The notes beneath the pieces are model-generated. The model did no database searches. It was given only the letters and a program-made list of their open reading frames with translations, and was not told where the DNA came from. 61,550 nucleotides of DNA from Candidatus Brevefilum sp. (GTDB taxonomy: Bacteria > Chloroflexota > Anaerolineae > Anaerolineales > Anaerolineaceae). This document shows, piece by piece, positions 1-61,550 of this stretch. The position numbers and the translations under genes were made by a program. The DNA lies in assembly GCA_029210815.1 (NCBI GenBank), contig JARGGB010000009.1:1-61550 (forward strand). Reading direction: 5' to 3'. Every line of letters begins with the position of its first letter. The first letter of the stretch is position 1.

Positions 1-324
1 AAAAACATGATAATTGAGTTGCTGAAGGGTTTTCCTGTTCATACGATTACTTGCGACAATGGTAAAGAATTCGCAGCTCATGAAGAAATCTCCAGGGCAT
101 TGGAAGCAAAAACATTCTTTGCTCATCCTTATGCTTCGTGGGAACGAGGAACTAATGAAAACACCAATGGCCTCATTCGCCAATATTTCCCTAAGGGTAC
201 TAACTTCACGAATATATCCGAGAATGACATTCGTTATGTAGAAAACAGATTGAACACGAGACCGAGAAAGTGTCTTGGGTTTATTCAACCTATGGTAATC
301 TTAAAAAATCACTGTTGCACTTGA
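1..324 (+). pseudogene. IS30-family transposase, C-terminal fragment
   Basis: The open frame runs in from the window edge, so the 5' part is not visible. It shows the second half of the IS30-type DDE core: TCDNGKEF carries the second catalytic Asp and SWERGTNENTNGLIRQYFPK carries the catalytic Glu, followed by RLNTRPRKCLGF, a hallmark of this family. The last 14 residues do not look like the family. The usual C-terminal end VALDT plus stop is found at 314-331 in a different frame, and the family-like NLKKS is at 297-311 in a third frame, so I infer at least two small frameshifts near the 3' end. The fragment is probably inactive unless the shifts are sequencing errors. Confidence 0.85.
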
Positions 325-340
325 TACTTGAATCCAAGTC
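312..340. repeat. Putative right terminal end of the IS30 element
   Basis: The stretch containing TTGATACTTGAATCCAAG lies directly at the expected end of the transposase frame, where IS30 elements normally carry their right inverted repeat. The left end is outside the window, so the inverted repeat and target duplication cannot be confirmed. Confidence 0.35.
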
Positions 341-393
341 ATAATAAAAAATCGAATTTGGCTATATATAATGAAGGAAATACAGCCTTCCCC

Positions 394-422
394 TTGACCG
401 TAAGCCTTTGAGGCGCTAAAAT
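394..422 (+). promoter_or_regulatory. Sigma-70-type promoter of ffh
   Basis: TTGACC (394-399), a 17-base spacer and TAAAAT (417-422) match the housekeeping consensus well. It lies between the IS30 remnant and ffh and gives a leader of about 35-40 bases. Confidence 0.6.
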
Positions 423-465
423 CACAACTTGTAAGTTTTACAAGAAGAAAGTAATTATTTTTATT

Positions 466-1788
466 GTGTTTGAAAATCTGACTGAAAGACTGACAACAAT
501 ATTCGATGATCTCCGCAGACACGGCCGGCTCTCAGAGTCGGATGTGGATCAGGCGATGCGAGAAGTTCGCCTGGCGCTGCTTGAGGCGGATGTTCATTAC
601 GGGGTTGTTAAGCGCTTCACGAATCGTGTCAAAGAACGTGCCGTTGGTGAAAGAATCTCAAAAGCGCTGAATCCAGCACAGCAAGTTATAAAAATTGTCA
701 ATGAGGAATTGATTTCAACCCTTGGCGAACCAAGCAGCTTAAATCTAAAAGGAGAGCGTCCCTTTGTGCTCATGCTGGTTGGACTGCAGGGTTCAGGTAA
801 AACCACAGCGGCTGCCAAGTTAGCTAAAAAATTACGCGGTCAGGGTGAACGGGTGATGCTCGTTGCAGCGGATCCCTATCGACCGGCTGCTGTGAAACAA
901 CTGCAAACTTTGGGTGAACGCATAAATGTGCCTGTATTTTATCAGGAGAACACCCCACCGCCTAAACTTGCTCAGGAGGCTTTCCAGGCTGCTCGCAAGG
1001 GCGGCGTCAGTGTGGTGATCCTGGATACAGCAGGTCGTTCTCAGATGGACGAAGCATTGATGGCAGAGCTTACATCTATCAAAGACAGGGTTGTGATCAC
1101 TGAGATATTGCTGGTTGTTGATGCGATGATCGGTCAGGAAGCATTGAATGTTGCCCAGGGCTTTCGTCAGAATTTACCCATTTCTGGCTTGTTTATGACC
1201 AAAATTGACGGTGATGCTCGCGGCGGTGCAGCAATCTCAATACGTGAGGTAACCGGCGTACCGATAAAATTCCTGGGTGTTGGTGAGTCCGTTGATGCAA
1301 TTGAGGAGTATAATCCAGACAGGTTAGCTTCTCGTATCCTTGGGATGGGCGACGTATTGGGGCTGATTGAAAAGGCAGAACAAGCTTTTAACCAGGATGA
1401 AGCTGAAGAACAAGCCGAAAAGATTATGCGCGGCGAATTCACGCTTGAGGATTTTGCCAAACAATTAAAACAAATGCGCAAGATGGGTCCTCTGGGAAAG
1501 ATTATGGAAATGCTCCCGGGGCAGATGGGGCAGGTTGCCCGTCAGGTTGATCCAAGAGATGCTGAAGATCAATTAAAACAGATTGAAGCGGTGATCAACT
1601 CGATGACCATCGAGGAGCGGCGAAATCCAAAATTATTGAATGCCAGCCGCAGACGCAGAATTGCGCGCGGGTCTGGACTGGAAGTGCAGGTTGTAAACCA
1701 GGTTATGAAGCGCTTCCGTGAGACCCAACGGCTGATTAAGACATTTCAGAAATCAGGCGGCAAAGGTTTAGGCCGCATGATGGGCTAA
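466..1788 (+). CDS. ffh: Signal recognition particle GTPase Ffh
   Basis: Ffh binds 4.5S RNA and signal sequences of nascent membrane proteins and delivers ribosomes to FtsY at the membrane. At 440 aa it has the usual length. The NG domain (about residues 1-295) shows GLQGSGKTTAAAKLA (P-loop), DTAGR and TKIDGDARGG. The methionine-rich M domain follows, with MGPLGKIMEMLPGQMGQ and the RNA-binding region SRRRRIARGSG. The start is GTG at 466, giving the classical MFENLT N-terminus; the Shine-Dalgarno is weak (AGAAAG). It is the first gene of the rpsP-khpA-rimM group, a common bacterial arrangement. Confidence 0.97.
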   Translation: MFENLTERLTTIFDDLRRHGRLSESDVDQAMREVRLALLEADVHYGVVKRFTNRVKERAVGERISKALNPAQQVIKIVNEELISTLGEPSSLNLKGERPFVLMLVGLQGSGKTTAAAKLAKKLRGQGERVMLVAADPYRPAAVKQLQTLGERINVPVFYQENTPPPKLAQEAFQAARKGGVSVVILDTAGRSQMDEALMAELTSIKDRVVITEILLVVDAMIGQEALNVAQGFRQNLPISGLFMTKIDGDARGGAAISIREVTGVPIKFLGVGESVDAIEEYNPDRLASRILGMGDVLGLIEKAEQAFNQDEAEEQAEKIMRGEFTLEDFAKQLKQMRKMGPLGKIMEMLPGQMGQVARQVDPRDAEDQLKQIEAVINSMTIEERRNPKLLNASRRRRIARGSGLEVQVVNQVMKRFRETQRLIKTFQKSGGKGLGRMMG

Positions 1789-1800
1789 CTGGAGGATAAG

Positions 1801-1838
1801 AAAGGTCAGCGTTCCCTTCAACGCTCTCTCAAACCTTT
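1801..1838 (+). promoter_or_regulatory. Imperfect stem-loop between ffh and rpsP
   Basis: AGCGTT (1808-1813) pairs with AACGCT (1820-1825), and outer AAAGGT (1801-1806) pairs with ACCTTT (1833-1838). No uninterrupted T-run follows, so it is not a classical terminator. It may be an mRNA processing or control element ahead of the ribosomal protein gene. Confidence 0.35.
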
Positions 1839-1898
1839 TGAAGTCTCCGTGTTAAATTAAAAATTAATAAAATTGATATTAAGAGGAGCAAAATTTCG

Positions 1899-2246
1899 AT
1901 GGTACGTATTCGATTACGCCGGGTAGGATCCCGGAATCAGGCAAGTTATCGTGTTGTGGTCGCTGACAAAGAAAGCCCACGCGATGGACGTTTTATTGAA
2001 GTTGTGGGTCATTACAACCCACGAACAGAACCTTCGACAATTGTCTTAAAGGACGACCGTGTCTTTTATTGGCTTAGTGTTGGTGCACAACCAACGGAAG
2101 CAGTTGATGGGCTGTTTAAGCAAACGGAACTTTGGGACCGCTACGAACGATTCAAGAATGGTGAGGAAGTGGAAGCCCTGGTTGAAGAAGCCGAAGAGGT
2201 TTATAAAACAAGGGTAACAGATCCGAGAACAAATCCACATCAATAA
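1899..2246 (+). CDS. rpsP: 30S ribosomal protein S16
   Basis: S16 is a primary assembly protein of the small ribosomal subunit. The sequence opens with MVRIRLRRVGSRNQASYR and continues with SPRDGRFIEVVGHYNP, both diagnostic. The S16 core ends near residue 85; the protein has a charged C-terminal extension of about 30 residues rich in Glu (EEVEALVEEAEEVYKTR), making it longer (115 aa) than the usual 80-90 aa. A strong GAGGAG ribosome site lies 5' of the ATG. It is followed 27 bases later by khpA and then rimM, the conserved S16 neighbourhood. Confidence 0.97.
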   Translation: MVRIRLRRVGSRNQASYRVVVADKESPRDGRFIEVVGHYNPRTEPSTIVLKDDRVFYWLSVGAQPTEAVDGLFKQTELWDRYERFKNGEEVEALVEEAEEVYKTRVTDPRTNPHQ

Positions 2247-2273
2247 ATAGATTAAGGGAAGCGTGAGGCAAGC

Positions 2274-2525
2274 ATGAAAGGTGATAACCTGCAAGAATTG
2301 GTTGAATTTGTTGCTCAGTCGTTGGTTGACCAACCGGCCAAGGTAAATGTTGAAAAACAACAGCGTGGGAATACAGTTCAACTGGATCTGCATGTAGCAA
2401 AAGAAGATATGGGTCGGGTCATTGGTAAGGGGGGACGTGTTGCGAATTCTATTCGTACTTTACTCAATGTTGCAGCTGCTAGAGAGGGCAGCCGGGCTAA
2501 TTTGGACATTGTTGAGCCTTCTTAG
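2274..2525 (+). CDS. khpA: KH-domain RNA-binding protein KhpA (YlqC family)
   Basis: This is a small single-KH-domain protein of 83 aa. The GxxG RNA-contact loop is seen as VIGKGGRVANSIRTLL (about residues 46-61). In other bacteria KhpA forms a complex with KhpB/Jag and is tied to RNA binding, cell elongation and division. Position between rpsP and rimM is the usual one for this family, and the length is typical. Confidence 0.93.
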   Translation: MKGDNLQELVEFVAQSLVDQPAKVNVEKQQRGNTVQLDLHVAKEDMGRVIGKGGRVANSIRTLLNVAAAREGSRANLDIVEPS

Positions 2526-2578
2526 CCCTCGTATTCTTCGATATGCCTCATAAAAACACACATGGTGCAGGCTCGCAG

Positions 2579-3097
2579 ATGATCAACGAGCCTGCCTTTC
2601 TTGTCCTCGGTAAATTAAGACGGGCGCATGGCGTGCAGGGTGAAATTCCTTTAGAAATCTATACACACATGCTGGAATTATTGGTTCCTGAGAGCGTCGT
2701 CTATATTGGGGAAGAGCATCAACCGTATACCATTGAAGAGACACGTTATAAAAACGAGCTTTTATTATTGAAGTTTTACAACGTGAATGATCGCACGCTT
2801 GTTTCCACTCTCACCAATCAATTAGTGTATGTGGCAGTGGAGCAACTCCCCCCGCTTCCTGAAGAAGAGTTCTATCTTCACGAATTAATTGGTTTGGGTG
2901 TGTACGAAGAGGACGGCACTTATTTAGGGGTTCTGATTGAGATATTGGAAACAGGCGCCAACGACGTGTATCTTATAGAAGACGAGTCCGGTGTTGAAAC
3001 TTTGATCCCGGCGACGGAAGAGATGATTTTGGACATTGATTTGTCTGAAAGAAAGATGATCGTCGGTAAAATGGACTGGTACGGTGAGGGGGACTGA
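2579..3097 (+). CDS. rimM: 16S rRNA processing protein RimM
   Basis: RimM binds S19 and helps mature the 3' (head) domain of the 30S subunit. The N-terminal RimM beta-barrel contains LGKLRRAHGVQGEIPLEIYT, and the PRC-barrel follows with EEEFYLHELIGLGVYEEDG and LIPATEEMILDIDL. I prefer ATG 2579 (172 aa) because it places the conserved HGVQGE motif near residue 18 as in the family; an upstream ATG at 2543 adds 12 residues without a ribosome site. The stop overlaps the dprA start by one base. trmD and rplS, common next genes, are not here. Confidence 0.93.
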   Translation: MINEPAFLVLGKLRRAHGVQGEIPLEIYTHMLELLVPESVVYIGEEHQPYTIEETRYKNELLLLKFYNVNDRTLVSTLTNQLVYVAVEQLPPLPEEEFYLHELIGLGVYEEDGTYLGVLIEILETGANDVYLIEDESGVETLIPATEEMILDIDLSERKMIVGKMDWYGEGD

Positions 3098-4191
3098 TGT
3101 CCGATGAGAAAAAGTACTGGATCGGCTTTAACCTTGTTAGAGGGATAGGATCGGTTCGATTTCAACAAATTAAAAATTATTTTGGTGATTTATCTGTCGC
3201 CTGGAATGCACCGGGAGAATCCTTCAAACATGCAGGTTTACCCAGCCGTGCAGTTACAAATTTTCTCAGATTACGAAAACAAATTGACCTCGACCAGGTT
3301 TATGAGTCGATCCTTGAAAAGGACATCAAGGTTCTGACTTTATTGGATGATGATTACCCCCGTTTGTTAAAGGAAATTGACCAATCCCCGCCAGTAATTT
3401 ATGTTAAAGGTACCCTGAGCACAGCAGATGAATTTGCAATTGCAATTGTGGGAACAAGGCGAGTCAGTGAGTACGGACAGCAAATTACACGGGATGCCAG
3501 TATCTACCTGGCGGGTCATGGATTGACCATTGTGAGCGGATTGGCGCGAGGTGTGGATGGCATTGCCCATCGACATGCGCTTGAGGCTGGCGGTCGAACG
3601 ATTGCTGTTTTGGGAAGCGGTGTGGATGTTATTTATCCACCAGAACACCGCAAATTAGCAGAAGCAATCAGTGAGAACGGCGCAGTCATCAGTGATTATC
3701 CTTTGGGGACCCAACCTGAAGGCGTAAATTTCCCACCACGAAACCGGATTATCTCAGGTTTGTCGTTGGGCACGATCGTTGTAGAAGCGGGTGATAGAAG
3801 CGGTGCATTAATTACTGCTGACTTTGCCCTTGAACAGGGTCGGGATGTCTTCGCCGTCCCTGGTAATGTGCTTTCCCCAGCCAGTCGAGGAACCAATCGA
3901 TTAATTCAAAATGGGGCTTATGCGATGGTTTCGCCCCAGGACGTTTTGGATGTGTTGAATTTATCGGAGCTTGAATCCATTAAGACAGCCCGCCAGGTTT
4001 TACCTGCAGATAAAACCGAAGCCAGGATTTTACAGGTGATGAATTTTGAGCCCATGCATATCGATGAAATTTGCAACGAAGTCAGCCTGCCTGTTGATAA
4101 GGTATCTGCAGCGCTGACAATGATGGAGCTGAAGGGCCTGGTCCAACATGTGGGGGCGATGCGGTATGCTGTGGTTCGAGAGTTTTCATAA
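3097..4191 (+). CDS. dprA: DNA processing protein DprA/Smf
   Basis: DprA binds incoming single-stranded DNA and loads RecA during natural transformation; it is also widespread in bacteria not known to be competent. At 364 aa it has an N-terminal helix-hairpin-helix/SAM-like region, the Rossmann-like core with GTRRVSEYG, HGLTIVSGLARGVDGIAHR and VLGSGVDVIYP, then PPRNRIISGLS, and a C-terminal winged-helix (DprA_WH) from about residue 300. It starts in a TGATG junction with rimM, behind GGTGAGGGG, so translation is probably coupled. No com genes are in the window. Confidence 0.95.
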   Translation: MSDEKKYWIGFNLVRGIGSVRFQQIKNYFGDLSVAWNAPGESFKHAGLPSRAVTNFLRLRKQIDLDQVYESILEKDIKVLTLLDDDYPRLLKEIDQSPPVIYVKGTLSTADEFAIAIVGTRRVSEYGQQITRDASIYLAGHGLTIVSGLARGVDGIAHRHALEAGGRTIAVLGSGVDVIYPPEHRKLAEAISENGAVISDYPLGTQPEGVNFPPRNRIISGLSLGTIVVEAGDRSGALITADFALEQGRDVFAVPGNVLSPASRGTNRLIQNGAYAMVSPQDVLDVLNLSELESIKTARQVLPADKTEARILQVMNFEPMHIDEICNEVSLPVDKVSAALTMMELKGLVQHVGAMRYAVVREFS

Positions 4192-4208
4192 AAATAAGGA
4201 GGTTGACG

Positions 4209-5300
4209 ATGTTTGAGCATTATTATGCAGTCATCATGGCTGGCGGCAGCGGCACACGTCTATGGCCGCTTTCCCGCAAAAACCGTCCGAAGCAGTCTTT
4301 ATCTTTTCTTGGGGATCGTACGCTGTTTCAACATGCGGTAGATCGCTTACAGGGACTCTTCCCCTACGAACGTATCCTGATCGTAACTGTGGAAGAACAG
4401 GTTTCACTGTTAAAAAAAGAATGCCCGGAAATTCCCGATGAAAATTATGTGATCGAACCTCTGCCAAGAGGCACTGCCTCTGTTGTGGGTTTGGCTGCAA
4501 TTGAAATCAAACACCGAGACCCTCAAGGCGCAATGGCGATTTTGACGGCTGATCACCTGATTAAAAATGAAGATCATCTTCAGCAGCTGCTGAAAGCCGC
4601 ATATCAGCTTAGCAAGGAATCCTACCTGGTGACCCTGGGGATCAAGCCAAGCTATCCATCAACTGGCTACGGCTACATTCAAAAAGGAGAGCCTTTGGGT
4701 GCCTATGAGGGATTGCAAGCTTTCAAGGTCAAAAGGTTTAAGGAAAAACCTGATGAGCAAACTGCTAAGGACCTCGTTTCGGATGGAGAACATGTATGGA
4801 ATTCAGGTATGTTCATCTGGCAAGTTGGCACGGTAATGGCTGAGATAGAACGTCAAATGCCTGATTTATATGAAAAACTTGAAAAAATTAACGAAAGCTG
4901 GTCAACTCAGGGTGGTGCAGATGTGTTAGCTGCAGTCTGGCCGACCATCCGTAAAGAAACAATTGATTACGGCATTATGGAAGGTGCAGGAAAAGTTGCT
5001 GTGATACCTTCAGTTGATCTTGGATGGCATGATGTGGGGAGCTGGGATTATTTATTCGAGGCACTGGATTGTGATGATGCTGGTAATATCCATTTATCCG
5101 GTGATGCTGTCTTATTTGACACACACGGTACACTTATTTGCGAAGATTCAGCGGATCGTTTAATTGTGACGATTGGCGTTGAAGATTTGATTATTGTTGA
5201 TTCTGGCAATGCGCTGCTCGTTTGCGACCGAAAGCAAGCTCAACGAGTGCGTGAAGCTGTTCGAAAATTAGAAAATGACGGTCGCGACGATTATTTGTAG
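4209..5300 (+). CDS. manC: Mannose-1-phosphate guanylyltransferase
   Basis: The enzyme makes GDP-mannose from GTP and mannose-1-phosphate, the activated sugar for surface glycans. The nucleotidyltransferase signature MAGGSGTRLWPLSRKNRPKQ is near the N-terminus; other family motifs are ILTADHLI, FKEKPD, WNSGMFIW and GWHDVGSW. The length (363 aa) is that of the short form without the isomerase domain. ATG 4209 follows AAGGAGG (4196-4202) at a good distance, so the in-frame TTG at 4203 is rejected. Its product could feed the glycosyltransferases encoded at 18.6-31 kb (inference). The symbol is by family analogy. Confidence 0.92.
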   Translation: MFEHYYAVIMAGGSGTRLWPLSRKNRPKQSLSFLGDRTLFQHAVDRLQGLFPYERILIVTVEEQVSLLKKECPEIPDENYVIEPLPRGTASVVGLAAIEIKHRDPQGAMAILTADHLIKNEDHLQQLLKAAYQLSKESYLVTLGIKPSYPSTGYGYIQKGEPLGAYEGLQAFKVKRFKEKPDEQTAKDLVSDGEHVWNSGMFIWQVGTVMAEIERQMPDLYEKLEKINESWSTQGGADVLAAVWPTIRKETIDYGIMEGAGKVAVIPSVDLGWHDVGSWDYLFEALDCDDAGNIHLSGDAVLFDTHGTLICEDSADRLIVTIGVEDLIIVDSGNALLVCDRKQAQRVREAVRKLENDGRDDYL

Positions 5301-5312
5301 GAGTAATTTAAA

Positions 5313-7634
5313 TTGGAAGCATATTGTGTAAAATGTCGAGAAAAAAGAGAAATTCAAGAGCCTGTAGCAGCTTATAACGCTGCCGGTGCCCCTGTTACAA
5401 AGGGCACATGCTCGGTCTGTGGTACAAAAGTATATCGTATGGGGCGAACAGACGCGCATGAAGGACTCCCAAAACCTGAAATTTCTCGCAAAAAAGAAAT
5501 CAAACGCAAGGGGAAATTGGTGATCGTTGAATCGCCGGCAAAAGCCAAAACCGTTGGACGGTTTTTGGGCAAAGGGTACACCGTGCGGGCATCTGTGGGT
5601 CATGTGCGTGATTTGTTGCGATCTAAACTTTCGGTTGATGTGGAGAATGATTTTGAGCCCCGCTATCGTGTTCCAAATGAAAAGCGTGATGTGGTTAACG
5701 AGCTGAAAAAGCTTTCCGAGAAGGCAGAAGCGGTTTATTTGGCAACAGACCCGGACCGTGAAGGTGAAGCGATAGCCTGGCACCTGATGGAAGCAGCTGA
5801 AATTGAAGAAGATCGCACCCATCGGGTGGTTTTTCATGAGATTACAGAGGATGCTGTTGCCCATGCCTTTGCACATCCCCGCACCATTGATATGGACTTG
5901 GTGGACGCGCAGCAAGCGCGCCGAATCCTTGACCGTTTGGTGGGATATGGCATCAGCCCGATTCTCTGGAAAAAGGTTCGAAGCCGTCTTTCAGCGGGGC
6001 GGGTGCAATCCGTTGCGCTGAGATTGGTTGTTGAGCGAGAGCGCGAAATTGATGCTTTCATTCCCGATGAATACTGGTCAATCGATGCTGATTTTCTACC
6101 AGAAGGTGGAAAGACGTCCTATCGGGCAAAATTAGCAAAGATTAACGGTAATGACCCTGAATTGGGAAGTGAAGATGCAGTCAACAAGATCCTTGATGAC
6201 ATGCGTGAATCAGTCTACACTGTGGACTCGATTAAACACGGTAAACGCCGGCGAAATTCATCCGCACCATTTATTACCAGTACTTTGCAGCAGGATGCCT
6301 CACGAAAATTGGGATTCACAGCGAAGAAGACCATGTCTGTTGCCCAACAATTATATGAAGGTATTGAGCTGGATGGTCAGGGTACCACGGGTTTAATTAC
6401 CTACATGCGAACAGACTCTACCAATATTTCTGATGTTGCATCGAACGAAGTTAGAAACTATATCAAAGACAAATACGGCAAAGAATACCTGCCTAAAGTT
6501 CCCCCAAAATATAAAACGAGAACCCAATCTGCCCAGGAAGCACATGAGGCAATTCGCCCAACATCTGTGATGCGAAAGCCGAAAGCCATCAAAAAATACC
6601 TCTCACGGGATCAATTCCGTTTATATCGATTGATCTGGCAAAGATTTGTTGCCTCGCAGATGAATCCTGCGGTCTATAAAACACTGTCTGTGGAAATTAT
6701 CGGTGAAGGGGCAGAAAATGCGTATCTCTTACGCGCCTCTGGCAGTCAGCTCGAGTTTCCTGGTTTCCTGGTCGTTTATGAGGAAGGACGGGACGAGGAC
6801 CAGACGGAAGAAGATGAAGCCGACAGCGACACCATCCCGATCGGTGAAATAAAGGAAAAACAAAAGCAGACCCTTGAAGAACTTTACCCGGATCAGCATT
6901 TTACACAGCCGCCGCCCCGTTACACAGAGGCGTCATTGGTTCAGGCACTTGAAGAAAATGGTATTGGTCGCCCATCAACTTATGCGGCGATATTATCAAC
7001 CATTCAGAACCGTGGTTATGTTGTTCGTGAAAATAAGCGGCTTGAGCCTACGGAAACAGGTTTCCTTGTTAATGACCTTGTTGTTGAATACTTCCCCAGC
7101 ATCGTGGATGTTAATTTCACATCCCACCTGGAAGATGATCTTGACCTGATTGCCTCTGGTGAAGCAGACTGGGTGGAAATTGTTCGCGAATTCTATGGTC
7201 CCTTTTCTGAGCGGCTTGCCCATGCTGAAGAAGAAATGCCCGAGAAGAAAGCCGAATTGCAGAAAGTCGGCCGTGAGTGTCCTAAATGCGGTCATGATTT
7301 GATCATCCGTTGGGGGCGTTATGGAAAGTTTATCAGCTGCAGCAATTTTCCCAAATGCCGATACACAGAACCTTATCTCGAAAAAATTGGGATGACTTGC
7401 CCTGAATGTGGCGAAGGTGAGGTTGTTAGGCGAAAGACACGTAAGGGTCGTACCTTCTACGGTTGTTCACGGTACCCGGATTGTGATTTTACATCCTGGA
7501 AACAGCCCGTTCCAACACCCTGTCCGAATTGCAGCGGCACCCTGGTGATTGCAAACAAACGGGATGTGCAATGTATGGACTGTGAAAAAACATTTTTACA
7601 GGATAAGGTTTTGAAAGAATCCGAAATGGCATAA
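5313..7634 (+). CDS. topA: DNA topoisomerase I with extra N-terminal zinc-binding domain
   Basis: Type IA topoisomerase relaxes negative supercoils. The Toprim domain begins near residue 67 (KLVIVESPAKAKTVGRFLG) and contains ATDPDREGEAIAWHL; the catalytic Tyr is about residue 364 in GLITYMRTDSTN. Three C-terminal zinc ribbons follow (pairs such as CPKCG, CPECG, CPNC). Ahead of Toprim are about 65 residues resembling a DUF5679-type zinc module with CVKC and CSVCGTKVYRMG. The start is TTG 5313 with AGGAG at 5299-5303; the frame is open and in register, so the extra domain is genuinely part of the gene. At 773 aa it is otherwise normal. Confidence 0.95.
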   Translation: MEAYCVKCREKREIQEPVAAYNAAGAPVTKGTCSVCGTKVYRMGRTDAHEGLPKPEISRKKEIKRKGKLVIVESPAKAKTVGRFLGKGYTVRASVGHVRDLLRSKLSVDVENDFEPRYRVPNEKRDVVNELKKLSEKAEAVYLATDPDREGEAIAWHLMEAAEIEEDRTHRVVFHEITEDAVAHAFAHPRTIDMDLVDAQQARRILDRLVGYGISPILWKKVRSRLSAGRVQSVALRLVVEREREIDAFIPDEYWSIDADFLPEGGKTSYRAKLAKINGNDPELGSEDAVNKILDDMRESVYTVDSIKHGKRRRNSSAPFITSTLQQDASRKLGFTAKKTMSVAQQLYEGIELDGQGTTGLITYMRTDSTNISDVASNEVRNYIKDKYGKEYLPKVPPKYKTRTQSAQEAHEAIRPTSVMRKPKAIKKYLSRDQFRLYRLIWQRFVASQMNPAVYKTLSVEIIGEGAENAYLLRASGSQLEFPGFLVVYEEGRDEDQTEEDEADSDTIPIGEIKEKQKQTLEELYPDQHFTQPPPRYTEASLVQALEENGIGRPSTYAAILSTIQNRGYVVRENKRLEPTETGFLVNDLVVEYFPSIVDVNFTSHLEDDLDLIASGEADWVEIVREFYGPFSERLAHAEEEMPEKKAELQKVGRECPKCGHDLIIRWGRYGKFISCSNFPKCRYTEPYLEKIGMTCPECGEGEVVRRKTRKGRTFYGCSRYPDCDFTSWKQPVPTPCPNCSGTLVIANKRDVQCMDCEKTFLQDKVLKESEMA

Positions 7635-7744
7635 AGGTTGCAATCTATTTTCTGAGGATCATGAATTATAATTGCAGAAAGCAAGCATTTATTCTACAAT
7701 AGTCACAAAGCGATTATTTCAGACAGCCAAGATAGGAGTTGATG

Positions 7745-8803
7745 ATGGACTCAGAAAAAATAATGTCCTACCTCAAGGATTACAGGATCTCAATACCCGT
7801 AGGTGTTATTTTGGGTTTGATTTTAGGCCTGGTCATCGGGTGGGGAATTTGGCCGGTCCAATGGACAGACCTTGCGCCTTACCACCTGCGCCAGGATCTT
7901 CGTGAAGATTACTTGAGGATGTCAATTTATACGTCAACCACGATTGGTGACGGATCGATCGCAACCAAAGCGTGGTTGGAATTGGCGGAGACTGCTGAAG
8001 AAACCCTTACTGCTGTCAGGAATGACCCTCGCTACTTGAATCCGCAGCAAATCACAAGTTTTGCAGCAATTGTTGGTGCAGAATCCTACCCAATTACGCC
8101 CACTTTGGAAGTGACTGAAATAACAGAAATTGAAGAAGAACAGGATGAGGGCGGTGGTCCAAATTGGCTTTTACTTGGCGGTCTTTGCCTGGTTTTACTG
8201 GTTGTCGCTGCTGCCGTTATTTACTACTTCATCCTGCGTGATCGTTCAAGGGAAGGTGTCCAGAGAGAAATTCTGGGAACGAAGGGACGGTCAGAAGGTG
8301 ACTTTGGCTTTGAAAGAGAAGAACAACGCTATGTAAGCCAAGCCAATGTGAGCCCGTCAGTTCCGGATGAACAAACGATGCCGGTCGCGCAATTCATGAC
8401 CACCTACATGATAGGGGACGATCTTTATGATGATTCCTTTAGCATTGATGCACCAACGGGTGAATTCCTTGGTGAGTGCGGTGTCGGCATCTCAGAAACC
8501 GTTGGCGTTGGAGATCCCAAGCGCGTGACTGCATTTGAGGTTTGGCTGTTTGATAAGAATGATATTCAAACTGTGACGAAGGTCATCATGAGTGCTCATG
8601 CCTATGATGAGGATAAGATTCGCATGCGGCTTGAATCGAAAGGTGAACCCGTCCTCGCTGAACCCGGGAAGCAAGTTCTGCTTGAGACAGCAACTTTGCA
8701 GCTTGAAGCACGCGTGATTGATATGGAATATGGCGAGGGTGCTGCCCCTGATTACAGCTATTTCCAGCGATTGACCCTGGAGCTGGCAATCTGGCCAAAG
8801 TAA
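7745..8803 (+). CDS. Two-helix membrane protein of unknown function
   Basis: I do not recognise a characterised family. The protein (352 aa) has a membrane helix near residues 15-35 (SIPVGVILGLILGLVIGWGI), an alpha-helical stretch with DLREDYLRMSIY, an acidic linker (EITEIEEEQDEGGG), a second helix at about 140-162, a charged segment, and a C-terminal soluble domain of about 150 residues. TTG 7739 and ATGs at 7742 and 7745 are possible starts; ATG 7745 fits best with AGGAG at 7734-7738. It follows topA and ends at a strong terminator. Lineage-specific envelope or secretion-related protein is a guess only. Confidence 0.75.
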   Translation: MDSEKIMSYLKDYRISIPVGVILGLILGLVIGWGIWPVQWTDLAPYHLRQDLREDYLRMSIYTSTTIGDGSIATKAWLELAETAEETLTAVRNDPRYLNPQQITSFAAIVGAESYPITPTLEVTEITEIEEEQDEGGGPNWLLLGGLCLVLLVVAAAVIYYFILRDRSREGVQREILGTKGRSEGDFGFEREEQRYVSQANVSPSVPDEQTMPVAQFMTTYMIGDDLYDDSFSIDAPTGEFLGECGVGISETVGVGDPKRVTAFEVWLFDKNDIQTVTKVIMSAHAYDEDKIRMRLESKGEPVLAEPGKQVLLETATLQLEARVIDMEYGEGAAPDYSYFQRLTLELAIWPK

Positions 8804-8841
8804 AGAAAATATTATCAGAAGTAATTAATTTAAGTATTACA

Positions 8842-8868
8842 AAGACTGGTTGAAAAACCAGTCTTTTT
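8842..8868. terminator. Bidirectional intrinsic terminator
   Basis: AAGACTGGTT (8842-8851), loop GAAA, AACCAGTCTT (8856-8865), then T-run. It is A-rich on the 5' side, so it can work on both strands, between the plus-strand membrane protein gene and greA on the minus strand. Confidence 0.85.
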
Positions 8869-8901
8869 GATATACAAAAAAATTTCCTTTTTAAATGATT
8901 G

Positions 8902-8929
8902 GTAGGGGCTCGGTATGCCAAGCCCCTAC
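8902..8929. repeat. GTAGGGGCT palindrome (interspersed-repeat type)
   Basis: GTAGGGGCT (8902-8910) is inverted as AGCCCCTAC (8921-8929), with partly pairing inner bases. It sits in a gene-free stretch and resembles the GTAGGGGC palindromes scattered in many bacterial genomes. A second small hairpin, CTTCGG/CCGAAG (8950-8964), is next to the greA stop. Confidence 0.5.
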
Positions 8930-8965
8930 ATAAAATTGATGTCGTTTCGCTTCGGTTACCGAAGA

Positions 8966-9433
8966 CTACTCAATCGCTAAAATCTTAAATTCAGTTGTGT
9001 TATTATTCGGCAGTTTTACTTTTACGACTTCACCCACTTTGTGACCTAATAAAGCATATCCGATGGGTGATTCGTGTGAAATTTTCCCTTCCCTTGGATT
9101 AGCTTCTTTAATGCCAACAAGGTGATATGTTTCCGGTGGGTAGCCTTCTTCCTGGATGGTGATTGTCGCACCCAGGGAGACCTCGCTGTAAGATTCTTGC
9201 GATTCAATCACCTCGGCGTTTTTGAGCGTGTTTTGAATCTCCTGAATTCGTCCTTCGAGAAAGCCCTGGTCTTCTTTGGCTTTGTGATAATCGGCATTCT
9301 CAGAAAGATCACCCATGGAGATTGCATGTTTTAATCGGAGGGCAAGATCATTGCGCCCGTTTGTGGTTAATTCCGCTAATTCTTGTTCAAGTTTTTGTTT
9401 TCCTTCAGGTGTTAAATAATGAATGTCATTCAT
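8966..9433 (-). CDS. greA: Transcription elongation factor GreA
   Basis: GreA stimulates RNA polymerase to cleave backtracked transcripts through acidic residues at the tip of its coiled coil. The 155-aa product starts MNDIHYLTPEGKQKLEQEL and shows GDLSENADYHKAKEDQ, the acidic-tip signature, then the FKBP-like C-terminal domain with ISHESPIGYALLGHKVGE. ATG 9433 follows AAAGGAC; the longer open frame to 9523 reaches into the dgt end and is not supported. It lies 40 bases downstream of dgt on the same strand. Confidence 0.96.
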   Translation of the reverse strand: MNDIHYLTPEGKQKLEQELAELTTNGRNDLALRLKHAISMGDLSENADYHKAKEDQGFLEGRIQEIQNTLKNAEVIESQESYSEVSLGATITIQEEGYPPETYHLVGIKEANPREGKISHESPIGYALLGHKVGEVVKVKLPNNNTTEFKILAIE

Positions 9434-9473
9434 ATGTTGTCCTTTATGTTGAATTTCTTTTATCTCTTTGCGT

Positions 9474-10628
9474 TTAGGGCAAAACAGCCGGGTCAAACAA
9501 TTTTTGATACTCGTCAATGGCATAACGATCGGTCATGCCAGCGATGTAATAACAAACGGTCTGTTCCAGACCTTTGTCATCAATCATTTTTTGAAAAGCG
9601 TCCGGCAAAATGGTTGGTTCTTCAATGAAAGCATTGAACAGGCTTTCAACCACCCGTTCTGCTTTAACCGCCATTCTCACAACGCGATAATGGTTGTAAA
9701 GATTGTTGTAAAGAAAATCCTTCAACTCACGGTTGCGGCGATGCATGTCCTCACTGAAACCGACCACGTTATACGGCAACTTTTGTAATTCTTCCACATT
9801 ACGCACGCCGCTTCTGCGGATCATCCTGTCGATGGATTGGGTCAGGTCTGTGATTTCGATGTTGATCAGCCTTCTGATCAATCGATGGCGGGATAACTCA
9901 TCAAACGGGTCTGATCGCCGCCGTCCAACACTCTCATTGATAACCTCCCATAAGGAGATGCCAGCCAGGTCATCATGGGTAATCATCCCTGAACGCAGTC
10001 CATCATCCAGGTCATGGGCGGTGTAAGCTAATTCATCAGCAGCGTTGGCAATCTGCGCTTCAAGATGCCCCCGCAGGTTCGGGTCAAAATCCGATGCATC
10101 AGAGACATCATATTCTGTTTCGTGTTTGATCATCCCTTCCAGTACTTCATAGGTGAGGTTGAGACCATCAAATTCTGGATATCGCTTTTCAAGCTCTGTC
10201 ACGATACGGTAGGAATGTTTATTATGATTAAAACCTCCAAAGTCGACCATCATCCGTGCTAATTCGCGCTCGCCTGAATGCCCGAAGGGCGGGTGCCCCA
10301 GGTCATGCGCCAGGCAAATGGTTTCAACAAGGTCTTCATTAGCCCCCAGTGCACGGGCAACGCTGCGCCCAATTTGCGCGACTTCCAGGGTATGGGTCAG
10401 GCGGGTGCGATAATAGTCACCTTCATAATTTATAAATACTTGCGTCTTATATTCAAGCCGACGGAATGCTGTGGTATGCAAAATGCGGTCCCGGTCCCTC
10501 TGGAAGACGGTTCGGTAATCGGGCTCATCTTCAGGGTGTGAGCGTCCTTTGCTGTCCTTGCTGCGGATGCCGTAAGGCGCCAGAAATTGGTCTTCGATCT
10601 CTTCTAATTGCTGACGCGTAAATATCAT
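9474..10628 (-). CDS. dgt: Deoxyguanosinetriphosphate triphosphohydrolase-like protein
   Basis: HD-domain dNTPase that hydrolyses dNTPs to nucleoside and triphosphate. The metal-binding signature is visible: RLTHTLEV, CLAHDLGHPPFGHSGE and later HDLDDGLRSG. The 384-aa length fits the short, Dgt-like class (about 340-390 aa) rather than E. coli Dgt. A leading FRRLEYKTQVF motif is also typical. The start has GGAG about 10 bases upstream and its own -10 element. Neighbouring greA may be cotranscribed. Confidence 0.93.
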   Translation of the reverse strand: MIFTRQQLEEIEDQFLAPYGIRSKDSKGRSHPEDEPDYRTVFQRDRDRILHTTAFRRLEYKTQVFINYEGDYYRTRLTHTLEVAQIGRSVARALGANEDLVETICLAHDLGHPPFGHSGERELARMMVDFGGFNHNKHSYRIVTELEKRYPEFDGLNLTYEVLEGMIKHETEYDVSDASDFDPNLRGHLEAQIANAADELAYTAHDLDDGLRSGMITHDDLAGISLWEVINESVGRRRSDPFDELSRHRLIRRLINIEITDLTQSIDRMIRRSGVRNVEELQKLPYNVVGFSEDMHRRNRELKDFLYNNLYNHYRVVRMAVKAERVVESLFNAFIEEPTILPDAFQKMIDDKGLEQTVCYYIAGMTDRYAIDEYQKLFDPAVLP

Positions 10629-10660
10629 GTTTTTTTCTCCATAAATTTGTTTGATTTCAG

Positions 10661-10666
10661 ATTATA
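10661..10666 (-). promoter_or_regulatory. -10 element upstream of dgt
   Basis: On the minus strand TATAAT lies 33 bases before the dgt start, but the candidate -35 (GATTTA at 17 bases) is weak. It suggests dgt-greA can be transcribed apart from the isoprenoid genes. Confidence 0.45.
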
Positions 10667-10704
10667 CCGGATTTGTATTGAATTAAATCAGGTGTGTTTT
10701 TGGA

Positions 10705-11508
10705 TCAAATGCCAATTATGGTTCCGAGAGTCTCCCCAGCAAGGGCTTTTTTTATACTGCCGGGTTTCAACCCGGAAAAGATTTGGACTTTTAATTCAGG
10801 ATCCTTTTCGACCAGGGTCAGCATCATCTCAACTTTTGTGAGCATTCCCCCGGTGACATCTGCAGTTTGAGAACCAGAAATGGCAAAGCGTATATCCTCA
10901 AAATTTGAAGGTGTAATTTTTGGATAAATTTGTTCGGGTTCCTGGGGGTCGCTGTATACGCCTTCTTCCAAGCCCGCCAGCAGGATATGGTCAGGATGCA
11001 GTTGACCGCATAAGTATTGAAATATTTTCTCTGTTGAAAAGATTGTGCCGCCAATCGTGGAATCAAAGATGACGTCGCCCTGGACGACCGGGATAAGGTT
11101 GTGGGACAGTGCAAGTTCCATTGGCTGTAAATCCCAACTCACGAACTCTCGATCTCTTGAAATGACCCCGGCTGATGGCGGAAAAGAAATGACCGGCAAT
11201 CCCACCTGGTGGCAAATCTCAATCAGGATTTGATTGAGTTCACGAGCTGCCCGCCAGACGGCTGCAAAACCATTCCAATAAGTATCCCCTGCTCCGCCTT
11301 TTTGTGTTTGGTATTGACTGGCAACAGCATGGCCAAAGGAACCGGATCCGTGACCAATCAACAGGGGCATTTCTGGGTGTTGATGACGAAATTCAGAAAT
11401 TTCGCGTGCAATCTGACGGATGATCTCAGGATTTGCTGTGAGCGGTTGACTTTTATCTGTGATCAGGGATCCGCCCAGTTTTAAGAAGGTCACTCCAGAA
11501 AGGTTCAT
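10705..11508 (-). CDS. Isopentenyl phosphate kinase
   Basis: Amino-acid-kinase-fold enzyme that phosphorylates isopentenyl phosphate to isopentenyl diphosphate, the last step of the alternative (archaeal and Chloroflexi) mevalonate pathway. The N-terminal FLKLGGSLITDK and LLIGHGSGSFGH are diagnostic; the His in HGSGSFGH is the catalytic residue that separates this group from fosfomycin and glutamate kinases. ADVTGGMLTKVE near the C-terminus is also conserved. The 267-aa length is normal. Its start overlaps the mevalonate kinase stop by 4 bases, implying translational coupling. Confidence 0.92.
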   Translation of the reverse strand: MNLSGVTFLKLGGSLITDKSQPLTANPEIIRQIAREISEFRHQHPEMPLLIGHGSGSFGHAVASQYQTQKGGAGDTYWNGFAAVWRAARELNQILIEICHQVGLPVISFPPSAGVISRDREFVSWDLQPMELALSHNLIPVVQGDVIFDSTIGGTIFSTEKIFQYLCGQLHPDHILLAGLEEGVYSDPQEPEQIYPKITPSNFEDIRFAISGSQTADVTGGMLTKVEMMLTLVEKDPELKVQIFSGLKPGSIKKALAGETLGTIIGI

Positions 11509-12461
11509 GACTGCGGCTCCCTGGCTAATTTCGTCGAAATGACATTCACAGCGCCGACGTCATAAAGAGCTTTTTCTACAGCGTCCATTTTTGCTGGTGA
11601 CGCCAGAGCGATCATGTTGCCGCCGCGCCCGCCGCCGGATAATTTTGCACCCTCAGCACCGGCATCTAGCGCCGCCTTAATCAGGCTGTCCAATGAAGTG
11701 CAGCTCAGGTCAAGTTCGCTTAACAGTGCCTGGTTTTCATTTAAGAGACTTCCTAGAGTTTTGATGTCAGCCTCAATCAGCGCTCGGCGCGCTTTTTGTG
11801 CAATCACCCCGATAGTTTGGAATATCTGATCGTAATAATGCGGCTTATCGGCATGTCGTGTTCCTAAATCGGAGACCGTTTCCAATGTGGGTGTTTTTTC
11901 ACCAGTATCCCCAATCACCCAGTGGGTTTCATTTTCTATTTGCAAGAATTGAAGCGCTTGGCCTCTCTGGTAATAGACTGGCTTGTTATAGGCGATCACG
12001 TTGTTATCGATGCCGGAGGGATTGCCGTGGTGGATTCTTTCCACCTCATAGGTTAATGCCGAGACTGTAGAATCTGGCAGGGGACGTCCTAAGAATGCAG
12101 ATACGCCCCGGATGACAGCAGCGGAAATGGCTGCGCCAGAACCCATGCCGGCTGAGATCGGGATGTTTGAGGAAATCTGTACCTGAAAAGCGGGGATGTG
12201 TTCCAGTTGAAGTTCTGCCAGGGTCAGATTGACTGCGGCTGCCAGTGGATGTTGAGGATCCAATTCAAATAAGAAAGTGTCCAGGCCAATATCGAGGGCT
12301 TGAATATGGATTTCCCCAGCCCTGGATTCAAAATCCGGAAAGACATGCGCTGTTGCCTTCACTTTTGCAACTGGAATGGCTATGGCGGGTTGTCCATAGA
12401 CAACCGCATGCTCTCCAAAAAGGATGATCTTTCCCGGGGCTTTCCCTGTAATTACAGCCAT
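11505..12461 (-). CDS. mvk: Mevalonate kinase (GHMP family)
   Basis: The enzyme makes 5-phosphomevalonate from mevalonate and ATP. Motifs of the GHMP kinases are in order: GKIILFGEHAVVYGQPAIA (N-terminal substrate motif), ISAGMGSGAAISAA (ATP loop) and GAKLSGGGRGGNMIAL (C-terminal motif 3). At 318 aa it matches bacterial/archaeal mevalonate kinases. It is 12 bases after the UbiA-type gene and overlaps the isopentenyl phosphate kinase, so the three form an operon. A decarboxylase for the middle step is not in the window. Confidence 0.93.
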   Translation of the reverse strand: MAVITGKAPGKIILFGEHAVVYGQPAIAIPVAKVKATAHVFPDFESRAGEIHIQALDIGLDTFLFELDPQHPLAAAVNLTLAELQLEHIPAFQVQISSNIPISAGMGSGAAISAAVIRGVSAFLGRPLPDSTVSALTYEVERIHHGNPSGIDNNVIAYNKPVYYQRGQALQFLQIENETHWVIGDTGEKTPTLETVSDLGTRHADKPHYYDQIFQTIGVIAQKARRALIEADIKTLGSLLNENQALLSELDLSCTSLDSLIKAALDAGAEGAKLSGGGRGGNMIALASPAKMDAVEKALYDVGAVNVISTKLAREPQS

Positions 12462-12473
12462 AGGTTCACCTGG

Positions 12474-13361
12474 TTAAAGGATATAGAGGATGATGACAAC
12501 CGTAAGTCCCCACAATCCTATCGCAATCTGCATGGGAAGATCTGTCAGGACAATTTCTTCTGGTGCGCCGCCGATATGCTCCATGTTGATCAGGTAAAGA
12601 TATCGAAAAAGGCCGTAAATGACGAAGGGGATGGTGAGCATCATCACGTGGTTCCCGGGTGTGATTGGGGAAGAAAAGGTGTAAAGACAGTAGGTCATCA
12701 AGGTGCTCGCCATGACGATGGTCAGTAATTGATCCAGCAGTTCAAGTGAATAGCCCTTCAAAACCTGTCGGTGGGAATCAGCAGCGCCTTCCAGCAAGTC
12801 TATCTCGGCACGACGTTTCCCCAAAGCGATGAACAGCGCCAGGAAGGTGGTAGTGACGAACAGCCAGGGCGAAAATTCTGTTGTGACAATCACAACAACG
12901 CCAGCTGCCACACGCAGGACAAAACCGGCAGCAATGATCATTACATCAATAATGGGGATGTCTTTAAGCCAGAAAGAATAGGCTAACATCAACAGGAAAT
13001 AGCCTGTGATGATTAGTCCAAAATTTATATTCAAATAAAATGCCGTCGGAAATGTAAAGATAAAGAGAATAATTGCAGCTGTGATGGCTGTTTTTTGTGA
13101 GAGCTGGCCGGATGCAAGCGGACGTTTGCGCTTTTGGGGGTGCAGCTGGTCGGACTTAATATCCGTTAAGTCGTTGATAATATAAACCAGGCTGGAGACC
13201 AGGCAAAATAGGGCAAAGGCGAATAATGTGATGGATAGGGAGGCGAAATTGGTGAGCTGGCCGTCGAATATTAAGCCTGCCAATACGAATAGATTTTTTG
13301 GCCACTGCCTTGGACGCATGGTTTTGATGATGAGACGAAGTTGATTGAGCATAAGATTCAA
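12474..13361 (-). CDS. UbiA-family prenyltransferase (decaprenyl-phosphate phosphoribosyltransferase-like)
   Basis: An integral membrane protein of 295 aa with eight or nine predicted helices. The first Asp-rich motif is NDLTDIKSDQLHP followed by KRKRPLASG, the variant typical of polyprenyl-phosphate phosphoribosyltransferases (Rv3806c-like) rather than quinone-biosynthesis UbiA. The likely role is transfer of phosphoribose from PRPP to a polyprenyl phosphate, a lipid-linked precursor of envelope glycans. Being the first gene of the MVK-IPK operon, it connects isoprenoid supply with polyprenyl-linked chemistry. The exact substrate is inference. Confidence 0.8.
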   Translation of the reverse strand: MNLMLNQLRLIIKTMRPRQWPKNLFVLAGLIFDGQLTNFASLSITLFAFALFCLVSSLVYIINDLTDIKSDQLHPQKRKRPLASGQLSQKTAITAAIILFIFTFPTAFYLNINFGLIITGYFLLMLAYSFWLKDIPIIDVMIIAAGFVLRVAAGVVVIVTTEFSPWLFVTTTFLALFIALGKRRAEIDLLEGAADSHRQVLKGYSLELLDQLLTIVMASTLMTYCLYTFSSPITPGNHVMMLTIPFVIYGLFRYLYLINMEHIGGAPEEIVLTDLPMQIAIGLWGLTVVIILYIL

Positions 13362-13395
13362 AATTAAGTTCAGAATAAAAGATTGACTTCATGTG

Positions 13396-13401
13396 ATTAT
13401 A
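13396..13401 (-). promoter_or_regulatory. -10 element of the UbiA-MVK-IPK operon
   Basis: TATAAT on the minus strand lies 34 bases upstream of the UbiA-type start. No good -35 is seen at 17 bases (AGGTAT), so it is a partial assignment. Confidence 0.45.
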
Positions 13402-13566
13402 CCAAATTAGGATGACACATACCTTATTACAGATTCAGAATTATCAATAGTCTAAGGGTCAACAAAATTTGAAACATTTCTCAAGGTCTTGGGTGGCCCG
13501 AATGACTTCACTTTTAATAATAATTTGTGCTTTGAGGTTTGTTGTGTACTTCTTCCAATTTAGCAT

Positions 13567-13572
13567 TAGAAT
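13567..13572 (+). promoter_or_regulatory. -10 element immediately upstream of tlyA
   Basis: TAGAAT ends 6 bases before the tlyA ATG (13579), and no Shine-Dalgarno precedes that ATG. The expected transcription start is therefore at or next to the A of ATG, pointing to a leaderless mRNA. A TTGTGT at 13542-13547 could be the -35 (19-base spacing). Confidence 0.5.
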
Positions 13573-13578
13573 TAAGCT

Positions 13579-14373
13579 ATGAAAAAACAACGCATTGACA
13601 TCTTACTTGTTGATCGCGGGCTTGCGGAAAGCCGGAACAGGGCACAGCGCCTGGTGATGGCGGGGGAGGTGCGTGTTGACGGCGAGATGGTGCACAAGTC
13701 CTCAACCCAGGTGCCCATGAATTCAAAAATTGAGGTGGCACAGCGACCTAAGTACGTCTCACGCGGCGGCAGGAAGCTGGAAGCAGCTCTTGATGCCTTT
13801 GAAGTTGATGTATCCGGGAAGATTTGTGCGGATGTGGGTGCCTCCACCGGCGGTTTTACGGATTGTCTTTTGCAAAATGGTGCGAAGAAAGTCTATGCAA
13901 TTGATGTTGGTTATGGCTTGCTGCATTGGAAGCTGCGTAACGATCCACGAGTTGTGGTGATGGAACGAACCAATGCACGTTATCTTGATACATTACCGGA
14001 GACGGTTAACCTGGCAACGGTTGATGCATCTTTTATTTCCTTAGCCCTGTTATTACCGGCATTGAGAAACTGGTTTGCCTCTGAATCGGGACAGACCATT
14101 GCCCTGATCAAACCGCAGTTTGAAGCAGGTAGGAAAGCTGCTGCAAAGCATGCCGGGGTCATTAAGGATGAAGCCGTTCATGAGCAGGTGATCATGGAAA
14201 CGCTGCAGAGCGCAATTTCCTTGGGATTTATCCCGGTGGGATTAATTCCGTCTCCCATCAAGGGTCCGAAAGGTAATGTGGAATTTTTAGTGGACCTGCG
14301 ATTGACAGCAGATGACAATCGCACGGATCTGAATGGGATGATCCACCAGGCTTTATCGGCGATTCCGGACTAA
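13579..14373 (+). CDS. tlyA: TlyA-family rRNA 2'-O-methyltransferase
   Basis: An S4 RNA-binding domain (about residues 1-65: RIDILLVDRGLAESRNRAQRL) is joined to an FtsJ-like SAM methyltransferase with DVGASTGGFTDCLLQNGA (SAM loop) and ALIKPQFEAG (catalytic Lys region). Mycobacterial TlyA methylates ribose of 16S and 23S rRNA; related bacterial members are also annotated as haemolysins. Length 264 aa is normal. It is probably leaderless, as described for the upstream -10. It converges with the sulfotransferase gene. Confidence 0.93.
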   Translation: MKKQRIDILLVDRGLAESRNRAQRLVMAGEVRVDGEMVHKSSTQVPMNSKIEVAQRPKYVSRGGRKLEAALDAFEVDVSGKICADVGASTGGFTDCLLQNGAKKVYAIDVGYGLLHWKLRNDPRVVVMERTNARYLDTLPETVNLATVDASFISLALLLPALRNWFASESGQTIALIKPQFEAGRKAAAKHAGVIKDEAVHEQVIMETLQSAISLGFIPVGLIPSPIKGPKGNVEFLVDLRLTADDNRTDLNGMIHQALSAIPD

Positions 14374-14435
14374 ACCCGAATGATAATTTAATTGGGGGGA
14401 TTTGATTAGGTAGAAAAATTGGATATTGTTCAAGC

Positions 14436-15593
14436 TTATTTGATGAGGGGTGTTTCAGTACCATATTCTTTCATGGCAGGTTCAAATTCGTCGGAAAGGC
14501 TTTGGCTTTGAAGCCCCATCTCTTTAAGCGAATAATCATGATTACTTGTGAATTGTTTTGCTTTTTCTGTCTCTTCAACCAGTATCTGCCGATATTCCGG
14601 TGTCATTTCAATCCCAAAACGCTCGTAAATATTTTCAATGGCTGCTTTGGGGTTGTCGACCAAATCTTGGAATCGCAGCATTACATATTGGTCTGGCGGT
14701 AAAGTTTTTAAGTACTGGTGGGAATGGATATACCAGTGCTTTGCCTGTTTCCGCATCACATCCTGTGCTGCTTGTGGATAGTCGCCTTCAGGTTCACCAT
14801 AGGTCTTCCAGTGATTTGAGAACATGCTTACCGAAGAAGGGATCACCATCATTGGTGAGCGTACAAGATTGATGAATTTGGCATCAGGGAACTTTTTATG
14901 GAGCGTCTTCACCTTTGGAGAATAGGTGGGGCTTTTTGAAATAAAGCGCTTGCCGTTATTCGCATAGATATGACGCTGAAGGACTTCTTGATAGTAAGCC
15001 ATGTCCTGTTCTTTTTGCACTTCGGGTACTTCCTCGTCATAGTATATATATTTATCAATCAAGTCGGGGAAGGGGAAAAAAGCAAAAAGGTTGTATGTGG
15101 ACCAGGTGTGTAAGAAGATATGTCCGTCCTCTTCAATCTCGTTTAGACCTGTAGGATGCATATAGGAGTATTGCCTTAATGCTTTCTCAAAGCTGTTGAT
15201 GATTTTTCCAATGGGATTGCCGATCAGGCGATTAATTTTCATCAGCCAATGAACGAATTTTCGCTGGATGATTGAAGGTGCTACATAAATTTCCCAGGTT
15301 TTCATCCCGGTCGACCGTTCATCTTTAGCCAGCATGCGATGCAGCAGGGTGGTACCGGACCGGAAATTACCAACAATGAAGATCGGTTTTTCGATATTTT
15401 GTGACTTGACCTGTGGGTAAAAAAGCATGTCAAGACCATACGCCAATCGAATACTGAAATGCCATAATGGATAGAGGAAAAAAATTAACAGGAGTACAAA
15501 AAATCTTTTTGGGGTTAACCGGCCAGGCGTTCCTTCAGCTTTGAAAAAACTGTACCAGATAGTTTTAATATAGAGTTTGAGATTAAGTTTCAT
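14436..15593 (-). CDS. Sulfotransferase-family protein
   Basis: PAPS-dependent sulfotransferase fold (Sulfotransfer_3 type). The 5'-phosphosulfate loop is IFIVGNFRSGTTLLHRML near residue 65, and the 3'-phosphate region is FINLVRSPMMVIPS. Additional motifs KRFISKSPTYSPK and RFQDLVDNPKAAIENIYERFG are typical of the family. The open frame reaches TTG 15683, but TTGACT there looks like a -35 element of this gene, so ATG 15593 (385 aa) is preferred. A short N-terminal hydrophobic stretch may associate it with the membrane. The acceptor is unknown; a glycolipid or surface glycan is possible given the next locus. Confidence 0.82.
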   Translation of the reverse strand: MKLNLKLYIKTIWYSFFKAEGTPGRLTPKRFFVLLLIFFLYPLWHFSIRLAYGLDMLFYPQVKSQNIEKPIFIVGNFRSGTTLLHRMLAKDERSTGMKTWEIYVAPSIIQRKFVHWLMKINRLIGNPIGKIINSFEKALRQYSYMHPTGLNEIEEDGHIFLHTWSTYNLFAFFPFPDLIDKYIYYDEEVPEVQKEQDMAYYQEVLQRHIYANNGKRFISKSPTYSPKVKTLHKKFPDAKFINLVRSPMMVIPSSVSMFSNHWKTYGEPEGDYPQAAQDVMRKQAKHWYIHSHQYLKTLPPDQYVMLRFQDLVDNPKAAIENIYERFGIEMTPEYRQILVEETEKAKQFTSNHDYSLKEMGLQSQSLSDEFEPAMKEYGTETPLIK

Positions 15594-15816
15594 TCGTAAT
15601 TTAATTGTTGTGGTTTGTTTTATCAGGCTAATCTTACCCGATGGGGCGTATTCTTGTATTAATCCTTTATTGGAAACAGTCAATGATTTTTAATAAAGGA
15701 AACCTGCTTTGGTATAATTTATCAAAGCTTGGATTAAGTTGTACTGCGGTTTTTTAATTAAATAATTTATTGCTTCGTTGACCCTTTTGGTGATTAATTA
15801 ACCTATCAATTAAGGT

Positions 15817-15822
15817 TATACT
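15817..15822 (+). promoter_or_regulatory. -10 element directly upstream of typA
   Basis: TATACT ends 8 bases before the typA ATG, which has no Shine-Dalgarno. As for tlyA, this predicts a leaderless or nearly leaderless mRNA. The -35 region (TTAATT at 17 bases) is weak. Confidence 0.4.
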
Positions 15823-15830
15823 CAGGTGTT

Positions 15831-17633
15831 ATGAAAAATTTGGTGAGAAATTTTTGTATTATTGCCCATGTGGACCACGGCAAGTCTACCCTGGCAGATC
15901 GTATGCTTCAGCTAACCGGTACGATCTCCGATCGCGATATGACCGAACAGGTACTGGACACCATGGACCTGGAGCGTGAAAAGGGCGTCACGATCAAAGC
16001 ATCTGCTGTGCGGATGAATTTCAACGCGGCAGATGGCAAAGCTTATGAATTTAATCTAATTGACACACCCGGTCACGTTGACTTCAATTATGAAGTCAGC
16101 AGGGCACTTGAAGCTTGTGAGGGTGCGGTATTGGTGGTGGATGCTGCCCAGGGGATTGAAGCGCAAACCCTTGCAAATTTATACCTTGCACTTGAAGCAA
16201 ACCTGGTTATTATTCCGGTTATTAACAAGATTGACCTGCCCTCTGCTCAAACCGAAGAAGTTTCGGAGGATATTCACAATTTGCTGGGTACACCAAAGGA
16301 TCAAATTATCCAGATATCAGCGAAACAGGGCACAAATATTCAGCAAGTTCTGCAGGCGATCGTCGATTTCATTCCTCCCCCAAAGGGCAAGGACGATGCA
16401 CCGCTGGAAGCCCTGATTTTTGATTCGCATTACGATTCCTACAAAGGTGTTGTGGCTTATGTGCGCGTTTTTAATGGTTCCATAAAACGCGAAGATCAAT
16501 TATTTATGATGTCCACTAAAGTAAAAACCTCCCCGGTGGAAATCGGAATTTTTGCCCCCAACATGACACCCGTCAAAAACCTCAGCTCAGGTGAAGTGGG
16601 TTATATCGCCACAGGATTGAAAACCGTGTCTGAGTGTCGCGTGGGGGACACAGTAACATATGCTAATAATGGAGTAGAAAAACCTCTGCCCGGTTACAAG
16701 CATGCCAAACCAATGGTCTTCGCTGGCGTTTATCCTACGGATGGTGAAGATTACGCAGATTTACGCGACGCCCTTGAGAAACTGCAGTTAAATGATGCCT
16801 CACTGGAATATCAGCCTGAGACATCAGAGGCATTGAACTTTGGCTTCAGGGTTGGGTTTTTAGGGTTGTTTCATATGGAAATTATCCAGGAGCGGCTCGA
16901 ACGTGAATATGACATGGATGTGGTCTTTACAGCGCCATCCGTTGAGTACGAGATTAAACTTAACAACGGCGAAATGATCACGATCTCTTCCCCGGCACAG
17001 CTTCCAGATGAAAATGAGATTGATCAAATTTTGGAACCCTGGATGGATCTGACAATTTTCACACCCACAGATTATTACGGCGTGGTGATGGAACTGGTTA
17101 CAAAAAAGCGTGGCATCTTTATTTCGCAAGAATATCCATCCCCGAACCGCGTACAGATAGAATTTGAAATTCCGCTCTCCGAGTTGATCATTGATTTTTT
17201 TGACCAGCTTAAATCAGGTACACGCGGCTACGCTTCGATGGATTACCAGTTTATTGAATATCGTCCAGAGAAACTGGTGAAGCTTGAAATTTTGGTCAAC
17301 GGCGAATCGGTAGATGCTCTGACTGCAATTGTCCACAAGGAGGATGCTTATCATAAGGGACAGGCTTTGGTCTCTCGATTAAAAGAGTTGATCCCAAGAC
17401 AGATGTTCACCATTCCAGTCCAGGCATATGCCCAGGGCAGGGTGATTTCACGCGCCAATGTGAAAGCTTTAAGAAAAGATGTCCTTTCTAAATGTTATGG
17501 CGGTGATATTACACGGAAGAAAAAACTGCTCGAAAAGCAGAAAAAAGGCAAACGCCGGATGAAAATGGTGGGGAATGTGGAAATCCCGCAGGAAGCCTTT
17601 ATGGCGATCTTGCGTCTGGATCAGACAAAATGA
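15831..17633 (+). CDS. typA: Translational GTPase TypA/BipA
   Basis: Ribosome-binding GTPase acting in 50S assembly and stress adaptation. G-motifs are clear: [17 protein letters not shown] (P-loop), [11 protein letters not shown] (switch I), DTPGHVDF (G3), NKIDLP (G4). Domains II, III and the BipA-specific C-terminal domain follow to residue 600, with [12 protein letters not shown] and the basic [17 protein letters not shown] tail motif. Length is that of the family. Its stop overlaps the start of the flippase-like gene (ATGA), so expression of the glycan locus may begin here. Confidence 0.97.
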
Positions 17634-18652
17634 GCTCTCAGAAGTCAACCATGCTTAAAAAGATAAGCCGCTGGCTGATTCCGCTTTTGATCAGTATTTT
17701 AGCTTTCTGGCTGGTTTTTCGCACGATTGATTTATCAAAGTTTGTATCAAACCTTAAACGTGTGGGTTTTGAAGCATTGCTTTATGCAACACTGCTGCAC
17801 TTTTTGAGTTTATTTTTCCGAGTTTTTAGCTGGTACATTTTATTGGGCAGGAAAGTCTCATTTAAAGACGCTTTCTTTACAATGAATGCCGGATATTTGT
17901 TGAACAATGTTTTCCCTTTCCGATTGGGTGAGGTAGGGAGAGCCCTGCTTCTGGATAATCCTGAAGGTCCGTCTGCGCTTGAAGCTTTCTCCAGTGTGAT
18001 TGTCGAGCGGGTTTTTGACGTGTTCCTTGCAGCAGTCTTTGTTTTGATCATGCTGCCAAGGGTTCTTGCAGGCGATACCCAACAAACCGTTATTTATATT
18101 GCTTTTTCCGTGGCTGTTCTGGGGACCCTCGCCTTGTATTTGATTGCCAGGTTTCGCAAGCAAATCCTTGCCTGGTTGACTCGCTGGGGAGAAAAAGCTA
18201 CTTTCATAGATCGCTGGGTCAAACCAAAATCTGCTCAAATTTTAGAAGGCTTATCGGTTCTTAGCAATCCAGGCTTATTTTTAATGGCATTTGGCAGCTT
18301 GTTCATCAGCTGGATGCTTGCATTCGTTCAAAATTTTGTTGTTTTTAGAGCACTTTATCCGAATCCCCCTTTCTGGTGGATGATCTTTGTGCTGAGCATC
18401 GGTACCTTTGGGATTGCCCTGCCTTCTGGTCCGGCTGGCCTGGGCGTATTTGAAGGTGCGATGGTGGCAGGATTTACCTTGCTGGGCGTGGATGCAGGGC
18501 TTGGTTTTGCACATGCGATCATTATTCACGCGATGAGCATTGTATACAACAATATCTTCGGTTTAATCGGCTTACATTTAAGAGGCGAAGCCCTGGTTGA
18601 CCTTTACCAGCGTGCAATTCGGCGATCTCCAAAAGCTCAAACTCAAGAATGA
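17630..18652 (+). CDS. Flippase-like integral membrane protein (UPF0104 / LPG synthase TM domain)
   Basis: A 340-aa protein made of about eight membrane helices, of the family shared by the MprF flippase domain and the C-terminal half of archaeal AglD. Conserved pieces are LRVGFEALL-type entry region, [17 protein letters not shown] and [19 protein letters not shown]. In characterised relatives the domain flips lipids or lipid-linked sugars. It is translationally coupled to typA upstream and is 3 bases from the GT4 gene downstream, suggesting transport of a product made by these enzymes (inference). Confidence 0.85.
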
Positions 18653-18655
18653 ACT

Positions 18656-19816
18656 ATGAATATTCTAATAGTTTTAACATATTACAATCCCTATAAATCT
18701 GGTCTGACTATATATGCTGAGCGGCAAGCCCAGGCACTCGCTGCTTTGGGACATGACGTGACCGTTTTGACCTCGCAATTTGATCCGGACTTACCCCTGA
18801 ACGAACTGGCGCAAGGTGTCAACATTATTCGTTTGCCGATTGCGTTTCGGCTGTCAAAGGGCGTTATCATGCCCGGGATTTTTTCCACTGCCTGGAAATT
18901 GATTGGCGAATCAGATCTTGTAAACTTACACCTGCCGCAGGGCGATGCTGCGCTTGTTGGTATATTGGCAAAAATCAGAAATAAGCTACTGGTGTCAACA
19001 TATCATTGTGATATAAAAATGCCAGCAGGTTTAATCAATAAACTTGCGGGTTGGGGCGCTGTACTTTCCAACCATATCTCAGCAAGCTTGTCGGATGCCC
19101 TTGTTCAAAACACACGTGATTTTTCAGAAAATTCTAAATTCCTCAAAAGGTATTTGAATAAAGTGACGGTTATCCAGCCGCCGATCGTGGTTGTCCCGGT
19201 ATCTGAAGAAGAAATCGCTCAATTTGTCGAAAAATTTGAGATTGACTCATCCCGCAAAATCATTGGTATGGTTGCAAGGTTAGCCAGCGAAAAAGGGGTT
19301 GAATACCTGGTGGACGCGGTTCCTGAAGTGCTAATGCATGTTGATAATGCACAGGTTATATTTGTTGGCAATTACCAGAATGTGATTGGTGAACAAGCCT
19401 ACAAGGCAAAGATTTTACCGATGATTGAAAATCTCGGAGAGCGCTGGAAGTTCCTGGGGATAATCTCAGAGACTGAAAAGGCAGCATTCTTTCAACTTTG
19501 TGACGTACTTGTCTTGCCTTCTATTAACAGCACCGAGTCTTTTGGGATGGTGCAGGTCGAGGGGATGACCTGCGGGACACCTGTGGTAGCAACGGATTTA
19601 CCCGGCGTACGGCAGCCTGTGCTTTCTTCAGGTATGGGGAAGATTGTCCCTGTCAAAGATTCACATGCCCTGGCAGAAGGGATCCTTGATGTTTTGAATT
19701 CATCAGATCGATATGACGGTGAAAAGTTGACTGCATTGAAAGAGCATTTTTCTCCTGAAACAGTCGCAAAAGAATATCAAACCTTGTATCAAGAATTGAT
19801 GAGGTCTGATGGATAA
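18656..19816 (+). CDS. Glycosyltransferase family 4 protein
   Basis: GT-B fold glycosyltransferase of 386 aa. The N-terminal donor/acceptor half starts NILIVLTYYNPYKSGLTIYAE, and the nucleotide-sugar half has IIGMVARLASEKGVEYLVDA and the ExFGxxxxE-type retaining motif in STESFGMVQVEGMTCGTPVVA. It most likely adds a hexose to a lipid-linked or cell-surface acceptor on the cytoplasmic side. It overlaps the next methyltransferase gene by 8 bases. Donor sugar cannot be read from sequence, though GDP-mannose from the 4.2-kb gene is a candidate. Confidence 0.9.
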   Translation: MNILIVLTYYNPYKSGLTIYAERQAQALAALGHDVTVLTSQFDPDLPLNELAQGVNIIRLPIAFRLSKGVIMPGIFSTAWKLIGESDLVNLHLPQGDAALVGILAKIRNKLLVSTYHCDIKMPAGLINKLAGWGAVLSNHISASLSDALVQNTRDFSENSKFLKRYLNKVTVIQPPIVVVPVSEEEIAQFVEKFEIDSSRKIIGMVARLASEKGVEYLVDAVPEVLMHVDNAQVIFVGNYQNVIGEQAYKAKILPMIENLGERWKFLGIISETEKAAFFQLCDVLVLPSINSTESFGMVQVEGMTCGTPVVATDLPGVRQPVLSSGMGKIVPVKDSHALAEGILDVLNSSDRYDGEKLTALKEHFSPETVAKEYQTLYQELMRSDG

Positions 19817-20606
19817 GCAGCAGCTGGATGACATTCTTTGGCGGCATCTCTCCAGCCTCCCATACTTCCGCGGTTTTTTGCGTGCTGTTGAAGACCGTTT
19901 TTACAAGGAGATTGACTTGCCAGCGCCGGTATTTGATCTGGGCTCAGGTGATGGTCATTTTGCATCGGTCGCATTTGAAGGAAAATTAGATGTAGGCCTG
20001 GACCCCTGGGTTGGACCGACCCTTGAAGCACGCGGGCGAGACACCTATCACTTGCTTGTTTTGGGTGAAGGTGCGCACATTCCCTTTCCAGATAGCTATT
20101 TTGGCTCTGTGACCAGCACTTCTGTGCTTGAGCACATTCCTGACATTGAACCTGTTTTGGCTGAGGCAGCAAGGATTTTAAAGCCTGGCGGTAAATTTGT
20201 TTTTTGTGTGCCAAATCATCGTTTCCCTGAATTGCTTTGGGGCAGAAGGTTTCTTGATAAATTAGGCTTCAACCGCATGGCAGAGGCTTACAGTCGTTTC
20301 TTTAATAAAATTGCCCGTCATGCTCACACTGATTCCCCGTCCGTGTGGCAAGCCCGTCTTGAGGAGGTTGGCTTTGAGCTTGTGGATACCTGGGATTATT
20401 TTCCACCCGATGCCCTGACGATATTGGAATGGGGGCATCCATTGAGCTTGCCGTCGCTATTATCAAAGAAGCTCTTTGGACGCTGGGTATTGTTCCCAAA
20501 ACGGTGGAACTTGGCGATCCCCTGGCATTGGACCAGGAAATACCTCGACGACCCACGGTCAGAACAAGGGGTGTGTTCGTTTTTTATCGCACGGAGAAAG
20601 CCATGA
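19809..20606 (+). CDS. Class I SAM-dependent methyltransferase
   Basis: A 265-aa protein with the Rossmann SAM motif VFDLGSGDGHFASVAFEG near residue 40, motif TSTSVLEHIPDIEPVLAEAARILKPGG and a C-terminal cap. This is the Methyltransf_11 type often found beside glycosyltransferases, where it methylates sugars or lipid carriers. It overlaps the GT4 gene before it and the FkbM gene after it (ATGA), so the three are coupled. The substrate is not evident. Confidence 0.85.
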   Translation: MDKQQLDDILWRHLSSLPYFRGFLRAVEDRFYKEIDLPAPVFDLGSGDGHFASVAFEGKLDVGLDPWVGPTLEARGRDTYHLLVLGEGAHIPFPDSYFGSVTSTSVLEHIPDIEPVLAEAARILKPGGKFVFCVPNHRFPELLWGRRFLDKLGFNRMAEAYSRFFNKIARHAHTDSPSVWQARLEEVGFELVDTWDYFPPDALTILEWGHPLSLPSLLSKKLFGRWVLFPKRWNLAIPWHWTRKYLDDPRSEQGVCSFFIARRKP

Positions 20607-21403
20607 GACTGCTGAGAAAATTGTCTTACTATGCAAGTTCCATTTTCAGGATGGCATTTGGCTTTAAAAACTTTTTTTCACTGATCCCCTTTTTTCTGAA
20701 TCGTGAAAGGGTTGAACAAACTGAAGTTGTTTTACGAAAAAGCGGCGTGCGCCTGGTTGCCAGGGGCGCAATGGATATTTGGGCGATCAAGGAAACCTTT
20801 CTGGATGCATTTTATACACGTTATGGTGTAGCGATCGAGAATGGTTGGACGGTTGTGGATATTGGCGCAGGGATTGGGGATTTCAGTATTTTTGTAGCGC
20901 ATTCGAATCCACAAACGAAGGTTTATGCCTTTGAGCCATTTCCTGAATCCTATCATTTGCTGGAAAGAAACATCGTATTGAATGGCATTGAAAATGTTTT
21001 TACCTATCAGGCAGCGATATGGAATCAGGCTGGGATTTTGCATCTGGATAACGTCAGCGGTGAACCGCTGCAAATAATCAGCAAAGAAATGCACCCCGCC
21101 ATAAACGAAAAAAATGTGATAAAGGTCAGGGCATTGCCGCTGTCACAGGTTTTTGATGCGCATGGGATAGAAAAGCTAAACTTGTTGAAACTTGATTGTG
21201 AGGGGGCAGAATACGAAATCCTCTCAGGTGCTTTTCCTGAAGTGTTCAAAAAAATTGAGAGGATCATTATGGAATATCATGATATTGATGGTCACCATCA
21301 CGACCATCTGGTATCACTCCTCGAGCGGCAAGGCTACAAAGTTCATTGTCAGGATAATTTTGTCCATGAGGATATTGGCTACCTCTATGCTGAACACGGG
21401 TAA
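20603..21403 (+). CDS. FkbM-family methyltransferase
   Basis: A 266-aa SAM methyltransferase of the FkbM type, with VVDIGAGIGDFSIFVAHSNP, VYAFEPFPESYHLLERNI and LLKLDCEGAEYEIL, the three landmarks of the family. FkbM-like enzymes O-methylate sugars or polyketides. Although the open frame extends to 20429, that part lies inside the previous gene; the ATG at 20603 overlaps the preceding TGA as ATGA and has GGAG upstream. The 93 bases after it separate it from the first GT-C gene. Confidence 0.87.
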   Translation: MRLLRKLSYYASSIFRMAFGFKNFFSLIPFFLNRERVEQTEVVLRKSGVRLVARGAMDIWAIKETFLDAFYTRYGVAIENGWTVVDIGAGIGDFSIFVAHSNPQTKVYAFEPFPESYHLLERNIVLNGIENVFTYQAAIWNQAGILHLDNVSGEPLQIISKEMHPAINEKNVIKVRALPLSQVFDAHGIEKLNLLKLDCEGAEYEILSGAFPEVFKKIERIIMEYHDIDGHHHDHLVSLLERQGYKVHCQDNFVHEDIGYLYAEHG

Positions 21404-21496
21404 ATATCGCAGCAGGTTGTCAGCAGGGCAAGCCTGAAGTATCATTTCCAAATAAATTATTATTTTAGAAGTGTTCAATGTAATGCAGTTTTCACC

Positions 21497-23638
21497 ATGC
21501 CGGGAAATCTTATGAACCATCAACATGAACCGGAAAATCAAGATCAAGACAGCGTTTGGGATTATTTTATTGAAAAAATAAAATTCTGGACGCATGATCC
21601 GGTTGAAAAAGAAAAAATAGAAACTCCAGGACCAATAACAAACAAACCAGCTTTTCCATGGTTGAGCCTGGTGTCTTTGATGCTTGGATTAATGGCTCAA
21701 CTAACATTTGAACCTTCGCCTGGACGAACGCCATGGCCCGGGATTATATTGTATTTAGCGGCAGGGGGATGTTTGCTGGCATCCATTTTACGTCGAGAAT
21801 GGCGATTACCCGATCTCATACCTGACCAGGATGAGCCGATGAGCACAGCCTTCAGGCTTGATTTTTTCTTGATTGGCCTTCTTCTGGCAATTCTTGCATT
21901 CGTTTTATTTGGCAATGGTAGCTTTGGCTTGCTGAACACATTTTTGTGGCTGCTTTCGATCGTTTTTATTTTCCTTTCTTTTGGGAAAATGATTAAAAAG
22001 GAAGGTCAGGCGCGTAAAGAAATTCTGAGCTGGATCAAAGCGGAGAATTGGCGCATCTGCATCTCCCGCTGGACGATCATTGTCCTGGGGGTGATCGCGA
22101 TTATCCTGTTCTTCAATTTTTATCGCCTTGATTCTGTTCCACCGGAGATGGTGTCAGACCAGGCAGAAAAATTACTGGATATCAATGATATTCTCAATGG
22201 GAGCAGAGCGGTTTATTTCCCGCGAAATACAGGCAGAGAGCCGATACACTTTTACCTGACGGCTTTGTTTATGGCGGTCTTCAACCTGGAAGTTTCATTT
22301 TTGAATCTGAAAATCGTCGCTGTCTTTGCGAATTTGCTAACGCTTTTCTTCATTTATTTACTCGGCAAAGAGATAGGAAATAAATGGGTGGGTTTAGGGG
22401 CGGCATTATTTGCAGGGATGGCTTATTGGCCTCTTTTGTTCACTAGATTAGCACTGCGTATTCCTTATTATCCCCTGTTTGTTGCACCGGTTATGTATTT
22501 TATGATTCGGGGTTTGCGCCGGCAAGATGTAATGGATATTTTACTAACTGGGCTGTTCCTTGGATTGGGTTTGTACGGGTATACCCCATTCAGAATTGTA
22601 CCGATCTTTGTTGTGCTGGGTACGATTATTTATCTTGTCCATAAACCCGCTGAGAACAAGCGATTACAAGCAATTTTCGCTTTAGCTCTGATTACACTGG
22701 TTTCACTGGTGGTGTTTGTACCTTTATTACGTTACTGGCTGGCGAACCCGGATCTGTTTGCATATCGCGCTTTCTCAAGGCTGACAGGCATGGAGGCAGG
22801 ATTTCAAAAAGCACCTGCATTGATTTTTTTGGAGAATTTTTGGAAAGCAAGTATCATGTTCTTTTGGGATAACGGCGTGATCTGGGCGCATTCTATTCCT
22901 GGAAGGCCAGCACTTGAGATTGTCTCCGGCGCATTGTATTTTTCGGGAATTATTGGTCTGCTGGTCCGTTACATCCGCAAACGCCGGTGGGTTGATTTAT
23001 TCTTGCTGGTTTCAATCCCTATGATGATGATGCCTTCTATTTTATCCCTGGCATACCCGGGGGAGAACCCAAGCTTGAACCGAACAGCGGGTGCTGTGGT
23101 GCCGGTTTTTGTTGTTATCGGATTATCCCTGGAAACTTTTATTCGCACATTTCGTGCGCGATTTTCGGGGTTGCTTGCAAAATTTGCGCCTGCTGCTATC
23201 CTTGGGATATTGGTCTTGTGGTCTGGCTTGAATAATTACGATCTTGTCTTTAACCAGTACTACCAGATCTACAGGGCATCCAGCTGGAATACCTCTGAGA
23301 TTGGCGATGCTGCCAGATTCTTCATCGAATCCATAGGTTCTCCGGAGACCACTTACCTCGTTGGGTACCCCCATTGGGTGGATTCGCGATTGGTGGCGAT
23401 CAATGCAGGGCAGGCTGGCAGGGACTTTGCAATATTTCCGGAGCAAATTCCCGCAACACAGAATGACCCTCGTGCAAAGATGTTTTTTGTGAACATGTAC
23501 GATACAGAAAACATTGAATTACTCGCAGAAACTTATCCTTGGGGTGCTTTATGGAAACACGACTCGGACGTTGAGAATAAGGATTTCATGATCTTTTTTG
23601 TGCCGCCAATGCAAGGAACAGGAGCCAATGACAATTAA
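21497..23638 (+). CDS. GT-C type glycosyltransferase, family 39-like (ArnT/PMT-like)
   Basis: Polytopic protein of 713 aa with roughly 12 helices. After a cytoplasmic head, the first luminal loop carries FNFYRLDSVPPEMVSDQAEK, the acidic DxE-like motif area of polyprenyl-phosphate-sugar GT-C enzymes, followed by the GREPIHFYLTAL segment typical of this family. The C-terminal part is soluble (SWNTSEIGDAARFFIESIG). It most likely transfers a sugar from a polyprenyl-phosphate donor outside the membrane. ATG 21512 is an alternative start. It overlaps the next gene. Confidence 0.8.
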   Translation: MPGNLMNHQHEPENQDQDSVWDYFIEKIKFWTHDPVEKEKIETPGPITNKPAFPWLSLVSLMLGLMAQLTFEPSPGRTPWPGIILYLAAGGCLLASILRREWRLPDLIPDQDEPMSTAFRLDFFLIGLLLAILAFVLFGNGSFGLLNTFLWLLSIVFIFLSFGKMIKKEGQARKEILSWIKAENWRICISRWTIIVLGVIAIILFFNFYRLDSVPPEMVSDQAEKLLDINDILNGSRAVYFPRNTGREPIHFYLTALFMAVFNLEVSFLNLKIVAVFANLLTLFFIYLLGKEIGNKWVGLGAALFAGMAYWPLLFTRLALRIPYYPLFVAPVMYFMIRGLRRQDVMDILLTGLFLGLGLYGYTPFRIVPIFVVLGTIIYLVHKPAENKRLQAIFALALITLVSLVVFVPLLRYWLANPDLFAYRAFSRLTGMEAGFQKAPALIFLENFWKASIMFFWDNGVIWAHSIPGRPALEIVSGALYFSGIIGLLVRYIRKRRWVDLFLLVSIPMMMMPSILSLAYPGENPSLNRTAGAVVPVFVVIGLSLETFIRTFRARFSGLLAKFAPAAILGILVLWSGLNNYDLVFNQYYQIYRASSWNTSEIGDAARFFIESIGSPETTYLVGYPHWVDSRLVAINAGQAGRDFAIFPEQIPATQNDPRAKMFFVNMYDTENIELLAETYPWGALWKHDSDVENKDFMIFFVPPMQGTGANDN

Positions 23639-26600
23639 TCGTCAAAAATCGGCTCGGAATAAAGCGCTGCAATGGGGCAATATCTTTATCCTGGTTGCCT
23701 TGCTTATGACACTTGCTGGAGGGGCTTATTTACGCCTGGTTGGTGTAGATTGGGATGAAAACCAGCACATGCACCCGGATGAGCGGTTTCTAAGTTTGGT
23801 GCAATCTGCAATTTCACCGGTCAGCAAGGCTTCAGAATATTTCAACACGGAAACATCCAGCCTGAACCCGGTAAATCGTGGGCATACCTTCTTTGTTTAT
23901 GGGACATTGCCAATTTTTATCATCCGGTACATTGGGGAAGCCCTGGGAAAAGTAGATTACCATGCAATTACGATTGTTGGTCGTCATGTCTCTGCAATAT
24001 TTGATGTGCTGACGATTTTTCTGGTGTTTGCTATCGGGAAAAAATTATACAACCGGTGGGTGGGCTTGCTCGGTGCTGTGTTTTATGCCGCTGCAGTACT
24101 GCCAATACAACTCTCCCATTATATGACGGTGGACACGATCACCAATACATTCACATTTCTGGCAATTTATGCAGGTGTTTGGGCGCTTAAACGTCAATCT
24201 GTTTTGGAACGCAAACATCCTATTGGTGCAGAGGTTCAGGCTGATGTTGACTCAGATGATGGTGGGGATGTTCGTAAAGAGGAAGGATCTAAAAGCATTG
24301 GTCTGCTCATCAAGGATTTAGCGCCTTACATTTTATTTGGCGTTGCCCTGGGTGCAGCGACAGCTTCAAAGATCAACGCTGTTGTGGTGGCGATGGTCTT
24401 ACCCTTGGTTGAAGCAATCCGTTACTTTAAAATGGAACCTGGTGAGCGGGACAGGGAAATTCTCCCGATTATTCGCAACCTTGCACTGGCAGCGGTTCTG
24501 AGTTTCGTTGTCTTTCGCATTGGACAGCCCTACGCATTTAATGGACCAGGTTTTTTCAATTTTGGCATCAATGAGAACTGGTGGCTGAGCATTCAGAATT
24601 TACGATCTCAAGCTTCAGGGCAAGTGGATTTTCCACCGGCGCTGCAATGGGCGCGGCGGCCAATCACATTTTCATGGGAGAATATGAATGCCTGGGGTCT
24701 AGGTTGGCCTTTGGGAATTCTTGCTTCTTTAGCTTTCCTGGGGATGGGATGGGCAATACTTCGAAAACGGGATTGGACCACGCATCTGCCCCTATGGGTT
24801 TTCACAGGTTTGTACTTTACCTGGCAGTCCTTTTCATGGGTGCGATCCATGCGTTACCAGGTCTTGATTTATCCATCCCTTGCATTATTTGCTGGATGGG
24901 GTCTGGTTGAGCTTTTCTCCGTAAAGAAAAGCATTAAGCTCGGTTCGATAAGGATCAAACCGAAAATTCTTCGAGCAGCGGCAATCATCGTGACAATATT
25001 TTTCCTTGTGAGCACCGCCAGCTGGGCGTTTGCTTTTTCTCGCATTTATACACGGCCGCATACGCGTGTTGCTGCCAGCCGCTGGATTTATCAAAATATT
25101 CCTGGTGCATTGACACTGGAGTTCGAAACAGGAGCCGGGGATTATCAGCAGCCCTTGCCTTACCGCGCAGGGGACATCTTTAGCCCGGGCGAAAGCTTTC
25201 GGATACCATTTTACGCAGATGCAGATGGCAGCCTTCACAGCCTGAGCTTCCCACATATTTTGGATCAATCGCAGATTCCTGAGCAGAAGACTCTATTACT
25301 AACGGTTGTTTCTGCTGATGACTCTGGGGAAGTGCTGGCAAGCGCTCGCATCCAGGATGGCTTCGGGGCGACGGACAGTGATTGGCGCGGCGCATCTTAC
25401 GAATTTGTTTTAGATCGTCCAATAACACTGGCTGAAGGGGATCTTTATTATTTTTCATTGGACGAGCTTGAAGGCGAAGCGACTTTTCTATTGAATGGTT
25501 CACCATCAATGATCATCGTGACCCTGGATGGACAAACCATAAAAAGCCCCTTACCCCGTATTCAACAAGGTGTTCGCAAGGACAACCCCTATACCATGAA
25601 TGTTCAGCTTGTCCAGGATGGCCAAATAACTGCTGTCACCACACCTTATTTGGTTGACCAATCCGGAAAAACGGGCGAAAAAACGCTGAACCTCAACCTG
25701 ACGCTTGTCGATCAGGGTGGTGTTTCAGGATCATCTGTCCTCCAATCTGCATTTGAGCCAGGGGATGATTCACGTGGAAAAGCTTACACTTTTGAATTGG
25801 ATCAACCGCTTGATGCAAAAGAAGGACAAACACTATCGGTTACCCTTACTACGGATGATGAGGGTGTACGCCTGGTTCCCCATGCACCAGCGCCGGTGCA
25901 CGAAAGCAGCTGGGATGACGCGGTCCCTTACCCCGTTGACGGCTTCAGCCCCTACAGCGAAAGCGGCGGCATCTATCGCGGTGATTTGAATTTTGAGATG
26001 TATTGGACAGATGACCAGCTTAAACTTGAGAGATTTGAGACTAATCTTGACCTGGCAGACTACATCTTCATTACCTCCAGCCGCCAATGGGGAACTACAA
26101 CACGGGTGCCTGAAAGGTATTTATTGACGACAGCCTATTACCGCAACCTTTTAGGCTGTCCGCAGGAAGAAGCCGTTGAATGGTGTTATTCTGTTGCGGA
26201 GCCCGGTATGTTCGAAGGGTCACTTGGCTTTGAGCTGATTCAGACCTTTACATCTCATCCCAAAATTGGACTCCTGGAAATTAATACACAATTTGCTGAA
26301 GAAGCTTTCACAGTTTATGATCACCCGAAGGTTCTAATTTTCAAGAAATCAACCGACTATGACTCTATCCACATGCGAGAGGTACTGCGTTCCGTAGATT
26401 TGAGCAAGGTGGTCTATTTTACGCCTGGGGAAGCGGCTAATTATAAAGGACCTGATCCTGAAGGCATTTACGAACCTCGATTTAACCTGATGCTGCCCGA
26501 AGACCGCCTTGAAAGTCAGAGAGAAGGGGGCACCTGGTCAGCATTATTTGATCGAGATCGGTTGATCAACTTATCACAATTCCTGGCAAGTGCAGCTTTT

Positions 26601-29027
26601 TACTGTCTGGTAAGCTTCCTGGGTTTGCTTGCATACCCAATCATCCGAATGGCTTTGCCGGGTTTGGCTGATAGGGGATACCCCTTATCCAAGCTGGCTG
26701 GATTATTGATCCTGGCATTTTCGGTTTGGATTCTGGGTTCATTAGGTGTGCCCTTCTCTGTAACAACGATTGTGTTTGTCTTGTTAGGAATGATCCTCAT
26801 CTCCTTGCTCTTCATCTTGATGCAAAGGCGAATGCTTTGGCGTGAATTGAAGGAAAATTGGCGATATTTCTTTATTGTTGAAATGCTTGCATTGATTGCC
26901 TTTGTCTTTTTCATTCTGGTGCGCCTGGGTAATCCGGATTTATGGCATCCGTTCAAGGGTGGCGAGAAGCCCATGGACTTTTCTTACCTGAACGCTGTGC
27001 TCAAAAGCACAAGCTTTCCGCCTTATGATCCCTGGTTTGCTGGGGGGTATATCAATTATTATTATTTTGGTTTTGTGATCCTTGGGGTTCCAATTAAATT
27101 ATTGGGGATCGTGCCCGCAGTTGCTTATAACATCGTCCTCCCAATCTGGTACAGTATTCTGATTTTAGGCGCTTTTTCTGTTGGATGGAATCTCTTTAGA
27201 GGCATTCCAACATTAAGCGCTTTATCGGGTGGTGAAAAGGATAAGAAAAAGTTCTTCCCGACAGCGTTTTGGGTGGGTTTGGGTTCTGCAATCCTGCTGG
27301 CTTTGTTAGGGAATTTGGGCACAATTGACTTGATCATTACCGGTTTCCAGCGGATTGCTTCGGGTGGTGCACTTGTGGACGAAGCGGGTTTTGGTCAGCG
27401 GGTTAGCTGGGCTTTCCAGGGATTTTTCCAGTTCTTGCAAGGGACACCCATGCCCTTCTACCCGGGCGATTGGTACTGGTTCCCCAGCAGGGTCATCCCG
27501 GGCGATCCCATAACGGAATTCCCGTATTTTACATTTATTTACGGCGATCTGCATGCACACCTGATTGCATTTCCAATTACCCTATTTGTGATCAGTTGGA
27601 GCCTTTCAGTGGTGTTGAGCAAGGGATGCTGGGGTGAAGCTGACGGGAAATTCAAATGGGTAGGGCGTGCTATAGGGTTCATCCTTGGTGCAATTTTGAT
27701 TGGCGCTTTAAGACCAACCAATACCTGGGATTTCTATACCTATATTGTCCTGGCTTCCCTGGCATTACTTTACAGCGTTTTTAAGAATTACCAGCCAAGG
27801 TTGAAGCTAACATTTAAGAGGGCGGGATTTACGGAAAAGGCTGTTGTTGCCCTGGGGGCTGTTCTCTTGCTGGTTGGGATGGCATTATTGTTCTATCAGC
27901 CTTTTGCATACTGGTTTGGACAGGGTTATTCACAAATTGAATTCTGGCAGGGAGATCGAACCCCGCTGAAGTCGTATTTCATCCATTGGGGATTATTCCT
28001 GTTTATCATCATCAGCTGGATGGCCTGGGAAAGCTACCATTGGATGAAGACCACACCACGTTCAGCATTAGCTCGTCTTGAACCTTATAAACCATGGTTG
28101 CTATCGGGATTGATCTCGCTGGTAATATTAATGCTTATTTTCCTTGTGTCCGGTGTGGTTATCGGCTTGGTGGCTGTTCCGATAGGCTTATGGGCTGTTA
28201 TATTGATGCTTCGACCGGGACATTCGGATGGTATGCGCTTTTTGTTGTTCTTGATTGGGACTGCTGTCACACTGACCCTGGTTGTTGAATTGATCTATCT
28301 TCCGGGTGATATTGGGCGGATGAATACGGTCTTCAAATTCTATTTGCAAGCATGGGTGATGTTTGCCCTATCAGCAGGTGTGTGTTTGGGGTGGGTTGTA
28401 AAATCTCTGCGTTATTGGCGTGAGCACCTGGCATTTTTGTGGCAAGCGATGCTGTATCTGCTGCTGGCAGGGGCGGCTTTGTTCACCGTGATGGGGACCA
28501 TGGACAAAATTCAGGACCGAATGGCATTGGATGCGCCGCATACTTTAGACGGTATGTCATACATGCAGTATGCGACATATTATGACCTGGGTGCCGAAAT
28601 GATTTTAAGTGAAGATTACCAGGCGATCCGCTGGATGCAAGAAAACATCCAGGGGTCACCGGTGATCCTTGAGGGGCAGGCTTACGAATATCGCTGGGGA
28701 AATCGATACACGATCTACACAGGCTTGCCAGGGGTTGTCGGCTGGAACTGGCATCAACGGCAGCAGCGGGCGATTTTGAAAAGCAATATTGTGCAAGAAC
28801 GTGTCGATTCAGTCAATGCCTTTTACCTGGCTGAGGATATTGATGATGCCGTCGAGTTCATCAATAAATATGATGTCAAATATATCGTTGTGGGTCAATT
28901 GGAAAAAATCTTTTACCCGGGTCCAGGCCTGGATAAATTTGACGCTTATGAAGGGCAGGTGTGGCAAAACGTTTATCAAGGTGGGGAGACAACCATTTAT
29001 CAAGTGCTGGAGCAGCCTGCAAATTAA
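23628..29027 (+). CDS. Giant membrane protein: GT39-like half fused to Chlor_Arch_YYY (DUF2298) half
   Basis: A 1,799-aa polytopic protein. The first part (about residues 1-480) resembles a GT-C glycosyltransferase, with the acidic first-loop motif DWDENQHMHPDERFL near residue 40. A soluble beta-rich segment without recognised motif spans about 490-950. The second membrane part has WHPFKGGEKPMDFSYLNAVL and the diagnostic GGYINYYYFGFVILG (about residue 1140), the motif that names the family found in Chloroflexota and methanogenic archaea. It ends with the soluble tail (QAIRWMQENIQGSP). The ATG overlaps the previous stop and has AGGAG; the GTG at 23598 is not needed. Function of the YYY family is undetermined; glycan assembly is inferred. 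Confidence 0.85.
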   Translation: MTINRQKSARNKALQWGNIFILVALLMTLAGGAYLRLVGVDWDENQHMHPDERFLSLVQSAISPVSKASEYFNTETSSLNPVNRGHTFFVYGTLPIFIIRYIGEALGKVDYHAITIVGRHVSAIFDVLTIFLVFAIGKKLYNRWVGLLGAVFYAAAVLPIQLSHYMTVDTITNTFTFLAIYAGVWALKRQSVLERKHPIGAEVQADVDSDDGGDVRKEEGSKSIGLLIKDLAPYILFGVALGAATASKINAVVVAMVLPLVEAIRYFKMEPGERDREILPIIRNLALAAVLSFVVFRIGQPYAFNGPGFFNFGINENWWLSIQNLRSQASGQVDFPPALQWARRPITFSWENMNAWGLGWPLGILASLAFLGMGWAILRKRDWTTHLPLWVFTGLYFTWQSFSWVRSMRYQVLIYPSLALFAGWGLVELFSVKKSIKLGSIRIKPKILRAAAIIVTIFFLVSTASWAFAFSRIYTRPHTRVAASRWIYQNIPGALTLEFETGAGDYQQPLPYRAGDIFSPGESFRIPFYADADGSLHSLSFPHILDQSQIPEQKTLLLTVVSADDSGEVLASARIQDGFGATDSDWRGASYEFVLDRPITLAEGDLYYFSLDELEGEATFLLNGSPSMIIVTLDGQTIKSPLPRIQQGVRKDNPYTMNVQLVQDGQITAVTTPYLVDQSGKTGEKTLNLNLTLVDQGGVSGSSVLQSAFEPGDDSRGKAYTFELDQPLDAKEGQTLSVTLTTDDEGVRLVPHAPAPVHESSWDDAVPYPVDGFSPYSESGGIYRGDLNFEMYWTDDQLKLERFETNLDLADYIFITSSRQWGTTTRVPERYLLTTAYYRNLLGCPQEEAVEWCYSVAEPGMFEGSLGFELIQTFTSHPKIGLLEINTQFAEEAFTVYDHPKVLIFKKSTDYDSIHMREVLRSVDLSKVVYFTPGEAANYKGPDPEGIYEPRFNLMLPEDRLESQREGGTWSALFDRDRLINLSQFLASAAFYCLVSFLGLLAYPIIRMALPGLADRGYPLSKLAGLLILAFSVWILGSLGVPFSVTTIVFVLLGMILISLLFILMQRRMLWRELKENWRYFFIVEMLALIAFVFFILVRLGNPDLWHPFKGGEKPMDFSYLNAVLKSTSFPPYDPWFAGGYINYYYFGFVILGVPIKLLGIVPAVAYNIVLPIWYSILILGAFSVGWNLFRGIPTLSALSGGEKDKKKFFPTAFWVGLGSAILLALLGNLGTIDLIITGFQRIASGGALVDEAGFGQRVSWAFQGFFQFLQGTPMPFYPGDWYWFPSRVIPGDPITEFPYFTFIYGDLHAHLIAFPITLFVISWSLSVVLSKGCWGEADGKFKWVGRAIGFILGAILIGALRPTNTWDFYTYIVLASLALLYSVFKNYQPRLKLTFKRAGFTEKAVVALGAVLLLVGMALLFYQPFAYWFGQGYSQIEFWQGDRTPLKSYFIHWGLFLFIIISWMAWESYHWMKTTPRSALARLEPYKPWLLSGLISLVILMLIFLVSGVVIGLVAVPIGLWAVILMLRPGHSDGMRFLLFLIGTAVTLTLVVELIYLPGDIGRMNTVFKFYLQAWVMFALSAGVCLGWVVKSLRYWREHLAFLWQAMLYLLLAGAALFTVMGTMDKIQDRMALDAPHTLDGMSYMQYATYYDLGAEMILSEDYQAIRWMQENIQGSPVILEGQAYEYRWGNRYTIYTGLPGVVGWNWHQRQQRAILKSNIVQERVDSVNAFYLAEDIDDAVEFINKYDVKYIVVGQLEKIFYPGPGLDKFDAYEGQVWQNVYQGGETTIYQVLEQPAN

Positions 29028-29229
29028 TTTTGATTTTGATATTGGAACGGGCTGACCTTCAATATTATTTAAAACTGGAAATTAAGACGCCTGAATGGTT
29101 TTGGCAAGTATAATAGCAAGTGACATTATTAAGGATGTCGGTGATTGAGATATTTGTTTGCACTTCATGCGGATGCGTTTTACTGGCGAAGACCATTATT
29201 GAGGATTTATTATAAATGTTTATGCTGAC

Positions 29230-30951
29230 ATGGCATCATGGAAAAACTTTATGAAGTTTGAAAACAAACCCATTTTTCATAAACTGCTATTATCAGGCGC
29301 TTATATAACTGCCATCGCGCTCAGGTTGGTCCGATTGGGGGCACTTCCTTTAACCGATATGGAAGCAAGTATTGCCTTGCAAGCGCTGGCTGTCGGGCAA
29401 AAAACGGATACGATTTTTAGCGGACACATGACCTACGTCGGTTTGACTGGACTTGATTTTTTCCTGTTCCATGCAGGCAATTTTTTAGCAAGGTTTTGGC
29501 CGGCGCTGATTGGTGCGCTGATCGTTTTTATCCCTTTTCTTTTTCGAAATTACATTGGCACTTTGCCTGCAAGCATCCTGTCTTTCATCCTTGCTTTATC
29601 GCCTGAGATGGTTGGGCTTTCTCGTTTGATCGGCTCACCGATGATTGCCTTTGTGCTGCTGCTTTTGGCACTGGGATTGATCAATCAAAAGAAACCAATA
29701 CTTTCTGGTGTATCGTTTGCTCTGGCTTTAATGGGGGGTTCGGGATTTTGGACAGGCATTGTTTTGATCGGGCTCAGTTTATTAACTGCCAAACTGGTTC
29801 TGCAAATACCTTTTGAGGGATTTTTTGGCGAATTCTTCAAATACAAAGAAGATCGAGTAAAGTTCCTGATTGCCTTTGGATTGACGCTGTTGCTGGTTGC
29901 CATGGGGTTTTCATTGGCACCCGAGGGATTAAGCGGGGTGTTTTCAGGTGCTGTTGATTTTGTGCGTGGATTTGGAATGCCTTACACCAAACCCTTTGTC
30001 TTGAAACCCCTTGCGCTTGCGGCATACAGCCTGCCTGCGGTGATCTTTGGGCTTTGGGGCGGCATACGGGGCTTCGTCAAGCGCAGTAAACTTGATATAT
30101 TCCTGTTGATCACAGCGCTGGCCAGCTTTATTTATCTGCTCCTTTACCCCAACGCAAGCCCTGCGGATATCATTTGGGTAACTTTACCGCTCTGGACTTT
30201 GTCTGCCAGGGTGATTGCTGCTGTTTGGCGCTGGCCTGAGGAGAATAAATTTGTGATGGTCATCACTTCTGTGATGGTTGTGGTTGTGTTTGCATTCACC
30301 CTTTTGGCCATGCGGTCACTGGTGAGTCCAAGCATCAACACGGAGGCGCGCTTGACGACATTCATCGCACTTGCCGGTGGGCTGGTCTTAATGATTGCCC
30401 TGGTCTTGCTTGTGACTTATGGATGGTCAGAGGATGTGGCGTTACCCGGATTATTGATGGGGCTTTCTGCCGTGGTTCTTCTGGGGATGCTTTCACTTAC
30501 GGTCAGAACGACCAGCATCAGCCTGGAAACAACCCATGAATTATGGCACCCTAGAGAATCCAGTTTATCAACACAGTGGTTAAAGGTTTCTCTTGATCGC
30601 GTTTTGGAATGGAATAAAAGAACGACAATGCCCGTTGAAATCGCTGTGGCTGACTTCGATACGCCTGGGATGCGCTGGGTCTTGCGGGATTACGAGAATG
30701 TGGCTTTTGTGCCTTATGTGCCGCCCTCGTCGCAGCCAGGCATTTTGATCTCAGACACACTGACCCAACCTGAAATTTCTAACTCATATCGCGGACAGGA
30801 CCTGATCTGGTCACAGACCCCAGATTGGCAGGGGATGACGCCTTTTCAGTATCTTAGCTGGTTTATGACCCGGGAAGTCCCAGAAACAGCCAAGGAAATT
30901 ATCTTCTGGGTAAGAACAGATTTAATGCCTGACGAACAATTTTCACAATAA
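29230..30951 (+). CDS. Polytopic membrane protein, GT39/Agl23-like
   Basis: A 573-aa protein with about 12 helices and a periplasmic/extracellular soluble tail. The first loop reads LRLVRLGALPLTDMEASIALQALAVG, a D-x-E motif in the place where GT-C enzymes bind the polyprenyl-phosphate sugar. It is similar in style to the 'flippase activity-associated' family that accompanies YYY proteins. It stands 202 bases after the YYY gene, in the same direction, and probably belongs to the same system. Which glycan it serves is unknown. Confidence 0.7.
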   Translation: MASWKNFMKFENKPIFHKLLLSGAYITAIALRLVRLGALPLTDMEASIALQALAVGQKTDTIFSGHMTYVGLTGLDFFLFHAGNFLARFWPALIGALIVFIPFLFRNYIGTLPASILSFILALSPEMVGLSRLIGSPMIAFVLLLLALGLINQKKPILSGVSFALALMGGSGFWTGIVLIGLSLLTAKLVLQIPFEGFFGEFFKYKEDRVKFLIAFGLTLLLVAMGFSLAPEGLSGVFSGAVDFVRGFGMPYTKPFVLKPLALAAYSLPAVIFGLWGGIRGFVKRSKLDIFLLITALASFIYLLLYPNASPADIIWVTLPLWTLSARVIAAVWRWPEENKFVMVITSVMVVVVFAFTLLAMRSLVSPSINTEARLTTFIALAGGLVLMIALVLLVTYGWSEDVALPGLLMGLSAVVLLGMLSLTVRTTSISLETTHELWHPRESSLSTQWLKVSLDRVLEWNKRTTMPVEIAVADFDTPGMRWVLRDYENVAFVPYVPPSSQPGILISDTLTQPEISNSYRGQDLIWSQTPDWQGMTPFQYLSWFMTREVPETAKEIIFWVRTDLMPDEQFSQ

Positions 30952-30982
30952 TCATTAAATTCAAGATTGGAATTATTTACGA

Positions 30983-31663
30983 ATGGGATTACCAAAAACA
31001 ATTGCAATTGACGGCACAGCGGGATCGGGGAAATCAACCCTGGGATCTTTACTGGCAGACGCCCTTGGCTATTTATATCTGGATACAGGTGTGATGTACC
31101 GAGCAGTCACCCTGGCAGTGATCAAGGCGGGATTAAGTCTCGATGAAGAATCTGCCATCAGTGAGCTTGCACGGAAAGTTCGCATCGATGTTCGACCGCC
31201 CTCGATCGATGATGGTCGCGATGTAGATGTGCTGCTTGATGAAGAAGATGTCACCTGGGAAATTCGCCAGGATGCGGTAAATGCCTGGGTCTCACCCGTT
31301 TCTACACAACGTGCGGTCCGGGATGCTATGACTGAGCAGCAGCGCCGGATTGCCCAGAAGAACAATGTCGTAATGGTTGGCAGGGACATCGGTACCGTCG
31401 TAATTCCGGATGCAGACTTAAAAATTTACCTTGATGCATCTGTAGAGGTCAGAGCACATCGACGATACCAGGAAATGCTCGAAAGGGGGGAGGCGCCTGA
31501 TTTCAACGCGGTGTTAGCGTCCTTGAAAAACCGTGACAAGATTGATTCAAATCGTGAAATTGCACCCTTAAAACCTGCTGAGGATGCTCATATCATCGAT
31601 TCAGATAATTTGAATATTTGCCAGGTCTTCAAAACAGCAATGGCGATGATTTATCGTGTGTGA
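30983..31663 (+). CDS. cmk: Cytidylate kinase
   Basis: Phosphorylates CMP/dCMP with ATP in pyrimidine nucleotide supply. The P-loop IAIDGTAGSGKSTLGSLLA is at the N-terminus, followed by YLDTGVMYRAVTLA, VMVGRDIGTVVIPDADLKIYL and RYQEMLERGE, all family markers. Length 226 aa is normal. No clear Shine-Dalgarno is present before ATG 30983. Its end overlaps the GTG start of the truncated C69 peptidase by 8 bases. Confidence 0.96.
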   Translation: MGLPKTIAIDGTAGSGKSTLGSLLADALGYLYLDTGVMYRAVTLAVIKAGLSLDEESAISELARKVRIDVRPPSIDDGRDVDVLLDEEDVTWEIRQDAVNAWVSPVSTQRAVRDAMTEQQRRIAQKNNVVMVGRDIGTVVIPDADLKIYLDASVEVRAHRRYQEMLERGEAPDFNAVLASLKNRDKIDSNREIAPLKPAEDAHIIDSDNLNICQVFKTAMAMIYRV

Positions 31664-31937
31664 TACCTTTGTAGCCCTGGGGAATGCAACGGCTGACGGA
31701 TCCGTGATCTTTGGCAAAAACAGTGATCGTGATCCGAATGAAGCACATGAATTGCTTTCGATCCCACATGCCCGTCATCAAGATGGCGAAAAAGTATCCT
31801 GTACCTATATTAAGATTACCCAGGTAAAAGAAACCAATGCGGTTTTTCTTTCAAAACCATTTTGGATCTTGGGCGCTGAAATGGGTGAAAATGAACATGG
31901 ACAAAAAACATTTTTCTGTCAAGTAGATTTTTTGTAA
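31656..31937 (+). pseudogene. C69-family dipeptidase, N-terminal remnant
   Basis: The 93-aa product begins MCDTFVALGNATADGSVIFG-KNSDR, the N-terminal nucleophile signature of U34/C69 peptidases (Cys2 exposed after Met removal). It matches the family up to FWILGAEMGENEHG and then ends in unrelated residues at a stop. Family members are about 400-560 aa and need the rest of the Ntn fold, so this is a truncated, probably non-functional gene. The break near 31900 is followed directly by the histidine kinase promoter region, suggesting a deletion. Confidence 0.8.
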
Positions 31938-31999
31938 GTAAATCGCATTAAAAGACCCTGTTTTATCTGAATTTATGTGTCGCTGAGTCTGGATGATGC

Positions 32000-32005
32000 T
32001 ATAAT
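32000..32005 (+). promoter_or_regulatory. -10 element of the histidine kinase gene
   Basis: A perfect TATAAT stands 26 bases before the kinase ATG. No convincing -35 element or Shine-Dalgarno is visible nearby. Confidence 0.4.
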
Positions 32006-32031
32006 AAATTAACCTATATAAATCAAAAAAA

Positions 32032-35000
32032 ATGTCAGATATCTTTGCGCCACTCATGCCGGAATATACGATTGACCTCCCAAAGGACCCCATTGCCTTA
32101 GCTGCGTGGGTGATCTTGTTTGGTATAATTGTGTTTTTCATTATTCGCTTGAGGGAAAAGGGGACAAAAATAAGGCGGGAGTCTTTAATCTGGATGGCGA
32201 TTTTGAGCGTCCTGGTTCTGGCATTCACGCCATTTATTGGCATCCTGCTGGAAATTGATGGGGGAGATATCTTCAACCCGGGGAAAACTTTTCATGTCAT
32301 GTTTTTTGCTGCCGTTCCCTGGCTTGCTGCTGGCGGCATTATCGGTTTCATTCCAGCGAGTTTACTTGCGGGTGTTTCAGGGCTGTTATATGCCTATTTA
32401 GAAACACACCACATTTTTACACCCCTAATCTTCATCAGTTTTGCACTCATTTATACCTGGGGTGTTCGGCAGAATTATCGAACTGCTTTTTTCCGTTATT
32501 TGCGAATTCCAGTTTTCTCTGCATTATTAGCCTTAATTATTACAGCGCCGCTGATCTTCATGTCCCAGATTCTTATAAATTCTGGTGAATATCCCCTCAG
32601 GATTGCGATTGTTTTGGCGAGGATGCCGGCGATTTTGATATCCTATGGCGGCATGCTGTTTTCTGGCAGCCTAATTTGTGTTATCTTGCGAGCCCTTTTA
32701 CCAAACCAATGGGTAAGCCCAGCGACGTTAATGCCGTCACCGAGCGAAAAAAGCTTGAAAAGGCGATTTCTGCTGGTTACGATTCCTATCATGTTGGGCA
32801 TTTTGATCCTCTTTGTTGGGGCAGTATGGCATGTGAATGTCAATTCATCACGAAGTGAAATGGTCAACAAATTGGTTAACGCCTCTCAAGTAAGCGCTGA
32901 TTCATGGACCACCTTCATTGATACAGGTTTTCTTGCCCTTGATGAAATAGGCGATGCCGTCCAATCACCTGGTGGGGCAAGTACTGATTTACAGCAGCTG
33001 CTTTCTAAGAAAATTGAAGAGGCGTCTTTCTTCGATCGCCTCTTTATTCTTTCACCTGATGGAGAAATTATCTCAGCCTATCCCGGGTCAGGGGATGTTG
33101 CACCTGTAGAGATACCTGATGCAGTGTTTGCTGACAGCGATATTCTCGCGAAAGTGGTTGCCCGTTCCGGAAGACCTAATGCAGAGCTAAGCTTTTTCGA
33201 GTTCCTTCCCCAATCTTCTGACGGGATAGGGCGAGTATTGTTAGGGCAAACAAATATTGAGCAGAACCCTTATGCCGGTGGATTTTTAACAGCATTTGCT
33301 TCATTTGAGAGATTTGAAGCCAATGGACAGATCCTGACACGTTCAGGAGAAATCCTGTTTGAACTGGACCCTGACTCTCCTTATGGAGATTTACCTGGAG
33401 AATCCTTTAAAACGCCGACTTATTATGAGACAGGATCTCCGGATGGCCAGCCATTGATCAAGTATTACACGCCGATTGAAGGGACGACTTGGGCTGTATT
33501 CACGCAAATTCCTGCATCCGTCCTTTATCAGGCTGCCTGGCAGCAATCTTTACCGGTTTTATTGATTGGAATCGGTATTTTGCTTGTTCTTCTTTTTGCT
33601 GCGTTAATTACATGGACACCCGTTCTCAAGGACATTCGCTTAATTTCTGATGAAATGGAAAAGCTTACAGATGGTCGTTTTGAAATCCTGATTACTGAGC
33701 CAAAATCAAAGGGTGAAATTTCTCAATTATTTGAACGTTTTTACCTGATGACCGGAACGCTTGGCAATCGATTGAAAAAACATGAGGATTTATTGACGCT
33801 GAATGAGAAGATGTCTGTCCAGAATAATCTTCACGATTCACTCCAAGCCATTATGCAATCTGCCCTCAGCCGAGGGATATCTTCTGTTCGCCTGCTTATC
33901 AATGATGGGTTGATGGAAGAAAAAGGGAAATTCTCTGCCGGTTTTCAAACGGATGCCTACAGCCACCTTGACAAAGAAGTCGCTGCAATTGTGCGTTCAC
34001 AGGGCGAACTGGTTTTGCTGGATTCTCAAATTGGCAAGCGATTAACATTCAATAAAAGTCTATCTTATCCTTCAGCAATAATTGGGCTGCCAATGACATG
34101 GCAGGGAGACGATCAAGGTGTATTTTGGGTGGCATATCACAAGAAGAAGTCCTTTACTGCTGAGGATATTGACTTCTTCCATTCATTATCCAGCAAGGCA
34201 GCAGCAATCATTGCGAAGGGAATCTCCTTCTATAACGCTGTCACGCTGAAGACTCACTTAGAAGCGATATTGGACAATCTCATGGATGGTATTCTCCTAT
34301 TGAATGGAGAAAACGAGGTTGTTTACCACAATCACGCTGCTCGGTTGATGCTTGGGTTGGAACACATTACACTGCTTAATGCACCCGTCACATCCTTGAT
34401 AAGTGACAGGCTCTTATCTGATGCTATATTAGGAAGTGAAAACAGGGGTAATGAAGCTCGAGAGTTCAGATTGGCAGATAACACCGTCTGTCAGCTGGAA
34501 ATTTCACCGGTTGATCTTGCGCGTCAGCAGCAGGGTAAGGTGGTGATATTAAAAGATATTCGCAGCGCGAAAAAGCGAGAGATGCTCGGGTCGGAATTTG
34601 TGACAACAGCCTCTCATGAGCTGCGTTCACCGCTAACACTGATCCATGGGTATGCAAAATTATTGCGGCTGACAGGGAATTTGAATGAGCAGCAAGATGC
34701 TTACATCAACAATATTATCAATGGGGTAGAAGAGCTGAAAACACTGGTTATCAACCTTCTTGATATTGGGCGTTTGGAATCAGGGAAAACACTGGAAATA
34801 ACGCGGATTTCGGCGCAGGGCATGGCAAAAAACGTCGTCGAGAGCATGCAGCCTTTTGCCAGGCAAAAGAATATTCACCTGGAACACGTATTACCAGATT
34901 TGCCGATTGAACTTGAGGGTGATGAGGCATTTCTTGCCCAGGCATTAAAAAACCTTTTGGAAAATGCAATTAAATTCACAAAAATGGGCGGTGACGTGTC

Positions 35001-35277
35001 TTTATCTGTTAGAAAAAAGGAAGAAACAGTGGTGTTTGCTGTCAAAGATACCGGTATCGGGATAGCTCCCCTGGACCAGCGTTATCTTTTTGAGAAATTC
35101 AAACGCCCCAGCGTAAATTTAGGGCAAGAATCAAAAGGTAGTGGGTTGGGATTGGCAATTGTCAAGTCCATTGCTGAAAGACATGGGGGGAAGGTTTGGT
35201 TTGAGAGCCAACTTGCACGAGGAAGTATCTTTTACCTGGAAATTCCGATCAAGTATGACAGCGGGGCTGATTTATAG
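32032..35277 (+). CDS. Multidomain membrane sensor histidine kinase
   Basis: A 1,081-aa orphan kinase. Order of parts: an N-terminal bundle of about six helices (residues 20-225), another helix (about 247-265), an extracytoplasmic sensor region of about 235 residues (dCache-like by size and placement), a helix (505-525), HAMP (about 527-580), a GAF-like domain (about 590-735), a PAS domain (about 740-835, AILDNLMDGILLLNGENEVV), HisKA with phospho-accepting His862 in TASHELRSPLTLIHGY, and a HATPase with NLLENAIKFT, DTGIGIAP and GSGLGLAIVKSIAERHGG. No response regulator lies in the window. The signal is unknown. Confidence 0.92.
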   Translation: MSDIFAPLMPEYTIDLPKDPIALAAWVILFGIIVFFIIRLREKGTKIRRESLIWMAILSVLVLAFTPFIGILLEIDGGDIFNPGKTFHVMFFAAVPWLAAGGIIGFIPASLLAGVSGLLYAYLETHHIFTPLIFISFALIYTWGVRQNYRTAFFRYLRIPVFSALLALIITAPLIFMSQILINSGEYPLRIAIVLARMPAILISYGGMLFSGSLICVILRALLPNQWVSPATLMPSPSEKSLKRRFLLVTIPIMLGILILFVGAVWHVNVNSSRSEMVNKLVNASQVSADSWTTFIDTGFLALDEIGDAVQSPGGASTDLQQLLSKKIEEASFFDRLFILSPDGEIISAYPGSGDVAPVEIPDAVFADSDILAKVVARSGRPNAELSFFEFLPQSSDGIGRVLLGQTNIEQNPYAGGFLTAFASFERFEANGQILTRSGEILFELDPDSPYGDLPGESFKTPTYYETGSPDGQPLIKYYTPIEGTTWAVFTQIPASVLYQAAWQQSLPVLLIGIGILLVLLFAALITWTPVLKDIRLISDEMEKLTDGRFEILITEPKSKGEISQLFERFYLMTGTLGNRLKKHEDLLTLNEKMSVQNNLHDSLQAIMQSALSRGISSVRLLINDGLMEEKGKFSAGFQTDAYSHLDKEVAAIVRSQGELVLLDSQIGKRLTFNKSLSYPSAIIGLPMTWQGDDQGVFWVAYHKKKSFTAEDIDFFHSLSSKAAAIIAKGISFYNAVTLKTHLEAILDNLMDGILLLNGENEVVYHNHAARLMLGLEHITLLNAPVTSLISDRLLSDAILGSENRGNEAREFRLADNTVCQLEISPVDLARQQQGKVVILKDIRSAKKREMLGSEFVTTASHELRSPLTLIHGYAKLLRLTGNLNEQQDAYINNIINGVEELKTLVINLLDIGRLESGKTLEITRISAQGMAKNVVESMQPFARQKNIHLEHVLPDLPIELEGDEAFLAQALKNLLENAIKFTKMGGDVSLSVRKKEETVVFAVKDTGIGIAPLDQRYLFEKFKRPSVNLGQESKGSGLGLAIVKSIAERHGGKVWFESQLARGSIFYLEIPIKYDSGADL

Positions 35278-35319
35278 ACTTTCGTATTCGATTGTGGTAG
35301 AATTCTCACCTTGAGTTAT

Positions 35320-35349
35320 TTGACAAAATATATATAAATTTGTTATAAT
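35320..35349 (+). promoter_or_regulatory. Strong sigma-70-type promoter of rpoC
   Basis: TTGACA (35320-35325) and TATAAT (35344-35349) both match the consensus perfectly, with 18 bases between. It gives a leader of about 125 bases before rpoC. Confidence 0.85.
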
Positions 35350-35396
35350 TACGGTTTGCATGCAAATGAAATTTACTACAAAAGACATCGAAAATA

Positions 35397-35429
35397 CCTG
35401 AGAAGCTGTTGCTCTCTCAAGGTTTTTCT
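35397..35429 (+). terminator. Attenuator-like hairpin in the rpoC leader
   Basis: CCT-GAGA (35397-35403) pairs with TCTC-A-AGG (35415-35422, one bulged A), followed by TTTTTCT. It lies 50 bases before the rpoC start and inside its mRNA leader, so it could act as a transcription attenuator. Confidence 0.5.
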
Positions 35430-35479
35430 CGCGTTAACGTAAAAAGCATTAATTTTTTCCATAAAACAGGAGGCTCCTA

Positions 35480-38400
35480 GTGGAAACAAAGGGTTTAAAA
35501 GCACTGCGGATTGGTCTTGCATCTCCTGAGGTTATTCGCAGCTGGTCTTATGGCGAAGTCACAAAGCCTGAGACGATCAACTATCGACGATTACGTCCTG
35601 AGAAAGATGGACTATTTTGTGAGGCAATTTTTGGCCCCACTCGTGATTACCAGTGTTACTGCGGCAAGTATAAAAACCCCCGTTACAAGGGGATTGTTTG
35701 TGACAAGTGTGGCGTTGAAGTAACCCGTTCATCGGTACGCCGTGAACGCATGGGGCATATTTCACTGGCTGCACCCGTCGCCCACATCTGGTACACCCGT
35801 CGAATCCCCTCATTTTTAGGTCTGATGTTGAATATTTCCCGACGGAATCTTGATCGGGTTTTATATTTTGCGCAGTATATTGTCACTTATGTGGATGAGG
35901 ATGCCCGGCAAAAAGCATTGAAACGTCTTGAAGATGAAATCAGCTTATCTGAGAGAGAATTGGGTGAGAAAGTTAATGCCCAGATCGCTGAAGTCAAAAA
36001 GAACCGTGACCGGCAATTAAAGGAACTTGATTCCCAGCGCGATTCTTTGAAGGAAAACTACGACGAACAGATAGGCAGTCGGATTGACCCCGTCATCAAA
36101 GAAGGGCAACGTTTGGAGAGCGAGATTCAAACCCGTATGGGCAAGAAGATTCGCAAACCGATTGAATTCAATGCCCTTGATAAAGAAATGATGATTGTTA
36201 AGGCTGGGCTTGAAGTAAGCTCTTCACACTTGAGTGAAGTTCAAACAATCGTTAAAGAAATGATTGAAGATCTTGAATCAGATCTCAAGGATCAGCGAGA
36301 TCGTGAGCTTGAACACTTAAAAATTCAGCGGGAAGAGATCAAAGCAGAAGCTGAATTGAAGATGGAAGAGCTTCGCAATACCCTTGAAGACCAGGCAGAA
36401 GAGACACAAACCGAGTCCGCTCGATTGCGAGACGAACTTTATGAATTAGAACCATTCACTTTCCTCAGCGAAGCACGCTATCGTGAGTTGAAATCACGTT
36501 GGGGGCAGGTTTTCCGTGCCGACATGGGTGCTGAAGCATTTTATGATATCCTTAAACGAATTGATTTAGATGCAATGTCTGAGGAGTTGTGGGAGGAGAT
36601 CCGAACAACACGAAGTAAACAAAAACGCAAAAAAGCGACACGTCGTTTGAGCATCGTTGAAGCGTTTCGTAATTCACGGAACAAGCCTGAATGGATTATC
36701 CTGACCGAACTACCGGTCATTCCACCGGACTTGCGCCCAATGGTTCAGCTTGACGGCGGCCGTTTTGCGACCTCGGACTTAAATGACCTCTACCGCAGAG
36801 TCATCAACCGTAATAACCGGCTGAAGCGACTGCTTGAGTTGGGTGCACCGGATGTGATTGTGCGCAACGAGAAACGCATGCTGCAAGAATCTGTGGATTC
36901 TTTGATTGATAATTCCCAGCGCGGCAAAGCCCTTTCACGACGAGGACGCCGTGAATTACGCTCCCTGAGTGACATGCTTAAGGGTAAGAAAGGACGCTTC
37001 CGTCGCAACCTGTTAGGGAAGCGTGTGGATTATTCTGGCCGGTCCGTAATCGTTGTTGGCCCTCATTTGCGATTGGATCAATGCGGCTTACCTAAGTCTA
37101 TGGCTTTGGAGTTGTATCGACCCTTTGTAATTTCACGATTGGTAGCACAGGAATATGCTGCAAATATCAAAGGTGCTCGTCGATTAATTGAACGTAATCG
37201 CCCCGAGGTTTGGGAGGCTCTTGAAGATGTTATCAAAGACCGCCCGGTTCTCTTAAACCGTGCGCCTACACTGCATCGATTGGGTATCCAGGCCTTTGAG
37301 CCAATTCTGATTGAAGGCAGTGCGATTCAACTGCATCCATTGGTCACAACCGCGTTCAATGCGGATTTTGATGGTGACCAGATGGCTGTTCACGTCCCTC
37401 TTTCTCAGAAAGCGGTTACCGAAGCGCGTGAATTGATGCTGGCGACAAAGAACTTACTGAAACCTGCCAGCGGCGAACCCATCATCAGCCCTTCAAAGGA
37501 TATGGTTCTGGGTGTCTATTACCTGACAATGGAAATAGACCAGGAACAAAAGGGCGACGGGCGTATATTCTCTGACATTGATGAAGTTGTGATGGCTTAT
37601 GACCTTGGGCAGGTCAATATCCATGCCCATATTAAAATCCAGGCAAAGACCTGGTATGACGAAAATAATAAACGAACGGCTGAGCCAAAAGTCCGTGTCA
37701 TCGATACGACGGTTGGCCGTGCTATTTTCAATAATGCTCTGACAGAACGAATGCAGTTCTATAACGGCGAGCTGGACAAGGGTGGGGTTAAAGACCTGAT
37801 TGCGGATGTGTATGAAGTCACAGGCCAGGAAGAAACCTGTTTGATAGCAGACCGCATCAAAGAAATTGGGTTTAAATATGCGACCCGTTCAGGTGCAACA
37901 ATTGCGGTTGCGGATATTACAGTGCCGCCAGAGAAACCAGTGATTATTCAAGAAGCCCTTGATTCTGTCGATGTCATCAACCGTGATTTCCGCCGAGGTT
38001 TGTTGACCGAGCAAGAGCGGGATGAAAAAGTGATTGAAATCTGGCAGAGCACGACAGATGAGGTAGCAACGGCTGTGAAAGTCTCGCTTGATCCGACGGG
38101 CGACCTGGCAACGATGGCAAAATCAGGTGCGAGCAAGGGTGGATTTAACTCTATTGCACAGCTTGCAGGTATGCGTGGTTTGATGGCAGATCCGGCTGGG
38201 CGTATTATCCCCATGCCGATCCGCTCCAATTTCCGTGAAGGCCTGACAGCACTCGAGTACTTCATTTCAACCCATGGTGCACGCAAGGGTTTGGCTGATA
38301 CCGCGTTGAGAACGGCTGATGCTGGTTATTTGACCAGGCGACTGGTGGATGTTGCCCAGGATATTATTGTGAATGAAGAAGACTGCGGAACGAATGACGG

Positions 38401-39895
38401 CATTTGGATCCGCACTGACCAGGATATTGCCGGTCAAACTTTTTCTGAACGAATTTTCGGCCGCGTTCTGGCTGAACGGGTGATTGATCCAAATACGGGT
38501 GAAATCATCATGGAGCAAGATGATTTGCTGACGCACGACATGGTAAAGGAAGTCAATGATATTGGTGTTGACGCTGTCAAGGTTCGCTCGCCTTTGACCT
38601 GCGAAATGGTTCATGGTATTTGTGCCAAGTGTTATGGCGTTGACCTTGGCCGTGGTGACATGGTCAAGTTGGGTTCTACCGCCGGTATTATTGCAGCCCA
38701 ATCCATTGGTGAGCCTGGAACGCAGTTGACATTGCGCACCTTCCACACAGGTGGTGTTGCTGCAGGTGGTGATATTACGACCGGTCTCCCGCGTGTTGAG
38801 GAGTTATTTGAAGCTCGAAAAGCGCCAAAAGGTGAGGCGATCATCGCAAGAATCTCTGGCACAGCCCACGTGATTTATTCTGAGAAATACACCGATCAAC
38901 GGATCATTCGTGTGGATCAGAGTGAAATTGTATCAGATGCCTACGATATCCCTGAGGACTGGACCATCGAGGTTAAAGAGGAAGACCAGGTTGAAAACGG
39001 GGCTGTGATAGCGACACAGGATGAGGCTGTCATTAAAGCGCAGCACAGCGGTCGTGTCCGAATTGAGGACAACCAGGTGATTGTTTCTTATGAGGTCAAG
39101 GAATCTGAAGAATATGATATCCCGACGACTTCCCGCCTGATTGTTCAGGAAGGTGATAAGATCGAAGCTGGTCAGCCTGTTACAGAAGGTTCCTTAAATC
39201 CCCATACAATTTTGCGCATTAAAGGGCGTGAAGCCTGCCAGCAATACTTGATGGAAGAAATTCAGAAGGTTTACCGAACCCAGGGTCAGAATATCAATGA
39301 TAAACATTTTGAAGTGATTATTCATAAGATGCTGGGTAAGGTTCAGGTTATCCGTCCCGGTGATTCTGAGTACTTGCCGCAGGACCTGGTTAACCGACTT
39401 GAGATCAGACGTGTGAATGAAGAGCTTGTTGCACAGGGTAAAAGACCGGCGAGGTACATTGAAGTCTTGCTTGGTATCACAAAAGCAGCCCTAGAAACCG
39501 ATTCATTCCTGTCGGCATCATCATTCCAGCACACGATCAAGGTCTTATCTGCAGCAGCGGTTGCTTCCCGAACGGACCCACTCTATGGCTTGAAAGAGAA
39601 CATCATGATTGGTAAACTCATTCCAGCCGGTACCGGATTTGAGCCCGGGCAATTTTCTCATGAAACCCCTGGTGAACAACCGTCTGGTGAGATGCTTGAG
39701 GGGCGAGTCCTGGATTTGTTTGAGGATGAAATTGATGAAGACTATCTCATCGATGACGAAGATTTAGATGACATCGACGATGAGGAACTGGATCTTGAAG
39801 ATTTTGAAGATGAAGAAGAAGACGAAGACGAGGATGAAGACGAGATCCTGGTTGACGAATTCGATGATGACGATGATATCGAGATCGATGACTGA
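35480..39895 (+). CDS. rpoC: RNA polymerase subunit beta'
   Basis: Largest core subunit, 1,471 aa. The first zinc site is [20 protein letters not shown] (about residues 55-75); the catalytic loop [12 protein letters not shown] is at 627-638; the second zinc site includes [13 protein letters not shown], and [16 protein letters not shown] is the trigger loop/bridge region. Two peculiarities: a coiled-coil insertion of about 200 residues (residues 145-330, Glu/Lys/Arg-rich) in the clamp region, and a C-terminal tail of about 60 residues nearly all Asp/Glu. GTG start behind AGGAGG. rpoB is not adjacent, as it normally is. Confidence 0.97.
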
Positions 39896-39920
39896 TCTGA
39901 TCGCCTTTAATTAAAATTAA

Positions 39921-39950
39921 AAATCCCGAGGTGTTTCCTCGGGATTTTTT
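39921..39950 (+). terminator. Intrinsic terminator after rpoC
   Basis: AAATCCCGAGG (39921-39931), loop TGTTT, CCTCGGGATTT (39937-39947), then a T-run to 39950. The 11-bp stem is perfect. Confidence 0.92.
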
Positions 39951-40034
39951 GTGTTACAATGAAACATATGTTCTTTAACGTTTTTATCATGACGCCTGTC
40001 AGATATGATATCCTATGAGACAGGAGGAGTAATT

Positions 40035-42482
40035 ATGGACTTAGGTACTATACGGTCGATAAACATCAATGAGGAGATGCAGCAATCCTATCTTGATTAT
40101 GCCATGAGTGTGATTGTTGCGCGGGCGCTGCCAGATGCGCGGGATGGGTTAAAGCCTGTTCAGCGCAGGATCCTTTATGCGATGTATGATATGGGTCTGC
40201 GTCCCAATACCCCACATAAAAAGTCTGCAAGGATTGTTGGTGAGGTTTTGGGTAAATACCATCCACATGGTGATATGGCAGTCTATGATGCGATGGCACG
40301 CCTTGCACAGGATTTTTCTCAACGCTACATGCTTGTGGAAGGTCAGGGGAACTTCGGCAGTGTTGATGGTGACCCGCCGGCTGCGATGCGTTATACCGAA
40401 GCACGCCTGACGGACCTCTCGATGGATATCATTCAACAGCTTGGGATGGATACGGTTGATTTTATCGAAAACTTTGACGGGTCCTTGGAAGAACCAGAAG
40501 TCTTGCCCTCCTCCGTGCCTAATTTGTTGATTAACGGTGCTTCGGGCATTGCAGTAGCGATGGCAACAAATATTCCGCCCCATAACCTGGGGGAAGTCGT
40601 CGATGCCCTGGTGATGATGCTGGAAAACTGGTCAAAAATTGATGATATTGGGGTTGAAGACCTGATGAAGTACATCAAAGGACCTGATTTTCCCACAGGC
40701 GGGTTGATCATCACAGATGATCGTACTGAAACCCTTGCCCAATCATACGGCAGCGGTAAGGGGCGGGTTCGCATGCGTGCCCGGGTTCGGTTGGAAGAAA
40801 TGAATCGGGGAAAGAAGCGGATTATCGTCACTGAACTTCCCTATATGACAAACAAATCCTCATTAATTGAGAAAATTGCAGAATTTGTCCGTGATGGCGA
40901 TCTTGATGGCGTGAGCGATTTGCGAGATGAGTCGGATCGACAGGGTATGCGGATTGTGATTGAACTGAACAAATCCGCAAATCCGGATTCGATCTTGAAG
41001 ACCCTTTATAAACGGACAACAATGCAGGGCACCTTTGGCATCAACATGCTGGCTCTGGTCAAAGGGGAACCTCATAAGCTGAGCCTTAAACAGGCATTGA
41101 AGGTTTTTCTTGATCACCGTTTGGAGGTTGTTAAACGTCGCAGTGAGTACGAACTTCGCAAATCTAAAGAACGTCAGCATATTCTTGAAGCCTATTTAAT
41201 TGCGATTGAGAATTTAGATGAAGTTATTGATACGATCCGACGATCGCAGCGGGTGGAGACTGCCCGCACAAATTTGATGCGAAAATTCAACTTGGATGAG
41301 GTCCAGGCACAGGCGATTTTGGATATGCCTCTGCGCCGTCTGGCTGCCCTGGAACGCCGTAAAATTGAAGATGAATATAAAGAGGTAAATAAAAGGATCA
41401 AAGAACTGCAATCGCTGCTGAGGTCCCCAAAGATGATGCGCAGTGTTATCATTGACGAACTCAAGGCTGTCCGTGAACGCTATGCTGACCCAAGGCGAAC
41501 TCAGATCATCCAGATGGATGAGGGCGAGACAGCTGTTGACCTGGTGACCACGACAGATGTGATGCCGGAGAAGGTTGTTTGGGTTGCGGTTTCCCGGGAT
41601 AACCGGATTGCCCGAACGGACGATGACAAATCCTTCAGACAGTGGGGTGTGGATGCACCGAAATTGATTTTGAGAACGACCACCCACCAGACAATTTACG
41701 TTGTTGCGGAAAATGGAGAAGCGGCTGCATTATCCGTCCATTCAATCCCTGTGGCAGAGTCACCGGAAAAAGGTGCTTCGATTCCGATGATCACACCGCT
41801 GACAGAAAATCACCTGTTAATCAATTTGTTTTCAATTCCGGCTGAAGTAGAGGAAGATGACGGCTATTTCATGAGCGTCAGCAGACTAGGCATGGTAAAA
41901 CGTTCGCTTTTGAGCGACCTTCCAGGACCTTCTGCAAATGTACTGACACTGACAAAAATCAACGATGACGATGCCCTTTGCACAATATTATTTACCAAAG
42001 GTGAAGAAGATGTTATCCTTGCCACAAGAAGTGGCATGGGGATCCGATTTAGTGAAGAGGACGTTCGTCCAATGGGACTTGTCGCAGCGGGCGTTGGCGG
42101 CATCAAACTGCGCGGCAGTGATTTTGTGGTTGGCGCTGGCGTTGCAACCCGAAGGGGAGAAGTACTTTTAGTCACAAATTATGGTAAAGCAAAGCGAATA
42201 GCTCCCGACGAATTCCCAACACAGGGGCGATATGGTTATGGTGTGATTACCTGGAAATTACGTGATAAGGAAAATGTTATTGGCATGGTCTTTGGCTTGC
42301 TAACACATAACGGCGTGCTTCATTTCTTAAAAGCAGCCAGCCGACTTGTGCGAGTCACTGATGCACCAAACTGCAATCGTATACAAAAGGGTGACGAGAT
42401 CATCGAGGTTAAATCAGGCGATGAAATCCTTGAAATGACCATTCCTCAAGACATGATTTATGTGTTGGATAAGCTCGATTAG
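40035..42482 (+). CDS. gyrA: DNA gyrase subunit A
   Basis: Breakage-reunion subunit of gyrase, 815 aa. N-terminal [42 protein letters not shown] (quinolone region), catalytic Tyr in [10 protein letters not shown]. The C-terminal half has six-blade beta-pinwheel-type repeats. The GyrA box is degenerate, with QGRYGYG in place of QRRGGKG, so gyrase versus topoisomerase IV cannot be settled from this alone. ATG 40035 follows AGGAGG; the upstream ATG at 40005 has no ribosome site. gyrB is not here. Confidence 0.9.
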
Positions 42483-42488
42483 CCGGAT

Positions 42489-43592
42489 CTATATTTGAAC
42501 TGGTTTGATGTGTGCATAATGGAAATTAATCTTTCCATTCGTGAGGCCGACCGTGTTACGCCCTTCAATTCTTGCACCCTCATTATTCAGGGCTTGCCAT
42601 TGAAAACTGTAAATATTATTTTCATGGGACTGATTGAGCAGGGCAAAGGTCACGTTACGGTGTTGATTCATCAGTGAATCAATCAAAGGCAGGATGGATT
42701 CACGGCCTTGAACGGCGCCATTGGCTTGAATGTGAATAGCATTGTCGGCATAAAAATCGATGACGCTGTTTGGATTCCTGGTATTTAAAGCGTTCACATA
42801 AGTTTCAGGAAAACTTGCTTGCTGGGATGAAGCGTCATACTGGTAATTTTTCACCAATTCCCAAAATTGTGGGGTATCTCGACGGCAGCCTTCCCAATAC
42901 CAGAAATTGACCGCCGGAAGGTTTAATCGCTTTGCCATCTGCATGAAATCAACAATTTCACTCTCATTAGGCACCCATCCGTGCTCTTTATATGTTGGTC
43001 CTGTGGGGATGATGGGTCTGAAGGGTTGTAAATTTGAGAATTCATTCACACATCGCTGGAGTTGTTCACCAGCATTATTATGGGCATGGATCCAGTAAAC
43101 CTGGGGCATGTTGTAATCACAGCGATCGAGGAAATTTTTCCAGGGGAAGCGGGCATGATATGAAGGATATCTAAATGAGCTCAGGGCGATGGGGAGGCTT
43201 CCGAGATTGCTTCTCAGAATATTCATATAACGACTTGCTGCAAGGGCTTTTGCAGGTTCTTCATAATCCTTTTCTGCATCGACAACGAAGCCATTAAGAC
43301 CCAGCTCAAGGGTTCTTCTTACTGCAATTTCACCTTCCTGGTCTGGGTAACTACCGTAGACAAAATGCCAGCCCCAGACGCTAATATTCGCTGCCTGTAA
43401 TTTTTTGACAACTGCTCGGGCGTAATCAAAGCCTGTGTCATTGTCAATATTATACGGAAATGCGCCATCCGCGACCTTAACCAACACATGGGATAAATTT
43501 GCTTGTTTTGCCAGCGCAGTAATGCGATCCGGGTCTCCGTTTTCGCAAAATTTTACTTTCCAAATATAATAGCCTTTACCAGTAAGTGACAT
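42489..43592 (-). CDS. TIM-barrel glycoside-hydrolase-like domain fused to NTF2/SnoaL-like domain
   Basis: A 367-aa protein of unassigned function. Residues about 1-245 look like a beta/alpha barrel of the lysozyme-like/GH type: KGYYIWKVKFC, SHVLVKVADG, ISVWGWHFVYG, LGLNGFVVDAEKDY, CDYNMPQVYW and AVNFWYWEG are successive strands. Acidic residues after strands (VDAEKD) could be catalytic. The last 115 residues resemble a SnoaL-like NTF2 fold (YVNALNTRNPNSVIDFYADN). No signal peptide. ATG 43592 follows AAAGGA. It converges with gyrA, 6 bases away. Confidence 0.7.
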   Translation of the reverse strand: MSLTGKGYYIWKVKFCENGDPDRITALAKQANLSHVLVKVADGAFPYNIDNDTGFDYARAVVKKLQAANISVWGWHFVYGSYPDQEGEIAVRRTLELGLNGFVVDAEKDYEEPAKALAASRYMNILRSNLGSLPIALSSFRYPSYHARFPWKNFLDRCDYNMPQVYWIHAHNNAGEQLQRCVNEFSNLQPFRPIIPTGPTYKEHGWVPNESEIVDFMQMAKRLNLPAVNFWYWEGCRRDTPQFWELVKNYQYDASSQQASFPETYVNALNTRNPNSVIDFYADNAIHIQANGAVQGRESILPLIDSLMNQHRNVTFALLNQSHENNIYSFQWQALNNEGARIEGRNTVGLTNGKINFHYAHIKPVQI

Positions 43593-43617
43593 TGAAATAT
43601 CCTTTTTCTCGTTTTTC

Positions 43618-44175
43618 TCAGCCTGCCAGGTCCAGACTTTCTGCAATTTGATTCATAGCTTCAATCACGTTTGCCACGTGTTCCCAAAGTTCAACGCCGA
43701 ATTCCTCTGCACCTTTTTCCATTTCTTCCCGGTCTGCCCCCGCTGCAAAGGATTTATCCTTCCATTTTTTCTTTACAGACTTGACCTTGAGGTCATACAG
43801 CGCACGAGATGGACGGACAAGGGCAACGGCTGTGATTAATCCTGCAACTTCATCGCAGGCAAAAAGCGCCTTTTCCATTAAGGTTTCTCTTGGGATTCCG
43901 GTGTGTGATGCATGGCTGAGCACCGCATGAATTATTTCCTCCGGTGCCCCATGTTCTCGTAAAATCGATTCACCTGCAAGGGGATGCTCTTCCATGGTTG
44001 GGTGTATTTCCCAATCGAAGTCATGGAGCAAACCTGCCACAGCCCATTTTTCTTCGTCCTCACCAAGTTTTCGGGCATAAAACCGCATGGCTGCTTCAAC
44101 AGCCAGCATGTGTTTGACCAGGTTGGGATTCTTCACGTATTCATTAACAATTGCAAATGCATCATCTCTGTTCAT
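43618..44175 (-). CDS. HD-domain hydrolase (YqeK/HDIG-type)
   Basis: A 185-aa phosphohydrolase-like protein. HD signature residues are in HMLAVEAAMRFYA, GLLHDFDWEIHP and HAVLSHASH, with DEVAGL-type later Asp region (ACDEVAGLI). It matches the family described as HDIG domain proteins in many anaerobes. The likely start is ATG 44175 (or 44178) after AAAGGAA. Substrate not known; phosphomonoester or nucleotide is the family expectation. It is 25 bases before the TIM-barrel gene. Confidence 0.82.
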   Translation of the reverse strand: MNRDDAFAIVNEYVKNPNLVKHMLAVEAAMRFYARKLGEDEEKWAVAGLLHDFDWEIHPTMEEHPLAGESILREHGAPEEIIHAVLSHASHTGIPRETLMEKALFACDEVAGLITAVALVRPSRALYDLKVKSVKKKWKDKSFAAGADREEMEKGAEEFGVELWEHVANVIEAMNQIAESLDLAG

Positions 44176-44235
44176 CATCTGTTCCTTTATATGCAACTTT
44201 GATGCCAAACTGGTTGGCATATTTGATTTATAAAT

Positions 44236-44895
44236 TTATTGGGGGAATATGGGTTCGGGTTGACCTAATATTGGCTGCGGATGTTCGATATAGACATCCC
44301 AGTAGGCTTTAATGGATGCCAGTATCTCACGCACCCACCAGAAAGTGTAGCTGCTGAGACGGTAATTTGCATCATCAGCTGGAACACCGTTTGCATCGAT
44401 ATCAAAAGCATTGCAGATGAGCAATGCACGCGGCAGGTGATAGGCTTGGGTTACAACCGTCAATTTATCAAGGCCAAATATCGCCTTTGCCCGATAGCAG
44501 CTGTCGTAGGTACGTCTGCCGGCAAAATCCACAACAATGTCTTCTTCAGGGATACCCAATTCAATTGCAAATTCCTTCATCGCACCGGGCTCATTATAAT
44601 TGAGCGATGTGTTATCTCCGGTCATCAAGATTTTCTGTACCTTGCCTGAAAAATATAATTCTGATGCGGTACGCACCCGGTCCTGCAGGACCAAACCAGG
44701 GGTGCCGTCTCGATTTAATCCCGCCCCAAGAACAAGCGCTGCAGGCGATTGGGGCGCAGAATCGGGCAAAAAGGTTTTATCTTTCCCATGGAGCAGCATT
44801 GCAAGCCGAAGCATACCGATGGTGAAAAAACCGGCAAAGGCAAGATAAATTAAGAAATGGAAAAAACCGCGAATAATTTTTTGGATGAGATTCAT
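44236..44895 (-). CDS. SanA/YdcF-family (DUF218) envelope protein
   Basis: The 219-aa protein has an N-terminal membrane helix (about residues 10-32) and a DUF218 domain with ALVLGAGLNRDGTPG, LQDRVRTASELYFSGK, LMTGDNTS and VTQAYHLPRAL, in the usual order. SanA-type proteins act in envelope permeability and may contact peptidoglycan precursors; the biochemical activity is unresolved. It overlaps the preceding lipoprotein gene by 4 bases (ATGA). Confidence 0.87.
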   Translation of the reverse strand: MNLIQKIIRGFFHFLIYLAFAGFFTIGMLRLAMLLHGKDKTFLPDSAPQSPAALVLGAGLNRDGTPGLVLQDRVRTASELYFSGKVQKILMTGDNTSLNYNEPGAMKEFAIELGIPEEDIVVDFAGRRTYDSCYRAKAIFGLDKLTVVTQAYHLPRALLICNAFDIDANGVPADDANYRLSSYTFWWVREILASIKAYWDVYIEHPQPILGQPEPIFPQ

Positions 44896-45983
44896 GGATT
44901 AGTTTCTTGCCAGGTGAGCGCTTGAAGATCCAGTTCTATAGGGATGATCGCAGCTCTGAGGGGATTGTAAAAGGTGTCTTCAATGGTTTTGAGCGCTTTA
45001 ACATCATAATTCAAGGCTGTGCTGATTAATGTTAAGCCATCTGGGGTGTCAGGAATATCTAAAATGGCTTCTTGCAGTGTATAGCGGATATCAAGTGGAA
45101 GTCCTGGAGCAGTGGAAAGATTGGTATTTGGGATGATCCCGGCAGACTGCCAGATGATTTCCACTTCTTCCTGTGCATCGGGCAGATCCTGAAGGACGCC
45201 GCTGGAAGTTCTTGGATCGCCAGTAAGGGCATAACCGACGCCAAAATCACAAATGCCCTGGATGTATAAAGCACGGATGACAGCGTCATAATTGTAAACA
45301 AAAACCGGGTCGAGCGTTGGCGTGCTGGTATCTGCAAGCAGTCCCATTGGCAAGAGGTGGCCTGGGAGTGAATCTGGTTCAGTAAAACAGGGGCGCGTCC
45401 CTGAAAATTGCTGCAAGGCTGCAACCGGGTCACCTGTACTCGCATTTAATTCAGGATCGTAATAGCTTGTGAATCCCCGCGCATTGTTTGCCATGAATTG
45501 AACGCCATAAGCATAAACGCCAAGGTGATTGGTGAGGAGCATAACGTGTGCTGCACCTTCCCAATTTAAATAAATGTATTCCAGGGGTTTCAACCAGAAT
45601 AAATCCACATCGCCATTGATGACCCCTGCTGAAAGGCTCTGGAAATCGGGATAAAAGGTGCTTTCGATGCTAAAGCCAGTGTCCTGCCCGATGAGGAAAG
45701 CGATGTCCTCTGCTGCTTCTGTCGCTGCAGTTTGTTCGGGTTTGAGGATAAAACCGATGGTTATGGGATTGCCCTCGGACCCTAATGGGGGGAGGGTCGG
45801 CGTCGATGTTGGCCTTGGTGTGGCAGTTTGTGTGGCGGTTGACCTGATCTCAGCGGTTGCTGATGGTGTTGCTGTTGGTGGTGGGGTGCTTGGTGTACAG
45901 GCAGAGGCTAACAAGATGATTATGAGCATGCCCAGTATGCTGGGTCGAATGAAAATTCTGAGTTTATTTCTGGATTTATTCAT
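44892..45983 (-). CDS. PhnD-like solute-binding lipoprotein
   Basis: A 363-aa secreted lipoprotein. The signal peptide ends in the lipobox LASAC (Cys29), followed by a Pro/Thr/Ser-rich linker to about residue 66. The mature domain (ITIGFILKPEQ, GVINGDVDLFWLKPLEYIYL, GHLLPMGLLAD) is of the periplasmic PhnD/PhnB2-like ligand-binding class for phosphonate-type anions. No cognate ABC permease or ATPase lies nearby. It is 2 bases after lipM, so it is coexpressed with it. Ligand is unknown. Confidence 0.83.
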   Translation of the reverse strand: MNKSRNKLRIFIRPSILGMLIIILLASACTPSTPPPTATPSATAEIRSTATQTATPRPTSTPTLPPLGSEGNPITIGFILKPEQTAATEAAEDIAFLIGQDTGFSIESTFYPDFQSLSAGVINGDVDLFWLKPLEYIYLNWEGAAHVMLLTNHLGVYAYGVQFMANNARGFTSYYDPELNASTGDPVAALQQFSGTRPCFTEPDSLPGHLLPMGLLADTSTPTLDPVFVYNYDAVIRALYIQGICDFGVGYALTGDPRTSSGVLQDLPDAQEEVEIIWQSAGIIPNTNLSTAPGLPLDIRYTLQEAILDIPDTPDGLTLISTALNYDVKALKTIEDTFYNPLRAAIIPIELDLQALTWQETNP

Positions 45984-45985
45984 TT

Positions 45986-46813
45986 TTATATCCGTTCAGT
46001 CCAGGAAGGGTGCCCGTACTTGGATGATTGCAGGTCTTGTGCCCGTTGAATTTCTTTTGTTGACAAATTTCCGGGTTCAAGGATGAGATTTAGGATTTCT
46101 GAAAAGGCTTGCTGGAATGCATGACTGGCTTGCTGCCAGGTGATAAGCTGCCCCAATTCATTTTCAACAGTCGTTGCATGTGCTAATAACCTTTCTTTCG
46201 CCCTGGTTTTTGCAGTTTCATCCGGGAATTTCAAGGCTGAGATGATGCGGGTCAGATCTCCATAAAGCGGCAAAGCGCCGTGCTGTAAAATGCCTTCTTT
46301 GCGTCGTGCCTGGGCTGAGCCAATCAGCTTTTTACCATTGACGGTGATTTCATAGTTGGAGGGAACTTCAAAACAAACAGGATTGGGTTTGCGCTTATTC
46401 CCATTGGATTCCTTTTCTTCAGCCTGCGGCTTGAGACCCATGAGCTGCAAACTCGCTAATAAAGCCTGGGAAAGGCGCAGGTAGCTCTCAAGAACCCCAC
46501 CTCTGACCCTTGGCTCTGTTTCGGGGGCAATGACTGAATAGGTCAGTTCGTCAACGTGAAGAATTGCCCGTCCCCCCGTTGGTCTTCGGACAATGTCCCA
46601 ACCGTTGGTTACCAGGGCTTCAGTATCAACTTCTGCAAAAGGCTGTGCATGCCCCAGGGAGAGGCAGGCTGGATGCCAGGCGTAAAGCCGGAGCGTTGGC
46701 GGCGAATCACCTGAGTAAACGGATTCTAATATGGCTTCGTCAACAGCCATGTTCCAGGATCCCTGGGCAGGTGGGTGTTCAATCAAACGCCATGCACTTT
46801 TGTCATAAACCAT
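45986..46813 (-). CDS. lipM: Octanoyltransferase LipM-like / lipoate-protein ligase A family
   Basis: A BPL/LplA-fold enzyme of 275 aa. Family motifs are NMAVDEAIL, RLYAWHPACLSLGHAQ, RRPTGGRAILH, ELTYSV, and the Cys motif CFEVPSNYEITVNGKKLIGSA-like, in which Cys (about residue 144) is the expected acyl-carrying nucleophile of LipM octanoyltransferases. It would move octanoate from ACP to lipoyl domains, for LipA to add sulfur. lipA is found 700 bases away on the other strand. LplA cannot be excluded but lacks the usual C-terminal domain. Confidence 0.82.
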   Translation of the reverse strand: MVYDKSAWRLIEHPPAQGSWNMAVDEAILESVYSGDSPPTLRLYAWHPACLSLGHAQPFAEVDTEALVTNGWDIVRRPTGGRAILHVDELTYSVIAPETEPRVRGGVLESYLRLSQALLASLQLMGLKPQAEEKESNGNKRKPNPVCFEVPSNYEITVNGKKLIGSAQARRKEGILQHGALPLYGDLTRIISALKFPDETAKTRAKERLLAHATTVENELGQLITWQQASHAFQQAFSEILNLILEPGNLSTKEIQRAQDLQSSKYGHPSWTERI

Positions 46814-46943
46814 TAATGTCGTCCTTGTATTTATCTCTGACCTATTTTATACCATTTATCGGTGATCGGGTGTGAAGTTTGCAGAAGGTAGCGTTCGAAA
46901 GCAATCCGTAAATGGGTGCGAATTTAGACTTTTCCGTTAAATT

Positions 46944-46974
46944 TTGCAACTTTTTTTGATATCTCCCGTATAGT
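46944..46974 (+). promoter_or_regulatory. Promoter of pspC
   Basis: TTGCAA (46944-46949) and TATAGT (46969-46974) with a 19-base spacer, somewhat long. AGAAAGGA lies before the pspC start. Confidence 0.45.
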
Positions 46975-46997
46975 TAATAAAGAGAAAGGATTTTAAA

Positions 46998-47240
46998 ATG
47001 TCACCAAAAAAATTGTATCGTATCCCCAATGAAGGCATGATCGCAGGCATTTGTGCAGGTTTAGGCGAATATCTGGACCTTGACCCAACGATTTTAAGGC
47101 TGGTATTTGTGTTGCTTGCATTCGGCGGCGGTTCGGGTGTGTTGATCTACATTATTATGTGGTTGATCATACCGATTAAACCTGAAATGACACCTTATTC
47201 GACAGAATCTGAAAGCGTAGAAGAAGAACAAGAAATCTAA
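46998..47240 (+). CDS. PspC-domain membrane protein
   Basis: An 80-aa protein, essentially one PspC domain: KLYRIPNEGMIAGICAGLGEYLDLDPTILR followed by a hydrophobic hairpin (LVFVLLAFGG...LIYIIMWLIIP) and an acidic tail. PspC proteins respond to membrane stress as membrane partners of the phage-shock system; short stand-alone members like this one occur widely and often lack the other psp genes, as here. Confidence 0.9.
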   Translation: MSPKKLYRIPNEGMIAGICAGLGEYLDLDPTILRLVFVLLAFGGGSGVLIYIIMWLIIPIKPEMTPYSTESESVEEEQEI

Positions 47241-47280
47241 TTTTCAAGTTTTGTTCCAATTCATCTCAAATTAAAATTTC

Positions 47281-47319
47281 GACCCGGGCTGTCAAGTGAA
47301 TTCTTGACAGCTTTGGGTC
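47281..47319 (+). terminator. Long hairpin after pspC
   Basis: GCTGTCAAG (47288-47296) pairs with CTTGACAGC (47303-47311), loop TGAATT; outer GACCC (47281-47285) pairs with GGGTC (47315-47319). The following GCGCTTATTTT is only a weak T-tract, so termination is likely but not certain. Confidence 0.6.
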
Positions 47320-47508
47320 GCGCTTATTTTATGGGGAAGTTCAGTTTAAAGTCCCTGCCTTTTAGGGAAGGGATTTAGGCTTAGGTAGGTCTTTGACTTT
47401 TCATTTTCTTTAGTCTGTTTTTTGAGTTTGCCCTTTGTTTAAAAGCATAAGATGGTTTCTATTCAATCACATTTGATATATCAGGTATCTTCTTGGGATT
47501 ATCTTCTT

Positions 47509-47536
47509 TTGCTGAGATTATCAAATGTAGTATAAT
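47509..47536 (+). promoter_or_regulatory. Promoter of lipA
   Basis: TTGCTG, 16-base spacer and a perfect TATAAT. The start codon of lipA is 17 bases after the -10, with CTGGAGG in between. Confidence 0.55.
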
Positions 47537-47552
47537 TTTGGCTGGAGGTAAA

Positions 47553-48491
47553 ATGACGACAAATCCGACCAGAGATAGAATAAATCCAGATGTAATGGAT
47601 ACAACACCGATGCGGCGACCAGGCTGGATAAAGGTCAGAGCGCCTTCCGGTGAAAATTATGAAAGTTTACAGAACCTGATACGCAGTAAATCCCTGCATA
47701 CTGTTTGTGAAGAAGCTGGCTGCCCGAATATGGGTGAGTGCTGGGGCAGCGGCACAGCAACATTCTTGATTCTTGGGGATGTTTGCACACGAACTTGTGG
47801 TTTCTGCGATGTGAAACATGGACGCCCAGAACTATTGGATTGGGCAGAGCCGGAGCGTGTGGCGCAGGCGGTTCGAAAGATGAGCTTGAGGCATGCGGTT
47901 ATTACCAGCGTTAATCGCGATGAACGGCGAGATGGGGGCGCCCCGATATTTGCAATGGTGATCCGACGCATACGGGAATTGCAGCCAGGTTGCTCTGTGG
48001 AGGTATTGATCCCGGATTTTAAAGGCAGCATTGAAGCATTGCAAATTGTGATGTCTGCTCGTCCAGAAATTCTCAATCATAATGTGGAAACAGTGCCGAG
48101 GCTCTTTAAGAAGGTTCAACCCCAGGATCGGTACGAATGGTCCCAGGCGATTTTAACTAACGCTCGAAAACTTGAACCGGAGGTTTTAACAAAATCTGGG
48201 ATTATGGTGGGTTTGGGAGAAACCATAGAAGAAGTCCAGGAAGTGATGCGAGATCTGCGTGATTGGGGTGTTGATATCCTGACCATCGGCCAGTACCTGC
48301 AGCCCAGCCGCAAGCATTTGCCGATCCGCCGTTACTATGAACCCCAGGAATTTGAGGATTTGAAAGCTTATGGCATGGAATTGGGTTTTAAATGGGTCGA
48401 AAGCGCACCATTGGTTCGATCTTCCTATCACGCTGGAGATCAGGTGCGCGCACTTTCTGCCATTCATCGAAAGTTGAATAAAGAAAAATAA
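47553..48491 (+). CDS. lipA: Lipoyl synthase LipA
   Basis: Radical SAM enzyme that inserts two sulfurs into octanoyl-lipoyl domains. The auxiliary cluster Cys are in [12 protein letters not shown], the radical SAM cluster in [13 protein letters not shown], and the C-terminal auxiliary-cluster Ser in RSSYHAGD. Length 312 aa fits the family. ATG 47553 follows CTGGAGG at proper distance; the longer frame from 47493 would start within the promoter. lipM lies nearby on the opposite strand, supplying the octanoylated substrate. Confidence 0.96.
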
Positions 48492-48514
48492 CCAAATTAG
48501 ATAAAGATTTCAGA

Positions 48515-48539
48515 CGCCCGGAAGGGCGGCTATTTTTTT
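48515..48539 (+). terminator. Intrinsic terminator after lipA
   Basis: CGCCC (48515-48519), loop GGAA, GGGCG (48524-48528), followed by GCTA and seven T. Confidence 0.8.
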
Positions 48540-48608
48540 AAGAATTAATAAGAAATGTTGCTTTCGGAAATATGTTAAAATACAGGAAACGGAAAAGGAG
48601 TGTACAGC

Positions 48609-49094
48609 GTGGATATAAAAAACATCAAAATTCAGAAACCCGATGCGATCAATTTTATTCTGGGACAATCCCATTTTATCAAAACCGTTGAGGACATTCA
48701 TGAAGCCCTGGTCAACAGCGTTCCTGGCATTAAATTTGGGCTTGCTTTTTGTGAAGCCTCCGGTGACTGTCTGGTACGATGGAGCGGGACAGATGATGCA
48801 ATGATTGAATTGGCAAAACAGAATGCCATGGAGATCAGTGCGGGACATTCATTCATCCTGTTTTTAGCTGAAGGATTTTATCCGATCAATGTTCTTAACC
48901 AGCTCAAAAATGTCCCAGAAGTTTGCCGAATTTTTTGTGCCACCGCCAACCCGACCTCCGTTGTTGTAATCGAAGTGGGTGAGGGTCGTGCAATCCTGGG
49001 TGTTGCAGATGGCAAACGGCCAATTGGTATCGAGGGTGAAGAAGATATCGCCTGGCGAAAGGGCTTGCTGCGAAAGATAGGATATAAGCAATAA
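48609..49094 (+). CDS. Adenosine-specific kinase-family protein (PF04008)
   Basis: A 161-aa protein of the small family found mainly in archaea and anaerobic bacteria. Recognisable stretches are ILGQSHFIKTVEDIHEALVN, GIKFGLAFCEASGDCLVR, NVLNQLKNVPEVCRIFCATA and GRAILGVADGKRP. An archaeal relative was reported to bind adenosine/AMP, hence the family name; the enzymatic role is not well settled. GTG 48609 is preferred because AAAAGGAG (48593-48600) overlaps the earlier GTG at 48600. Confidence 0.85.
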   Translation: MDIKNIKIQKPDAINFILGQSHFIKTVEDIHEALVNSVPGIKFGLAFCEASGDCLVRWSGTDDAMIELAKQNAMEISAGHSFILFLAEGFYPINVLNQLKNVPEVCRIFCATANPTSVVVIEVGEGRAILGVADGKRPIGIEGEEDIAWRKGLLRKIGYKQ

Positions 49095-49119
49095 AATTTC
49101 AGTTTAGTAAGGATGAGAT

Positions 49120-49629
49120 ATGAGAACTCTTGAAGCGATTTTTACGCGCCGCAGTGTTAGAGATTTTAAGCACGATCCAGTTTCAGACAATGATTTGAAT
49201 GATTTGCTCAGGGCAGCCATGCAGGCACCCTCAGCGAAGAATGAGCAGCCCTGGCATTTTATCGTCATTGATGACCCGGAAATTTTACATGCGATACCAG
49301 AGTTCCATCCCTATTCAAAGATGTTGATGGATGCGCCTTTAGCAATTTTGGTTTGCAGTGATCGCAAATTGGAAACAAAACGGGCAAGCTGGCTGCAGGA
49401 TTGTTCTGCTGCTACTCAAAATATCCTTTTGGCTGCCCATGCACTGGGATTGGGTGCGGTTTGGTTGGGAATTTTCCCTGATTCGGATCGAGTCAAGGGT
49501 ATGCAAAACTTATTGTCAATCCCTGATGACGTGCGCCCTGTTTCGCTTGTTGCTGTCGGTCATCCTGCGTCCATTCCTGAGCCTGAAGATCGCTATAAAG
49601 AAGCGCGTGTTCACCGAAACAAGTGGTAG
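49120..49629 (+). CDS. Nitroreductase-family flavoprotein
   Basis: A 169-aa FMN-dependent NAD(P)H oxidoreductase. Motifs TRRSVRDFKHDPVS, MQAPSAKNEQPWHFIVI, SAATQNILLAAHALGLGAVWLG and RPVSLVAVGHPA are all typical. Short single-domain members reduce nitro compounds or quinones, with the physiological substrate often unknown. It is 25 bases after the adenosine-kinase-family gene. Confidence 0.92.
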   Translation: MRTLEAIFTRRSVRDFKHDPVSDNDLNDLLRAAMQAPSAKNEQPWHFIVIDDPEILHAIPEFHPYSKMLMDAPLAILVCSDRKLETKRASWLQDCSAATQNILLAAHALGLGAVWLGIFPDSDRVKGMQNLLSIPDDVRPVSLVAVGHPASIPEPEDRYKEARVHRNKW

Positions 49630-49659
49630 GGGATATTCGTTTTCAGCAGTTGGAAAAAT

Positions 49660-50274
49660 TTAATTTAGCTCATTTATCCCGAGCAATTTACTTATGACTG
49701 GATTTAATGCAATCAGCGCCTTTGCCCTGTGGCTGATCTTGTTCTTGATGTCCGGTCCTAACTCCGCCATCGTTGCCCCGTATTCGGGGATATAAAAAAC
49801 GGGGTCGTATCCAAACCCGGTATTCCCTCTTTCTTCGGGGATGATAAGTCCGCGACACCGCCCAACCTTTTTTGTAAAGTTGTCGCTGCTTGATAAAAGG
49901 ACAGCAGTGCAGTGGAAGTGTGCATGCCAGGGTTGAGCTTTATCCGAAAGTTGTTCAAGTAAATAAGCCCGGCGATCCGCGTCATTTGCGTTTTCTTTAG
50001 GAGAAAACCTTGCAGAATGAAGGCCAGGAGCGCCATCAAGTGCATCCACTTCTAGGCCAGAATCGTCCGCCAGCACCGGGAGCCCGGCTGCCTGGTAATA
50101 GGCTCTTGCCTTCAGAAGGGCGTTTTCCAGGTATGTGCCGCCAGTCTCAGCCACCCTCAAGTTTAGCGCGAGGTCTTTCGGTGTGGTAATTTTTAGATTG
50201 AGTGGGGATAGAATGGCTTTGATTTCTTTAATTTTTCCGGGATTGCTGGTTGCTATGAGTAATTCTGGCTGCAT
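49660..50274 (-). CDS. rdgB: RdgB/HAM1 family non-canonical purine NTP pyrophosphatase
   Basis: Hydrolyses dITP, XTP and similar damaged nucleotides to keep them out of DNA and RNA. The 204-aa protein has LIATSNPGKIKEIKAIL at the N-terminus, VLADDSGLEVDALDGAPGLHSARF, GNTGFGYDPVFYIPEYG and KNKISHRAKAL, all conserved. Divergent from yceD and convergent with the nitroreductase gene. Confidence 0.95.
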   Translation of the reverse strand: MQPELLIATSNPGKIKEIKAILSPLNLKITTPKDLALNLRVAETGGTYLENALLKARAYYQAAGLPVLADDSGLEVDALDGAPGLHSARFSPKENANDADRRAYLLEQLSDKAQPWHAHFHCTAVLLSSSDNFTKKVGRCRGLIIPEERGNTGFGYDPVFYIPEYGATMAELGPDIKNKISHRAKALIALNPVISKLLGINELN

Positions 50275-50313
50275 ATTATTTTCCTAAATTATACAAAATT
50301 TATCTGATTATCG

Positions 50314-50342
50314 TTGACGCATATATTGCTGCATGTTATAAT
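50314..50342 (+). promoter_or_regulatory. Promoter of yceD-rpoD
   Basis: TTGACG (50314-50319), 17-base spacer, TATAAT (50337-50342). Near-consensus. Leader to the GTG start of yceD is about 40 bases. Confidence 0.75.
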
Positions 50343-50388
50343 TTTGACCGTATTCCATTTTACCCAATAGTCATTGAGAAGAATCATC

Positions 50389-50895
50389 GTGAATAATTAT
50401 ACTAATCCACTTCGACTTAACGTTGGCTATATGTACAATAAGCCAATCGGGACCAGTCGAGATGTGCCCGTTGAAATTGAGACCTTAGATATTGAAGACC
50501 TTTTGGTCAAAGATTTGCAAAGTATTGTTAGAATTTCTCGAACCAGTGAAGGTCTCTTATTGCAGGCAGAAGGAGAAGCACAGGTTCAAACAGCTTGTGT
50601 TCTATGCCTGGTTGATTTCTATTTACCTGTTAAATTTGACTTTGAAGAACTTTACCAGTTTCCATCTCGGCACCGGGAGGAAACAGATTTGATCTTACCT
50701 TTTGATGGTTATATTGATTTGAGATCACTTTATCGTGAGTACCTGATCCTTGCAATGCCGATTAAACCGATTTGCCAACCGGATTGCAAAGGTTTGTGTG
50801 CTGTTTGTGGTGCCAATCTTAACGAAACGACCTGTGAACATCACCCCGAATTAAAATCACTGAAGGGCATAACCAAAGGCGCAGAATCTGCTTAG
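50389..50895 (+). CDS. yceD: YceD/DUF177 family protein
   Basis: A 168-aa member of the YceD family, linked in other bacteria to 23S rRNA accumulation and encoded before rpmF. The CVLC pair and the later CKGLCAVCGANLNETTCEH give the zinc-like Cys residues of the family. GTG 50389 is preferred over TTG 50374 because the family begins near NPLRLNVG. Notably, rpmF is not next; rpoD follows after 62 bases. Confidence 0.85.
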   Translation: MNNYTNPLRLNVGYMYNKPIGTSRDVPVEIETLDIEDLLVKDLQSIVRISRTSEGLLLQAEGEAQVQTACVLCLVDFYLPVKFDFEELYQFPSRHREETDLILPFDGYIDLRSLYREYLILAMPIKPICQPDCKGLCAVCGANLNETTCEHHPELKSLKGITKGAESA

Positions 50896-50957
50896 GTTGT
50901 TCATTTATGGGGGAGCAGGCGTTTAATTTATTTCACTGAAAGCCGGGAGTATGCTCG

Positions 50958-52130
50958 ATGCTTAGTGGACGCTGGCGCGAAGACCATGAAAAGAAGGTGG
51001 AAACCTTGTTGGATCGCGCTGATATCCAGGGCTATTTGACCATTGAGGATTTAATGGAAGTTTTTCCCGATGGAGATGATGATGTTGAGAATTTGAGCAT
51101 CATCATGCTGAAACTTAAGCAGCAAGGTGTGGAAATTTTTGATCAGGAATCTTTGACCCAGAGAATCATGAAAAGTGAAGAGGACACACGACCGATAAAA
51201 CGGGCATCTCTTGAACAGGTCAGTACGGATGATACGGTGGGCTTATACATGAAAGAAATGTCCCTGGTACCCTTGCTTTCCCTGGAAGAAGAGCAATCGT
51301 TGGCAAAAAGGATTGAAGTTGGGAGGGCTGCCAGAATTGAGCTGGCAAATGTATCTGTAGATGTTGAATCTGGTCGGCAGGATCAGCTGCGAATTTTAAT
51401 AAAGGACGGAGAGCAAGCCTGGGAACACCTGGTCAAAGCCAATACGCGATTGGTGGTCAGTGTTGCCAAGAAGTATATGGGGCGCGGCGTACCTTTTTTG
51501 GATTTGATCCAGGAGGGTAATTTGGGATTAATGAAAGCTGTTGAAAAGTTTGATTACAACCGGGGCTTTCGCTTTTCAACCTATGCAACATGGTGGATTC
51601 GCCAGTCGATTACTCGATCAATCGCCGACCAGGGTCGGACAATACGAATCCCGGTTCACATGATTGATCGCATCCGCGAGCTTTATAAGGTCAGCCATGC
51701 CCTTGAGCAGAAGTTGGGGCGGAAACCCTTTGTTGAGGAAATCAGCCAGGAAATGAATGTGGAAATCCGAAAAGTCCAGTGGATGATGCGCGTTTCGATG
51801 CTTCCACTTTCTCTCGAAACCCCTGTCGGTGATGAAGAGGACTCGGAATTGAGCATGTTTGTCGAGGATGAGGATACGCCCTCCCCGATGGAAGCCACTT
51901 ATAAATCCATGCTGCATGATAAGATCAACGAAGTGCTTAATACCCTCTCGCCCAGGGAAGCACGGATCCTGAAGCTGCGGTTTGGTTTGGACAGCGGGCG
52001 TGCGTACACCCTTGAGGAAGTGGGGGAGAAGTTTGGTTTGACGCGCGAGCGCATCCGGCAAATTGAGGGAAAAGCTTTGCGGCAGCTGCGTCATCCCCAT
52101 AAAGCCAGGCAGCTAAAGGATTATCTATAA
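50958..52130 (+). CDS. rpoD: Primary RNA polymerase sigma factor
   Basis: Housekeeping sigma-70, 390 aa. Sigma 1.1-like start is short; region 1.2 includes DTVGLYMKEMSLVPLLSLEEE; region 2 has LVVSVAKKYMGRGVPFLDLIQEGNLGLM and FSTYATWWIRQSITRS; region 3 GRTIRIPVHMIDRI; region 4 TLEEVGEKFGLTRERIRQIE. Promoters in this window with TTGACA/TATAAT elements fit such a factor. ATG 50958 has only a weak ribosome site (GGGAGT). Confidence 0.95.
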   Translation: MLSGRWREDHEKKVETLLDRADIQGYLTIEDLMEVFPDGDDDVENLSIIMLKLKQQGVEIFDQESLTQRIMKSEEDTRPIKRASLEQVSTDDTVGLYMKEMSLVPLLSLEEEQSLAKRIEVGRAARIELANVSVDVESGRQDQLRILIKDGEQAWEHLVKANTRLVVSVAKKYMGRGVPFLDLIQEGNLGLMKAVEKFDYNRGFRFSTYATWWIRQSITRSIADQGRTIRIPVHMIDRIRELYKVSHALEQKLGRKPFVEEISQEMNVEIRKVQWMMRVSMLPLSLETPVGDEEDSELSMFVEDEDTPSPMEATYKSMLHDKINEVLNTLSPREARILKLRFGLDSGRAYTLEEVGEKFGLTRERIRQIEGKALRQLRHPHKARQLKDYL

Positions 52131-52145
52131 TTTTTATTAATTTTA

Positions 52146-52174
52146 TTGAAAGATGAGGTACTATCCTGTATAAT
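52146..52174 (+). promoter_or_regulatory. Promoter of the metG-leader RNA
   Basis: TTGAAA (52146-52151), 17-base spacer and a perfect TATAAT (52169-52174), just after the rpoD stop. Confidence 0.75.
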
Positions 52175-52180
52175 TATTTC

Positions 52181-52302
52181 ATGATGAGGAAGAGTGTTTT
52201 TATCATGGACATGTCTGGCTTTCCGGGGTTATGCTTGCCAGAAGCATAACATCAGGTGACGCGTCACTTCCGGAGGAAAGGCTGGCTGAGGCCAGTTTTT
52301 TT
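52181..52302 (+). ncRNA. Structured leader or small RNA, function unknown
   Basis: A transcript of about 120 bases is predicted from the promoter above to a terminator. It can fold CATGAT/ATCATG at the 5' end, a perfect 9-bp hairpin GTTATGCTT/AAGCATAAC (52228-52250), a palindrome GTGACGCGTCAC (52256-52267) with flanking pairs, and a closing CTTTCC/GGAAAG pairing. It ends with CTGGC-TGAG-GCCAG plus T7 (52282-52302), 40 bases before metG. It could be a terminating riboswitch-type leader for metG or an independent sRNA. It lacks the conserved GGAAGCAG of SRP RNA, T-box GGGTGGNACC and S-box motifs, so I cannot name it. Confidence 0.5.
52282..52302 (+). terminator. Intrinsic terminator before metG
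   Basis: CTGGC (52282-52286), loop TGAG, GCCAG (52291-52295), seven T. It ends the RNA described above and would cut transcription before metG unless read through. Confidence 0.85.
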
Positions 52303-52342
52303 GTTGTTATTATCGAATAGATTATTTTGAATGAGGTGTTTT

Positions 52343-54142
52343 ATGTCAGAACCAGTGCTTATTGCCGTCGCATGGCCTTATGCCAATGCAAAAATTCATG
52401 TTGGTAATCTCACCGGTGCCTATCTGCCAGCAGATATCCTGGCACGGTACCACCGTTTACGGGGGCGGGATGTCTTGATGGTCTCTGGAACGGACTCACA
52501 TGGTACACCGGTCACCGTTCGAGCTGATGAAGAAGGGACAACCCCGGAACAAGTCTATAAAAGATTTCATGTGGAGTTCATTGAATTATTCCAAAAATTG
52601 GGATTGACATATGATATCTACACTACTACCCACAGCCGCAACCATTTTGATGTGGCACAAAAATTATTTCTGTCACTAAAAGAAAATGGTTATCTGTACA
52701 TTGAATCCTCTAAGCAGTGGTATTCACCTGAACAGGAGCGTTTCTTGCCTGATCGATATGTTGAGGGAACCTGTTATTTTTGCGGAAAACCCGGGGCACG
52801 CAGTGATCAATGTGATAACTGTGGACACCTTTTGGAAGCTGAAAAACTGATTGATCCCAAGTCGAAAATTGACGGCTCGACGCCAGAGCTGCGAGAAACC
52901 AGCCATTTCTACCTGGATCTTGAAAAACTGCAGGACCAGGTCGGTGATTTTTTGCGGGAGCGCCAGGATTATTGGCGGCCAAATGTGATCAAGCAGTCTC
53001 TCGGGCAGATCGAGAGTGAAGGACTGCACGGGAGACCAATTACCCGGGACCTGTCTTGGGGTGTGCCTGTCCCCATTGAAGGCTGGGATGAGAAATGCAT
53101 GTATGTGTGGTTTGAAGCGGTAATTGGTTACCTCTCAAGTGTTGTTGAATGGGCAAGTTTGCACGATCAGCCAGAAGCCTGGCATCATTGGTGGACCAAT
53201 CCTGAATCCCGGACTTTGTACTGCATCGGTAAAGACAATATCCCTTTCCATGCCATCATTTGGCTGGCAGAATTGATTGGGGTGAGTGAATCCTTTGACG
53301 AAAAGATGGGTGCAGAGGATCCCAAACCCCTGGTGCTGCCCTACGACATACCGGCGAATGAATTTATGAATTTAGAAGGGCGCAAGCTTTCTGGCAGCAA
53401 GAATTGGGCAGTTTGGGGCTTGGATTTTCTTGAGCGGTACGACCCGGACCCGATGCGCTATTACCTGACGGTCAACATGCCTGAAACCCGGGATTCCGAT
53501 TGGGATTGGGAAGAGTTTTATCAGCGCAATAATAATGAACTGGTTGCGACCTGGGGCAATTTAGCCAACCGTGTGCTCTCCTTTGCGTATAAGTACTGGG
53601 AAGGGCGGGTACCGGATCCTGGTGAGCTTCGTGAGGCGGACAGGGCACTGCTGGCATCAATACGAGAGGGTTTTGCCAATGTTGAAGCCCATATGGAAGC
53701 GGTGAAACTGCGAGCTGCCCTCCAGGAGGGGATGCGCCTTGCAGCGGAGGTTAATAAATATTTAGATACCTCAGCACCCTGGTTTGAGATCAAAGAGGAT
53801 AAGAATCAGGCGGCGAAGTCGATCTACACAGCGATGCAGGCGATTGACTGGTTGAAGGTGATATTTTCACCCTTCCTGCCCCATACCAGTGAGCAATTGC
53901 AAAGCTTTTTGGGGTATGAAGTCCCGCTATTTGGGAGCTTGGTGACCCAGGAAATCACGGATGAGCTCAGCACGCACCGGGTGATGCTTTATGAACCGGG
54001 TGAGTCGATGACTGCAAAGGGTGAAGACCTGTGGAAGCCGGTCGAATTGACGCCTGGCAAGCCTTTCAGCAAGCCTTCACCGCTGTTTAAAAAGCTGGAC
54101 GCGAGCATTGTGGAGGAAGAGCGAGCGCATTTGGGGCAGTAG
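52343..54142 (+). CDS. metG: Methionyl-tRNA synthetase
   Basis: Class I aminoacyl-tRNA synthetase, 599 aa. HIGH-like motif ANAKIHVGNLTGAYLP at the N-terminus; knuckle with CYFCGKPGARSDQCDNCG, a four-Cys zinc site; KMSKS-like motif as EGRKLSGSKNWAV; anticodon-binding domain with TWGNLANRV. There is no C-terminal EMAP/tRNA-binding domain, as in many short bacterial forms. ATG 52343 has GAGGTG upstream. The preceding terminating leader suggests regulated expression. Confidence 0.95.
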   Translation: MSEPVLIAVAWPYANAKIHVGNLTGAYLPADILARYHRLRGRDVLMVSGTDSHGTPVTVRADEEGTTPEQVYKRFHVEFIELFQKLGLTYDIYTTTHSRNHFDVAQKLFLSLKENGYLYIESSKQWYSPEQERFLPDRYVEGTCYFCGKPGARSDQCDNCGHLLEAEKLIDPKSKIDGSTPELRETSHFYLDLEKLQDQVGDFLRERQDYWRPNVIKQSLGQIESEGLHGRPITRDLSWGVPVPIEGWDEKCMYVWFEAVIGYLSSVVEWASLHDQPEAWHHWWTNPESRTLYCIGKDNIPFHAIIWLAELIGVSESFDEKMGAEDPKPLVLPYDIPANEFMNLEGRKLSGSKNWAVWGLDFLERYDPDPMRYYLTVNMPETRDSDWDWEEFYQRNNNELVATWGNLANRVLSFAYKYWEGRVPDPGELREADRALLASIREGFANVEAHMEAVKLRAALQEGMRLAAEVNKYLDTSAPWFEIKEDKNQAAKSIYTAMQAIDWLKVIFSPFLPHTSEQLQSFLGYEVPLFGSLVTQEITDELSTHRVMLYEPGESMTAKGEDLWKPVELTPGKPFSKPSPLFKKLDASIVEEERAHLGQ

Positions 54143-54804
54143 GAGGATAGCTGATAGCTGGTAGCTCGTAGCTGGTAGGTGATAGCTCATAGCTGGTAGT
54201 TTGTAGATGATAGCTGATAGGGGATAGCTGATAGCTTATCCCATTTGGAGTGCTCGCATACATCAAGGTTGTCTGAAAATTGTATTTGGATTTTGTGTGA
54301 CAGATGATGGTTAACAAGTCGCCGAGTTTTAATTTCCCCTGCTTGCGGGGGGTTAGGGGGGTGAATATGGCTATTGTCATGAATGTGCTTATTTCCATTA
54401 TGAAAGCATTGGACGCAGGTTACGTTTTCAACGTAACAAAAACTTTGCCTTCGGGAGGAGGAACGATCTTACTACGCTTTGCTTTGGGGGCGGGGCGACG
54501 ACGTGACGATCTCAAATTATTTACAACAAAGAGACGTAATATACTAGGGCTTTCTTGCTGAGATTGCCACCTCGCACCCTGCGGGTGCTCGTCGCAATGA
54601 TGGAAGATGTTTGTGTCACGTAGGTTGCGGGAGCAACCATACGTGACCTGCGAAATCACAAATTTCCCCCTGCTTACGAGGGCGAGAGAAGGACACCACT
54701 ATTCACTCCAATCCAAATTCTGATCTTGATAAAACCGAAAATCACACCATTGATATAATTACATTAAACAATTACGTACGATTATTAAAAAGGACGGTGC
54801 CACA
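54143..54804. repeat. Gene-free, repeat-rich stretch after metG
   Basis: After the heptad array it holds AATTTCCCCTGCTTGCGGGG (from 54331) and a similar AATTTCCCCCTGCTTACGAGGG (from 54659) in direct orientation, about 330 bases apart. Between them are hairpin GTTACGTT/AACGTAAC (54419-54437), a GAGATTGCCACCTCGC...GCAATGA interspersed-repeat fragment (54559-54601), and a 14-bp hairpin GTCACGTAGGTTGC/GCAACC-TACGTGAC (54615-54647). I see no convincing gene; the small open frame 54304-54561 lies across these repeats. Confidence 0.7.
54150..54240. repeat. Heptanucleotide tandem array, consensus GCTGATA
   Basis: Thirteen consecutive 7-base units, from GCTGATA at 54150 to GCTTATC at 54234. Variants include GCTGGTA, GCTCGTA, GCTCATA and GGGGATA. 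On the opposite strand the array would read out as peptide ISYQLSA-like repeats, the well-known STRR type of cyanobacteria and Chloroflexota. Confidence 0.9.
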
Positions 54805-55704
54805 ATGACTTGGTTAATATGGGTAGGCATGATCCTTCTTGTTTTAGCGCTTATTTATTTTGGAATTTCTCTCCTTGCCGCCCTGACCCTGACAAAGATT
54901 GGGGATCACCCGCAGTATGATAAGACCCCTGCGAGTTTTGGTGTAGAATATCGCGCTGTTCATTTTTTATCCAGGATTGATAAAAAGAAAATAGCTGCAT
55001 GGTTTCTGCCTAATCCTGAATCTGAGCATTGTGTTTTGATGGTGCACGGCCGCAACGCCAGCAAACAGAATGCTATATCCGGAAAATTACCAGAACTTGC
55101 CGCTGAACTGCATAAACGGGGTTTTGCGATTTTGATGATCGATTTACGTGGGCACGGCGAAAGCGAGGGGAAACGTTACACCTGGGGGGAGTATGAAAGG
55201 CGTGATGTCCTGGGCGCGGTTGATTTCCTTTTAGGTGAAGGTTTTAAGCCAGGAAAAATTGCTGTGATGGGCATTTCACTGGGAGGAGCTGCCGCTGTTG
55301 GTGCAGCGGCTTACGAAAAGTCTATTGGCGCATTAATTTGTGACAGCAGCTTTGCAGACCTGATTGCGCTTGTTGAACCCAATTGGGTTGTAGAAAGCCA
55401 TCTACCCATGTTTTTCGTGGCAGGTGTATACATTATGTGGCGTTTGATTTATGGATTTGATCTTAAGAAAGTCAAACCCATTGAAGATCTACAGCGAGTG
55501 CCGCCCCGACCGATATTGATTATGCATTCCACATCGGATGAGATCATTGATATTGAACAGGCAAAAAGTCTGGCAGAAGCAGTTCCATCCGTGGAACTGG
55601 TGATTTTTGAAAACTGTGACCATGCAGAACTTTACCGGGATGACCCCGAAAAGTACCTGGAGACGGTGGTTTCTTTTTTGAAAGAAAAATGGATCAGTAT
55701 TTGA
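54805..55704 (+). CDS. Alpha/beta hydrolase, membrane-anchored
   Basis: A 299-aa serine hydrolase of the BD-FAE/lysophospholipase-like group. An N-terminal helix (residues 3-30) anchors it; then CVLMVHGRNASKQNAIS (oxyanion strand), IDLRGHGESEGKR, nucleophile Ser in GISLGGAAAVG, Asp in TSDEIIDIEQ and His in CDHAELYRDD. The acid and base are in good places for a triad. Substrate unknown. It sits alone between repeat-rich regions. Confidence 0.85.
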   Translation: MTWLIWVGMILLVLALIYFGISLLAALTLTKIGDHPQYDKTPASFGVEYRAVHFLSRIDKKKIAAWFLPNPESEHCVLMVHGRNASKQNAISGKLPELAAELHKRGFAILMIDLRGHGESEGKRYTWGEYERRDVLGAVDFLLGEGFKPGKIAVMGISLGGAAAVGAAAYEKSIGALICDSSFADLIALVEPNWVVESHLPMFFVAGVYIMWRLIYGFDLKKVKPIEDLQRVPPRPILIMHSTSDEIIDIEQAKSLAEAVPSVELVIFENCDHAELYRDDPEKYLETVVSFLKEKWISI

Positions 55705-55856
55705 GATAATGTGGTTATGGATGTTCTTCAAGTTGTGGAATGTGTTTTTTTCAAGTTTGCTGGCGTGTCTTGTAACCTAATTGAAAAGTGGAACAGGATG
55801 TAATATTGGTTTGAGTCATTTTTTGTAAAGACCCGAATGTATTGTAAGGTAGATAG

Positions 55857-56078
55857 ATGATAAAACAAGTAATTGGTCCAGTGCCATCAAGACGTTTGGG
55901 ACAATCCCTGGGCATCGATCCGATTCCATTGAAGACCTGTAATTGAAACTGCATTTATTGCCAATTAGGGCGAACACGGCCAATAACCAATGATCGAAGT
56001 GTTTTCTTCAAAAAGGAAGTCATCCTGAGCCAGGTGAAGGAGGTTTTGGATAAGCACACCCCGGATGAAACCAGTTGA
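55857..56078 (+). pseudogene. Radical SAM protein, decayed N-terminal remnant
   Basis: Reads QVIGPVPSRRLGQSLGIDP then KTCN-stop-NCIYCQLGRT. The normal family sequence has CNWNCVYCQLGR, so a TGA at 55944-55946 replaces the Trp codon between Cys of the radical SAM CxxxCxxC cluster. A second in-frame stop follows at 56076, and the remaining 200 or so residues of the family are missing. UGA is used as a normal stop in other genes here (for example rimM and the 19.8-kb methyltransferase), so recoding is not indicated. Confidence 0.85.
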
Positions 56079-56116
56079 TTCATGTTAATAGTGTTCCAGT
56101 GATAAATCCTGAAGGA

Positions 56117-56144
56117 TTGTTCCTCGTTGTCTGTGGGTTATAAT
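56117..56144 (+). promoter_or_regulatory. Promoter of mutL
   Basis: TTGTTC (56117-56122), 16-base spacer, TATAAT (56139-56144), followed by GGTGGAGG before the start. Confidence 0.6.
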
Positions 56145-56160
56145 TCAGGGTGGAGGTTTT

Positions 56161-57906
56161 ATGCCCATTCGAATTTTGCCAGATCATATTGCATCACAAA
56201 TCGCTGCCGGTGAGGTGATTGAACGCCCTGCATCAGTGGTTAAGGAGCTTGTCGAAAACGCCCTGGATGCCAGAAGCACGGAGATTACCATTGAGATTGA
56301 AGGTGCTGGAAAACGCCTGATCGCTGCCATTGATAACGGCGATGGCGTCCCCAGGCAGGAACTGGGGTTGGCGGTTTCAAGGCATGCCACCAGTAAATTG
56401 TCGAGGGCAGAAGACCTTTTCCATATTGAAACCCTGGGGTTTCGTGGAGAAGCATTAGCATCGATTGGGTCTGTATCCCGAATGACTGTGGAATCACGGA
56501 CGAGGGATGCCGAATCAGGTGCGAGTTTGGATGTTGATGGGGGAAAGCTTGGGAATTTGACTGAGGTCGGCGTACCTTATGGCACCCGGATCGTCGTGCA
56601 GGATTTATTTTATAACGTACCCGCCCGATTAAAATTTTTGAAGACGGATAATACTGAACGACGGCACATTGAGGCTTTGGTGACACGCTATGCCCTGGCT
56701 TATCCCGATGTCCGCTGGGAGTTGGTCGTGGACGGCAAGCCATCATTGCAAACAAGCGGCAACGGTGATCAGCGTGAAGTGCTGGCAGGGCTCTATGGAT
56801 TGGACCTTGCCAAACAAATGCTGGCGGTTGACTTCAAAGAGAGTGATGCCCATATTCATGGTTTTATCAGCCCAATTGCAGTGACACGCTCTAACCGGCG
56901 CGACATCACCATATTCGTTAATGGGCGCTGGGTGAAGGATACGGCCGTGACGGCGGCGATCATCAGGGCATATCACACACTGTTGATGGTGGGGCGTTTC
57001 CCGATCGTCGTATTATTCCTGGATTTACCCCCTGAAACTGTGGATGTTAACGTCCATCCTGCGAAAGCAGAAGTGCGCTTCAGAGAAGGTAACCTGGTTT
57101 TCACCCAAACACAGCGCGCGGTGCGCCGCGCATTGCTGGCATATTCACCAGTGCCAGATCTGCGACCAAGACAGTTCTGGGGTGAATCACAGAACCAGGG
57201 TGGACAAACTGTTGATCCTGCCTGGGCAATGTCGGCAGAGATTTCGACAAACCAGGATTTGGACAATTCCCCATCATTGCCGCAAATCAGCATTCACACC
57301 GGAGACCTGGATGCCGACGCCCTGCCCTTATTACGGTTGATCGGACAGGTAGCAGCGACTTACCTGGTAGCGGAAGGTCCGGATGGATTGTATTTAATCG
57401 ACCAGCATGCTGCCCATGAACGTGTGCTCTTTGAACAGCTAATGGCACAGCAGTCCCAGGACGGTGTACCGGCGCAATCGTTGTTGGAGCCTGTCAATGT
57501 GACCCTTCCCCCAGACAAAGCACGCCTGCTTGATGACCAGTTGGAAGCTTTAGAAAACCTTGGCTTCCAGGTTGAGAGCTTTGGTCCGAATACCTTCACT
57601 GTTCGGGCAATTCCTGCGCTGCTTGTGGGTGGCGACCCGGAAGCCGCGCTGAACGTGCTTGTGGAGGATTTTGAGGAGGACGAGACGCCCCTGGCTTCAG
57701 CAACAGAAGCAAAAATTACAGCGCGAATCTGCAAGCGGATGGCGGTAAAGGGCGGGCAGAACCTCAGCCCTGAAGAACAGCGTGCATTGCTGCAGGGTTT
57801 AGAAAAATGCCAGTCGCCTCGCACCTGCCCTCATGGACGTCCAACCATGATTCATCTGTCAGCCGATCTGCTCGAAAGGCAGTTTGGCAGGCGGGGTGCC
57901 CGGTAG
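56161..57906 (+). CDS. mutL: DNA mismatch repair protein MutL
   Basis: GHKL ATPase of mismatch repair, 581 aa. ATPase motifs ELVENALDA, AIDNGDGV, and TLGFRGEALASI are present. The C-terminal half carries LIDQHAAHERVLFEQLM, the DQHA(X)2E(X)4E nicking-endonuclease motif, plus CKRMAVKGG and CPHGRPT, so it is the endonuclease type expected in organisms without MutH. mutS is not in the window. Start follows GGAGG. The PfkB gene follows 12 bases downstream. Confidence 0.96.
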   Translation: MPIRILPDHIASQIAAGEVIERPASVVKELVENALDARSTEITIEIEGAGKRLIAAIDNGDGVPRQELGLAVSRHATSKLSRAEDLFHIETLGFRGEALASIGSVSRMTVESRTRDAESGASLDVDGGKLGNLTEVGVPYGTRIVVQDLFYNVPARLKFLKTDNTERRHIEALVTRYALAYPDVRWELVVDGKPSLQTSGNGDQREVLAGLYGLDLAKQMLAVDFKESDAHIHGFISPIAVTRSNRRDITIFVNGRWVKDTAVTAAIIRAYHTLLMVGRFPIVVLFLDLPPETVDVNVHPAKAEVRFREGNLVFTQTQRAVRRALLAYSPVPDLRPRQFWGESQNQGGQTVDPAWAMSAEISTNQDLDNSPSLPQISIHTGDLDADALPLLRLIGQVAATYLVAEGPDGLYLIDQHAAHERVLFEQLMAQQSQDGVPAQSLLEPVNVTLPPDKARLLDDQLEALENLGFQVESFGPNTFTVRAIPALLVGGDPEAALNVLVEDFEEDETPLASATEAKITARICKRMAVKGGQNLSPEEQRALLQGLEKCQSPRTCPHGRPTMIHLSADLLERQFGRRGAR

Positions 57907-57918
57907 AGGAGAGGTTCG

Positions 57919-58824
57919 ATGGCTCGATTCTTTGTGGCAGGTTTGATCAATATCGAAACCACGCTGGCGATCGATAATTTTCCACTGGAATATTCCCCGG
58001 ATAATTTCCCATTTTTTGGTGTGCAATCCACGGTTTCTGGTGTGGGTTTGAATATCGCCAAAGCCCTGACCACTTTGGGCAACCAGTTGGACCTGGCTTC
58101 ATTGATCGGGGAGGATGAGAATGGTTGGTTGGCGCGCAAAGCATTAGCTGAAGTCGGCATTGACGATCACCTGGTACTGAGTAATTTAGCTGAAACAGCA
58201 CAATCGGTGATCCTGTACGAAATGGAGGGACGCCGGCAGATACACACAGACCTCAAGGACATCCAGCAGCAAGCTTACCCAATACTAAAAGCCCAAAAAG
58301 CGATTGAAGCCTGCGATTTGGCGGTGATTTGCAATATTAATTTTGCCCGTCCGCTGCTGGCTGTGGCTAAAGAGGCAGGCAAACCGATCGCAACAGACGT
58401 GCATGCGCTGGTCAGCCTGGATCATGATTATAACCAGGATTATATGCGTGCGGGGGATATCCTGTTTATGAGCGACGAAAAATTACCAGAGTCGTTGGAG
58501 GAAGCTGCCAGGAAGATTCTGGATCGTTTCAACACGAAGATCCTGGTGATTGGCATGGGTAAGAAAGGTGCCTTGCTTGCTGTGAGGGAAGATGGCTTTA
58601 TTGGGCGCTTTGAGGCTGTGAAGACCAGGAAGGTGGTCAACAGCATTGGCGCAGGGGATGCATTGTTTTCATCCTTCCTGGATCGCTATCTTCGAACCGG
58701 GGATCCTTATACCTCCTTGAAGGCAGCCATGGTGTTTGCGTCTTATAAGATTGGGGAAAAAGGTGCAGCCCAGGGTTTTTTGAATGGGGAGGAATTGGAC
58801 GCGTGGGTGCGAAGGATATATTAA
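57919..58824 (+). CDS. PfkB-family carbohydrate kinase
   Basis: A 301-aa ribokinase-like kinase. Anion-hole/catalytic Asp motif VNSIGAGDALFSSFLDR near residue 240 and the N-terminal substrate region PFFGVQSTVSGVGLNIAKAL, with LIGEDENGW, are all characteristic. Conserved residues do not allow distinguishing ribokinase, nucleoside or fructokinase substrates. Ribosome site GAGGAGAGG. It is probably cotranscribed with mutL. Confidence 0.88.
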   Translation: MARFFVAGLINIETTLAIDNFPLEYSPDNFPFFGVQSTVSGVGLNIAKALTTLGNQLDLASLIGEDENGWLARKALAEVGIDDHLVLSNLAETAQSVILYEMEGRRQIHTDLKDIQQQAYPILKAQKAIEACDLAVICNINFARPLLAVAKEAGKPIATDVHALVSLDHDYNQDYMRAGDILFMSDEKLPESLEEAARKILDRFNTKILVIGMGKKGALLAVREDGFIGRFEAVKTRKVVNSIGAGDALFSSFLDRYLRTGDPYTSLKAAMVFASYKIGEKGAAQGFLNGEELDAWVRRIY

Positions 58825-58944
58825 GCCTCCTGGTCAGAAAAAGAGTATTAAAATAATTCTGCACATCCGATATTGTAGTGAGCTGGATAATGAAAATTAG
58901 CAGCTATGTGAATTACCGGAATAATTTTATTCAAAAGATTCACA

Positions 58945-59099
58945 TGGAGTGAGGGGCTTTAGCCCGAAAAACTTTAGATATTTATGGCTTTTTTAATTCA
59001 AAGAGCTTTTTTGTTTAAAGGTGTATTTCTGCTAAAAATTTTATCTATTTTAAAAGATAAGTCGGCCTAAACCCTCATCAGGGCAGGTGCCTCACTCCA
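58945..59099. repeat. MITE-like element with 10-base inverted ends
   Basis: TGGAGTGAGG (58945-58954) is inverted as CCTCACTCCA (59090-59099). Near the left end is GGGCTTTAGCCC and near the right end GGCCTAAACCCTCATCAGGGC. No coding content. Target duplications not seen. Confidence 0.5.
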
Positions 59100-59193
59100 A
59101 TAACTTTGGCAAAAGCTCAACGAGTAAGGCATCTTTTGCAGTCTGTGCTTTTAATAAATACGGACCCTGAAATATATTTCGCATAGATATTAT

Positions 59194-59503
59194 TTGTAGG
59201 GTGGGTTGGCCAAAAGGTATATACATAGAAAAAAGTCGATATTTTGTGAAAGCAATAAGATTAACCCGGGCATTATTAACCAACCCACCGTATCATTACG
59301 CAAAAAATGGTGGGTTGGTAACAAGGGATTTCTTAATAACGGGCTTTGGAATTACATAAACTTTATATGTCAATTACTTATCCCCAACCCACCGACTCAA
59401 AGCAAAAAAATGGTGGGTTGGTTAACAAGAGGTTTCTTAATCACACGCTTTTGGAATACAAAAGCCATGTATGTTAATTGCCTATCACCAACCCACCCTA
59501 CAA
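59194..59503. repeat. Composite of three GGTGGGTTGG palindromic units
   Basis: Outer ends TTGTAGGGTGGGTTGG (59194-59209) and CCAACCCACCCTACAA (59488-59503) are exact inverted copies. Inside, CCAACCCACC/GGTGGGTTGG pairs give units 59200-59289, 59309-59403 and 59422-59497, separated by 19 and 18 bases ending in A-runs. Units 2 and 3 are related as direct repeats with 113-base offset. No transposase gene is present, so this is a non-autonomous type. Confidence 0.85.
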
Positions 59504-59554
59504 AAAAGCAAGCAGGGGGAATTAAAGGAAAATTTTTCTAATTGGATTTGTGAG

Positions 59555-60913
59555 TCACACAGACTGTATCCAATCCGGGGGTGTGTGGGGCAGCGGCTTT
59601 TTCCCATAAAAGAGATCATCCATCCAGAGTGCTGCTCGGCGGAAATTGTGTGACTGCGCCACGCCAAGGCGGATCAGGTTATGCATAACATTGTCCGCAT
59701 GGGCATAGGGACAAACCGCCATACAGCGTCCGCAGTCTGTGCCAACCCTGGTCCAGTAGGTGTAGCAGCGTTCCGGGTTTATCTTCCAGCGTAGGGTACC
59801 GTCGGCATATTCCTGGCGATCACCAAAGGGAATCGCCAGTGAGGGACATACCTGTGCGCATTTTTTGCAGATGCTGCAGAAGTCGATCATATCCGGGTAC
59901 CAGGCTGCCTGGTCTTCTGCCAGTGGGAGGTCCGTGGTGACCACTGCCAACCGCACGCGCGGTCCCAAGCTGGGCGTCATCAACAAACCCATGCGGCCGA
60001 TCTCGCCCAATCCGGCATCTTTGGCGACCAGGGGCGCGATCACCCGGTAATTCCCGTCGATGTGTGCACGAGCCGGGTAGCCCATGGCACGGATGGCAGC
60101 AGCCAGGGCGACGGCGATTTTACCCGCTTCAGCGTACTGCCGGGCAGATTCCATCACGGCGGGCATGCGCGGTCCGGTATTGACCATTTCATGGCACATC
60201 TCTACGGTAACAGCGACGGCAAACTGTTGATCCAGGGTGATTTCCGCCCCATACTCACCAGAGCCGCGGCCGATATGAGAGTAGATATGGTAGGGCTGCA
60301 CCCTGCAGACACCAACATCTCTCACCCCATGGTAAATTGCCAGGTTTTTGATGAAATCCGTCATATTATCCGGAGGATCTACGACCTTTGTTTTAGAAAC
60401 CGGACCGTCGACAGCGTCCCGCAGAGATTCTGTCAGGAAGAAATCGCCCTGTGGGGAGGCAGCCAGCTTCTGGTTGAAGAACAAGGCGCCGGGTTCGAGC
60501 AAGCCCGGGTTTTGGCGGAAAGCATCATCCAGGCTTTTGTGTTCGGGGTGGTCGGCGTAATAAGCTTCAAAATTGGGCGTACCCGGCTGGAGACGTGCGC
60601 GGGCAAACATGATTGTGCGTTCATCCACACGCTGTTCTGGAGGTGGGGAGGGGGTGATTTCTTTAGCAGAAGGCCACAAGAAAAGGACGACACCCGCCAG
60701 TGATACGGCAAGGATGATCCCCAACCCAATGTTTTGGATAAGTTTGGGTGAAATCAGCAAGGAAGCAAAGATGATCCCACTTATCAGGAATAGTAAAAAG
60801 GATAGACGGCTTGCCCTGTGGTGCATTTCGCGCAGGGATACCAGTGCGAAGCTGAGAAAACCGAGCAAAGTAAATAATCCAATTGCAGCCAAAAGGATTT
60901 CAAGGGATGTCAT
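59555..60913 (-). CDS. Reductive dehalogenase-like protein with N-terminal three-helix membrane anchor
   Basis: A 452-aa protein. Residues about 4-25, 35-53 and 62-80 are membrane helices with a positively charged first loop (SLREMHHRASR). The rest matches the RdhA/QueG-type corrinoid and iron-sulfur core: GLGEIGRMGLLMTP, TDLPLAEDQ, FCSICKKCAQVCPSLAIPFGD (first 4Fe-4S) and RCYTYW...DCGRCMAVCPYAH (second), the second being closer to RdhA than to epoxyqueuosine reductase. There is no Tat signal, which classical respiratory RdhA have; the three helices resemble the RdhB anchor. ATG 60913 follows AGGAAAA; the open frame to 61012 enters the tRNA gene and is discarded. Catalytic substrate unknown. 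Confidence 0.82.
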   Translation of the reverse strand: MTSLEILLAAIGLFTLLGFLSFALVSLREMHHRASRLSFLLFLISGIIFASLLISPKLIQNIGLGIILAVSLAGVVLFLWPSAKEITPSPPPEQRVDERTIMFARARLQPGTPNFEAYYADHPEHKSLDDAFRQNPGLLEPGALFFNQKLAASPQGDFFLTESLRDAVDGPVSKTKVVDPPDNMTDFIKNLAIYHGVRDVGVCRVQPYHIYSHIGRGSGEYGAEITLDQQFAVAVTVEMCHEMVNTGPRMPAVMESARQYAEAGKIAVALAAAIRAMGYPARAHIDGNYRVIAPLVAKDAGLGEIGRMGLLMTPSLGPRVRLAVVTTDLPLAEDQAAWYPDMIDFCSICKKCAQVCPSLAIPFGDRQEYADGTLRWKINPERCYTYWTRVGTDCGRCMAVCPYAHADNVMHNLIRLGVAQSHNFRRAALWMDDLFYGKKPLPHTPPDWIQSV

Positions 60914-60961
60914 AAATTTTTCCTGTTGATAATTTGGAACAATTATAACCCAATGGTTGTC

Positions 60962-60989
60962 TTGTAAAAAAAGTGCCTGGTGGTATAAT
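60962..60989 (+). promoter_or_regulatory. Promoter of tRNA-Pro
   Basis: TTGTAA (60962-60967), 16-base spacer, TATAAT (60984-60989), 10 bases before the first tRNA base. Confidence 0.65.
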
Positions 60990-60999
60990 CTGTCCTGTA

Positions 61000-61073
61000 C
61001 GGGGCGTGGCACAGCCCGGTAGTGCGCACGGTTCGGGTCCGTGAGGTCGACGGTTCAAATCCGTCCGCCCCGA
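61000..61073 (+). tRNA. tRNA-Pro(CGG)
   Basis: Cloverleaf folds completely in 74 bases: acceptor CGGGGCG pairs with CGCCCCG (61066-61072), discriminator A; anticodon stem CACGG/CCGTG with loop TTCGGGT and anticodon CGG at 61034-61036 (codon CCG); T-arm CGACGGTTCAAATCCGTCC region. CCA is not encoded. Confidence 0.95.
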
Positions 61074-61080
61074 CTAAAAG

Positions 61081-61104
61081 ACTCTCCTATTAAGGGGAGT
61101 TTTT
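61081..61104 (+). terminator. Intrinsic terminator after tRNA-Pro
   Basis: ACTCTCC (61081-61087), loop TATTAA, GGGGAGT (61094-61100) with one G-T pair, then T-run to 61104. Confidence 0.8.
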
Positions 61105-61550
61105 GTTTGGTGCCTGAAGAGAAGCGGAACCCCCGGAGCTAGCGGAGGTGGGCAAAAAGGGTGCTACGCGAAGGTCGACGGTTTCCTACGCTGGCGCTTC
61201 AGGACAGGCAAATTCGTCCTCCTGTAACGTAGTGAAACTCCCAAAGGGAGCAGGAGCGAAACGGAATTCCCGATGGGAGTAGGCAATTAAATGCTCCTCA
61301 GAAGGGAAGTTTGAATAATTAAGTGAATTCTAGGGGGCTTTGCTGTGAGGTTTTGGTTTCCTAGAAAAAGGGATAGGCAAATCGTCCAGTTTCAACACTT
61401 TTCACATGAAAAACACCCAATTTGTTTAACACTTTGGAACAAATAGGGTTTTGGATTTTACTACAAGGGGTTAATATGAGGTTTCATTAGGGTTGATGTA
61501 TAAACGCAAACGACCAGAGTTGCAACTCTGATCGTCTGCTAATTCATCAA
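61105..61550. other. Gene-free window end
   Basis: No gene seen. It has an exact 12-base copy of the tRNA T-arm side (AGGTCGACGGTT at 61172-61183) and GGCAAATTCGTCC-like pieces at 61207-61219 and 61377-61388. A long palindrome ACGACCAGAGTTGC/AACTCTGATCGT lies at 61510-61535; read on the minus strand it is followed by TTTGCGTTT and may be the terminator of a gene beyond the window. Confidence 0.5.

Follow-up and report, generated by a model that had tools for sequence, protein, structure and literature searches.

The closest described relatives of the gene cluster analyzed here are the AglB/STT3 oligosaccharyltransferases, the PMT/ArnT-type GT-C proteins (PMT_2), the DUF2298/Chlor_Arch_YYY family (PF10060, TIGR03662), for which the authors of the model reportedly noted fused and double-copy forms, and the TIGR03663/Agl23 family. 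In the last of these, purified Agl23 of H. hispanica is described as having moved Man5GlcNAc2-PP-dolichol/phytanol in liposomes (PMC11182771). Chloroflexota, as presented in PMC13319060, have no LPS genes and surface layers of unknown make-up, and literature searches yielded no description of an assembly route for their surface glycans. In the archaellin of Litorilinea aerophila, two threonines carry extra density, which the authors interpret as O-glycosylation, the machinery being left unnamed (PMC12488501). The computation covers the families, gene order, co-occurrence, predicted folds, and conserved residues of a locus that, on balance, is probably an assembly line for a methylated cell-surface glycan in Chloroflexota, with DUF2298 as the carrier-saccharide transferase. 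Found in roughly two in three of the genomes sampled, the gene module is a concrete candidate for the assembly of these glycans. It also suggests which fold and which active-site residues to expect in a large family, shared with archaea, that has no assigned function.

The window, i.e., the whole stretch of 61,550 nucleotides that was analyzed, derives from Candidatus Brevefilum sp. (Chloroflexota, Anaerolineales, Anaerolineaceae; assembly GCA_029210815.1, contig JARGGB010000009.1, positions 1-61,550, forward strand). All the ORFs of the original prediction were recovered at their positions, and the locus is real (Table 1). The tight packing it had described is also borne out, with intergenic distances of -4 (lepA/FLIP), +3 (FLIP/GT4), -8 (GT4/methyltransferase), +93 (FkbM/PMT), +202 (YYY/third GT-C), and +31 (third GT-C/cmk). 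Mechanical ORF starts place FkbM at 20429 and YYY at 23598, with overlaps of 178 and 41; the FkbM start listed in the table is probably the right one, lying in an ATGA over the methyltransferase stop (overlap 4), and the ATG originally chosen for YYY is likewise the likelier start (overlap 11). The upstream gene, initially called typA, is instead lepA, which exceeds the TIGR01393 cut-off of 533.9 bits, while the TypA model gives 226.8 bits against a cut-off of 757.3. Both lepA and cmk are regarded as flanking genes from outside the pathway.

Table 1. Features of the locus and positions in the window
Feature	Position	Strand	Remarks
lepA (EF4)	15831..17633	+	TIGR01393 949.9 bits; overlaps FLIP by 4
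FLIP, LPG_synthase_TM/flippase-like membrane protein, 340 aa	17630..18652	+	PF03706 161.7 bits
GT4 glycosyltransferase, 386 aa	18656..19816	+	PF00534 107.6 bits, PF13692, PF13439
Class I SAM methyltransferase, 265 aa	19809..20606	+	PF08241 55.5 bits
FkbM-family methyltransferase	20603..21403 (longest ORF 20429)	+	PF05050 73.2 bits, TIGR01444 113.1 bits
PMT, PMT_2-type GT-C membrane protein, 713 aa	21497..23638	+	PF13231
YYY N-terminal GT-C module (predicted)	23628..26564	+	beta-sandwich inserts, alpha/beta end domain
DE motif of YYY N-terminal module	23778-23783
YYY C-terminal GT-C module, DUF2298/TIGR03662	26565..29027	+	PF10060, TIGR03662
DUF2298 EL1 acids	E134 26964-26966; D138 26976-26978	+
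DUF2298 GDLHAH D-x-H motif	27546-27554	+	D328, H330, H332
DUF2298 invariant R585	28317-28319	+
GTC3, small TIGR03663/Agl23 paralogue, 573 aa	29230..30951	+	E45 kept, 29362-29364
cmk (CMP kinase)	30983..31663	+	TIGR00017 231.7 bits; downstream neighbour

Among 29 fetched loci, 21 span the interval from lepA to cmk, and in 21/21 the genes present share one order and one strand, down to about 40% identity, so that the scattering in relatives that would have spoken against a common function was not seen. GT4, PMT, and GTC3 are found in all 21 of these loci, FLIP in 20, and the class I SAM methyltransferase in 19; FkbM is present in 10/21, being absent from about half of the relatives, and an SDR sugar epimerase/dehydratase in 9/21. 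The fusion of the two YYY halves accounts for 74 ORFs across the 89 scanned loci. At the level of the phylum, strong TIGR03662 and TIGR03663 matches occur together in 190/301 Chloroflexota genomes, with TIGR03662 only in 8 and TIGR03663 only in 2, where the E-value limits that define "strong" were chosen after inspection of the lists and related genomes are not independent. This conservation supports the original reading of the gene set as a conserved unit for making a methylated surface glycan on a carrier.

The genes might instead be neighbours by inherited synteny with no common pathway, a reading in keeping with the fact that lepA, cmk, and further unrelated genes hold their position in the same order too, and with phylum statistics that ignore kinship. 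It is nonetheless very improbable, as the co-occurrence of YYY and TIGR03663 spans many families and the YYY-YYY-GTC3 core reappears between different flanking genes in further orders and classes. Specifically, in 57 regions from other orders, hand-picked among the strongest YYY matches listed and read with no random-region rate for GTC3, a TIGR03663/GTC3-like gene is present in 34 (54 such ORFs, all on the YYY strand) and at least two YYY ORFs in 39, while lepA flanks one and cmk none; the link between YYY and GTC3 is therefore not only inherited synteny. In the same regions, the remainder of the cluster is sparser near YYY, with GT4 in 7, the methyltransferase in 7, PMT in 11, and none of the six markers in 15. 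In 40 genomes picked for carrying both genes on one contig, the YYY-TIGR03663 distance has a median of 3.4 kb and a maximum of 6.9 kb; unlinked cases also occur, for instance one genome with the genes 1.5 Mb apart and two with the genes on separate contigs. A shared pathway for the cluster genes is well supported. The distribution departs from the original view that these families are shared mainly with methanogenic archaea: TIGR03662 is found in 212 of the 301 sampled Chloroflexota genomes (among the matches listed), and of the 14 control genomes, which include all the archaea covered, two match it: the halophile Haloferax volcanii and the methanogen Methanosarcina acetivorans.

In the proposed pathway, GT4 would act in the cytoplasm, extending a polyprenyl-linked acceptor by a sugar, in relatives together with the SDR sugar epimerase/dehydratase, and one or two methyltransferases would methylate or cap the carrier-linked sugar. 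FLIP, a flippase-like protein by its TIGR00374 score (91.9 bits, cut-off 43.2), is the proposed mover of the carrier-linked sugar and may assist its membrane crossing together with the Agl23-like GTC3. Outside the membrane, folds and motifs suggest that the PMT protein and the YYY N-terminal module add sugars from polyprenyl-phosphate donors. The PMT protein belongs to PMT_2 (PF13231 39.8 bits, cut-off 26.1) and has invariant S220, D221, A223, E224, R247, and E248 in 16 rows; it differs from the PMT/ArnT-type proteins of known structure in that its alignment matched zero PDB chains at E 0.1.

The 1,799-aa YYY protein appears, from confident models, to consist of two tandem GT-C modules, so that the original count of three GT-C proteins stands for proteins, while predicted models and fold searches bring the modules to four. 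The model of the N-terminal module (23628-26591; AF2 pLDDT 92.9) matches AglB (3waj, Z 30.1) and, almost as well, ArnT (27.7) and Pmt4 (27.5). Its profile aligns with STT3 by hhalign (97.9%, E 5.3e-13, 354 columns) and retrieves Pmt1 (E 1.1e-5) and STT3A (E 5.5e-4) among PDB sequences, and D51 and E52 are kept in 70/71 rows. The GT-C assignment rests on the hhalign result and the model rather than on the PMT_2 score, which is 37.5 bits in the genome search but absent when the whole protein is scanned with Pfam.

The C-terminal half is a full DUF2298 member by both models (PF10060 373.2 bits, cut-off 27.8; TIGR03662 511.6, cut-off 300.25), differing from the described family in its fusion to a GT-C module. 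This module would hand over the saccharide from its carrier, either to the final acceptor or to a chain under construction, as suggested by its STT3/AglB-like predicted shape and its D-x-H acid/His set. Its model (AF2 pLDDT 96.0) has a predicted GT-C fold with a C-terminal alpha/beta domain, and STT3 structures head the Z list (Z 16 to 19.9; best 8agb_A, 477 aligned, 6.9 A); the end domain of this predicted model fits that of AglB (3vu0_A, Z 11.8, 2.3 A over 118 aligned). In 134 rows, E134 is conserved in 133, D155 in 133, D328 in 129, H330 in 134, H332 in 133, E575 in 128, and R585 in 134. An acid of EL1 (D/E138 in 130/134), a D-x-H just ahead of a transmembrane helix (D328-x-H330 in 129/134), an (F/Y)-D-P motif, and an Arg in a later loop may correspond to those of AglB/STT3, the D-x-H match reflecting sequence pattern and topology, not superposition, and the other residue equivalences being similarly putative. 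Conversely, DUF2298 carries an insert of about 60 residues, sits behind another GT-C module, has no acidic column at the presumed place of TIXE, and has the W[WA]DYG motif in 0/134 rows; a WWDYG-like motif is present in 6/7 chloroflexotal STT3 rows, the seventh of which ends with its contig. Because the motif is missing, an N-X-S/T protein acceptor is unlikely on sequence grounds.

The likeness to STT3 may, at least in part, be general to GT-C proteins, because Foldseek places the C-mannosyltransferase DPY19 (7zlh) above STT3 and gives AftA (8if8_C) higher TM-scores (0.40/0.52). In profile comparison with STT3, only the end domain aligned (47.9%; other GT-C sets < 2%), and the PDB sequence search with the DUF2298 profile gave no meaningful match. 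One alternative is a role of the YYY modules as polymer or chain extenders like ALG9/ALG12, ArnT, or the mycobacterial arabinosyltransferases, each GT-C adding one sugar from a polyprenyl-phosphate-sugar to a polysaccharide growing outside the membrane, with no en bloc transfer. The matches to ALG12 (Z 16.5), Pmt4 (15.8), ArnT (15.3), and AftA (14.3, with the best TM-scores) suit this reading, several GT-C modules per locus fit one module per linkage, and a plasmid DUF2298 of Pseudobutyrivibrio lies within a polysaccharide gene cluster that includes an O-antigen ligase, albeit on the other strand. The precedence of STT3 and the AglB end domain by Z, and a D-x-H that resembles AglB (chloroflexotal STT3 rows read D-H-H), weigh against it, leaving it possible though rather unlikely. 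A bolder reading, which is doubtful, has DUF2298 descend from STT3 and, acting independently of sequons, take over the glycosylation (perhaps O-linked) of surface proteins in Chloroflexota, where clear STT3 is rare; it would work as a fusion with another GT-C enzyme, next to a TIGR03663 paralogue that changed from enzyme to carrier-lipid translocator.

The initial statement that no oligosaccharyltransferase is recognisable holds by sequence, as PF02516 (STT3) has no match in the whole source genome at E 0.001, and does not hold by predicted fold, since DUF2298 is nearest to STT3/AglB by Z. Across 301 genomes, PF02516 gives some match in 86, passes its cut-off in 36, and exceeds 60 bits, the analyst's own limit for a clear STT3, in 7, one of these with YYY. 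Taking the absence of STT3 as proof of its replacement by YYY is weak, given these 86 genomes and two archaeal controls that carry both families. Likewise, no O-antigen ligase is present in the locus, as predicted; elsewhere in the source genome, PF04932 gives one marginal match (36.7 bits), which did not recur when that ORF was scanned with Pfam at E 0.001.

The product might instead be a wall polysaccharide attached to peptidoglycan by LytR-CpsA-Psr enzymes, as for arabinogalactan and teichoic acids. LCP genes occur in 256/301 genomes, and in the source genome the second YYY gene, on contig C44, has an LCP gene and a LysM-bearing L,D-transpeptidase as near neighbours (about 5 kb or less). 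Such a product is improbable: strong MraY (limit 1e-50, the analyst's choice) and strong YYY are unlinked (both 122, YYY alone 76, MraY alone 73, neither 30; p 0.13), which gives the peptidoglycan link no support and speaks against a product bound strictly to peptidoglycan. In 14 YYY genomes, a set that is partly incomplete, the MraY family has no match at E 1e-15.

GTC3 shares neighbourhoods and genomes with the TIGR03663/Agl23 family, scores 40.8 bits with its model, below the curated cut-off of 126.25, and is homologous to the large members over 550 profile columns (hhalign 100%, E 1.8e-39; FLIP control 0.7%), a similarity partly built in as both sets were collected with one model. The large members keep the DE dipeptide in 31/31 and HGP in 29/31, and that of the source genome sits elsewhere (contig C15). 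In close relatives of GTC3, the E is kept in 28/28 rows and the preceding D in 0/28, and HGP is found in 0/20; in a wider set, 8/24 small GTC3-like proteins retain the D. With the DE and HGP motifs typical of the family lost, a transport or scaffold role appears likelier than catalysis. The PDB sequence search with the GTC3 profile gave no meaningful match.

A plasmid search for other DUF2298 hosts returned two records, the Pseudobutyrivibrio one and one from Halarchaeum; in the latter, the match spans 44% of the query and sits at the record end, among neighbours that show no glycan cluster. In the promoter and terminator scan, counts are close to shuffle means (35 vs 25.9, sd 5.0; 22 vs 19.5), and the scan was set aside as uninformative. 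Lastly, a sulfotransferase at 14436-15683 was considered as a system member and rejected: it has matches in 14/61 genomes of the order and adjoins lepA only in 3, namely the source genome and two others from the genus.

The ORFs of the window match the gene coordinates of the original prediction, and the gene upstream of the locus, taken there for typA, is lepA by NCBIfam. Specifically, lepA and the flippase-like gene (FLIP) overlap by 4 bases, FLIP and GT4 lie 3 bases apart, GT4 and the methyltransferase gene overlap by 8, and gaps of 93, 202 and 31 bases separate FkbM from PMT, the YYY fusion from GTC3, and GTC3 from cmk, respectively; if the likelier starts 20603 and 23628 are used, the methyltransferase gene overlaps FkbM by 4 bases and PMT overlaps YYY by 11. 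The assembly comprises 99 contigs and 2.66 Mb, and the window is its contig C99. A sulfotransferase gene divergent from lepA adjoins it only in the window's genus, among the genomes checked, and topoisomerase I carries DUF5679 N-terminal to its Toprim domain.

Features of the window and of related loci (L, fetched locus; C, contig of the same genome)
Feature	Location	Strand	Family match	Source
Topoisomerase I	window 5313-7634	+	DUF5679 (PF18930, residues 4-43)	
Sulfotransferase	window 14436-15683	-	PF13469, 114.3 bits	
Flippase-like protein (FLIP)	window		PF03706, TIGR00374	Pfam, NCBIfam
GT4 glycosyltransferase	window			Pfam/NCBIfam
Class I methyltransferase	window			Pfam/NCBIfam
FkbM methyltransferase	window			Pfam/NCBIfam
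PMT_2 protein (PMT)	window			Pfam/NCBIfam
YYY protein	window		DUF2298/TIGR03662	Pfam/NCBIfam
GTC3	window 29230-30951		TIGR03663, weak match	Pfam/NCBIfam
Second, single YYY/DUF2298 gene with its neighbours	L071 2643-10279 (C44)			
Large TIGR03663 protein, 1,183 aa	L072 2644-6195 (C15)	+		
DUF2298 gene, Pseudobutyrivibrio plasmid pNP95	L162 14896-17151	+		

A scan of genome contigs with the DUF2298 half of YYY returned 29 loci, 21 of which reach from lepA to cmk, and comparison across these relatives upholds the proposed gene set, the genes present following one order on one strand in 21/21. GT4, PMT and GTC3 occur throughout; 20 loci contain FLIP and 20 the long YYY fusion, the methyltransferase is present in 19, FkbM in 10, and an SDR sugar epimerase/dehydratase and an additional, single YYY gene in nine each. 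Since lepA and cmk are also kept, this order alone could reflect synteny, and 58 further regions, picked around strong YYY matches in other genomes, were therefore examined, 57 of which lie outside the window's order. Among these 57, lepA is found in one and cmk in none, GTC3-like genes in 34 (all 54 such ORFs share the YYY strand), and at least two YYY ORFs in 39. Sixteen contain flippase-like genes, 11 PMT, seven each GT4 and the methyltransferase, and two SDR, and 15 regions hold none of the six markers. By these counts, the portable core consists of the YYY fusion, the single YYY gene and the flippase-like and TIGR03663-like genes, whereas GT4, the methyltransferase and PMT belong to a more local part of the gene set. 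Moreover, of the 301 Chloroflexota genomes sampled, 212 match TIGR03662 (193 above its cut-off) and 248 match TIGR03663 (191 above its cut-off); uncorrected for relatedness, strong matches to both occur in 190 genomes, to YYY only in 8, to TIGR03663 only in 2 and to neither in 101. Two control genomes, those of Haloferax volcanii and Methanosarcina acetivorans, score above the cut-offs of both families, and no other control does so for either. In many Anaerolineales loci (L045, L046, L054 and others), an ORF of 435-464 aa, missing in the window, lies between cmk and a histidine kinase; in L046 it encodes a C69-type peptidase (PF03577, 40.3 bits).

The DUF2298 half, modelled from a 134-row alignment (pLDDT 96.0, pTM 0.95), is firmly predicted to adopt a GT-C fold because of its structure matches: by Z, the nearest solved structure is STT3 (8agb_A, Z 19.9, 477 residues, 6.9 Å), followed by AglB (3waj, 17.0), ALG12 (16.5), Pmt4 (15.8), ArnT (15.3) and AftA (14.3), while Foldseek places the C-mannosyltransferase DPY19 first and STT3B second, with AftA top in TM-scores. 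On this model, kinship with STT3 is likely. The end domain of AglB-S2 matches the model separately (3vu0_A, Z 11.8, 2.3 Å over 118), and the DUF2298 profile aligns with that of seven STT3 proteins from Chloroflexota, which resemble AglB (E 1.2e-114 to 3waj), over the end domain only (47.9%). E134 is conserved in 133 of the 134 rows, an acidic residue at position 138 in 130, D155 in 133, D328 in 129, H330 in 134, H332 in 133, D389 in 129, E575 in 128 and R585 in 134; these residues form a putative active site, in which the D-x-H motif is matched to AglB by sequence pattern and topology. STT3 has G-F-x-D-H-H directly before a transmembrane helix and DUF2298 has GDLHAH in a like place, and P-P-Y-D-P-W of DUF2298 resembles the invariant F-D-P in the first external loop of STT3. 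The module is predicted to be no standard N-glycosylating enzyme, because WWDYG occurs in 0/134 rows and the alignment has no acidic column at the place estimated for TIXE. The N-terminal half of YYY, modelled from 71 rows (pLDDT 92.9), is predicted to be a GT-C module too, with Z of 30.1 to AglB, 29.0 to STT3, 27.7 to ArnT and 27.5 to Pmt4 and a profile match to STT3 (97.9%, E 5.3e-13, 354 columns); D51 and E52 are present in 70/71 rows, and beta-rich inserts separate the membrane part from the end domain in the model. YYY proteins with both halves number 74 ORFs in the 89 loci scanned. In L073, a 2,498-aa ORF adjoining a single DUF2298 gene reads as an N-terminal GT-C module with two DUF2298 modules, so that a single polypeptide would hold as many as three GT-C modules; six related genomes of family f23 have frames of about 2,500-2,900 aa.

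By its profile match (100%, E 1.8e-39, 550 columns), the 573-aa GTC3 can be assigned to TIGR03663. A D directly precedes the conserved E in 31/31 large TIGR03663 proteins and in 0/28 close GTC3 relatives, and HGP is kept in 29 of the large proteins; since D stands two residues ahead of E in 18/28 of the close relatives, the acid may be shifted in this group. In a wider set of 24 small TIGR03663-like proteins, eight have D before E and four have HGP. The genome's own large TIGR03663 protein carries C-terminal NHL/beta-propeller repeats. NCBIfam names the family "flippase activity-associated protein Agl23", and through this name it is equated with H. hispanica Agl23, which, when purified, moved Man5GlcNAc2-PP lipids in liposomes (PMC11182771).

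The oligosaccharyltransferase family PF02516 has no match in the window's genome; 36/301 Chloroflexota genomes pass its cut-off, only seven exceed 60 bits, and strong YYY occurs in one of these seven (p 0.007, uncorrected). Strong MraY and strong YYY are unlinked (both 122, YYY only 76, MraY only 73, neither 30); the 76 of 198 strong-YYY genomes without strong MraY are often large. The pathway may serve protein O-glycosylation or may make a free surface polysaccharide. In the Litorilinea archaellin, density at Thr66 and Thr145 is read by the authors as O-glycosylation (PMC12488501). The genome's second, single YYY/DUF2298 gene lies near LCP and L,D-transpeptidase (with LysM) genes, on the opposite strand.

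The TIGRFAM authors reportedly remarked on a connection between TIGR03662 and TIGR03663 and on double-copy forms. In the open-licence literature, no mention of TIGR03662, TIGR03663 or Chlor_Arch_YYY was found among the matches listed, nor was a description of such a pathway in Chloroflexota found; among the same matches, DUF2298 is named in two papers, PMC8756737 (in an appendix table) and PMC12828279. The locus is read as a form of GT-C carrier-lipid glycan assembly, marked by an unusual fusion in tandem and by a module that resembles STT3 and has no assigned function. Lastly, DUF2298 is also encoded on a rumen plasmid of Pseudobutyrivibrio, pNP95, where the surrounding genes are for polysaccharides and one of them is for an O-antigen ligase.
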